From Pseudomonadota bacterium (GTDB lineage Bacteria > Pseudomonadota > Alphaproteobacteria > Acetobacterales > Acetobacteraceae), in NCBI GenBank assembly GCA_021846225.1, contig JAJZCG010000023.1:1-34957 (forward strand): 34,957 nucleotides of DNA, given 5' to 3'. Of the stretch, positions 1 through 34,957 are shown in pieces; within the stretch, counting starts at the first letter, position 1; each line of letters opens with the position of its first letter. The position numbers and the translations under genes are program-made. The notes beneath the pieces were generated by a model. It was not told where the DNA came from. It worked only from the letters and a program-made list of their open reading frames with translations, and ran no database searches.

Positions 1-1368
1 GTTGACGCGCAGCGCGGCGACGGTGTTGGGGTACATGTAGAGATCGGCGACATCCTTGATGGCGATGGTGCCTGCGCTGAGGTCTATGTAGTTGTCGGGG
101 GATTGGTAGCCCTCCTTGAAGGGGGCGGCGGCGGAGAGGATCGGCAAGCTTGTCGGCGCCAGCAGCGGGGTTGCGTACCAGGTCTGGGCGGCGTTGACGA
201 GGGCGAGGGAGCCCTCGGTGCCGATGAGGGCAAAATAGCTGTTGAGAGGCTGGGTGAGGTGGCCGATGGGTTCGCGTATCCAGGCCAGGGTTTTTTGGTG
301 ATCCTGGGCGACGGCGGAATCGACTTGGGGATCGTTGGGCGCGAGCGAGGTGACGGTGTGGCCGCTGCGCTGGGAGATGGGCTGGGTGGCGCAGGTGAAG
401 CTGGTGGCGCACCATTTGCCGTTTTGTTGGGTGAGGGTGAGGTCTATGATGCCCAGATCGCTGCCCCAGAAGCCCGGCATGGTGGCGGGGATGCCGTTCA
501 AGGTGCCGGTTGTGGCGTCGATGCCGTCATGTCCGGCGTAGTCAGGCCCGGGGAAGACGCGGTGGGAATGGCCGGTGAAGATGACGTCAATCCCGGGGAT
601 CTGGGCGAGGTAGTAGCTGGCGTTTTCATCAAAGCCGCGGCGCGGGGCGGTGGAGATGCCGGAATGGCTGAGGGCGACTAGAAGGTCTACCTGCGGGCGT
701 AGTTGGGGGATGTGGGCTTGGGCTGCGTCTACGATGTCAAGCGTGGTGAGGCGGCCGGTGAGATGGGCTTTGTCCCAATTCGTGATCTGGGGCGGGACGA
801 AGCCGATGACGCCGATTTTCAGGAGGTGGATCGAGCCGTCCTGCGCGGTGAAGTGGCGCTCCAGGACGAGGGTCGGGGCGAGCCAGGATGTGCCGTCAGC
901 GTTGAGGATGTTGGCCGAGCAGAAGGGAAAGTTGGCGCCCGAGAGGGCGGCTGTGCAGAAATCCAGCCCGTAGTTGAATTCATGGTTGCCGATGGTGGCG
1001 GCGTCGTAGTTCAGGGTGTTCATGGCGCGGATGGTGGGGTGGAGGTGGCCGGTGGGCAGGTTGCCGGGCTGGGCCATGTAGTCAGCCAGGGGGTTGCCCT
1101 GGATGGTGTCGCCATTGTCAAACAGCAGGGTGTTTTGCGCCTGGGCGCGGGCGGCGCGGATGAGCGTGGCGGCCTTGGTGAGGCCGACGGTGTTGTCCGG
1201 CGCGTCGCGGAAATAGTCGTAATTTTCATCAAACGTGTGGAGGTCTGAGGTCTCCAGCAGGCGCAGCTGGATGATGGCGCCGGAGGCGGCGGCGGCCGGG
1301 GCCGCTGCGAGCGCGGTGAGCGCGGCGGTGGATTGGAGGAGCGCGCGGCGGGGGAGGGGCTGAGACAT
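1..1368 (-). CDS. cpdB: CpdB-type 2',3'-cyclic-nucleotide phosphodiesterase / 3'-nucleotidase, C-terminus off the left edge
   Basis: Reading the minus strand from an ATG at 1368 gives an open frame to the window edge, about 456 codons without a stop, so the C-terminus is missing. The N-terminus has a twin-Arg pair (PRRALLQS) followed by an Ala-rich hydrophobic stretch, suggesting Tat or Sec export to the periplasm. The calcineurin-like metallophosphatase motifs are visible in order: TSDLHTF, NGDTIQGNPLADY, GNHEFNYG, a SHSG motif and GHSH. The phrase DTIQGNPL is typical of the CpdB branch rather than plain UshA. Members hydrolyse 2',3'-cyclic nucleotides and 3'-nucleotides to recover nucleoside and phosphate. 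The gene stands alone; the next gene upstream on the same strand begins after a 125-bp gap. The family call is secure; CpdB versus a general 5'-nucleotidase is inferred from the motif wording. Confidence 0.88.
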   Translation of the reverse strand, partial: MSQPLPRRALLQSTAALTALAAAPAAAASGAIIQLRLLETSDLHTFDENYDYFRDAPDNTVGLTKAATLIRAARAQAQNTLLFDNGDTIQGNPLADYMAQPGNLPTGHLHPTIRAMNTLNYDAATIGNHEFNYGLDFCTAALSGANFPFCSANILNADGTSWLAPTLVLERHFTAQDGSIHLLKIGVIGFVPPQITNWDKAHLTGRLTTLDIVDAAQAHIPQLRPQVDLLVALSHSGISTAPRRGFDENASYYLAQIPGIDVIFTGHSHRVFPGPDYAGHDGIDATTGTLNGIPATMPGFWGSDLGIIDLTLTQQNGKWCATSFTCATQPISQRSGHTVTSLAPNDPQVDSAVAQDHQKTLAWIREPIGHLTQPLNSYFALIGTEGSLALVNAAQTWYATPLLAPTSLPILSAAAPFKEGYQSPDNYIDLSAGTIAIKDVADLYMYPNTVAALRVN

Positions 1369-1493
1369 GTTGGCAGCAAGCCAGGAAGTGGCGCTGGATG
1401 CAACCCTGGGGTGTTTTTGTGGAAAAATCTGGGCGGTGGGCGGCGCTGATGATGGAATTTGAGGGCGCGGATTTTTAAGGCCGCGCCCTGGGG

Positions 1494-2102
1494 TCAGTTC
1501 TTGGGGGCGAAACCCAGGAAACCGGCGGAGGGGTTGGGGGTGCCGGGATTGTTGCCGGGGGTGAGCTGCACGGCGGGCACCCGGGCTGAGGGCCGCTGGG
1601 CGGGACGCGGCTTCATGTGCGCGGGACCGGCGGGCGCGGAGACGGGCAGGGCCGGGCCGGAAGCGTTGGCGCCGCTGGCGCCGCCGGTCTCGTTACGAGT
1701 TGCCAGCAACAGGAAGGTGATGTTGTTGTGGTTGAGGGCGATGGAGAGATCCAGCGGGGTTTCACCGAGATCGTTCTTGGCGGTGAGGTCGGCGCCGCGG
1801 CTGAGCGCGGCCTGCGCGGCGGTGTAATCCCCGCTGTTGACGGCGGCGAACAGGGCCTGGGTGGGGTCCGCGATGGCGGGTTTCTGTGCCACGGGGGCGG
1901 TTGCCATCGGCGCCGGGCTGCCCGCGCCCGGCAGGGCGGGGGGGGCGATGTCTGGCGTGTGGCCCTGGGGTTGCAGAGCGCCGCCGCCTGGCGCGCCGCC
2001 GGGAGCACCACCAGGTGCGCCGCCCATGGACATCTGGGCGAAAGCCGGGGCGGAGGCGAGAAGCAGAACAAGACCGAGGGCGGAGGCGGGGATATATCTC
2101 AT
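1494..2102 (-). CDS. Secreted ankyrin-repeat protein with Gly-Ala-Pro repeats
   Basis: The product is about 202 residues from ATG 2102; a TTG at 2111 is an alternative start. Residues 1-22 form a clear Sec signal peptide (MRYIPAS, hydrophobic core, cleavage after APAFA). Just after cleavage comes a low-complexity stretch of three GGAP units, encoded by a 9-bp repeat near 1990-2026, and a long Pro/Ala/Gln-rich linker. Residues around 85-140 carry ankyrin repeats (LFAAVNSGDYTAAQAALSRG, then a unit with DLGETPLDLSI). The C-terminal 60 residues are again Pro/Ala-rich. Ankyrin repeats usually mediate protein contacts; no enzymatic motif is visible. It probably acts in the periplasm, but its partner is unknown. 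No strong Shine-Dalgarno precedes either start. Confidence 0.75.
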   Translation of the reverse strand: MRYIPASALGLVLLLASAPAFAQMSMGGAPGGAPGGAPGGGALQPQGHTPDIAPPALPGAGSPAPMATAPVAQKPAIADPTQALFAAVNSGDYTAAQAALSRGADLTAKNDLGETPLDLSIALNHNNITFLLLATRNETGGASGANASGPALPVSAPAGPAHMKPRPAQRPSARVPAVQLTPGNNPGTPNPSAGFLGFAPKN

Positions 2103-2213
2103 GGTGAACAACTGTATCGTATTAGTGGGTGAGCCACCAGAACCCGGGGCAAGATAACGGGGTGGGCCGGCCTGCGCTGCGGCGGCCTGCGCGGCGGCGG
2201 CCGGCCCGGCGCG

Positions 2214-2807
2214 TTATTCGGCCTTCTTCGGCTTGGCGCGCAGCTGTACGAGCTGTTGCTGCAGGCGCTCGACCTCGCCGCGCAGGTTCATGATTTCCTC
2301 CTGGTATTCCTGCATGGCGTCTGGCGGGGAGGTGGCCTCGCCCTCGTGCTGGAAGGGGGTGAAGAGGGTCATCGCGCGGCCCATCATTTCCATGTTCTTG
2401 CGGCTCATGTCCTCAATGCCCGGGGGCAGGAAGGGGCTGAGGGTTTTCTGCATGGTGGCGCGCAGGCTTTCCTGCTGGCGGGCAAAGCTCGACATGGCTT
2501 GTTCGAGATAGCGCGGCACGGCGCTTTGCACGTTGTCGCCGTAGAAGCCGATCAGCTGGCGCAGGAAATTGGTCGGCAGCAGGGCGTTGCCCTTGCCTTC
2601 TTCCTCGACGATGATCTGGGTGAGCACGCTGCGGGTGATGTCCTCGCCGGTTTTGGCGTCGTAGACCACGAAATCGCGGTCCTTGCGGACCATTTCGGCA
2701 AGGTTGTCCAGTGTGATATAGCTGGAGCTCTCGGTATCATAGAGGCGCCGGTTGGCGTATTTTTTGACAATGACAGGCTGTGGAGTTGGAGCTGCCGGTT
2801 CACCCAT
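2214..2807 (-). CDS. phaR: Polyhydroxyalkanoate synthesis repressor PhaR
   Basis: The 197-residue product starts at ATG 2807, with GGAGA placed 7-12 bases upstream as a good ribosome-binding site; a longer open frame upstream has no such support. Residues about 12-70 form the PHB/PHA accumulation regulator DNA-binding domain (VKKYANRRLYDT, SSYITLDNLAEMV, DFVVYDAKTGEDIT). Residues about 75-118 form the second PHB_acc domain (LLPTNFLRQLIGFYGD). The C-terminus (about 160-195) is a Gln/Glu/Arg-rich coiled coil. PhaR binds both PHA granules and DNA: when granules form it leaves its operators and lets phasin genes be expressed. It is transcribed divergently from the small coiled-coil gene and PHA synthase at 2964-4341, which fits control of that cluster and of itself. 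Family call is very secure. Confidence 0.95.
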   Translation of the reverse strand: MGEPAAPTPQPVIVKKYANRRLYDTESSSYITLDNLAEMVRKDRDFVVYDAKTGEDITRSVLTQIIVEEEGKGNALLPTNFLRQLIGFYGDNVQSAVPRYLEQAMSSFARQQESLRATMQKTLSPFLPPGIEDMSRKNMEMMGRAMTLFTPFQHEGEATSPPDAMQEYQEEIMNLRGEVERLQQQLVQLRAKPKKAE

Positions 2808-2867
2808 TTTTATCGTCTCCTGTCCCGCCGGGGTGATCGCACCGTTCGCGGGTGTTCGTGGATATTG

Positions 2868-2876
2868 TGCAGTGCA
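2868..2876. promoter_or_regulatory. Candidate PhaR operator between phaR and the PHA gene cluster
   Basis: The 156-bp gap between the divergent phaR and the PHA cluster holds the hyphenated palindrome TGCAGTGCA. PhaR proteins studied in other proteobacteria recognise TGC/GCA-containing dyads, so this site is a reasonable operator. Its position, about 60 bases upstream of phaR and about 90 upstream of the gene at 2964, would allow autoregulation. The assignment is inference from motif and location only. Confidence 0.35.
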
Positions 2877-2963
2877 AGGGTAGCATGGTGTTTCAGTTAT
2901 GGCGAATTCCTTTTGTTCGGGGTAGGAGATGTGCAGGCGGGCGACTGGGGAGTCGAATGCATT

Positions 2964-3305
2964 ATGGACGACAATTTGGCCCAGGATCTCGTGGCCATGT
3001 GGCAGAGCGAGCTGACTGCGATGGCCGCGGACCGGGAGGTCCGGGAGGCATGGGCCGCGATGGTGGCGCTGTGGGCGCAGTCTGCCGGTGCCGCGTTGAA
3101 GCTTGCGCAGCATGATACGGCGTCCGGAAGCGCCGGGGCCGCTCAGCCGCCGCGGGCCGCGCCCGCTGCTGCTGCACCTCAGCCTGGCGTGGATGAGATC
3201 GAGCGGCTTGGCCGCCGGGTCGCTGAACTGGAGCAACGTCTGGCCCAGCTTTTGGAACGCGGAGATGACGGCGCCGGACCCGGCAAGGATGAAGACGGCG
3301 TTTGA
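2964..3305 (+). CDS. Small coiled-coil protein upstream of PHA synthase, possible PhaE-like or phasin-like partner
   Basis: This 113-residue frame begins at ATG 2964 with GGGGAG about 12 bases upstream. Residues 1-45 are predicted helical and Trp-containing (VAMWQSEL, EAWAAMVALWAQ). Residues 50-75 are an Ala/Pro-rich linker, and residues 75-100 form a heptad-like coiled coil (IERLGRRVAELEQRLAQLLER). Its 3' end overlaps the start of the PHA synthase-like gene by 41 bases, implying translational coupling. Class III PHA synthases need a second subunit, PhaE, which often ends in a coiled coil, although typical PhaE is much longer. A phasin or another granule-associated protein is equally possible. 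No recognised domain could be named, so the function is inferred from position and shape. Confidence 0.6.
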   Translation: MDDNLAQDLVAMWQSELTAMAADREVREAWAAMVALWAQSAGAALKLAQHDTASGSAGAAQPPRAAPAAAAPQPGVDEIERLGRRVAELEQRLAQLLERGDDGAGPGKDEDGV

Positions 3306-4341
3306 GGAGGCGTTGCGGGCTGACCGGGCGCTGATTGCCGGGATTGCGGCGTACCGGGCGGACCCGTATGTGCGCGAGATGCGCGACCCGCCCGCGGTGT
3401 GGGAAGAGGGCGAGAGCAGACTGCTGGATTATGGCGGGAGCGGGCCGGCGGTGATGTTCGTGCCGAGCCTGATCAACCGGGCGTATATACTGGACCTGAT
3501 GGAGGGAGGCTCGATGCTGCGCTGGCTGGCGGGGCAGGGGGTGCATCCGTATCTGCTGGACTGGGGCTGGCCGGGCGAGGTGGAGCGGGGGTTCTCGCTC
3601 ACCGATTACATTGCAGGGCGGCTGGAGCGGGCGCTGGCGGCTGTGCCGGGGCCGGTGGTGCTGGCGGGGTATTGCATGGGCGGGCTGCTGGCGTTGGCGG
3701 CGGCGTTGCGCCAGCCGGAGAAGGTGTGCGCGCTGGCGCTGCTGGCCACGCCGTGGGATTTTCATGCGGCGGACCCGGGGGTTGCCCAGCGCGTGGGCGA
3801 GGCGCTGCCGGTGATGGAGGCGGTGATGCGGTTTTCGAACACGCTGCCGATCGATGCGCTGAATGCGTTGTTTACCATGGTGGACCCGCATGGGGTTGGC
3901 GGCAAATACCGGGATTTTGCCGGGCAGCAGAAGAATTCGGCCCGCGCGCGGCGGTTTGTGGCGATGGAGGACTGGCTGGCGGACGGCGTGCCGCTGGCCG
4001 CACCCGTGGCGCGCGAGGCGCTGGGCGGCTGGTATGGTGCGAACACGCCGGCGCGCGGGCATTGGCGCGTGGCCGGGCTGGCGGTGGACCCGGCGCGGCT
4101 GGAGATGCCGGTTTTCTGCGCGATTCCCGAGCGTGACCGGCTGGTGCCGGCGGTTTCGGCGCGGCCGCTGGCGGCGCTGGTGAAGCATGCGAAGGTGATT
4201 GAGCCGCGGGCCGGACATATTGGCATGATCGCCGGGACGCATGCGCAAACGGCGCTGTGGCGGCCTTTCGCGGACTGGCTGCAGGGGCTATGCTCAGATA
4301 CGGCCAAAGACCACATACAGAGGGAAAACAGTCATGAGTGA
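3265..4341 (+). CDS. phaC: Class III-like poly(3-hydroxyalkanoate) synthase, alpha/beta-hydrolase fold
   Basis: Starting at ATG 3265 the product has 358 residues; ATG 3289 is an alternative. The lipase box is GYCMGG, with Cys137 in place of the usual Ser, which is the hallmark of PHA synthases. Asp291 (IPERDRLVP) and His318 (GHIGMIAG) complete the triad; the spacing matches class III PhaC, whose triad is C149/D302/H331 in a protein of about 355 residues. Other typical pieces are [14 protein letters not shown] and YLLDWGWP. It would polymerise (R)-3-hydroxyacyl-CoA at the granule surface. Class I PhaC proteins are near 590 residues, so this is the short type, and the coiled-coil gene just upstream may be its partner. 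The stop overlaps the thiolase start by 8 bases. A depolymerase-like role is less likely because of the Cys. Confidence 0.8.
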
Positions 4342-5506
4342 TATCGTTATCGTTTCCGCCGCGCGGACCGCTGTCGGCAGTTTTAATGGTGTTTTTGGCG
4401 CGACGCCGGCGCATGTACTGGGGGCTGCCGCGATTGGGGCCGCGATTGCGCGGGCCGGGCTCTCGCCGGAGGATATTGACGAGGCCATTCTGGGCCAGGT
4501 GCTGAGCGCGGCGCAGGGGCAGAATCCGGCGCGCCAGGCGGTTCGCGCCGCGGGGATTCCCGATTCCAAGACGGCGTTTGGGATTAATCAGGTGTGCGGC
4601 TCGGGGCTGCGCGCTGTGGCGCTGGCGGCGCAGCAGATCCGCACCGGTGAGTCCGATATCGTGATCGCGGGCGGGCAGGAGAGCATGAGCCTTTCGGCCC
4701 ATGCCGCGTATCTGCGGGCCGGGACGAAGATGGGCGATGTCGGGTTTATCGACACGATGATTAAAGACGGGCTGTGGGACGCGTTCAACGGCTATCACAT
4801 GGGCGTGACCGCCGAGAATGTTGCCCGGGCGTGGCAGATTACGCGCGACCAGCAGGATGCGCTGGCGCTTGGCTCGCAGCAGAAGGCGGCGGCGGCGCAG
4901 AAGGCCGGGAAGTTCAAGGACGAGATCGTGCCGGTGACGCTGACCACCCGCAAGGGCGAGGTGGTGGTGGACCAGGATGAGTATATCAAAGGTGACAGCA
5001 CGGCTGAGGGCCTGGCCAAGCTGCGCCCGGCGTTCATGAAGGACGGCACGGTGACGGCGGGCAATGCCTCGGGCATTAACGATGGCGCCGCGGCGCTGGT
5101 GGTGATGAGCGCCGCCGAGGCCGCCAAGCGGGGGCTGACGCCGCTGGCGCGCATTGCGAGCTTTGCCACCGCCGGTGTTGACCCGGCGCTGATGGGCTCG
5201 GGGCCGATCCCCTCCTCGCAGAAGGCGCTGGCGCGCGCGGGCTGGAAGGTGGCTGATTTGGACCTGATCGAGGCCAATGAGGCGTTCGCGGCGCAGGCTT
5301 GCGCGGTGAACAAGGAGCTGGGGCTGGACCCGGCGAAGGTGAATGTGAACGGTGGGGCGATTGCCATCGGGCATCCGATTGGCGCCTCGGGCGCGCGGGT
5401 GCTGACCACGCTGCTGTTCGAAATGGGCCGCCGGGATGCCAAGAAGGGGCTGGTGACCCTGTGCATCGGCGGCGGCATGGGTGTTGCCATGTGCCTGGAG
5501 CGCTAA
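4334..5506 (+). CDS. phaA: Acetyl-CoA C-acetyltransferase (beta-ketothiolase)
   Basis: The 390-residue product has the normal length of biosynthetic thiolases. The acylated cysteine is Cys88 in [11 protein letters not shown]; His347 lies in [12 protein letters not shown] and the second catalytic cysteine is Cys377 in [11 protein letters not shown], matching the C89/H348/C378 arrangement of the Zoogloea enzyme. It condenses two acetyl-CoA to acetoacetyl-CoA, or cleaves the latter. The start at 4334 lies inside the last codons of the PHA synthase-like gene, with AGGGAAAA just upstream, so the two are co-translated. The neighbours (PHA synthase before, CoA-transferase after) point to PHB and acetoacetate metabolism. 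No acetoacetyl-CoA reductase is next to it. Confidence 0.93.
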
Positions 5507-5528
5507 GCGCCGAGGGCGCTGATTTCAG

Positions 5529-5560
5529 CCGGGGGTATGGCGCCCGCCATACTTCCCCGG
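5529..5560. other. Strong stem-loop between thiolase and CoA-transferase genes
   Basis: The 120-bp gap contains CCGGGG + GTATGGC, a 4-base loop GCCC, then GCCATAC + TT + CCCCGG: a 13-bp stem with a two-base bulge. No U-run follows, so it is not a classical intrinsic terminator. It could stabilise the upstream mRNA or weakly attenuate read-through into the CoA-transferase genes. Function is inferred only from structure. Confidence 0.5.
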
Positions 5561-5626
5561 CCTGAGAGCCGGGCCGCTGCCAAAGCCGGCGAGCCGATGT
5601 GAAACCAAGAAAATCTGAGAGGGTGT

Positions 5627-6337
5627 ATGGCTGTTTCCAAGGTATTCCCTGATTCCGGGGCGGCGCTCGCGGGATATTTGAAGGATGGCATGACCATCAT
5701 GGCGGGTGGTTTTGGCCTGTGCGGGATTCCCGAGGCGCTGATTGCCGCGATTAAGGAATCAGGCGTGATGGGCCTGACCATCATCTCTAATAACGCGGGT
5801 ATCGATAATGTCGGCCTGGGAACGCTGTTGCAGACGCGGCAGGTGCGCAAGATGATTTCCTCCTATGTGGGGGAGAACGCGACATTCGCGAAGCAGTACC
5901 TTTCAGGGGAGCTTGAGATCGAATTCAACCCGCAGGGGACGCTGGCGGAGCGGATCCGCGCCGGCGGGGCCGGGATTCCGGCGTTTTTCACCGCGACGGG
6001 CTATGGCACGGATGTGGCCAAGGGCAAGGAGACGCGCGAATTCAACGGCCGCCATTATGTGATGGAGACCGGGTTGTTCGCGGATCTGGCCATCGTGCAT
6101 GCCTGGAAGGGCGATACCGAGGGGAACCTGGTGTACCGCAAGACGGCGCGCAACTTTAACCCGATGATGGCGACGGCGGCGAAGTTTACCGTGGCGGAGG
6201 TTGAGAATCTGGTGGAGCCGGGGGAGATCGACCCCGACCATATCATCACGCCGGGAATTTTCGTGAAGCGGATCGTGAAGCTCGGCCAGGTCGAGAAGCG
6301 GATCGAGCAACGCACTGTTCGCAAGAGGGCTGTATAA
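5627..6337 (+). CDS. scoA: 3-oxoacid CoA-transferase subunit A
   Basis: The product has 236 residues, the usual length for the alpha subunit of bacterial SCOT/AtoD-type enzymes. Typical segments are the N-terminal [18 protein letters not shown], the [14 protein letters not shown] region, [19 protein letters not shown] and [22 protein letters not shown]. Together with the next gene it moves CoA between an acyl-CoA such as succinyl-CoA and acetoacetate. This produces acetoacetyl-CoA for the thiolase or for PHB turnover. A GAGAGGG ribosome-binding site sits four bases before ATG 5627. It forms an operon with subunit B one base downstream. Whether succinyl-CoA or acetyl-CoA is the donor cannot be told from the sequence alone. 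Confidence 0.93.
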
Positions 6338-6338
6338 T

Positions 6339-6983
6339 ATGCCGTGGACAAGAGACGAGATGGCCGCCAAGGCGGCGGCGGAATTGCAGGATGGGTTTTA
6401 TGTGAACCTTGGCATCGGCATCCCGACGCTGGTGGCGAACCATATCCCGGAGGGTGTGTCGATCCAGTTGCAGTCAGAAAACGGGATGCTCGGCATGGGG
6501 CCGTTTCCCTATGAGGGCGAGGAAGACGCGGACCTGATTAACGCGGGCAAGCAGACGGTGACGGTGTTGCCCACGACCAGCTTTTTTGATTCGGCGGCGT
6601 CCTTCGCGATGATCCGGGGCGGGCATATCGATATCTCCATCCTCGGCGCGCTGCAGGTGGCGCAGAACGGCGACCTCGCCAACTGGATGGTGCCGGGCAA
6701 GATGGTGAAGGGCATGGGCGGGGCGATGGACCTTGTGGCCGGTGTGCCGCGGGTGGTGATTTTGATGGAGCATACCGCCAAGGGCGAGCCGAAAATACTC
6801 AAGGAATGCACATTGCCGCTGACCGGCAAGGGTGTTGTGAGCAAGATCATCACTGATCTGGCGGTGTTCGAGGTGAATAAGGCGGAGACGCCGTCGTTGA
6901 TTCTGGTGGACTATGCGCCGGATGTGACCGTGGAGCAGATTCGCGCGCAGACTGAGGCGGATTTTTTTGTCGCGGTGAAGTAA
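6339..6983 (+). CDS. scoB: 3-oxoacid CoA-transferase subunit B
   Basis: The 214-residue beta subunit starts one base after the stop of subunit A. The catalytic glutamate is in the [12 protein letters not shown] motif, whose Glu forms the enzyme-CoA thioester in this family. Also visible are [15 protein letters not shown], the [19 protein letters not shown] block and the [12 protein letters not shown] region shared by SCOT and AtoA proteins. It completes the A2B2 type enzyme of ketone-body or acetoacetate activation. The gene ends the PHA/ketone operon: 31 bases later comes a strong bidirectional terminator. Gene order phaC-phaA-scoA-scoB suggests a unit that both makes and mobilises the storage polymer. 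Confidence 0.93.
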
Positions 6984-7014
6984 TACCAGCCGCACGGGCG
7001 GGAGTTTTGGAAGG

Positions 7015-7049
7015 AATAAGGCCAGGGGCATCTCCTGGCCTTATTTATT
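7015..7049. terminator. Bidirectional intrinsic terminator between scoB and the convergent glycosyltransferase
   Basis: A perfect 12-bp stem, AATAAGGCCAGG / CCTGGCCTTATT, encloses a 7-base loop and continues into TTTATT on the plus strand. It carries A/T flanks on both sides, so it can stop transcription from either direction. The TAA stop of the minus-strand glycosyltransferase (7045-7047) lies at the foot of the stem, so the last codons of that gene overlap the terminator. Confidence 0.85.
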
Positions 7050-8427
7050 GAGCGGGTGCGCGGACCGGGATTGTGCCGGGCTGTTTTTGCGTGCCGAGGT
7101 GGTTGAGCAGGGCATCGGCGGTGGCATCCCAGGTGGGGGGGGTGAAGCGGGCGGCGATGTGTTGCTCCAGGCGGGCCACTTGTTGCGGGTTTTCGAGCAG
7201 GGCGCGGATGGTGGCGGCGGCCTCGGTGAGATTTTCGGGATCAAAATAGGTGCAGAAGGATTGGCCGGCCTCGGGGATGGAGGCGCGGTTGGAGATGACC
7301 GCGGTTTTGCCAAAGCAGAGGCTCTCGGTGACAGGGAGGCCCCAGCCTTCATAAAAGGAAGGAAACAGGGTGAACAGGCAGTGCTGGTAGAGGTTGGCGA
7401 GGGTGGTTTCGCTGGGGCTGTCAATAAAGCGGATTTTGCCGCCGAGCCAGTTGGCGTTGGCGAGTTGTTGTAAAAGGTCAGCCGTGAGCCACCCGGTTTT
7501 GCCGGCGAAGACGAGGGTGGGGACGGATGCCTCGGGCATGGTGGCGAGCAGGCGGCGCCAGAGACGGAGCATGCCGGCGTGGTTTTTGCGGACCTCGATG
7601 GTGCCGACCATGAGGATGTAGGGCGATGGCAGCAAGGGGGCCGTGGCGGCCTGGCTCATGCGGCCGTGGCTGCCGGTGGGGAGGATGGCGGGCGGGGCGA
7701 TGGTGGTGCCGTGTTTTTGCAGGCAGGCGGAGAGATCCTGCGCGGTGTGGCGGGAGACGGTGAACATCAGGCTGGTTTGCGGCACCATGGTGTGCAGCCA
7801 GTTTGAGAAGTCCCGCACGGTGCCGGGGGTGCACCATTCGGGGTAGAGTTCGGGGATGAGGTCATGCGCGAGGAGGGCGAGGCGCGCGCCCTGGCTGTGC
7901 AGGCTGGTGAGGAGTTTCGGCGGGTAGGGGCAGACCCAGGAGGCGCCGAGGTTCACCAGCCAGTCATCGGGGGTGAAAGCGATGGCGGGGGCGGGCAGGT
8001 CGAACTGATGGCCGCCGATGCGGTTGCCCGGCGCGCCGCGTGGCCGGAGCACGGCGCGGCAAAGGTCCCGGCTGGCGGCGGTGGCGGCGAGCCCGGCGCG
8101 CGCCATGGCGCCGAGCGGCAGGCGGTAATGCAGGGGCAGGCGGCGGGCTGCGATGGCGAGGCGGGTCTCGCGCGGAGGTTGGGGGATGGAAGAAAAGCGG
8201 GCGGGGGTTTTGGCATCGGCGGCGGCGAGGATGCCTGCTTCCAGCGCGGGGAAGTGGATGGGTTTGAAGCCGGATTTCGCGCGGCGGCAGAAGCGCAACG
8301 TGCCGGTGGCGCCGGCCTGGCGCCAGAGGGCGCGGTAGGTCTCGAAACTGAAACGCTGGATGCCGGTTGGGCGGGTGGCGGTCTGGAAAAACTGGATCAG
8401 GTCCTCTGCGTCGAACCAGATTGTCAT
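7045..8427 (-). CDS. GT4-type glycosyltransferase
   Basis: The product is about 460 residues from ATG 8427 (a GTG at 8430 is also possible); AAAGG upstream serves as ribosome-binding site. The C-terminal half is a glycosyl transferase group 1 (GT-B) domain: VGTIEVRKNHAGMLRLWRR begins the nucleotide-sugar binding part, and FPSFYEGWGLPVTESLCFGK around residues 355-375 holds the two family glutamates (E-x7-E). The N-terminal half (DLIQFFQ, RPTGIQRFSFETYRAL) matches polysaccharide-type GT4 enzymes that start with a TGIQR motif. It probably transfers a sugar in surface polysaccharide or O-antigen synthesis at the cytoplasmic membrane. No other polysaccharide gene is adjacent. The acceptor and sugar cannot be deduced. 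Confidence 0.85.
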   Translation of the reverse strand: MTIWFDAEDLIQFFQTATRPTGIQRFSFETYRALWRQAGATGTLRFCRRAKSGFKPIHFPALEAGILAAADAKTPARFSSIPQPPRETRLAIAARRLPLHYRLPLGAMARAGLAATAASRDLCRAVLRPRGAPGNRIGGHQFDLPAPAIAFTPDDWLVNLGASWVCPYPPKLLTSLHSQGARLALLAHDLIPELYPEWCTPGTVRDFSNWLHTMVPQTSLMFTVSRHTAQDLSACLQKHGTTIAPPAILPTGSHGRMSQAATAPLLPSPYILMVGTIEVRKNHAGMLRLWRRLLATMPEASVPTLVFAGKTGWLTADLLQQLANANWLGGKIRFIDSPSETTLANLYQHCLFTLFPSFYEGWGLPVTESLCFGKTAVISNRASIPEAGQSFCTYFDPENLTEAAATIRALLENPQQVARLEQHIAARFTPPTWDATADALLNHLGTQKQPGTIPVRAPAQ

Positions 8428-8587
8428 CACGGCCGCCTTTCAGCTCAGGGTGGTTTATACAAGTTAAGGGGACGACCCTCAAGGGTGACTTGCGGGAGGG
8501 TGAATTTTCAGGAAAGTTCGCGCGGCGGCCCGGGCGCCGGGCGGTGGTTTGCGGCGCGGGCTGCGGTTAGCTAAATGGAGTATGCGA
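8428..8587. promoter_or_regulatory. Divergent promoter region with a small palindrome
   Basis: This 160-bp gap separates the minus-strand glycosyltransferase from the plus-strand DUF3617 gene. It contains the palindrome ACCCT-CA-AGGGT at 8475-8486 and a GC-rich stretch at 8520-8570. Both genes must have their promoters here or within each other. No convincing -35/-10 pair was found. Confidence 0.3.
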
Positions 8588-9094
8588 ATGAAAATGCACT
8601 CTGCCGCCGTGCTGGCGGTTCTTGGTTTCGGCGTGATCCATACGGCGGCGGCGGCGAATTTGCCGGCCAGGAAGCCTGGGTTGTGGCAGAGCACGACAAC
8701 GGTGACGGGGCCGGACGGCAAGCCGCTGCCCAATGCCGACCATGTGGTGACGGTGAGCTGCGTTGATCACGCCACGGATATGAAGTTTTTTACCAGTAAT
8801 GGAAGCTCCTGCTCCAGCCTGACGGTTTCTGGCTCAGGCGCGAAATATGCGATTGATGGCGATTGCATGCAGAGGGGCAAGCCGGTGCGGATTCATGAGA
8901 TACTGGATTATCTCAGCACCCAGAGCGTGACGCTGAAGGCGACGATCAACGCGGGTTCCGGGCCGCTGACCGTGACTTCGCAATTGCAGTGGCAGGGACA
9001 ATGCCAGGCGGGCATGGAGCCGGGTGATGAGGGCAGCATGATTGATGGCGCCTTCAGCAAGGCCGATAATATCAACGATCCGGGCGGTTTGTAG
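8588..9094 (+). CDS. Secreted DUF3617 family protein
   Basis: ATG 8588 was chosen because GGAG ends seven bases before it; two in-frame ATGs lie close (8582 and 8594). The 168-residue product begins with a signal peptide (KMHSAAVLAVLGFGVIHTAAAA). It is followed at once by the family signature RKPGLWQSTTTVTG, the N-terminal mark of DUF3617 proteins, which are periplasmic and of unknown role. Four later cysteines (in VSCVD, SSCSS, GDCMQ and GQCQA) could form two disulfides. The C-terminal part is beta-rich with repeating T/S patterns. A 60-bp gap separates it from the AmpG-like gene, and co-transcription is possible. No enzymatic residues are evident. Confidence 0.78.
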   Translation: MKMHSAAVLAVLGFGVIHTAAAANLPARKPGLWQSTTTVTGPDGKPLPNADHVVTVSCVDHATDMKFFTSNGSSCSSLTVSGSGAKYAIDGDCMQRGKPVRIHEILDYLSTQSVTLKATINAGSGPLTVTSQLQWQGQCQAGMEPGDEGSMIDGAFSKADNINDPGGL

Positions 9095-9154
9095 GGCGGA
9101 TCGGCGTTTGGGCTCTTGGCCATGCCGGCGTGTGTGGCTTGAAGTGACGCGGCG

Positions 9155-10414
9155 ATGAGAGGCGCGCCGCTGCGCGCCTTCGCGGTTATGACGGTGCTGG
9201 GGTTTTCCTCCGGGCTGCCGCTGGCGTTGTCGGGCTTTACGCTGCGGATGTGGCTGTCCTCGGCGCATCTGGGGCTGGGGGTGATCGGCCTGACGGCGAA
9301 TATCGGCCTTGCTTATACGTTGAAATTTTTGTGGTCGCCGGTGTTTGATGAGGTGAAGCCGCTATTTCTGGGGCGGCGGCGGGGGTGGCTGCTGCTGGTG
9401 CAGGGTGGGATGGTGGCGTGCATTGTGGCGCTTGGCTGTTCTGACCCGCTGAGGAATGTGGGGCTGACGCTGGGGATTGGGGCAGTGCTGGCGTTTGTTT
9501 CAGCCAGCCAGGACATATTGATTGATGCATGGCGGATTGAGACGTTTGCCCCCCGGGCGCAGGGGGCGGCGCTGGCGGCGTATGTATGGGGCTATCGCGG
9601 GGCGATGTTGATTTCCGGCGCCGGGGTGATCGCGCTTTCGGTGAAGACCGGCTGGCATGAGGCGATTTTGCTGATGGCGGGGCTGGCGCTGGCAGGGCCG
9701 GTGGCGACATTGCTGGCGGTGGAGCCGCGGGTTGCGCGCGAGGTTGCGCCGGAGCGGTTCGGGGCGCGGTTTGCCCAGGCGGTGCGTGAGCCGCTGGTGG
9801 AATTTCTGGCACGCCGCGGCGCGCTGGTGATTGTGGCGTTTATTATTCTGTTCCGGCTCGGCGAGGCGCTGGCCGGGGTGATGCTGGCGCCTTATTATAC
9901 GTTTTTAGGGTTTGACCGGGCGGCGATCGCGGTGGCGAACGGGCCGGTCTCGTTGGCGGCGACGCTGGTAGGGGCTGCGGTTGGCGGTGTGCTGGTGGCG
10001 CGGCTTGGCGTGGGGCGGGCTTTGCTGGTCACGGGGGTGTTCCAGACGCTGGCGATGGCGATGTATCCGGCTTTGGGGCTGTTTCCGGGTGAGCCGCATA
10101 TGCTGGTGGTGACCTCGGCGCTGGAATCGTTCGCGGAGGGGGTCTCGGATGCGGCGTTCCTGAGTTATATGTCGGGTCTGTGCCATCCGGAGCATACGGC
10201 GACGCAGTTTGCGCTGCTGTCTTCGCTGGCGCCGATGGCGCTGCGGACCGTGGGCGGGCTTTCAGGGTATATGGCGGCGGCGATGGGGTTTATTCCGTTC
10301 TTTATTCTCTCCGCCTTCGCGGCCGTGCCGGCGATGGCGTTGATGCTGGTGATCCTGCGCTATTACCCGCCGGCGGACCGGCTGGGGCTCGTTGGCGCGG
10401 AGATTCCCGGTTGA
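9155..10414 (+). CDS. ampG: AmpG-like muropeptide permease (MFS)
   Basis: The 419-residue protein has about 12 hydrophobic segments, the size and layout of AmpG. Family markers are GFSSGLPLALSGFTLRMWL in helix 1, LTANIGLAYTLKFLWSPVFD, and SASQDILIDAWRIE in helix 4. AmpG imports GlcNAc-anhydroMurNAc peptides released from murein by lytic transglycosylases into the cytoplasm for recycling. Such a transglycosylase, MltA, is encoded at 15654-16805. The start ATG 9155 lacks a strong ribosome-binding site but gives the expected N-terminus. An alternative is a related acetyl-CoA/PAT1-like MFS transporter, but the DILIDAWRIE motif favours AmpG. Confidence 0.85.
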   Translation: MRGAPLRAFAVMTVLGFSSGLPLALSGFTLRMWLSSAHLGLGVIGLTANIGLAYTLKFLWSPVFDEVKPLFLGRRRGWLLLVQGGMVACIVALGCSDPLRNVGLTLGIGAVLAFVSASQDILIDAWRIETFAPRAQGAALAAYVWGYRGAMLISGAGVIALSVKTGWHEAILLMAGLALAGPVATLLAVEPRVAREVAPERFGARFAQAVREPLVEFLARRGALVIVAFIILFRLGEALAGVMLAPYYTFLGFDRAAIAVANGPVSLAATLVGAAVGGVLVARLGVGRALLVTGVFQTLAMAMYPALGLFPGEPHMLVVTSALESFAEGVSDAAFLSYMSGLCHPEHTATQFALLSSLAPMALRTVGGLSGYMAAAMGFIPFFILSAFAAVPAMALMLVILRYYPPADRLGLVGAEIPG

Positions 10415-10476
10415 TTTGGGGCCAGCGCGCGGTTGCCCATTTGATCGCGATATGATGATCCCTATATCGGACGATC

Positions 10477-11073
10477 ATGAGATCATCGGGGCCGGAGAAA
10501 AGCGCGATTGTGAGCCAGGGTAAGAAGCAGGATTGTGCCGGATTCAGGCCGGAGCGGGTTGCCGCCGATTGCGGGGATTTGCCGTTTCTGATCAGGCGCG
10601 ACGGAAGCTGGATGTATCGGGGCAGCCCGATTACGCGCAAGCCGATGATCTGTTTGTTTTCGACCGTGCTGGCGCGTGAGGCGGATGGCGGGTACACGCT
10701 GGAGACGCCGGTGGAGCGGGGGCGGATCGAGGTTGAGGATGTGCCGTTCGTGGCCATGGAGCTGGAGTGGTCGGGGCAGGGGGCGCAGCAGGTGCTGACG
10801 TTTCGCACCAATATCGACCAGTGCATTACCGCGGGGCCGGAGCATCCGATACGGATACGCCATGATCTGCTGAGCTGCGAGCCGACGCCCTATTTGCATG
10901 TGCGCGATGGCAAGGGAGCGTTTCCGATTGAGGCGCGGATCTGCCGGGCGACGTATTATGAGCTGGTGGCGCTGGCCGAACCGGGAATGGTGCGGGGGCG
11001 CAGTGTGCTGGGTGTGTGGAGTTGCGGGGCGTTCTTTTCGCTGGGCGATCTGCCGCCGGGCTGCGGCAGGTAG
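10477..11073 (+). CDS. DUF1285 family protein
   Basis: The product is up to 198 residues. GTG 10510, with GGAG about 13 bases upstream, is an alternative start that would remove 11 residues. The core from about residue 30 (CGDLPFLIRRDGSWMYRGSPITRKPMICLFSTVLARE) is the DUF1285 signature. It continues through GYTLETPVERGRIEVEDVPFVA and the C-terminal RICRATYYELVALA. Members are small cytoplasmic alpha/beta proteins of unknown function, common in alphaproteobacteria and next to Nudix and CCA genes as here. The gene leads a compact run with the Nudix gene 18 bases on and cca overlapping that, which suggests one transcript. No catalytic motif is visible. Confidence 0.82.
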   Translation: MRSSGPEKSAIVSQGKKQDCAGFRPERVAADCGDLPFLIRRDGSWMYRGSPITRKPMICLFSTVLAREADGGYTLETPVERGRIEVEDVPFVAMELEWSGQGAQQVLTFRTNIDQCITAGPEHPIRIRHDLLSCEPTPYLHVRDGKGAFPIEARICRATYYELVALAEPGMVRGRSVLGVWSCGAFFSLGDLPPGCGR

Positions 11074-11091
11074 GCTGGAGACATTGACGCG

Positions 11092-11649
11092 ATGACCGAG
11101 GCGGAGCTGCGGCGGAGGTTGCCCCCCGGTTTGGCGCATAATTGCTTGGCGGCGGCGGGGAACCGGCCGGCGGCGGTGTTGATTCCACTGGAGCCGGAGC
11201 GCGGGGTGTGGCTGACCCGGCGCAGCGCGCAGATGCCCAACCATGCGGGGCAGGTTTCCTTTCCGGGCGGGAAGATCGAGCGGGGGGATGCCTCGGCGGA
11301 GGCGGCGGCGCTGCGGGAGGCGCGCGAGGAGGTCGGGCTTGATCCGGCGGTGGCCGAGGTGCTCGGGCGGATGGATGATTTCATTACCGGGACGGGGTTT
11401 CATATTACGCCGGTGGTGGCGCTGGTGCCGCGCGGGGTGAGGTTCAGGGCTGATCCTGGGGAAGTGCAGGAGGTGTTCTGTTTGCCGTTTGCAACGTTGC
11501 TGGACCCGGCGGCGCCGCGCCGCCGGAAGGTGTTTTGGCGGGGGCTGGAGCAGGAATTTATCGTCTGGCCGCATGAGGCGCATGTGATCTGGGGCGCGAC
11601 GGCGAAAATTTTGTTGGATTTGGCGTTGCGGCTGCGTGGGGCGCGGTGA
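11092..11649 (+). CDS. CoA-type Nudix pyrophosphohydrolase
   Basis: The 185-residue product contains a CoA pyrophosphatase signature: LTRRSAQMPNHAGQVSFPGG runs straight into the Nudix box, GGKIERGDAS...ALREAREEVGL, whose glutamates bind the catalytic metal. Enzymes of this type cleave CoA or its derivatives to phosphopantetheine and 3',5'-ADP, clearing oxidised CoA. The stop codon overlaps the GTG start of cca, showing translational coupling to tRNA nucleotidyltransferase. Because the flanking genes turn over acyl-CoA, CoA maintenance would fit, but substrate choice is inferred from the motif. Cytoplasmic; no signal peptide. Confidence 0.88.
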   Translation: MTEAELRRRLPPGLAHNCLAAAGNRPAAVLIPLEPERGVWLTRRSAQMPNHAGQVSFPGGKIERGDASAEAAALREAREEVGLDPAVAEVLGRMDDFITGTGFHITPVVALVPRGVRFRADPGEVQEVFCLPFATLLDPAAPRRRKVFWRGLEQEFIVWPHEAHVIWGATAKILLDLALRLRGAR

Positions 11650-12806
11650 TTAACCAGCCCGGCATGGCGGCGCTGTGGGATGCGTTGCCGCAGGCGCGGA
11701 TGGTGGGCGGCGCGGTGCGCGACATGCTGGCCGGGCGGCCGGTGGCGGATGTGGATTTTGCCGTGCCGCTGAGCCCGCAGGAGGTGATGGCCAGGGTGGA
11801 GGCCGCCGGGCTGAAGGCGGTGCCGACCGGGCTGGCGCATGGGACGGTGACAGTGGTGGCGGCGGGGCGTGGGTTTGAGGTGACGAGCCTGCGGCGCGAT
11901 GTGGCAACCGATGGGCGGCATGCGGTGGTTGAGTTCACTGATGACTGGAAAACGGATGCAAGCCGCCGGGATTTTACCATCAACGCCATGTCGGCCACGC
12001 GCGATGGCGCGGTGTTCGATTATTTTGGCGGGCGGGAGGATCTGGCGGCCGGGCGGGTGCGCTTCGTGGGCGAGGCCGCGCGGCGGATTGCTGAGGATTA
12101 TCTGCGGATTTTGAGGTTTTTCCGATTTTTTGCGCGCTATGGGCGCGGCGTGCCGGATGCGCAGGCGGTGGCGGCGATTGTGACGCTGCGCGAGGGGGTG
12201 AGGGGTCTCTCGGCCGAGCGGGTGTGGAGCGAGGTGAAGCGGATTTTGCAGGCGGATGATCCGCGTGCGGTGGTGGCGCTGATGCGCGAGACGGCTGTGC
12301 TGGAGCTGGTGTTGCCGGGGGCCGATGAGGCGCGGCTGGCTGCGCTGGTGGCGCGCGGGGCGCCGGTTGATGCATTGTTGCGGGTGGCGGCGCTGCTGCG
12401 CGGTGATGCAGGGTTGTTCGCGCGGCGTTGGCGGTTGAGCGGCGCGGAGCAGGTGCGGCTGGCAGCCTTGATGGCGCAGAATGCGCTGGCGCCGGATGCT
12501 GACGATGCGGCGCTGTGCCGGGCTTTGGCTGATGTGCCGGGCGAGATCTTGATTGGGCGGAGCTGGCTGGGGCAGGATGAGCGGCCGGGCTGGGAGGGAT
12601 TGCGGGCGCGAATTGCCGCCATGGCGCGTCCGGTATTTCCCGTGTTGGGGCGCGATGTTGTGATGTTGGGCGTGCCGCCGGGGCCGGGCGTTGGCGCGGT
12701 GTTGGACCAGGTGCGGCGCTGGTGGCTGGCGGGTGGGTGTGTCGCGGATAAGCGGACGTGCCTGGCGCGCGTCCGCGCTGCGTTAGATGGCGATGCGCAC
12801 GCCTAG
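11646..12806 (+). CDS. cca: CCA tRNA nucleotidyltransferase
   Basis: The 386-residue enzyme starts at GTG 11646, which overlaps the Nudix stop by four bases. N-terminal class II nucleotidyltransferase motifs are complete: [11 protein letters not shown], the metal-binding DVDFA, then [17 protein letters not shown] and [16 protein letters not shown], which together build the NTP-selecting neck. The C-terminal half is helical and poorly conserved, as usual for this family. It adds or repairs the 3' CCA end of tRNAs. The last 24 bases overlap the convergent kup gene. Alphaproteobacterial members are commonly called CCA or PolyA polymerase family proteins; the complete neck motif supports CCA addition. 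Confidence 0.92.
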
Positions 12807-14669
12807 CTCGACCACGCGGTCACTCGGGATTTGGAAGAATTCAGTGGCGGAGACGGCATTGCGGGTCATGAACAGGAAGAGCCCGCGGCGGATGAAGTTG
12901 AGTTTTGGCACCGAGGCGGGGACCACGGTTTCCCGGCCGAGGAAGTAGCTCATCTGCATGGGGGAGCTCTCGATGCCCTGGGCGGAGAGGCTCTCCAGCC
13001 CGCGCGGCACGTTCGGGCTTTCCATGAAACCGTAGGAGAGGGTGACTTTGTGGATGCCGGGGGCGACTTCCTCGGCTGCGGCGCGGTTTTCCGGCTTGAC
13101 CTGGGGAACGTCGAGGGTGCGGACGTTCACGAAGAAAACCTGCTCGTGCAGAACCTTGTTGTGTTTGAGGTTATGCAGCAGGGCGTTTGGCACGAAGTCT
13201 AGATTGCCGGTCATGAAAACGGCGGTGCCGGGAACGCGGATTGTGCGCGATTGCGGCAGGCGGGCGAGGAAGGAGGCGAGGGGCAGGCTGTCCTGGGTCC
13301 AGCGGGCGATGATGAGATTCCGGCCGCGCCGCCAGGTGGTCATGATAAATGTGAGGCTCAGGCCGATGGCCAGGGGAACCCAGCCGCCATCGAGAAATTT
13401 AAGTGTGTTGGCGGCGAAGAAGGAAAGATCGACCACGCCGAAGAAACCGAATACGGCAATCGATGCTCCCCGTGACCAGTGAAACAACCGGCGGAACACC
13501 ACAACGGCCAGAATATTGGTGCAGATGAATGTACCAGTGACCGCGATGCCGTAAGCCCAGGCCAGGGCGTTGCTGGTTTGAAAGATGAGTACCAGCATGA
13601 TGACGCCGAAAGCGAGCATTAGGTTAATCTGCGGCACGTAGATCTGGCCTTCTTCCGTAGCGCTGGTGTGACGGATTTCCATGCGCGGAAACAAACCTAG
13701 CTGGACACATTGCCGTGCTATGGAGAAGGCGCCGGACACGACGGCCTGGCTGGCGATGATCGTGGCCGCGGTGGAGAGCAGGACAAGGGGAATTTGCAGC
13801 GCGTGCGGCGCTAAAATGAAGAAAGGGTTAACGGCGCTGGCAGGGTCGGCGATAACAAGCGCGCCCTGGCCAAAATAATTCAGCAGCAGGCAGGGCAGGA
13901 CAAAATAAGTCCAGGATGCGCGGATGGGCTTGCGGCCAAAATGGCTCATATCCGCATAAAGAGCTTCGGCTCCGGTGACGGCGAGAACAACGGCGCCGAG
14001 CACAACAAAAGCGGTAAAACCATGCCGTAGGATGAAAAAGACACTGTAGGCCGGGCTGGCGGCCTTCAGGATGGCTGGATCATGCAGGATTTGCGCGAGA
14101 CCAAGGCCGCCGATGGTGAGGAACCATATGAACATGATGGGGCCAAAGGCGGCGCCGATGTCGCCCGTGCCGCGTTTTTGCACCAGGAAAAACAAGACGA
14201 TAACGGCAATGGCAAGAGGTTCAACGACGGGGGTCATGCCGGGGGAGACGACTTCCAGGCCGGAAATAGCAGAGAGCACGGAGATGGCTGGTGTGATCAT
14301 GCCATCGCCGAAGAACAGCCCGGCGCCAATGATTCCGATCATGCTCAAGGCTGTGCGGGCGTGGCTGTTTTTTGCCACGCGCTGGGCGAGGGTCATGAGG
14401 GCGAGGATGCCGCCTTCGCCGTTATTGTCGGCACGCATGACAAAAGTGACGTATTTGAGTGTGACCGTGATGATCAGCGACCAGAAAATGAGTGAAACCA
14501 GGCCAAGGACATCAACTCTGGTCATGGCTTTGTTGGAAAAATAACCGAGGCAGGTTTGCAGTGCGTAAAGCGGGCTGGTGCCAATATCGCCGTAGACGAC
14601 GCCGAGGACGGCGATGAGCACGCTTAACCGTAAACGCTGTTTTATGTCGCCGCCGTCAGTTTGGGTCAT
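12783..14669 (-). CDS. kup: Potassium transporter Kup
   Basis: The 628-residue product matches the length of KUP/HAK/KT proteins. The N-terminus carries the family signature [20 protein letters not shown], followed by about 12 membrane helices up to residue 450. Further family segments are [34 protein letters not shown] and [14 protein letters not shown]. The cytoplasmic C-terminal domain (about 450-628) ends in [18 protein letters not shown], with the typical [12 protein letters not shown] motif. It takes up K+ with protons, which suits acid-adapted bacteria. It is monocistronic, and its last 24 bases overlap the convergent cca gene. The 208-bp upstream gap shows no clear riboswitch or operator. 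Confidence 0.95.
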
Positions 14670-14877
14670 TTTAATCAGCTCTACTCATTTTGATGAAAAT
14701 CGGTATCAGGCTGGCCGCGAGGCCGTGGCAAAGCATGGGGCGCTGTTTGTGATGCGGGTGAGCGCGGCCAGCATGCCCGCATGAAAGCGTGGATTGCAGC
14801 CGTTTTGTGCCGCTGAAAACAAGCTCACGCGGGCGGATATGATGCCATGATGGGCGCTGCTTTAGCGGGTTGGCGGA

Positions 14878-15657
14878 TTACCTGCAAGTAACGTCAAGGC
14901 GGGGGGTGGGTTGGCCGATGGCGGGGATGCCGGTGGGGGCGAGGACCTCGGCGATGTGGCGGACCTGTGTTTGGGCGTTCTGGCGGGTGAGGCTGCCGGA
15001 GAGGTGGAGCAGGCAACCGAGGTCGCCGGCGAGGAGGAGGTTGGCGCCGGTGGTCTCGATGCCGGTGGTTTTGTCGTTGGCCATTTTGGCTGAGATATCG
15101 GAATATTTGACGCAGAAGGTGCCGCCGAAGCCGCAGCAGAGCTCGGGTTCGGGCATTTCCACCAGGGTGAGGCCGGGGATTGCGGCGAGGAGCTGGCGGG
15201 GCTGGGTTTTGATGCCGAGTTCGCGCAGGCCGGCGCAGGAATCGTGGTAGGTGGCGGTGGCGGTGAGAGGTGGCGGGGTGGGGGTGTGGTGCATCACGTC
15301 CACCAGGAAGGCGGTGAGCTCGTAGGTTTTGGCTGCCAGGGCTTCGGCGCGGGGGCGCAGGTTGGGGTCGTCGCTGAAGAGGGACGGCAGATGCCGCGAG
15401 AGCATGCCGGTGCAGGAGCCGGAGGGGATGACCACATAGTCATAGGCGGCGAAGGCGGTGAGCAGGCCCAGCGCGAGTTCGCGGGCGGTGGCGCGGTCCC
15501 CCGCATTATAGGCGGGCTGGCCGCAACAGGTTTGCGCGCGGGGCACTTCGACCGTGCAGCCGGCGGCTTCGAGCAGGGAGATGCTGGCGAAGGCGATGCT
15601 GGGGCGGTGCAGGTCCACCAGGCAGGTGACGAAGAGGGCGACGCGCGGCGGGCTCAT
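14878..15657 (-). CDS. lutA: LutA/LldE-like (Fe-S)-binding CCG-domain protein
   Basis: The 259-residue product has two cysteine-rich CCG domains. The first shows FVTCLVDLHRP and QTCCGQPAYN; the second has YHDSCAGLRELG and LCCGFGGTFCVKYSDIS, followed by MANDK. These are diagnostic of LutA (LldE), the iron-sulfur subunit of the LutABC L-lactate oxidation complex. In a standard lut operon lutB and lutC follow, but here the gene ends the operon alone behind mltA, with a 4-base ATGA overlap, and the next gene downstream is the convergent-facing kup. Partner subunits would have to be elsewhere, or the protein serves another heterodisulfide-type redox role. Likely cytoplasmic, membrane-associated. 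Confidence 0.85.
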   Translation of the reverse strand: MSPPRVALFVTCLVDLHRPSIAFASISLLEAAGCTVEVPRAQTCCGQPAYNAGDRATARELALGLLTAFAAYDYVVIPSGSCTGMLSRHLPSLFSDDPNLRPRAEALAAKTYELTAFLVDVMHHTPTPPPLTATATYHDSCAGLRELGIKTQPRQLLAAIPGLTLVEMPEPELCCGFGGTFCVKYSDISAKMANDKTTGIETTGANLLLAGDLGCLLHLSGSLTRQNAQTQVRHIAEVLAPTGIPAIGQPTPRLDVTCR

Positions 15658-16805
15658 GGTGTGGCCCCGGCAGCGGGGCGCGGGACCAGGATGTAGAGGC
15701 TGCCGGGCTGCTGCATGACGCCGGCGGTGGCCTGGGCGTCTGGCCCCGCGCCGAAGAAGAGGTCGGCCGCCTCGGCGCCGTGGATGCCGCCGCCGGTATC
15801 CTGCGCGATGGTCAGGCGATTGAGAGGGGCGTGGGTTATGGGGTCAGTCGTGGAGAGAAAGACCGGGATGCCCAGGGGGATGACGGCGGAGTCAACGGCC
15901 AGGGAACGGCCGGCGGTGAGCGGGACGCCGAGCGCGCCGGGGGCGCCCTGGTTTGCGGGCAGGCCGCCGAGGGGCCTGAGATAAACGTAGCGGGCGTTTT
16001 GTTCCATGATGCCACGGGCCTCGGCGGGGTGGGATTTCAGCCAGGCGGAAATGCTCTGGTAGCTGACGTTATTGGCGTCGAGATCGCCGTTGGCGACGAG
16101 AATCCGGCCGATGGGGGTGTAGGGCTGGCCGTTCTGGCCGTCGAAGCCGACGCGCAAGATTTGGCCGTTGGGCAGCAGGATGCGGCCCGAGCCCTGGATT
16201 TGCAGCATGAAGGCGTCAACCGGGTTGGTCAGATACGCGGTGACGGGGGTTTTGCGGTAGAGGGCGTTATTGTCAATGGCGGCGCGGGGCAGGTTGGCGA
16301 GGGCACGGTCAGCCGGTTTGGCGTAAAGGGGGACTGTGTAGCCGGGCGCGCGGTTTTTGGAGCCGGGGAATTCCGGCTCGAAATAGCCGGTGATTTTGGC
16401 CGTGCCGTTGATGTCGTAAGCGGTGAAGTAGGTTTCGAAAAAGATGCGGGCGGCGGCGGCGTTGCCTGGGGTGGTGTCCCGCGCGCCGTTGCAGGCATTT
16501 TGCCATTGTCCGGCCTGGCCGGCGGTTTGCTGGAGGAAGCCGGTGCCGCCGAGGGATTGATCTGGCGGCATGAGCTGGATGGCCTTGCAGCTTTGCACGA
16601 AGGCGGCCAGGGCGGCGGCGGTATTGTCCTCAGCCCAGCCGGGGAGGCTGGCGATGGCGGTGCTGGTGGCGCTGGGCCCGCCGGGCAGGGTTTGTTGCAC
16701 GGCGGTTTGTGGTTGGACGCAACCGGCGAGGACGAAGACGGGGGCGAACCAGAGACGGCGCAGGCGCGTGAGGCGGGACAGGCGCGTGAGGCGGGACAGG
16801 CGCAT
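15654..16805 (-). CDS. mltA: Membrane-bound lytic murein transglycosylase A (MltA)
   Basis: The 383-residue lipoprotein has an arginine-rich n-region, a hydrophobic core and the lipobox VLAGC at about residues 25-29, so it should be anchored in the outer membrane. The MltA domain covers about residues 130-260 (ITGYFEPEFPGS near its start, SGRILLPNGQILRVGFDGQNGQPYTPIGR). The C-terminal 3D domain holds the catalytic DTGGGIHGAEAADLFFG. It cleaves glycan strands to 1,6-anhydroMurNAc products, which AmpG can re-import. It is the middle gene of a tim44-like/mltA/lutA-like operon, five bases after the first. The N-terminus contains an unusual 18-bp tandem repeat that duplicates RLSRLT. Confidence 0.92.
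   Translation of the reverse strand: MRLSRLTRLSRLTRLRRLWFAPVFVLAGCVQPQTAVQQTLPGGPSATSTAIASLPGWAEDNTAAALAAFVQSCKAIQLMPPDQSLGGTGFLQQTAGQAGQWQNACNGARDTTPGNAAAARIFFETYFTAYDINGTAKITGYFEPEFPGSKNRAPGYTVPLYAKPADRALANLPRAAIDNNALYRKTPVTAYLTNPVDAFMLQIQGSGRILLPNGQILRVGFDGQNGQPYTPIGRILVANGDLDANNVSYQSISAWLKSHPAEARGIMEQNARYVYLRPLGGLPANQGAPGALGVPLTAGRSLAVDSAVIPLGIPVFLSTTDPITHAPLNRLTIAQDTGGGIHGAEAADLFFGAGPDAQATAGVMQQPGSLYILVPRPAAGATP
16761..16796. repeat. 18-bp tandem repeat in the mltA signal-peptide codons
   Basis: The unit CAGGCGCGTGAGGCGGGA occurs twice without mismatch (16761-16778 and 16779-16796), and a partial third copy runs into the start codon. Read on the minus strand it codes RLSRLT twice. Because 18 is a multiple of three, changes in copy number keep the frame and alter only the charge and length of the signal-peptide n-region. 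Confidence 0.9.
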
Positions 16806-16810
16806 GGGGT

Positions 16811-17488
16811 TCAGCCGCTCCGCGCCGCGGCGAGGCGCCAGGTGAGGTCCTTGCTCTTCAGGTTGCGCTCGAAGGTCCAGAGATCGGTGAGTTCGGTGAC
16901 GGCTTCGGTGCCCACCAGTGGGTTGCCGGATGCATCCAGGGTCAGGTTCACCTGGTCGGAGGTGAAGCGGACGATGACGGCGGCCTGGTCGCCGATCAGC
17001 TCGGCATCGTCAATGGTGGCGGAGAGGATGGCTTTGATCTCGGTGCGGTGGCGCTCATTGGCGGCTTCCCGCGCGGCGATGACGCTCTCGAAGGTTTGAT
17101 AGACGCTCTCGTTCAGCAGGGATTTGAGGGTGGCGCGGTCGCCGGCGGCGAAGGCGGTCACGATCATGCGGAAGGCCGTTTCGGCGCCGGTGAGGAATTT
17201 GGGAGGGTCAAAACTGGGATCGCGGTTGACGATCTGCATCAGGCGCTCACCCAGGGCGGAGCGCGGGTCCGGCACCTGGCGGCCGGGCTGGGCGGGGAAG
17301 GCCCGGCCTTCGATGATCGGGCCGTTGCCGAAGCCGGGCATCTGGCCGGGGGGGATGGGTGGTTTCTCGAAGCCGACGCGCCGCCCCAGGATGCTGCGCA
17401 GGCGCAGGCCCAGGAAGATGGCGATTCCGGCGAAAAGGATAAGGGTGATGGGCACCCCTCCGAAGTTCTGTAGCGCGTTGGCCTGCAC
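16811..17488 (-). CDS. Tim44-like domain protein
   Basis: GTG 17488 is preferred: GAGGG lies four bases upstream and the resulting N-terminus (QANALQNFGG, then one membrane helix ITLILFAGIAIFLGLRL) is the normal family form. An in-frame ATG at 17581 would add 31 residues of unconvincing sequence. After the helix come RSILGRRVGFE and a Pro/Gly-rich linker, and from about residue 95 the Tim44-like domain (FLTGAETAFRMIVTAFAAGDRATLKSLL, VYQTFESVI, TDLWTFERNLKSKDLTWRLAA). The bacterial homologue of mitochondrial Tim44 is membrane-anchored and thought to act in protein or envelope assembly; its exact role is unsettled. Its pairing with mltA is common in alphaproteobacteria. Confidence 0.82.
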   Translation of the reverse strand: MQANALQNFGGVPITLILFAGIAIFLGLRLRSILGRRVGFEKPPIPPGQMPGFGNGPIIEGRAFPAQPGRQVPDPRSALGERLMQIVNRDPSFDPPKFLTGAETAFRMIVTAFAAGDRATLKSLLNESVYQTFESVIAAREAANERHRTEIKAILSATIDDAELIGDQAAVIVRFTSDQVNLTLDASGNPLVGTEAVTELTDLWTFERNLKSKDLTWRLAAARSG

Positions 17489-17593
17489 GGCACCCTCTGA
17501 CTTTTTGAGTAGAGACTGATTCACGTTGCCGGCCTTGCCCAGGGACTGGGGGCGGCAACGATCAGCCTCTAGCCAATTCATGACTATTCTAGG

Positions 17594-17629
17594 ACATACG
17601 TCTATGTACGCGACCCGGCAACATTGCCG
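17594..17629. promoter_or_regulatory. Two dyad elements in a divergent promoter region
   Basis: Between the divergent tim44-like and histidine-phosphatase genes lie ACATA-CGTC-TATGT (17594-17607) and CGGCAA-CA-TTGCCG (17616-17629), the second just ahead of the GAAGGA ribosome-binding site. They could be transcription-factor sites or small mRNA hairpins. No known operator is recognised. Confidence 0.35.
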
Positions 17630-17646
17630 CGCTTGAAGGATTGTCC

Positions 17647-18201
17647 ATGTTTCTGCTCCGCCACGGGGAAAGCTATTTTAACCTGCATTTCAGCGCGACC
17701 AGGGTGGACCCTGGGATTGAAGACCCGGAGCTGACGCCGCGCGGGCTGGAGCAGGCGCAGGCGGCGGCGGCGCGGCTGGCGGGGGTGCCGCTGACGCGGA
17801 TGATCGTTTCGCCGTATACGCGGGCCTTGCAGACGGCGCAGCCGATTTTGCAGGTGCATAGGCTGCGGGTGGATATCATGCATGAGGTGCGTGAGCGGAC
17901 GGCGTTTGTGTGCGATGTGGGTAGCCATCCGGATTTGCTGGCGGCGAAGTTTCCGCAGCATGACTTTGGACATCTGCCGGGGCGATGGTGGCATGACCGG
18001 CGCGAGACCGCGCAAGAGACGGTGGCGCGGGCGAATGCGTTCAGGGCACGGATGGCCGCGCGCGATGATGATGCGGCGACGGTGCTGGTGAGCCATTGGG
18101 GGTTTATTCTGGCGTTAACCGGGGTTTCAGCCAGCAATGGCGAAATTCTGGAATATGATCCAAAAACACCGGCGCCGGAACACATCAGCTGGCACCACTA
18201 A
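17647..18201 (+). CDS. Histidine phosphatase family protein
   Basis: ATG 17647 follows GAAGGA by seven bases and is preferred over TTG 17641. The product is 184 residues. FLLRHGES at residues 2-9 is the RHG motif whose histidine is phosphorylated in this superfamily, and SHWGFILALTG near residue 155 supplies the second histidine. Between them, LTPRGLEQAQAAAARL and IVSPYTRALQTAQPIL are standard phosphoglycerate-mutase-like blocks. It likely dephosphorylates a small molecule or a phosphoprotein in the cytoplasm. The substrate is not predictable. The next gene begins 14 bases later and probably shares its mRNA. Confidence 0.88.
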   Translation: MFLLRHGESYFNLHFSATRVDPGIEDPELTPRGLEQAQAAAARLAGVPLTRMIVSPYTRALQTAQPILQVHRLRVDIMHEVRERTAFVCDVGSHPDLLAAKFPQHDFGHLPGRWWHDRRETAQETVARANAFRARMAARDDDAATVLVSHWGFILALTGVSASNGEILEYDPKTPAPEHISWHH

Positions 18202-18215
18202 CTTAAGGAGCGTGT

Positions 18216-18980
18216 ATGAGTTTGCTGGGAGACGATGAGCCGCGGCCCTTTTGCGTGGTGAACGAGGCGGGGGCCAGCCGGTTTTTTTTGACCGCTGACC
18301 ATGCTGGATGTGTGATTCCCCGGGCGTTGGGCGATTTGGGCTTGAGCGCGGTGGAGCGGGGGCGGCATATTGCCTGGGATATCGGGATTGCGGAGGTGAC
18401 CAGGGGGCTGGCCGCCGCGTTGGACGCGACGGCGGTGTTGCAGAACTATTCGCGCCTGGTGATTGACTGCAACCGGCCGCCTGAGGTGGCCGCTGCGTTT
18501 CCGCAGGTGAGCGAAGCGACCCCGGTACCGGGGAATGTTGGTTTGAGTGAGGCCGGCAAGGCGGCGCGGCGGCGGGCGGTGTTCGACCCGTATCATGATG
18601 AAATCACGCGGTTGCTGGCGGCGAGGCCGGGGCGGATTTATCTGGCCATGCATAGTTTCACGCCGGTGTATCTGGGGGTTGCGCGGGAGGTTGAGGTTGC
18701 GGTGTTGTACCATCGCAATCCGCGGGCCTCGCACTTGCTGGCGGCGGAATTGCGCAGGGAGGGCGGGCTGGTGGTGGGGGAAAATGAGCCTTACCGCGTG
18801 AGCGACGAGACCGATTATGGCGTGCCGGTGCATGCCGAGCGGGGTGGGCTGGATTATATCGAGATAGAAATACGCCAGGATTTGATAAAGGATGCGGCGG
18901 GGCAGGCGGCCTGGGTGGCGCGGCTGGCGCGGTTGTTGCCGATTGTGGAGGTTGGTTTGGGTATGGAGTTAGCGCGCTAG
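18216..18980 (+). CDS. N-formylglutamate amidohydrolase family protein
   Basis: The 254-residue product has the FGase layout: LTADHAGCVIPRALGDLGL at residues 25-43 with the metal-site Asp-His, HIAWDIGI near 60, YSRLVIDCNRPP, AMHSFTPVYLG and YRVSDETDYGVPVHAERGGLDYIEIEIRQD at the end. Related enzymes cleave N-formylglutamate in histidine breakdown, but no hut genes are present. Relatives often occur outside hut operons with unknown acyl-amino-acid substrates. AAGGAG precedes the ATG by five bases. The stop codon abuts the ATG of the large glycosyltransferase, so the three genes from 17647 to 21515 may form one operon. Confidence 0.88.
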   Translation: MSLLGDDEPRPFCVVNEAGASRFFLTADHAGCVIPRALGDLGLSAVERGRHIAWDIGIAEVTRGLAAALDATAVLQNYSRLVIDCNRPPEVAAAFPQVSEATPVPGNVGLSEAGKAARRRAVFDPYHDEITRLLAARPGRIYLAMHSFTPVYLGVAREVEVAVLYHRNPRASHLLAAELRREGGLVVGENEPYRVSDETDYGVPVHAERGGLDYIEIEIRQDLIKDAAGQAAWVARLARLLPIVEVGLGMELAR

Positions 18981-21515
18981 ATGGCAAAGCGTCCGGTTGC
19001 AGCCAAGGGGAAGCCGCAGGCGGCGGCGCAGAACAAGATTCTGGTGTTTGTCGACAGGATCGACGAGGCAGGTGTTGGCGGGTGGGCGGTGGATTTTGGG
19101 CAGCCGGGCGAGAGCCTGCGGCTGCGGGTGTTGATTGATGATGTGATTGCCGACGTGATCCGATGCGATCTGCATCGTGATGATGCGGTGTTGTTGAAAC
19201 TGCCGGCGAGCCGGATTGGGTTTTATTACAATATTTCACCGCGATATCATGACGGGCTGCGGCATGTGCTGAAGTTCGCGCGGCTCGATGGGGCGGGACT
19301 CACGATGTCTTCGCGCGGGGGGGCGGAGATGGCTGAACTGAGCTTCTGCCTAGCCAAGCCGGTGCGGGTTGAAGGTGTCGTGGATGGCATGATCGACGGG
19401 TTGATTCAGGGCTGGGCGCTGAATGTGGACGACTTGGCCAGGACCAGGCTGGGGGGGGTGCGGATATTGGTGACCACGGGCGGGCAGCCGGTGGCGGAAT
19501 TGCTGGCGGACCAGTATCGGGCGGATGTGGCCGAGTCTGTGGGGTGCGACACCGGCTGCGGGTTTACTTTTTCGCCGCCGCCAGAGTTGCGCAGCCGCCG
19601 CCGCACGGCGTTCAGGTTTTATGCCATGCCGGGACGCCAGGAACTGGGCGGCAGCCCGCTGGAGGTTGCGTATCCGCAGGATGACGAGCGTGAGCGGATT
19701 GCCGGGCTGGCGAAACGGGCGGACGAGCTATTTACGTTTGCGTATCATCTACGCAAGGAGTTGAAGGCCGCGTTGCCGGGGGAGCGGTATTTGCTGAGCG
19801 ATTATGGGCGGTGGGCGGCGCAGGCGTTGCCGATGGCGCTGCCGTGCGCGCAGGCGCGGTATGGCGCGCTGCCGCCGGAGCAGCCGCTCGTCTCGATTCT
19901 ATGCCCGGTGTACCGGCCGCGGGTGGGAGATTTTTTGACCGCCATCGATTCAGTACGCAACCAGAGCTACCGGAACTGGGAGTTGCTGCTGGTGGATGAT
20001 GGCGGCAAAGACGCGGAGCTGACCGAGGTGATGCGCCGGTTGAGCGCGGCGGATGCGCGGATAAAGCTGGCGGTGCTGGCGAGGAACACAGGGATTGCAG
20101 CGGCGAGCAATGTGGCGCTGGGGCAGGCGCAAGGGAAATTTGTTGCGTTTTTTGACCATGACGACGTGCTGGAGCCGGGCGCGCTGGAGATTATGCTGCG
20201 CGCGCAGGCGGCGACGGGTGCGAAGCTGCTTTATTCCGATGAGGATAAGATCGACCAGTCGGGGGGGCTGTCGGAGCCGCATTTTAAGCCGGATTTTAAT
20301 TACCGGTTTTTACTCGAGGTTAATTATATTTGCCATTTCGTGATGGTTGAGATGGCGGCGCTGCGCCAAGCGGGGGCGCTGGATAAGCGCTTTGACGGCG
20401 CGCAGGACCATGATTTGTTATTGAGGCTAACGGAGGTGCTGGCGCCCGAGGAAGTCTGCCATGTTGCCGAAGTGTTGTACCACTGGCGCAAGACGGCGGG
20501 TTCGACCGCGGCGGCGGGGGCCGGTGCCAAGCCAGGGGCAGCGCAGGCGGGCGTTGCGGCGGTGGCGGCGCATTTACAGCGGCGCGGGCTGCCAGCCGAG
20601 GTGACGGCGCGGGGTGGCCTGACGTGTTACCAGCTGCGATGGCAGGTGCCAGAGGCGCGCAAGAAGGCGGCGCGGGTTTCGATTCTGATTCCGTTCAGGG
20701 ACCAGATTGCCATGACGCTGGAATGCGTGACGGCGATCCGCCAGCATACCCGCGAGGTGGAATACGAGATTATTTTGCTGGATAACTGGTCATCCTCGCC
20801 GGAGGCTGAACCATTTACCACCAGGCAGGCTAATTTGCCGGGGACCAGGGTGATACGGATTGCCGAGCCGTTTAATTATTCACGGCTGAATAACATTGGC
20901 GCGCGCGCGGCGCGGCATGAGTTTTTGTTGTTGTTAAACAACGACGTGATTGTTAGTGAGCCGCGGTGGCTGCGCACGATGCTCGACGAATGCCTGGTGA
21001 ATGAGCGCGTGGGGGCGGTGGGGGCGAAGCTTTTATATCCGGCCGGGACGGTGCAGCATGCCGGAGTGGTGCTGGGCGTGGGCGGTGTGGCGGACCATGC
21101 CTTTAGAGGGATTGCGGGGCGGGCACCGGGCTATGTGATGCGGGCGATGGCGGCACAGCAGATATCTGCGGTGACGGGGGCCTGCATGCTGGTGCGCCGG
21201 GCGGCTTTTGAGGCTGTTGGCGGGCTGGATGAGGCGGAGCTGACGGTTGCGTTCAACGATGTTGACTTATGTGTGAAATTGACGCTGGCCGGATGGCAGA
21301 TTGTTTATACACCCGATGCCGTGGCGGAGCACCGCGAGAGCGTTAGCCGCGGGGATGATTTCGATGAGGGTAAGATTGCCCGGTTCATGTTTGAAAATGA
21401 GGTGATGCGGGAACGATATGCGGGCATTTTGCCGCGCGATCCGTTCTATAATCAGCATTTTTCACGCGAGGGCGGCGTGTACCAGGAGTTACGCCTGCTG
21501 GGGCCGGAGCGTTAG
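18981..21515 (+). CDS. Large glycosyltransferase with two GT2 domains
   Basis: The 844-residue product has four parts. Residues about 20-110 and 128-215 are two similar beta-rich modules, marked GGWAVDFG and QGWALNVD, each ending in a GF-type motif. Residues 303-510 are a first GT2 domain: VSILCPVYRPRVGDFLTAID, LLLVDDGGKD and the metal-binding FFDHDD (391-395), then YSDEDKID. Residues 565-800 are a second GT2 domain: VSILIPFRDQIAMTLECV, LLLLNNDVIV, VTGACMLVRRAAFEAVGG and FNDVDLCVKL. Such double enzymes usually build surface polysaccharide chains at the cytoplasmic side. No membrane segment is seen. The prophage begins 40 bases after its stop. Confidence 0.9.
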   Translation: MAKRPVAAKGKPQAAAQNKILVFVDRIDEAGVGGWAVDFGQPGESLRLRVLIDDVIADVIRCDLHRDDAVLLKLPASRIGFYYNISPRYHDGLRHVLKFARLDGAGLTMSSRGGAEMAELSFCLAKPVRVEGVVDGMIDGLIQGWALNVDDLARTRLGGVRILVTTGGQPVAELLADQYRADVAESVGCDTGCGFTFSPPPELRSRRRTAFRFYAMPGRQELGGSPLEVAYPQDDERERIAGLAKRADELFTFAYHLRKELKAALPGERYLLSDYGRWAAQALPMALPCAQARYGALPPEQPLVSILCPVYRPRVGDFLTAIDSVRNQSYRNWELLLVDDGGKDAELTEVMRRLSAADARIKLAVLARNTGIAAASNVALGQAQGKFVAFFDHDDVLEPGALEIMLRAQAATGAKLLYSDEDKIDQSGGLSEPHFKPDFNYRFLLEVNYICHFVMVEMAALRQAGALDKRFDGAQDHDLLLRLTEVLAPEEVCHVAEVLYHWRKTAGSTAAAGAGAKPGAAQAGVAAVAAHLQRRGLPAEVTARGGLTCYQLRWQVPEARKKAARVSILIPFRDQIAMTLECVTAIRQHTREVEYEIILLDNWSSSPEAEPFTTRQANLPGTRVIRIAEPFNYSRLNNIGARAARHEFLLLLNNDVIVSEPRWLRTMLDECLVNERVGAVGAKLLYPAGTVQHAGVVLGVGGVADHAFRGIAGRAPGYVMRAMAAQQISAVTGACMLVRRAAFEAVGGLDEAELTVAFNDVDLCVKLTLAGWQIVYTPDAVAEHRESVSRGDDFDEGKIARFMFENEVMRERYAGILPRDPFYNQHFSREGGVYQELRLLGPER

Positions 21516-21554
21516 GCCGCCCGGCATGGGGAGCTGGCTTGGCGCGGTGCGATG

Positions 21555-21887
21555 TTAGCTGCGGGCCAGACGCCGGGCTGTGAGGAGGAGTATTTTCCGG
21601 TCTTCGGTGGAGCATGCACGATAGAGGCGCATGAGGGCCAGCTCATCACCTAAAAGTGAACCGGTTTCACCGGACACAAGATAGCCAAGGGAGGTGTTAA
21701 GCACCTTGGCGATACGTTCCATATTATCGCGGACTTGCCCGGCGCGATCAGTCTCCCATTGGGCGATGGCGGAACGGGAAACATTGAGTTTCGCGGCGAA
21801 TTCATCCTGCGTGAGGTTTGCGGCGAGGCGGAGGGCTCTGATGCGCGAGCCGACGGTTTCGGCGGGGGGGTGTTTTTTTGTTGGCAT
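21555..21887 (-). CDS. Short Xre-family phage repressor without peptidase domain
   Basis: The 110-residue product contains one helix-turn-helix of the Cro/CI type at residues 12-68 (RIRALRLAANLTQDEFAAKL, VSRSAIAQWETD, RIAKVLNTSLGYLVSG). After a short linker there is only a helical tail (ELALMRLYRACSTEDRKILLL), with no S24/LexA-like self-cleavage domain. It is divergent from the plus-strand operon, and the gap holds repeated TGTTAGA half-sites, so it most likely represses rightward transcription. Without a protease domain, RecA-driven induction by cleavage is not expected; an antirepressor or titration would be needed. ATG 21887 has no good ribosome-binding site, so a weak or leaderless start is possible. 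Confidence 0.85.
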   Translation of the reverse strand: MPTKKHPPAETVGSRIRALRLAANLTQDEFAAKLNVSRSAIAQWETDRAGQVRDNMERIAKVLNTSLGYLVSGETGSLLGDELALMRLYRACSTEDRKILLLTARRLARS

Positions 21888-21895
21888 GAGGAATT

Positions 21896-21961
21896 TCTAA
21901 CACGCTGTCGTTTGAAACGCTATGTTAGTATTTCTTGACATTAAGTGTTAGAATATCTAAC
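21896..21961. promoter_or_regulatory. Divergent operator array and rightward promoter of the prophage
   Basis: Half-sites TCTAACA (21896-21902), TGTTAGT (21923-21929), TGTTAGA (21946-21952) and TCTAACT (21956-21962) crowd the repressor-regulator gap. The last two form a perfect 15-bp dyad, GTTAGA-ATA-TCTAAC, at 21947-21961. A perfect -35 box TTGACA (21935-21940) lies between operators, with a weak -10 (TAACTG, 21958-21963) 17 bases on, inside the dyad. Bound repressor would therefore block the rightward promoter. Motif match is direct; repressor binding is inferred. Confidence 0.65.
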
Positions 21962-21993
21962 TGTTCAGCGGGTAACACCGAGAGGACGGAAGA

Positions 21994-22278
21994 ATGCCAA
22001 AGGCGAGGGTTTGGACGGCGGCGGCCGATGCGGTCATTCGGAACATGCGGGCTGGCGGGGCGACGTGGGCGCAGATCGGCCGCACGCTCGGGTTGTCGCG
22101 CAATACGGTGATAGAACGGGGGCGGCGGTTGTGCGCGCAGGCGCCAGTAAAGGTTGTGGCGCCTGTGGGCGGGGAGGTGGTCTCTGACGATCCGAACCGG
22201 GGGGCGCTGCGGGCGGGACATCCGCTGACCTGGGGACTGCTGACGAGTGAGCCGTATCCGCAGGGTGGCTGCCAGTGA
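21994..22278 (+). CDS. Small helix-turn-helix protein, GcrA-like N-terminus
   Basis: The 94-residue product starts with RVWTAAADAVIRNMRAGG-ATWAQIGRTLGLSRNTVIERGRRL (residues 5-48). This resembles the N-terminal helix-turn-helix of the cell-cycle regulator GcrA (W-T-x-x-x-G-x-S-x-x-x-I-A-x-x-LG-x-SRN-x-VI). The second half (GALRAGHPLTWGLLTSEPYP) is Pro/Gly-rich and looks like the tail of similar small proteins in alphaproteobacterial prophages. It could activate the late operon or act in DNA packaging. No GANTC methylation site, to which GcrA-type regulation is often tied, lies in the divergent control region. It overlaps the next gene by four bases (GTGA). Confidence 0.7.
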   Translation: MPKARVWTAAADAVIRNMRAGGATWAQIGRTLGLSRNTVIERGRRLCAQAPVKVVAPVGGEVVSDDPNRGALRAGHPLTWGLLTSEPYPQGGCQ

Positions 22279-22697
22279 GCGCGCTGAGCAAGGAGGAGGT
22301 TGTGGCGCGCTTGGAGGCGGCGGGGGCGACGCTGCTGGCGCTGCCTGCGGGCGGGCATTCAACGCGACTGCGGCAGATGAAATTTGATATCGTACACACG
22401 GCCCTGGAGGCATATGGGTGGGAATCCGCGGTGCTGCGCCCGCCGGTGCCGAGTCCGGCGGCGATTAGCGCCATGGATGAGGCGTTTGGCTGGCTCGCGA
22501 GGATCCCCGAGACCCGCTATGTGCTGCGGCGGATTTTAGGGGCGCGCGCGTTGGTGCATCCGATCACGCAACGGTATTTGTATCCGTGGCGGCGGCTGGG
22601 CGCGATGCTGGGGGCGGACCACAAATCAGTGCAGCGCTGGCATGGGCAGGGCGTTGAAATCCTGGCCGCGGCGCTGGCGGGGAGTGAAATAAAATAA
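22275..22697 (+). CDS. DUF6362-like phage protein, possible small terminase or DNA-binding protein
   Basis: The 140-residue product starts at a GTG overlapping the previous stop. Residues about 5-60 (EVVARLEAAGATLLALPAGG and the AYGWES segment) and RPPVPSPAAISAMDEAFGWLARI match my memory of DUF6362 proteins, found just before the large terminase in many alphaproteobacterial prophages. The C-terminus (YPWRRLGAMLGADHKSVQRWHGQGVEIL) looks like a helix-turn-helix. Because it precedes the large terminase, a small-terminase role that recognises phage DNA is the best guess, but it is inference. A transcription-factor role is the main alternative. Confidence 0.6.
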   Translation: MSALSKEEVVARLEAAGATLLALPAGGHSTRLRQMKFDIVHTALEAYGWESAVLRPPVPSPAAISAMDEAFGWLARIPETRYVLRRILGARALVHPITQRYLYPWRRLGAMLGADHKSVQRWHGQGVEILAAALAGSEIK

Positions 22698-22801
22698 TAA
22701 TTCTAACGTGGTGTTTTTTATACTTGCCCACATACCCCACCTTGGCATATACGTCTTGGCATACTGGTTCTTAACGCGCACCGAGAGGTACGGCAGAAAA
22801 T
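22698..22801. promoter_or_regulatory. AT-rich leader before the terminase with direct repeats
   Basis: This 104-bp gap is the longest in the late operon. It carries one half-site like the repressor operator (TTCTAACG, 22701-22708), a direct repeat CTTGGCATA at 22741-22749 and 22755-22763 (14-base period), and a possible promoter TTGCCC (22724-22729) with TATACG (22748-22753). It may be the late promoter and the target of the small regulator encoded upstream, or a packaging-recognition region. Confidence 0.4.
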
Positions 22802-24157
22802 ATGATGGCGGGTTTGCTTGGATTTTCCCGCCATGCAATGGCAGGCATGGCGCGGGTGCCGGCGCGGCATCACGAGCTTTTGATTGAAAAGCTGGATGAT
22901 GTCACCGAGGGCCGTTGTGACCGGCTGATGGTGCAGATGCCGCCGGGATCGGCGAAGTCTACTTATGGGTCTATATTATTTCCCGCGTATTTTTTGAGCC
23001 GGCACAAGACGGCGCAGATTATCGCGACGGCGCATACGGCTTCGCTAGCGGATTATTTTGGCAGGCATGTACGCAAGGCAATCGCGGAGCATGGCGAGTG
23101 GCTGGGGGTGACGCTGGCCAAGGAAAGCCGGGCCTCGGCGAAGTTCACGCTGGAGGAGGGGGGAGAGTATTTTCCGGCCGGAGTGCGCGGGCCCATTACC
23201 GGGCGGCGGGCGGATCTGATCATCATTGACGATCCTGTTAAATCCTGGGCGGAGGCGGAGAGCCGGGCGTCCAGGGATGCGCTGTATGATTGGTACCGGG
23301 CGGAACTTTCGGCACGGTTGAAGCCGGGAGGGCGTCTGGTGCTGATTATGACGCGTTGGCACGAAGATGATTTGGCGGGCCGCCTCATGGCGGGGGATCC
23401 GGCCTGGGAGAACTTACGGCTGCCAGCGATCGCGGAGAGCGGTGACGCGATGGGGCGGGCCGTGGGGGAGGTTTTGTGGCCTGAGTGGCAGGACGGCGCG
23501 GCGGTTTTGCGCCGGCGCCAAGAAGTTGGTGAGCGGGCGTTCTCGGCGATGTATCAACAGCGGCCGCGGCCGCCGGATGCTGCGTTGTTCAAGGTGGAGG
23601 CGATAAGGATTTTGGCGCAGGCGCCGGAGGTTTTGCGCACCGTGCGGGCGTGGGATTTGGCGGCTACGCTGCCAGGCGCGGGACGCAACCCGGATTATAC
23701 GGTTGGGTTGAAGCTCGGGCTGGTGGCGGGGGGGGATTTGGTGGTGCTGGATGTGATCAGATTCCAGGGCTCTCCGGCGCAGGTTGAGGCGCGAATTCAT
23801 GCCGCAGCGAAGGCCGATGGTGTGGGTACGATTTTGGCGTTGCCGCAAGATCCGGGGCAGGCGGGGGCGGCGCAGGTCGCCATGTTGAAGCGCAGCTTGA
23901 GCGGGTTTCAGGTGGTTTCATCGCCGGAGACGGGCGCGAAGGTGCTGCGCGCGATGCCAGCGGCGACGCAGGTGGATGGCGGGAAGGTGGCGTTGCTGGC
24001 GGCGCCGTGGAACGAGAATTTTATCAGTGAAATACGGGAGTTTCCTGACTCGGCAAAGGATGACCAGGTGGATGCGTTCGCGCGTGCGGTGAATACGCTG
24101 GTGACCACGAATTCGCAGGCTGCGCGGCGGGTGAATGTCGCGCTGCTGGGACGATGA
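22802..24157 (+). CDS. terL: Phage terminase, large subunit
   Basis: The 451-residue product joins an ATPase to a nuclease. Walker A is PPGSAKST at residues 47-54, Walker B is LIIIDD at 139-144, and TRWHEDDLAGRL (184-195) is the coupling region typical of this family. The RNase H-like nuclease follows from about residue 280 with acidic residues at Asp285 (RAWDLAAT), Asp350 (LPQDPGQAG) and Asp424 (DDQVDAFARAVNTL). It would drive DNA into the procapsid and cut concatemers. GAGAGG lies rather far (about 15 bases) from ATG 22802; a second ATG is at 22805. All catalytic residues look intact, so packaging is not visibly impaired. Confidence 0.93.
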   Translation: MMAGLLGFSRHAMAGMARVPARHHELLIEKLDDVTEGRCDRLMVQMPPGSAKSTYGSILFPAYFLSRHKTAQIIATAHTASLADYFGRHVRKAIAEHGEWLGVTLAKESRASAKFTLEEGGEYFPAGVRGPITGRRADLIIIDDPVKSWAEAESRASRDALYDWYRAELSARLKPGGRLVLIMTRWHEDDLAGRLMAGDPAWENLRLPAIAESGDAMGRAVGEVLWPEWQDGAAVLRRRQEVGERAFSAMYQQRPRPPDAALFKVEAIRILAQAPEVLRTVRAWDLAATLPGAGRNPDYTVGLKLGLVAGGDLVVLDVIRFQGSPAQVEARIHAAAKADGVGTILALPQDPGQAGAAQVAMLKRSLSGFQVVSSPETGAKVLRAMPAATQVDGGKVALLAAPWNENFISEIREFPDSAKDDQVDAFARAVNTLVTTNSQAARRVNVALLGR

Positions 24158-24181
24158 CCGCTAATTAAACTGTGAGGTTGC

Positions 24182-25576
24182 ATGTTCGAGACGATTTGCG
24201 ACACGGTGCCAATCGACACCGGCATGCCGGCGCGCGTGGCGCGGCTGGAGATTTTGCGGCGGGTGCTGGAGGGGACGATTTATGATAATTTGCCCTACCA
24301 ATTCCATGAGGAGCGCAACGGCGCGGGGGAATATATTCCGTTGCGCCAGCGCAGGCCCTCGGTACGCTACGGGTTGGCGCGCATTGTGGTGGAGGATTCC
24401 GTTGCGTTGCTGTTCAGCGCTGGGCATTTTCCCGCGGTGGATGCCGCGGATGCGGCGCTGGCGCGTGTGCTGGACGATGTTATTGCGGAAAGTTGCCTGA
24501 ACGAGGTGATGATTGATGCCGCGATACGGGGATCCGTTGGCTCAGTTGCCATTTTGCTGAGGGTATTGCGGGGGCGCGTGTTTTTCTCGGTGCTGGAGAG
24601 CCAGTATCTGACGCCGGCTTGGGATGTGCAGGCGCCTGATACGTTGAGCCGGGTTGTTGAAAAATACAAGGTAAACGGCGCTGATTTGGTGGCGCAGGGC
24701 TATGCCGGTTGTGATTCGGCCGCCATGTACTGGTTCCAGCGGATATGGGACAGCGAGGCGGAGACCTGGTATTTACCGTGGCCGGTGAATGATGCTTCCG
24801 CAGGGCCGGTGCGCGATGAAGTGCGCAGCGTGCGCCATGGACTTGGCTTTGTGCCGATGGTGTGGATACGCAACTTGCCCGGAGGCGATGGGATTGATGG
24901 CGCGTGCACCTTCCGGGCCGCGGTTGATAGCAATATCGAGATTGATTACCAGCTGAGCCAGGCAGGGCGGGGGTTGAAATATAGCTCCGATCCGACGTTG
25001 CTGATCAAGGAGCCAGCGACCAGTGATTCGGAAATTGTGAAAGGTGCGGGGAATGCACTTGTGGTTTCTGAAAAGGGTGACGCCAAGATGCTTGAGATTG
25101 GCGGGACGGCATGTGAGGCGGTGATTTCATATGTCAGGACGTTGCGCGAATTCGCGCTGGAGAGTGTGCATGGCAACCGGGCGAATGCGGATAGGCTGAC
25201 GGCCGCGCAATCTGGCAAGGCGCTGGAGCTGATGAATCAGGGGTTGCTCTGGCTCGCGGATAATTTGAGAATTTCCTGTGGTAATGGCGGTATTTTGCCG
25301 TTGATGAAGATGATTGTGCGGGCCTCGCAGGTGTTTCCGCTGACGGTGATGGGGGAGGTCGTGCCGCCGCTTGATTCGACGCAGCGGCTGCGCCTGCGGT
25401 GGCCGCGATGGTATCCGCTTTCAGCCGATGACCGGTTGAAGGAGGCACAGGCCGTGGCGACCTTGACGAATGCCGGGCAGCTCTCACGCGAGACGGCGGT
25501 AAAAACCATTGCGGCATCGCATAGTATTGCTGATGTTGAAGCTGAATTGAACGCGATTGATCAGGATGCTCCATGA
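24182..25576 (+). CDS. Phage portal protein
   Basis: The 464-residue protein sits directly after the large terminase and just before the scaffold and capsid genes, the conserved place of the portal, and its length fits. Visible pieces are RRVLEGTIYDNLPYQFHEER, ARIVVEDSVALLFS and, in the middle, NPSxx-like VDSNIEIDYQLSQAGRGL and LREFALESVHG. A helical segment around residues 300-340 (EFALESVH, RLTAAQSGKALELM) could be the stem/crown helix. The portal forms the ring through which DNA enters and to which the tail is joined. No close family name (DUF1073, SPP1-type) could be fixed, so the call rests mainly on position and length. Confidence 0.75.
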   Translation: MFETICDTVPIDTGMPARVARLEILRRVLEGTIYDNLPYQFHEERNGAGEYIPLRQRRPSVRYGLARIVVEDSVALLFSAGHFPAVDAADAALARVLDDVIAESCLNEVMIDAAIRGSVGSVAILLRVLRGRVFFSVLESQYLTPAWDVQAPDTLSRVVEKYKVNGADLVAQGYAGCDSAAMYWFQRIWDSEAETWYLPWPVNDASAGPVRDEVRSVRHGLGFVPMVWIRNLPGGDGIDGACTFRAAVDSNIEIDYQLSQAGRGLKYSSDPTLLIKEPATSDSEIVKGAGNALVVSEKGDAKMLEIGGTACEAVISYVRTLREFALESVHGNRANADRLTAAQSGKALELMNQGLLWLADNLRISCGNGGILPLMKMIVRASQVFPLTVMGEVVPPLDSTQRLRLRWPRWYPLSADDRLKEAQAVATLTNAGQLSRETAVKTIAASHSIADVEAELNAIDQDAP

Positions 25577-25962
25577 CAGATGAGATGAATGACGCAGAGG
25601 ACTGGCAGGCACGGGCGCAGAGTGCCGAGGCGGCTCTGAGCCGTGTACAGGCGGAGGCGGAGGCGAGGTTGATTCGCGCTGAGCTGAAGGCGGAGGCGTT
25701 GCGCGCCGGGATGGTTGATTTGGATGGCTTGAAGTTGCTGGATGTGGCGGACCTGCGACTGACGGAGGTGGGCGATGTGGCTGATGCGCCGGCGGTTCTG
25801 GCCAGGCTGAAGCGAGCAAAACCATGGCTGTTTGGGATGGCGATGTCATCTTCATCGGCGGCGAATCCGCCTCGCCCGGAACCGCCGCGCACGCGCCATG
25901 CCAATGATCTGAGCCATGAGGAATGGGTGGCGGCGCGCGCCGCGCTGCTGCGCCGCCGGTAA
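25573..25962 (+). CDS. Probable phage scaffolding protein
   Basis: The 129-residue protein overlaps the portal stop by four bases. Residues 8-45 are a charged, Ala/Glu-rich helix (WQARAQSAEAALSRVQAEAE), and the centre (AGMVDLDGLKLLDVADLRL, VLARLKRAKPWLFG) is a block repeatedly seen in small proteins before major capsid genes. The C-terminus is Pro/Ser-rich and basic. It most likely assembles the procapsid and is then lost. No separate maturation protease is seen between portal and capsid, so scaffold removal may not need one. Confidence 0.7.
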   Translation: MTDEMNDAEDWQARAQSAEAALSRVQAEAEARLIRAELKAEALRAGMVDLDGLKLLDVADLRLTEVGDVADAPAVLARLKRAKPWLFGMAMSSSSAANPPRPEPPRTRHANDLSHEEWVAARAALLRRR

Positions 25963-26055
25963 GCCGAGGCTGGGTATTTTATCTGCTGGGAATCCGCCGG
26001 GCACGACCCGCCGGATGTTGATGAATCACGTTTTAACATAAAGGAATCTTTGCCG

Positions 26056-27378
26056 ATGGGCATTCAAAATTTTCCAGCCGCGCTGCAACCGATTATCCAG
26101 CAGGGGTTTTTGGAGCGAGAGTTTGAGACTGCGCTGAAGTCGCGGTTGGGCTACCGGTTGATCGCGGACAGGGAAGAGTTTTCAGTCGGGATTGGTGAGA
26201 CGCTGACCAAGACGCGCGCAGGGTTGAAGCCGAGTGTGACAGTGCCGCTGGCGGCCTCGACCAATACGAATTTGGACAATGGTTTGACCTCCACGAACTG
26301 GGGGGTTGAGCAGTATACCATCGCGTTGAATTTTTATGCCGCGACGCAGGATCTGAACATGGTGACGAGCCGTGTGGGCATTGCCAGCCAGTTTTTGCAG
26401 AATGCGGCGACGAATGGCGAGCAGGCCGCGCGAAGCCTGGACGAGTTGGCGCGCAATGCGCTGTTTGCGCCGTATTTTGGCGGTAACACGCGGGTGACGG
26501 CCACGCTGGCGGCGGCGGCGCCGAGTGTTGAGGTTGACGATATCCGCGGTTTTCAAACGGCATTTTCAAACGGAGTGCAGCAGGTGGTGTCAGCTACCTA
26601 TCCGCTGACTGTGACGGTTGGGTTGAATTTGTATACCGTTGTGGGGGTGATGCCCGATGCCGTTAATGTATCGAGCGCGCCGAACGGTATTTCAGGGCAG
26701 TTGCAGTTCTCGGGCAATGTGAGCATTGCCGATGGCACCACGGGCAATGCCGTGCAGGCGGCGACGGCGAGTTCCATCGTGCGCCCGGCGGGCCGGAGCA
26801 CGACCGCAGGCTTGCAGGCCACCGATACGCTGAGCATGGGCAATTTGCTGGATGCCGTGGCGCTGCTGCGCCGTAATGCGGTGCCGTTGGTGGATGGCGT
26901 CTACAATTGTTATCTTGATCCGGTCTCGGCGCGGCAGCTGTTCTCCGACCCTGATTTCAAGCAGCTTTTCCAGGGGGCGACGTCGTCTAACCCGGTTTTC
27001 CGCCAGGGTATGGTGAGCGATTTTCTCGGGCTGCGGTTCATCACCACCACTGAAGCGTATGTGCAGAATCATCCTTCGATTCAGAGCCTGTATGTGCGGC
27101 GGCCGATTGTTTGCGGCCAGGGGGCGCTTATCGAAGGCGATTTCGCGGGTATGGCGGCCGATGATGTGGCACCGAAGGATAGCCTGGTGAACGTGATTGA
27201 CAATGTGGCGATGGTGACGCGCGAGCCGATCGACCGGCTGCAGCAGATTATCGCGCAGAGCTGGTATTGGATCGGCGGGTTTTGCGCGCCATCGGACACC
27301 ACGACGACACCGACCACCGTGCCGACCGCGACCAATGCGAACTACAAGCGTGCGGTGATGATCGAGCACATTGGTTAA
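26056..27378 (+). CDS. Major capsid protein
   Basis: The 440-residue product follows an AAGGAA ribosome-binding site and starts at ATG 26056 (TTG 26050 is less likely). The N-terminus (FPAALQPIIQQGFLEREFETALKSRLGY) is a helical arm. Further on come TKTRAGLKPSVTVPLAAS, TSTNWGVEQYTIALNFYAATQDLN and an apparent insertion of beta-rich, Gly/Ser/Thr-rich sequence around residues 170-255 (ADGTTGNAVQAATASS). The C-terminus is Thr/Pro-rich (TTTTPTTVPTA) and ends in YKRAVMIEHIG. Size, position and abundance-type codons suit a HK97-fold major capsid protein, but the fold was not tested. A 93-bp gap before it may hold a ribosome-binding boost. Confidence 0.8.
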   Translation: MGIQNFPAALQPIIQQGFLEREFETALKSRLGYRLIADREEFSVGIGETLTKTRAGLKPSVTVPLAASTNTNLDNGLTSTNWGVEQYTIALNFYAATQDLNMVTSRVGIASQFLQNAATNGEQAARSLDELARNALFAPYFGGNTRVTATLAAAAPSVEVDDIRGFQTAFSNGVQQVVSATYPLTVTVGLNLYTVVGVMPDAVNVSSAPNGISGQLQFSGNVSIADGTTGNAVQAATASSIVRPAGRSTTAGLQATDTLSMGNLLDAVALLRRNAVPLVDGVYNCYLDPVSARQLFSDPDFKQLFQGATSSNPVFRQGMVSDFLGLRFITTTEAYVQNHPSIQSLYVRRPIVCGQGALIEGDFAGMAADDVAPKDSLVNVIDNVAMVTREPIDRLQQIIAQSWYWIGGFCAPSDTTTTPTTVPTATNANYKRAVMIEHIG

Positions 27379-27390
27379 GGAGGGACGGTA

Positions 27391-27699
27391 ATGTCAACAG
27401 GTTCGACGCAACCATTCCGGCCGGCGGGGACGGTCAGCGTTATGGCCACGGCCAGGGCCGTCCAGATTCCGCTGGCAGGTGGAGGGAATGCCGTGCTGAT
27501 CTATAACGCAGGGGCAACGACGGTATTTTTCCGTCTGGGAGGGGCAACCGGGCTGACGGCGACGCTGAACGATACGCCCGTGCCACCGGGGAGCAGAATG
27601 CTCGTGGGCGCGGGGCCGTTTGTTAGTTATGCCGCCGTGATGGTCACTTCGGGCTCCGCGCTTGTGTATTTCACGCTGGGCGATGGGGACACATACTGA
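27391..27699 (+). CDS. Small beta-rich head protein, possible capsid decoration
   Basis: The 102-residue product is preceded by a strong AAGGAGGG site nine bases before ATG 27391. It is rich in Thr, Val, Gly and Ala, with alternating beta-type patterns (AVLIYNAGATTVFFRLGG, AAVMVTSGSALVYFTLGD). No family was recognised. Its place just after the major capsid gene suggests a decoration or minor head protein; a head-tail joining role is also possible. Confidence 0.55.
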   Translation: MSTGSTQPFRPAGTVSVMATARAVQIPLAGGGNAVLIYNAGATTVFFRLGGATGLTATLNDTPVPPGSRMLVGAGPFVSYAAVMVTSGSALVYFTLGDGDTY

Positions 27700-27700
27700 G

Positions 27701-28096
27701 ATGACCGGCAGTGTTGCGCCATCTTTCACCGATGGGCAGAAGGCGGATATCCGCAGGTTTTGTGGATATCCGGCCTATGGCGCCGGAGCGGCGGGATTCA
27801 ACGCCTGGAGGTTTTTTCAGGCGTATGGAACGCTGGAGTACCGGATGAACAATCTGGCGCCGGCGGAAGTTGCCGTGACGCTGCAGTATATCTCAACCCT
27901 GGCCACGCTTGAGGCGACGGTGCCCAGGACATCGGAAAATCTGGATACGGAGAGCGCTGCCGCGTGGACGCATAATGCGAGCGAGCTGCGCGACAGGACC
28001 AATTTGTTCGATAACTGGCGCCGCCGCCTGTGTGGTTTTCTGGGTGTGCCGCCAGGGCCCGCGCTGGAGCAGGCCGGCCTCACTCTGGTGGTATGA
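27701..28096 (+). CDS. Phage head-tail connector or adaptor protein
   Basis: The 131-residue product starts at ATG 27701, one base after the preceding stop. Its N-terminal half is helical (FTDGQKADIRRFCGYPAYG), and it shows a repeating aromatic/Arg pattern near FQAYGTLEYRMNNL. The C-terminal half has NASELRDRTNLFDNWRRRLCGFLG. Proteins of this size and place between capsid and tail-completion genes form the head-tail connector ring. Call based on context. Confidence 0.5.
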   Translation: MTGSVAPSFTDGQKADIRRFCGYPAYGAGAAGFNAWRFFQAYGTLEYRMNNLAPAEVAVTLQYISTLATLEATVPRTSENLDTESAAAWTHNASELRDRTNLFDNWRRRLCGFLGVPPGPALEQAGLTLVV

Positions 28097-28097
28097 G

Positions 28098-28742
28098 ATG
28101 GATGGTGTGCGATTGGCCGACCGGCTTGCCTATGGGGCCGGGTGCGCGGCGCGGCGGACAGGGTTTCTGCACGACGCGTACCGGCCGGAAGGGCCTGAGG
28201 CGCCGCTGGGGCTGGATAAGCGGTTTTTAAGGCTATGTGTGGCCTTTGTGCTGCCTGGTGGTTCAGTCAGCGCGCCTAGCGGCCTGGGCATGCCATTCCG
28301 CCAGGCATGGGCGGATTGGAGTTACTTGCGGGCGGGGGATTACCTGGCAGGGCCGGAAGGCACCGTATTTGTGGCCGCGATTGAGCCGCCGAAGCCGATG
28401 CTGGTGGTGATGACGAATGCGGTTGTGAGTCTGGTGCGGCCTGAGGCGCCGGTGTTCGCCGGGCTGAATGGATATGGCGCGGTGCTGCCGGGCACGCAAA
28501 GGCCGCTGCTGGCGGGGTTTCCGGCAAGCCTGCTGGTGGGGGGCATTGGCGACAGGACCAGATCCGGGCTGCCAGATAATACGAAAGTGCCGGGTTTCAG
28601 CGCCCTGTTGCCGGTGGTGGCGGATGCTCAGCCGCACGTGGCGGATATTTTGAGCACGCAAAGCGGTGAGCGGTTTATTGTAACGGCTGTCGAACGGCTG
28701 GATGCGGTGTGGCGATTCTCGCTTGTGCAGGAGGTGGGGTGA
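28098..28742 (+). CDS. Hypothetical neck or tail-joining protein
   Basis: The 214-residue product begins at ATG 28098, one base past the previous stop. It contains a beta-rich centre (AFVLPGGSVSAPSGLG, AGPEGTVFVAAIEPPKPMLVVMTN) and the block GDRTRSGLPDNTKVPGFSALLPV. The C-terminal FIVTAVERLDAVWRFSLVQEVG resembles small tail-joining proteins. It overlaps the next start by one base (TGATG). No family was recognised. Position between connector and tail-completion genes suggests the neck. Confidence 0.5.
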   Translation: MDGVRLADRLAYGAGCAARRTGFLHDAYRPEGPEAPLGLDKRFLRLCVAFVLPGGSVSAPSGLGMPFRQAWADWSYLRAGDYLAGPEGTVFVAAIEPPKPMLVVMTNAVVSLVRPEAPVFAGLNGYGAVLPGTQRPLLAGFPASLLVGGIGDRTRSGLPDNTKVPGFSALLPVVADAQPHVADILSTQSGERFIVTAVERLDAVWRFSLVQEVG

Positions 28743-29572
28743 TGGCTGACCAGGCGGATGTGGAGAGCGCGCTGGCGGCGATCGTTGCCAATGCGGTGTA
28801 TCCGGATGGTGTGAGCGTGCCCAGCGTGACGGGGAATGTTTGCCGGATATACCGGGGATTTCCAAATACCCCCGCGTTGGATGCGGATCTGGCCGTGGGC
28901 GTTGTTAATGTAACGGTGATGGCAAGCCCAGGGGCGGTGAAGAATGTGACACGCTACCCGCGGCAGTGGGTGAGTGTGACGCCGGTGGTGCAGGTGTTGA
29001 GTGTGGCGGTGACGGGGCAGGCCGCGGTATTTTCAGGCACCTGCGCGGTTGGGCAACTGGCAGGCATAAAAGTGAATGGTGCCGTATATCCCTATGCGGT
29101 GCAGGCAAATGACAGCCCGGCGACGGTGGCGAGCAATATCGCGGCGCTGTTGCGCGCTGCCGGCTGGGTGGTTGATTATGCCGGTGCGGCGGTTGGGGTG
29201 CCCGGCGCCGAGACGTTTGCGGCGCGTGTTGTAAGCGGCGCCGGCTCGTTGCAGGAAATTAAGCGCCAGCAACAGGATTTCAAGATTACATTATGGTGTC
29301 CTGATCCGGCGTCGCGGGATGCGGTGGCCCCGGTGATCGACGAGGCGCTGGCGGATTTGAAGTTCATACCGCTGGCGGATGGCTCGTATGCGCGGTTGAT
29401 TTTTGCAGGTAGCGTGGCGCAGGACAATGCAGGGGATGCGACACTTTACCGGCGTGATCTGACGTATGGCGTTGAGTATCCGACGACGTTGGCGCAGGTG
29501 ACGCCGGCGATGCTGTTTGGTGTCACCACTGTGACTGTGAACGCCACATTTGTTGAAAATATTCAATCTTAA
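28742..29572 (+). CDS. Tail completion/terminator-like protein with an inserted beta domain
   Basis: The 276-residue product starts at ATG 28742, sharing one base with the previous stop. The first 70 residues (VESALAAIVANAVYPDG, VCRIYRGFPN, VTVMASPGAVKNVTRYPRQW) and the last 70 (DFKITLWCPDPASRDAVAPVIDEALADLKFI) look like two halves of one tail-terminator fold. Between them, residues about 80-175 are a Gly/Val/Ala-rich beta block (FSGTCAVGQLAGIKVNG) that could be an inserted domain. It should cap the tail tube and join it to the head. The fold is inferred from position and size. Confidence 0.55.
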   Translation: MADQADVESALAAIVANAVYPDGVSVPSVTGNVCRIYRGFPNTPALDADLAVGVVNVTVMASPGAVKNVTRYPRQWVSVTPVVQVLSVAVTGQAAVFSGTCAVGQLAGIKVNGAVYPYAVQANDSPATVASNIAALLRAAGWVVDYAGAAVGVPGAETFAARVVSGAGSLQEIKRQQQDFKITLWCPDPASRDAVAPVIDEALADLKFIPLADGSYARLIFAGSVAQDNAGDATLYRRDLTYGVEYPTTLAQVTPAMLFGVTTVTVNATFVENIQS

Positions 29573-29583
29573 AGGAAATTGTC

Positions 29584-29724
29584 ATGCTCTTTCACCTCGT
29601 GGTGTTGAAGCCGTTTGCCGGTTACAGCCGTGGCGACCTGATTACGGATGCCGCAGCGGTTGAAGATATTCTGTCTGGACCGCAGAAGAGTTTTGTTGTC
29701 CGCATTATGCAGAAGGAAGGTTGA
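29584..29724 (+). CDS. Small tail gene of 46 residues between tail completion and sheath
   Basis: This short frame has a perfect AAGGAA site seven bases before ATG 29584 and stops three bases before the sheath ATG. The product (MLFHLVVLKPFAGYSRGD at the N-terminus) ends in a beta strand, FVVRIMQKEG. In Mu the corresponding small gene (gp38 position) also lies between tail completion and sheath. Good ribosome-binding site and tight packing make it real; its function is unknown. Confidence 0.7.
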   Translation: MLFHLVVLKPFAGYSRGDLITDAAAVEDILSGPQKSFVVRIMQKEG

Positions 29725-29727
29725 ACC

Positions 29728-31281
29728 ATGCCTGTTGTGCAGCAAGGTGCGATAAATACCACGGCGTTGATTGTCCCCGATTTATATGTGCAGATTGTGC
29801 CGCCGCAGACGCTGTTGCTGAACGGTGTGCCGACGGATGTTCTGGGCGTGGTGGGTACGGCGAGTTGGGGGCCGGTGGGGGAACCGGCAATTATTGGCAA
29901 TATGGGAGACTATGCCGCGAGCTTTGGCGCGGTGATGCCTAGAAAATACGATATGGGAACCCAGGTTGCCACAGCCGTGCAGCAGGGGGCGGGAAATTTT
30001 GTATGTGTGCGGGTTACCGACGGCACGGATGTTGCCGCTTCGTTGAATGTGCTTGGCGCCCTCCAGTTCACGGCTTTGTACACGGGAAGCCTTGGCTCGC
30101 AGTTGACCCTCACATTCGCGGCCGGATCAGCTGCCGGCAGCTGGCGGCTTAGCGTGGCCCTGCCGGGGCTTAACCCGGAAATTTTTGATAATATCAAAGG
30201 GGTTGGAGCGCAGTTCTGGCTTAATCTCGCCAATGCGGTCAACAAGGGTAACGGAGCGTTGCGGGGGGCTTCGCAACTGGTGGCTGCCACTGTGCTGGGG
30301 GCGGCAACGGCGCCGCTGGCAGGGGTGTATCTGTTCAACTCTGGCTCGCCGGGAAGCGACGGCGCAAATAACGTGAGCGCGGCTACGCTGGTGGGGAATG
30401 ATTCACTGCCGCGGCAAGGAATGTATGCGCTGCGCGCGCAAGGTTGCTCGCTGGCACTTCTCGCGGATGCGGATGATCCCACGCAGTGGAGTGTGCAGAC
30501 GGCGTTTGGTCTTGCCGAGAGCGTGTATATGATTTTGACCGGGCCGGCGGGTGATAACATCGCGAATGCTGTTACAACAAAGGCGCAGGCTGGTGTTGAC
30601 AGCTATGCGGCGAAGCTGATGTTTGGCGATTGGGTTTATTGGTCTGATCAGGCGAATGCGCTCATCCGGCTGGTATCGCCGCAAGGGTTCGTGGCCGGCC
30701 GGTTGGCTAATTTGTCGCCTGAGCAGTCATCGTTGAACAAACCGCTGTACGGCGTGGTCGGTACGCAAAAATCCGGCCAGCCGGGCGGCGGCACAGCGAC
30801 GACCTACGCGGCGGCCGACTTGGCGGCGTTGTTGGGTGCGGGCATCGATGTGATTGCGAATCCGCAGCCGGGCGGGGCCTATTGGGGGGTGCGTGGCGGG
30901 CACAACTCATCCTCGAACGCGGCGACGAATGGCGATAATTACACGCGGCTGACGAACTATATTTCGAGTACGCTGGTGAGCGGCATGGGCGCGTATGTCG
31001 GCCAACTGGTGAATACCTCGTTGTTCCAGAATATACGCTCCACGTTACTGGCGTTTTTGAATGGACTGCTCGCGCAGGGTATGCTGGGGCGGACCGGGAG
31101 TGCCTCGCCGTTTACGGTTGTGTGCGATGTCAGCAATAATCCGCCGGCCAGGACGGCGTTGGGATATGTGCAGGCGGATGTGCAGGTACAGTACCAAGCG
31201 ATCAATGAGAAATTTATCGTAAATGTTCAGGGCGGGCAGACGGTGCAGGTGAGTGTGCAGACCATTCCTTCGAACATTTAA
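29728..31281 (+). CDS. Contractile tail sheath protein
   Basis: The 517-residue product follows AAGGAAGG by ten bases. N-terminal blocks include LIVPDLYVQIVPPQ, TDVLGVVGTASWGPVGEPAIIGN and MGDYAASFGAVMPRKYDMGT, and an anchored VRVTDGTD strand. The C-terminal part (ISSTLVSGMGAYVGQLVNTS, ARTALGYVQADVQVQYQAINEKFIVNVQGG) is the beta-strand arm that links neighbouring subunits. This is the tail sheath (gpFI/subtilisin-like domain) family. It forms the outer cylinder that contracts to push the tube. Presence of sheath plus tube defines the element as a myovirus-type. Confidence 0.9.
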   Translation: MPVVQQGAINTTALIVPDLYVQIVPPQTLLLNGVPTDVLGVVGTASWGPVGEPAIIGNMGDYAASFGAVMPRKYDMGTQVATAVQQGAGNFVCVRVTDGTDVAASLNVLGALQFTALYTGSLGSQLTLTFAAGSAAGSWRLSVALPGLNPEIFDNIKGVGAQFWLNLANAVNKGNGALRGASQLVAATVLGAATAPLAGVYLFNSGSPGSDGANNVSAATLVGNDSLPRQGMYALRAQGCSLALLADADDPTQWSVQTAFGLAESVYMILTGPAGDNIANAVTTKAQAGVDSYAAKLMFGDWVYWSDQANALIRLVSPQGFVAGRLANLSPEQSSLNKPLYGVVGTQKSGQPGGGTATTYAAADLAALLGAGIDVIANPQPGGAYWGVRGGHNSSSNAATNGDNYTRLTNYISSTLVSGMGAYVGQLVNTSLFQNIRSTLLAFLNGLLAQGMLGRTGSASPFTVVCDVSNNPPARTALGYVQADVQVQYQAINEKFIVNVQGGQTVQVSVQTIPSNI

Positions 31282-31296
31282 GCCGGGAGAGCAGAA

Positions 31297-31725
31297 ATGC
31301 CGTATAATACATTTTCGGTCGGCAGTGATTGCCAGGTTGTGGTGATGGGGCCGTTTGGCCGTGTGGATCTGGCGCATGTGACGGGATTTGAAGCGCAGCA
31401 GTTGACAGTGGCTGTGCGGGTGGACCGGATGGATGGCGTGCAACTGGGGGCGGAACTGCCGAAGGGGTGGGCGGGAAGTTTTTCGCTGGATCGTGGATCA
31501 TCCGCAGTGGATGATTTCATCGCGCAGATCGAGGCCGCGTATTTGGCTGGTCAGTCGATAAATGCCGGGACGCTTTACCAGTATATCCATGAGCCGGATG
31601 GATCGGTTTCGACGTATCAGTTCAACGGTGCGGTTTTCAAACTTGCGTTGGCGGGAACGTATAAGGGAGATTCGCCGGTGACGCAGCGGCTTGAATTTTA
31701 TGCGTCTGGGCGCACGAGGGTATGA
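31297..31725 (+). CDS. Tail tube protein
   Basis: The 142-residue product has the length of small myovirus tube proteins. Blocks include FSVGSDCQVVVMGPFGRVDL, a FEAQQLTVAVRVDRMDG strand, SFSLDRGSSAVDDFIAQIEAAY and the C-terminal FNGAVFKLALAGTYKGDSPVTQRLEFYASGR. Hexameric rings of such proteins form the inner tail tube inside the sheath. Directly follows the sheath gene and overlaps the chaperone start by four bases. The fold is supported by position and pattern rather than by a database hit. Confidence 0.82.
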   Translation: MPYNTFSVGSDCQVVVMGPFGRVDLAHVTGFEAQQLTVAVRVDRMDGVQLGAELPKGWAGSFSLDRGSSAVDDFIAQIEAAYLAGQSINAGTLYQYIHEPDGSVSTYQFNGAVFKLALAGTYKGDSPVTQRLEFYASGRTRV

Positions 31726-32027
31726 TGAGCGAAATCGTGACGGATAACGCCGGACGGAGGATTCAACTGCGGCGGATCGGGGTGGTGGAGCAGATGCGCT
31801 TATTCAAGGCGCTGGGGCCGGAGCTTTCAGCCAATTCAGCATATATGCATGGTGCGTTGATCGGGGCGGCGGTTGCGATGATCGATGATGTACCCATGCC
31901 TTTTCCAACGAACGAAGCCGGGTTGGAGGCGGCGCTGGAGCGGATAGGGCTGGATGCCATGCCGGTGGTTGCCAAGGCCATTGAGCAGCAGTCTGACCAG
32001 CAACTTGCGGCCGCGGCGGGAAACTAG
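31722..32027 (+). CDS. Tail assembly chaperone, short (zero-frame) product
   Basis: The 101-residue product starts in the four-base overlap with the tube gene. It shows RRIQLRRIGVVEQMRLFKAL, a helix SAYMHGALIGAAVAMIDD and ends in KAIEQQSDQQLAAAAGN, followed by TAG. In many phages the gene between tube and tape measure encodes a chaperone that is extended by a programmed frameshift (lambda G/GT, P2 E/E', Mu 41/41'). Here the same seems true: the last two codons with the preceding base form a GGGAAAC slippery heptamer. The chaperone coats the tape measure during tail assembly. Confidence 0.8.
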   Translation: MMSEIVTDNAGRRIQLRRIGVVEQMRLFKALGPELSANSAYMHGALIGAAVAMIDDVPMPFPTNEAGLEAALERIGLDAMPVVAKAIEQQSDQQLAAAAGN

Positions 32028-32194
32028 CGCGGCACCCAGCGCTGACGGATTGTATGTATCTGGTTGGCTGCGGGGTGCCTTATGACGTGGCGTTTAACAT
32101 GGATGAGGTGGAACGCCTGGCGCATGTCGTGGTTTGTGGCGAGCTTTCCGGGCTGACATATGATTGGAAAAAATTACGTTGGGTACAACCGTAA
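31722..32194 (+). CDS. Tail assembly chaperone, -1 frameshift extended product
   Basis: A slip of -1 on GGGAAAC at 32018-32024 leads out of the zero frame into an open frame of 56 codons that ends at TAA 32192-32194, giving a 157-residue product. The extension reads LARHPALTDCMYLVGCGVP and later DEVERLAHVVVCGELSG, ending in YDWKKLRWVQP. The D-W-x-x-x-x-W ending resembles the tail of T-type extensions in other phages. The frame has no ribosome-binding site of its own before ATG 32054, which supports synthesis by frameshift. The extension overlaps the next gene by 35 bases. Confidence 0.78.
32018..32024 (+). other. -1 ribosomal frameshift site GGGAAAC
   Basis: The heptamer follows the X-XXY-YYZ rule in the reading frame of the chaperone (G GGA AAC), and the zero-frame stop TAG is the next codon. 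The -1 frame is GGG AAA CTA. A 5-bp stem, AGCGC (32026-32030) with GCGCT (32039-32043), starts only one base after the heptamer and may act as the stimulator, though the spacing is shorter than usual. Confidence 0.82.
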
Positions 32195-33146
32195 TCTTAT
32201 GCCGGCGAGCCAACTACCTGGGACTTTTAGAAACTTGCTCAGGATGGAGAAGGCTATGATTGTATCTACCGATGATACGCGACCAAATGTGGCGAGGTAT
32301 GGTTTGCCCGTTGCGGACGTGGCTGCTGTTGCCAAGCAATTTTTGGTAAGAGGTGCAAAGCGATATTCTGGCATGGCGGGTAAATGGCATTTGCCGGGAC
32401 GTGCGGGCGTGAACCTGAAGCTGCACAGGATTTTTTATGACGATAAGGCGGCTAGACGACTCCAGAGCGTGCCCTTGGCGCCAAAGCGTAGTTTTATATT
32501 TCGCGCCGGAGCGAAAGAAGCCCCCCGGATTCATGGGGAGTTGAAAAATACGTTTTGGCGTGCGGGTTCGGCGGGGAGGGAATTCCTAATCCCGGGGCTT
32601 CGCACGGGTTGGGGGAAGCCATTGTCATGGCTGGGCGGAGGACATGTGCTGCCGGGACGGATGAGGCATTTGGCGGGCCGATTTGCGTTGTTGAGTCGCA
32701 ATGAAAAGACCGCTATAAGGCACTTACATATAAAACCGCCAGGTATAGGGCAGTTAAATATAAAACCGCCAGGCCGGGAGGGAAATGTACGATCCTTCGC
32801 GCCGATGCGCGTGGTTGCGCCGTCTCCGGTGAGTGGTCAGGACAGCAGGCTTGGACGTTCTGTGCATGAGACAAATATACGCATGCGTTCGGCGGGGCAG
32901 CCACGCTTGCAAAGTCAGGAGTTGGCGTCAGTTGATCGTGAGATTAAAAAAAATGACGAAGTTTCTGAGCGTGGGATCAAGGAGGTTCACGGTAGCGTGG
33001 TGCAAGATCCGCATAAGCGGGTGGCTGATATGTCTCGCGCCATCAACGATTATTTTGTACATCAGGCGCGGCTGCCGCCTTCGGGTGCGATGGCGTTTGA
33101 TCCGCGGCTGACACCAGCCTGGGCCGGTTTGAAGCTCCCTGTTTGA
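32160..33146 (+). CDS. Basic protein in the tape-measure position
   Basis: The frame encodes up to 328 residues; a later ATG at 32256 with GGAGAAGG upstream would give 296. It sits where the tape measure belongs, between chaperone and gp43-like gene, but is far shorter and has none of the usual long hydrophobic helices. It is rich in Arg and Lys, with many Gly/Pro, and has a duplicated ten-residue unit (HIKPPGIGQL / NIKPPGREGN). The C-terminus (INDYFVHQARLPPSGAMAFDPRLTPAWAGL) has the look of a tail end. It may be a shortened or replaced tape measure, or an unrelated insertion. Codon use is more AT-rich than in the head genes. Confidence 0.5.
   Translation: MIGKNYVGYNRNLMPASQLPGTFRNLLRMEKAMIVSTDDTRPNVARYGLPVADVAAVAKQFLVRGAKRYSGMAGKWHLPGRAGVNLKLHRIFYDDKAARRLQSVPLAPKRSFIFRAGAKEAPRIHGELKNTFWRAGSAGREFLIPGLRTGWGKPLSWLGGGHVLPGRMRHLAGRFALLSRNEKTAIRHLHIKPPGIGQLNIKPPGREGNVRSFAPMRVVAPSPVSGQDSRLGRSVHETNIRMRSAGQPRLQSQELASVDREIKKNDEVSERGIKEVHGSVVQDPHKRVADMSRAINDYFVHQARLPPSGAMAFDPRLTPAWAGLKLPV
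32724..32783 (+). repeat. Imperfect tandem duplication of 30 bases
   Basis: Units 32724-32753 and 32754-32783 share TTA-ATATAAAACCGCCAGG with one substitution (C/A) in the first 20 bases and diverge in the last ten. The shared core ATATAAAACCGCCAGG is exact at 32728-32743 and 32758-32773. In frame it gives two ten-residue units with IKPPG in the protein at the tape-measure position. Confidence 0.85.
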
Positions 33147-33153
33147 GGTTATC

Positions 33154-33852
33154 ATGAGTCATGTGATTTTGACGCTGGGCGGCGTGGTATTCCGCGACAT
33201 GGAAGTGCCTGAGAAGATCTCCTTTGGCGGACGGCAGAATTTGGCTGTCCAGCAGTTGATAGGGGGAGGCAGAATCGTTCAGGCGCTTGGCCTGGATGAT
33301 GGAAAAATTTCTTTTGCAGGAATTTTTTCGGGCAATGATGCGGTTGCGCGGGCGCAGATGCTCGACGCCGCACGGGCGCTGGGAGCCTCTTTGCCGCTGG
33401 TATGGGATGGATTTTTTTATACGGTGATCATCGATGAGTTTTGTGCGGAATATCGTAAAACAAACCTGATCCCGTTTTCAGTGACATGTCTGGTTGTAAG
33501 TGATCCACTGGCATCGCTGGCGGCAATTGCAGCGCCGGTTGCGAATCTGATCAGCAATGATCTGGCGGCTGCTGGTGCACTGAGCGGCCAGGCGGGTGTT
33601 TCATTGGACGGGATCAGCGCCGGAGGAATCGCCGGGGTGACAGCCGTACAGAGTGCGTTGCAGGGCGTTGTCGGCACACAAGGGGGGGCGCTGAACGGCG
33701 CGGTTGCCCAAGTGAATGGCGCAGCGGATGCGCAGGGAGGTGTGATGGCGATTACTCAGCTTAATGTCGCGTCTTCGACCTTGGCTGCGGCTGCGGCGGT
33801 GAGCGGATATGTAGGCCGCGCCGCGGCAAATTTGGCGGGGACGCTGTTATGA
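33154..33852 (+). CDS. Tail protein of the DNA-circularisation/Mu gp43-like type
   Basis: The 232-residue product starts at ATG 33154, seven bases after the previous stop. The first 120 residues resemble the small baseplate proteins that follow the tape measure: VPEKISFGGRQNLAVQQLIGG, VQALGLDDGKISFAGIFSG, ARAQMLDAARALGASLPLVWDG and FYTVIIDEF. The rest is Ala/Gly/Val-rich without charge. In Mu-like tails the equivalent protein (gp43, DNA circularisation N-terminal domain) joins the hub. The start overlaps none, but its stop overlaps the LysM gene by four bases. Confidence 0.65.
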   Translation: MSHVILTLGGVVFRDMEVPEKISFGGRQNLAVQQLIGGGRIVQALGLDDGKISFAGIFSGNDAVARAQMLDAARALGASLPLVWDGFFYTVIIDEFCAEYRKTNLIPFSVTCLVVSDPLASLAAIAAPVANLISNDLAAAGALSGQAGVSLDGISAGGIAGVTAVQSALQGVVGTQGGALNGAVAQVNGAADAQGGVMAITQLNVASSTLAAAAAVSGYVGRAAANLAGTLL

Positions 33853-34037
33853 ACAACCGGATTATCACTGTTGCAGGTGGAAACCTGTTTGCGGTTGCGG
33901 CCAAATACCTGGGAGATGCGACGCAGTGGATTCGTATCGCGCAGCAAAACAGGATCACTGATCCGGTTCTGCAGGGTGTAAACACGCTGACTATACCGCC
34001 GGTTGATGCGACCGCGGGAGGTGGCGTTGGCAGTTGA
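33849..34037 (+). CDS. LysM-type tail protein X
   Basis: The 62-residue product starts in a four-base ATGA overlap with the gp43-like gene. It contains one LysM-like repeat: RIITVAGGNLFAVAAKYLGDATQWIRIAQQNRITDP, then LTIPP. P2-type gpX proteins of this size bind the tail tip or peptidoglycan and join the baseplate hub to the cell-wall-facing surface. The stop lies 11 bases inside the hub gene. Confidence 0.8.
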   Translation: MNNRIITVAGGNLFAVAAKYLGDATQWIRIAQQNRITDPVLQGVNTLTIPPVDATAGGGVGS

Positions 34038-34854
34038 ACAGCCACAACTGCGGGTTAGCATCGGGGGTGTTGTTGTACCTGGGGCAACTGAAATGGAAAT
34101 TGAATCGGTCGCATATTTTGCGGCCGACCGGTTTCGGATTAATTTTATATTCGGTGTTACCGCATCTACCACAGTTTCGTATTTTCTGAGCTTGAGTCTT
34201 GAGACGCTCACGATAGATGTGGCTCTGAGCGGGTTTGGATACACCACGCTGCTTGTGGGGCAGGTTGATAACATTCAGATAGATATATTGCAAAACAGGG
34301 CGATATTGACGGGGCGGGATCTGGCAGCGAGGCTGATTGATACAGAAGTATCAGAGACATTTGTTAATCAGACTGCCAGCCAGATTGCGGTGACGATTGC
34401 ACAGCGGCACCAGTTGACGCCGAATGTAATGGCAACAAAGACTTTGACGGGACAGTACTATCAGCTGGATCATGCGCGCACGGTTTTGGCGGTGAATTCA
34501 CGTGGGACCACTGAGTGGAATCTGCTCTCTACGCTGGCGAGTGCAGAGAATTTTCAACTATCTGTTTTTGGTACAGTCCTGAATTTCGGACCTCTCACAC
34601 AGGGGGTTCCGTTGTTTCTGACGGCGCAAGATTTTATTGCGGTGACATTTGACATGGCGGCAAACCTGCCAGGTAGAGCTGTTGTGAAGTCTTGGAATTG
34701 CCGGAACAAAACGATGATTATGCAGAGTAACGGCACAGGTCTTATGACAACGTTGGTGAGGCCGAATTTGACGCAGGAGCAGGCACAGGCCCTCGCTACG
34801 AGCCATTTAGTGACACTTGGGCAACATGCGCTAGGTCACGCACTCATAAATTGA
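34027..34854 (+). pseudogene. Baseplate hub / late control D-like protein, 3' end interrupted by an insertion sequence
   Basis: The preferred start is TTG 34027, five bases after GGGAGG; ATG 34006 is an alternative without a good site. The N-terminus (VEQPQLRVSIGGVVVPGATEMEIESVAYFAADRF) and the segment DNIQIDILQNRAILTGRDLAARLIDTE are typical hub domain 1. TNLLSTLASAENFQLSV-like sequence and TLVRPNLTQEQAQALATSHLVTLGQHA follow. Members usually continue some 60 or more residues beyond this point, with an oligosaccharide-binding-fold-like end. Here the protein turns into unrelated LGHALIN and stops at 34854 close to the start of the IS element. The hub is therefore truncated in this copy; without it no baseplate would form. 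Confidence 0.72.
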
Positions 34855-34957
34855 TTCCCCGCTTTAGCGAATTGTGATTCAAGCTCCGTGGAGGTGTTTG
34901 ATGTCGATTCGCCGGTACGAGTTGTCTGATTTTGAGTGGTCGATTATCGCACCGCTT
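34834..34957 (+). mobile_element. Left end of an IS5-family insertion sequence
   Basis: The frame of the hub is lost at about 34830, where CTAG occurs, and the next 67 bases lead into a typical IS leader: AATTGTGATTCAAGC, a GGAGG site, then a transposase start. IS427-type elements insert at TNA/CTAG targets, so the boundary is placed after CTA at 34831-34833. The right end and terminal repeats are outside the window, so the exact end is an estimate. Confidence 0.7.
34901..34957 (+). CDS. IS5-family transposase, first 19 codons
   Basis: ATG 34901 follows GGAGG by eight bases. The 19 visible residues (MSIRRYELSDFEWSIIAPL) match the N-terminus of IS5/IS402-like (DUF4096) transposases, in which L-x-D-x-W-x-x-I-x-P-L is highly conserved. 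The DDE catalytic part is beyond the window. It is the only transposition gene seen and belongs to the IS, not to the phage. Confidence 0.85.
   Translation, partial: MSIRRYELSDFEWSIIAPL

What the first reader, a model, noticed from the sequence alone, without database searches (positions are those of the whole stretch)
32160..33146. Tape-measure slot filled by a short, basic, proline-rich protein
Chaperone with frameshift, tube, sheath, gp43-like and hub genes are all present, yet the long helical tape measure expected between chaperone and gp43-like gene is missing. The 328-residue frame has high Arg/Lys, Gly/Pro and a ten-residue duplication, and no long hydrophobic helices. If it were the ruler, 0.15 nm per residue would predict a tail of only about 49 nm. 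It might be a replaced ruler, a new adaptor, or a decayed tape measure. Chaperones are known to bind tape measures, so a partner that does not look like one is notable.
Basis: partly seen in the sequence, partly recalled or inferred. Interest (0 to 1): 0.7.

Follow-up and report, generated by a model that had tools for sequence, protein, structure and literature searches.

The report
Tape-measure slot became toxin-cargo slot
In a phage-like particle cluster that acid-loving Acidocella bacteria keep at a fixed place in their chromosome, the gene that should be the tail's ruler has shrunk to little more than its end piece, and in relatives the same slot often carries toxin-like domains beside matching protective-looking genes, so the ruler seems to have been turned into a payload carrier.

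Summary
Observation confirmed. Between the frameshifted tail chaperone and the gp43-like gene lies a basic 328-residue ORF (+31, 30-bp tandem duplication, no hydrophobic helix) where related phages have a 650-999-residue tape measure (TMP).

The host is Acidocella. The head-plus-contractile-tail cluster sits at one chromosomal site and its structural genes are under purifying selection. The slot is empty in 12 and short in 8 of 20 scorable Acidocella genomes.

The last ~40 residues match the C-termini of short slot proteins of sister genera, which also keep a TMP N-terminus, and more weakly the C-terminus of one true TMP. So it is a TMP remnant: ruler and N-terminus gone.

The same C-terminal tag ends 148 distinct ORFs. 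In 21 it follows one of three N-terminal domain families, mostly in this slot; 16 have the matching immunity-like gene upstream, the other 5 lie at contig ends. Ninety, including this one, show neither toxin-like domain nor TMP N-terminus.

Best reading: the tape-measure gene became a toxin-cargo carrier with a TMP-derived C-terminal loading tag. The window copy looks like an empty carrier, in a cluster apparently broken inside the hub gene. Toxicity and loading are inferred, not shown.

The parts
32160..33146 (+). Slot ORF P328 (start 32160, 32244 or, most likely, 32256): TMP-derived carrier without a recognisable toxin domain
33006..33143 (+). C-terminal tag (RLPPSGxxxFDPRLTPAWAGLKxP), homologous to TMP C-termini
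   Evidence: dN/dS 0.21-0.26 against 0.49-0.76 for the rest
32714..32773 (+). 30-bp tandem duplication
31725..32194 (+). Tail chaperone (to 32027) with -1 slippery GGGAAAC at 32018-32024 and -1 extension to 32194
   Evidence: phrog_20383; slippery GGGAAAC in 28 of 31 and AAAAAAC in 3 of 31 loci, extension open in all 31
33154..33852 (+). gp43-like (DNA-circularisation-like by position) gene
   Evidence: phrog_21362 1.4e-38; relatives in 45 of 147 genomes
33849..34037 (+). LysM-like tail gene
34003..34854 (+). gpD-like hub gene, cut short compared with G002 and G009
34855..34957 (+). Apparent start of an insertion sequence (transposase N-terminus recognised from memory, not searched)
   Evidence: sequence; inference
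29728..31281 (+). Tail sheath
31297..31725 (+). Tail tube (by position and conservation)
22275..29724 (+). DUF6362, terminase, portal, scaffold-like, capsid and head-tail genes
21555..21887 (-). HTH_3 (Cro/CI-type) regulator, divergent from the cluster

Best explanation
P328 is what is left of a tape-measure protein in a vertically kept, phage-derived contractile particle of Acidocella (Acetobacteraceae). (1) Supported by sequence: an ancestral TMP lost its ruler; sister genera keep its two ends around a Pro-rich middle; Acidocella lost the N-terminal end too and keeps the C-terminal ~40 residues. (2) Inferred: this C-terminal tag still docks on the hub/baseplate initiator, helped by the retained frameshifted chaperone, so that the protein is loaded into the tail tube. 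(3) Gene order shown, function inferred: in a number of relatives the tagged protein carries an N-terminal toxin-like domain (one family related to phage tail lysozymes) and sits behind a cognate secreted or membrane-anchored immunity-like gene. The slot thus works as an exchangeable toxin-immunity cassette, and further tagged genes sit at the 3' end of the cluster or elsewhere in the genome. (4) Inferred: the particle injects the tagged protein into rival bacteria. The window copy has no recognisable toxin domain and no room for a partner gene; it is probably an empty or decayed carrier in a cluster that has recently been broken.
For: Fixed site and purifying selection: same three upstream host genes in 6 of 6 long contigs; recX-rpmI next to the 3' end in 15 of the 23 loci tested; dN/dS 0.02-0.16 for terminase, portal, capsid, sheath, tube, chaperone, gp43-like. 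TMP ancestry: C-terminal HMM of sister genera gives P328 and TMP L079 27.7 bits each, best of 2600 shuffles 14.4; profile-profile 98.2%; N-terminal HMM gives TMP L079 40.9 bits. Phages with the same gene order have TMPs of 742 and 999 aa in the slot. Same tag, different N-terminal domains. Domain and partner families pair 8 of 11, 3 of 5 and 5 of 5, the 5 misses at contig ends, no crossed pair, and these partners next to none of 127 other tagged ORFs; independent of HMM training: L203, L249, L251, L265, L245. Cassette exchange: L246 and L228 have tubes 100% and gp43-like 96% identical but different domain families.
Against: No experiment. P328 itself carries no toxin-like domain, and 90 of 148 tagged ORFs have neither such a domain nor the TMP N-terminus. 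Most domains have no known family and two AlphaFold models were poor. The Acidocella tag matches only one of five phage-type TMPs above the shuffles. G036 has three tagged genes but no sheath or gp43-like gene was found. The sheath is missing in 14 of 38 Acidocella genomes, 6 of them at least 90% complete. The full module reaches E 0.001 in only 10 of 249 family genomes.
Confidence: 0.6

Rival explanations
1. Plain decay: the particle no longer needs a measured tail, the TMP erodes, P328 is a dying relic and the empty slots are the end point.
For: N part of P328 is nearly unconstrained (dN/dS 0.49-0.76); G002 has stops in the 5' part; slot empty in 12 of 20 scorable genomes; the window's own cluster looks broken.
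Against: C-terminal tag constrained (0.21-0.26); where the slot is empty a tagged gene lies beside recX at the 3' end in 11 of 12 genomes; paired domain and partner genes in relatives.
Confidence: 0.2
2. The particle is a gene transfer agent or similar DNA carrier, and the tagged domains are cell-wall entry enzymes rather than weapons; the upstream genes protect the producer from its own enzyme.
For: Terminase, portal and capsid are kept under purifying selection; one domain family resembles tail lysozymes; RcGTA may carry a peptidase in its tail channel (PMC7296036, passages).
Against: Three or more unrelated domain families, each with its own partner, some partners in tandem duplicates, fits polymorphic toxins better than a fixed entry enzyme.
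Confidence: 0.2
3. P328 is still a ruler of an unusual kind: an extended, disordered chain instead of a helix.
For: Slot position and retained tag; an extended chain of ~330-400 residues could span about as far as a helical TMP of 650-740 (arithmetic from recalled rise per residue, no call).
Against: Length varies (255-336 aa in Acidocella slot ORFs other than the shortest, 244), 12 of 20 scorable genomes have no slot gene, and the TMP N-terminus is gone.
Confidence: 0.08

Closest known systems
TMP-related effectors of actinobacterial contractile injection systems: Tme (PMC11126660, passages) and Sle1 (PMC13277306, abstract and passages)
   Same: A tape-measure relative becomes particle cargo with an exchangeable effector domain; one Sle1-type protein has an immunity partner.
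   Different: There the TMP-like part is N-terminal or central coiled coil or membrane segments and the effector C-terminal. Here the TMP piece is a ~40-residue C-terminal tag, the domain is N-terminal, the partner lies upstream, and the cluster also encodes a head and terminase.
MuF polymorphic toxins of temperate phages (PMC5576092, passages)
   Same: Toxins carried on a phage structural protein, with small partner genes.
   Different: MuF is an N-terminal head/portal protein module with the small ORF downstream; here a C-terminal tape-measure tag in a vertically kept cluster.
RcGTA tape measure (PMC7296036, passages)
   Same: Domesticated phage-like cluster of an alphaproteobacterium with a very short TMP.
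   Different: RcGTA's TMP is helical and trimeric in a non-contractile tail; P328 has no hydrophobic helix and the tail is contractile.
TMPs of phiKX1 (742 aa), Emery (999 aa) and locus L079 (650 aa)
   Same: Same position between chaperone and gp43-like gene; L079 shares the C-terminal motif.
   Different: P328 lacks the N-terminus and the ruler.
Phage-like contigs shared with Acetobacteraceae genomes in Sphagnum (PMC12142844, passages)
   Same: Regions suspected to be defective or co-opted prophages; may be the same element, not checked.
   Different: In the passages seen there is no tape-measure or toxin analysis.
PBSX-like defective phages (recalled, no call)
   Same: Vertically kept contractile particle with head and lysis genes.
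   Different: PBSX is recalled to keep a long TMP.

Membership tests
Phage tail tape-measure protein | Lies between tail chaperone and gp43-like/hub genes | tested here: met
Phage tail tape-measure protein | Homology to known TMPs | tested here: inconclusive
   C-terminus only: og HMM 27.7 bits for P328 and TMP L079; direct Acidocella HMM 16.6 bits for L079, other four TMPs at noise; N-terminus not matched
Phage tail tape-measure protein | Long helical ruler with hydrophobic segments | tested here: not met
   328 aa, max hydropathy 0.97 against 1.57-2.11
Phage tail tape-measure protein | Sets tail length | not testable with these tools
   needs particles
Polymorphic toxin (P328 itself) | Toxin domain and partner gene | tested here: not met
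   No family hit; about 60-130 bp between chaperone extension or stop and the possible starts; no tox5/6/7 match among its Acidocella relatives
Polymorphic toxin family (slot/tag family as a whole) | Constant trafficking part, exchangeable domains, cognate partner genes | tested here: met
   toxicity and immunity not tested
TMP-related CIS effector (Tme/Sle1) | TMP-derived region within a contractile-particle effector | tested here: met
   by sequence for the slot family only
TMP-related CIS effector (Tme/Sle1) | N-terminal coiled coil, C-terminal effector, DUF4157 association | tested here: not met
   domain order reversed; no Pfam hit in the six tagged proteins scanned apart from one below cut-off
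Gene transfer agent | Vertically kept head-and-tail cluster without its own replication or integration genes | tested here: inconclusive
   Fixed site and head genes shown; genes from terminase to endolysin annotated showed no integrase or replication family, but not every ORF was scanned and G007 has four unidentified genes
Gene transfer agent | Packages and transfers random host DNA | not testable with these tools
   needs purified particles
MuF toxin | MuF domain | tested here: not met
   no MuF hit in Pfam or PHROGs for the tagged proteins scanned

The most novel reading that the evidence does not exclude
In Acetobacteraceae a domesticated contractile phage that still encodes a head and terminase has converted its tape measure into an exchangeable toxin-immunity cassette. 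A ~40-residue C-terminal end of the old ruler became a portable loading tag, used in the old slot, at the cluster's 3' end and on orphan toxins elsewhere in the genome; tail length is no longer set by a classical ruler.
Probability: 0.55. Interest if true: 0.88.

Novelty: new variant of a known kind. Interest (0 to 1): 0.74.

Why it matters
It would show, step by step in living relatives, how a phage ruler becomes a payload: long TMP; two ends with a linker; one end only; one end as a tag on toxin-like domains. It suggests a short C-terminal loading tag for a contractile particle, testable in culturable non-pathogenic strains, and asks how a contractile tail gets its length when the ruler gene is gone. 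It also flags a particle cluster common in acidophile and peat Acetobacteraceae whose copies are filed as viral contigs in IMG/VR.

Tried and rejected
Simple internal deletion of a long TMP: the N-terminus of P328 does not match. P328 as a known family: no hit. PDB sequence searches for two domains: none and one designed protein at E 0.12. AlphaFold of two domain families: pLDDT 47 and 42, so no fold search was run. Third domain family in phage records: no match. Chaperone co-travels with the domain type: suggestive only (64.7% against 59.4% identity, permutation p 0.02 uncorrected for six genes, 14 loci). HTH_3 gene 21555 as a host marker: dropped, it may belong to the cluster. G014 as a decayed copy: my codon-based caller missed many genes there, but tblastn finds sheath, tube, gp43-like and hub nearly full length, so I do not claim decay. 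Literature searches that did not show this cluster or a C-terminal TMP tag.

Rows dropped: the genome-contig scan kept the best 80 of 200 relatives; 13 of those 80 had no measurable slot. Acidocella G001 and G030 were not scored (contig ends at the slot). Identical tagged ORFs were counted once. Partner HMMs were trained on some of the loci they were then counted in. One search kept 66 of 101 typed loci (42 distinct). dN/dS for terminase and portal rests on one pair.

Full report
Setting. The window is a whole contig (C110) of an unnamed 2.69-Mb draft genome. From about 21.5 kb to the contig end lies a phage-like cluster: HTH_3 regulator, DUF6362, terminase, portal, scaffold-like, capsid, head-tail genes, sheath, tube, frameshifted chaperone, the 328-aa ORF, gp43-like, LysM-like, hub-like.

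The ORF is open, basic, without hydrophobic helix, with a 30-bp tandem duplication. Its start is uncertain (32160, 32244 or 32256). In phages with the same gene order the slot holds an ordinary tape measure: 999 aa in Brevibacillus phage Emery and 742 in Komagataeibacter phage phiKX1; three phage-like loci of related genomes have 650, 733 and 693 aa.

The cluster is kept at one site. In 6 of 6 long Acidocella contigs the same three host genes precede it (phosphatase, N-formylglutamate amidohydrolase, 844-aa glycosyltransferase), and in 5 of 6 listings a potassium transporter further out; G007's listing did not reach that far. recX and rpmI lie beside its 3' end in 15 of 23 loci tested; the 8 others are one contig end, two stretches from the other side of the cluster and five orphan-gene loci. 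Sheath is found in 24 of 38 Acidocella genomes, two of which have only a divergent copy. Between the window and G002 or G009, dN/dS is 0.02-0.16 for terminase, portal (one pair each), capsid, sheath, tube, chaperone and gp43-like, 0.27 and 0.14 for the hub-like gene, 0.48 and 0.08 for the short LysM gene.

No long tape measure was seen in the cluster. Of 20 Acidocella genomes with the cluster where the slot could be scored it is filled in 8 (G000, G002, G004, G006, G009, G010, G031, G032) and empty in 12 (G005, G007, G013, G014, G015, G017, G021, G023, G026, G034, G035, G037), where 169-212 bp, just the chaperone extension, separate the genes. Of the best 80 named loci, 67 had a measurable slot: 11 empty, 52 of 920-1879 bp, which is too short for a 650-aa protein, and 4 longer. 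Those four, read one by one, also hold short proteins (302-426 aa) with TMP-like ends, followed by extra small genes. The chaperone's slippery site and -1 extension are kept in all 31 loci checked, including the 12 empty ones.

What the slot protein is. In sister genera it begins like a tape measure (MIDAYxIGI...) and ends like one (...LDG...RPPxGxTGFDPR...), with a Pro-rich middle. An HMM of those C-termini scores P328 and the 650-aa TMP of L079 at 27.7 bits each; the best of 2600 shuffles reached 14.4 and the next 6.6; the other four TMPs were at or below that. The HMM built from Acidocella tags scores L079 at 16.6 (best shuffle 8.4). Profile against profile gives 98.2%. The N-terminal HMM finds L079 (40.9 bits) but not P328 (-0.2). 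So P328 is a tape-measure remnant at its C-terminus only. That tail is constrained (dN/dS 0.26 and 0.21) while the rest is far less so (0.49 and 0.76).

The tag is portable. The Acidocella tag HMM finds it in 26 of 38 Acidocella genomes at E below 1e-9 (two of these are short remnants), and more weakly in slot proteins of other genera and in TMP L079 (E 0.0018). Where the slot is empty, a tagged gene lies next to recX at the 3' end of the cluster in 11 of 12 genomes; none was found in G005, a fragmented genome whose contig ends 2.7 kb past the gp43-like gene. The 8 genomes with a filled slot have no second copy better than E 0.06. Further tagged genes or remnants away from the cluster occur in G013, G015 (two), G026 and G036 (three). 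The longer module (A4) reaches E 0.001 in only 10 of 249 family genomes, five of them Acidocella.

Tagged proteins often carry other domains. In IMG/VR contigs, 66 distinct tagged ORFs were found, 62 scored as lying directly before the gp43-like gene. Over all loci scanned there are 148 distinct tagged ORFs: 37 keep the TMP N-terminus, 21 carry one of three recurrent domain families (11, 5 and 5), and 90 have neither. Of the 21, 17 were scored in the slot, two (L243, L248) lie in loci with the gp43-like gene but outside my distance cut, and two (L198, L203) are orphan genes. One family resembles the lysozyme part of phage hub proteins (phrog_27932 8.9e-9; tblastn 8e-17 to Tenacibaculum phage pT24; 2e-9 for a second member). 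The 11-member family occurs both in the slot and in the orphan gene of G015. Upstream sits a secreted or membrane-anchored protein of a family specific to the domain family, twice in tandem in L243, L299 and L262. Pairing is 8 of 11, 3 of 5 and 5 of 5; all five misses lie at, or within 300 bp of, contig ends; there are no crossed pairs, and none of these partners lies beside the 127 tagged ORFs without such a domain. Some loci trained the partner HMMs; the independent cases are L203, L249, L251, L265 and L245. L200 and L204 share another upstream family (36.5% identity over 63 residues). In L264 a second upstream gene encodes a phosphodiester glycosidase-type protein (PF09992, 1.3e-11); L234 has a 76% identical one. 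L246 and L228, with identical tubes and 96% identical gp43-like proteins, carry different domain families, while L234 and L264 share a family with gp43-like proteins only 43% identical: the cassette is exchanged.

Mechanism proposed. Supported by calls: gene order, selection, homology of the ends, pairing, exchange. Inferred: the C-terminal tag docks on the hub inside the tube, the chaperone handles it, the contractile particle delivers it, and the partner gene protects kin. For P328 no toxin-like domain or partner gene is seen; it is most likely an empty carrier. In the window genome the hub-like gene stops early at what looks like an IS, no baseplate J was found, and the rest of the cluster, on contig C78, starts mid-gene and has one gene split in two and one shortened. 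This copy is probably dead, with the caution that the assembly is a draft.

Against. No experiment; most tagged ORFs, P328 included, have no recognised domain; two structure models were too poor to use; the direct link of the Acidocella tag to true TMPs rests on one TMP; G036 has three tagged genes without a detected sheath or gp43-like gene; 14 of 38 Acidocella genomes lack the sheath, 6 of them at least 90% complete.

Comparison with the known. Tape-measure-related effectors exist in actinobacterial contractile systems (Tme, PMC11126660, passages; Sle1, PMC13277306, abstract and passages), with the effector at the C-terminus. MuF toxins ride on a head protein with a small ORF downstream (PMC5576092, passages); a survey of polymorphic toxins did not use the term tape measure in the text held (PMC3482391, passages). 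RcGTA has a short helical TMP (PMC7296036, passages). Here the polarity is reversed, the cluster also encodes a head, and the tag is a short C-terminal piece. Ten literature searches did not show this cluster described, except that phage-like contigs shared with Acetobacteraceae genomes were noted in peat moss (PMC12142844, passages), which may be the same element. Verdict: a new variant of a known kind, with an ordinary-looking dead copy in the window and an unusual system behind it.

Noticed in passing
window 34003-34957 and G000 contig C78 (L218): The hub-like gene ends early at an apparent IS; baseplate J was not found in the assembly; on C78 one downstream gene is split (118 + 222 aa) and one shortened (527 instead of ~718 aa).
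   Followed up: partly
L162 6257-11560, L160 12906-15197, L128 4264-5716, L085 1105-1710: In other genera the slot can also hold runs of small genes, some repeated within one locus and with membrane-anchor-like starts; they look like orphan immunity arrays.
   Followed up: no
L201, L202, L203 (G036): A 96% complete Acidocella genome without detected sheath or gp43-like gene still carries three tagged genes, one with its cognate partner family.
   Followed up: no
L264 5000-5968 and L234 5425-6393: A phosphodiester glycosidase (NAGPA)-type gene lies in the slot upstream of one domain family; role unclear.
   Followed up: no
L234, L264, L245, L246, L228 chaperone genes: Chaperone sequence tends to follow the domain family rather than the flanks (p 0.02, uncorrected), as if chaperone and cargo travel together.
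   Followed up: partly
joined G007 stretch (L052, L047), 19911-22822: Four extra genes lie between portal and scaffold-like gene in G007; not identified.
   Followed up: no
window 21555-21887 (-): A small HTH_3 regulator divergent from the cluster is 85-95% identical in the six Acidocella contigs compared; it may control the particle.
   Followed up: no
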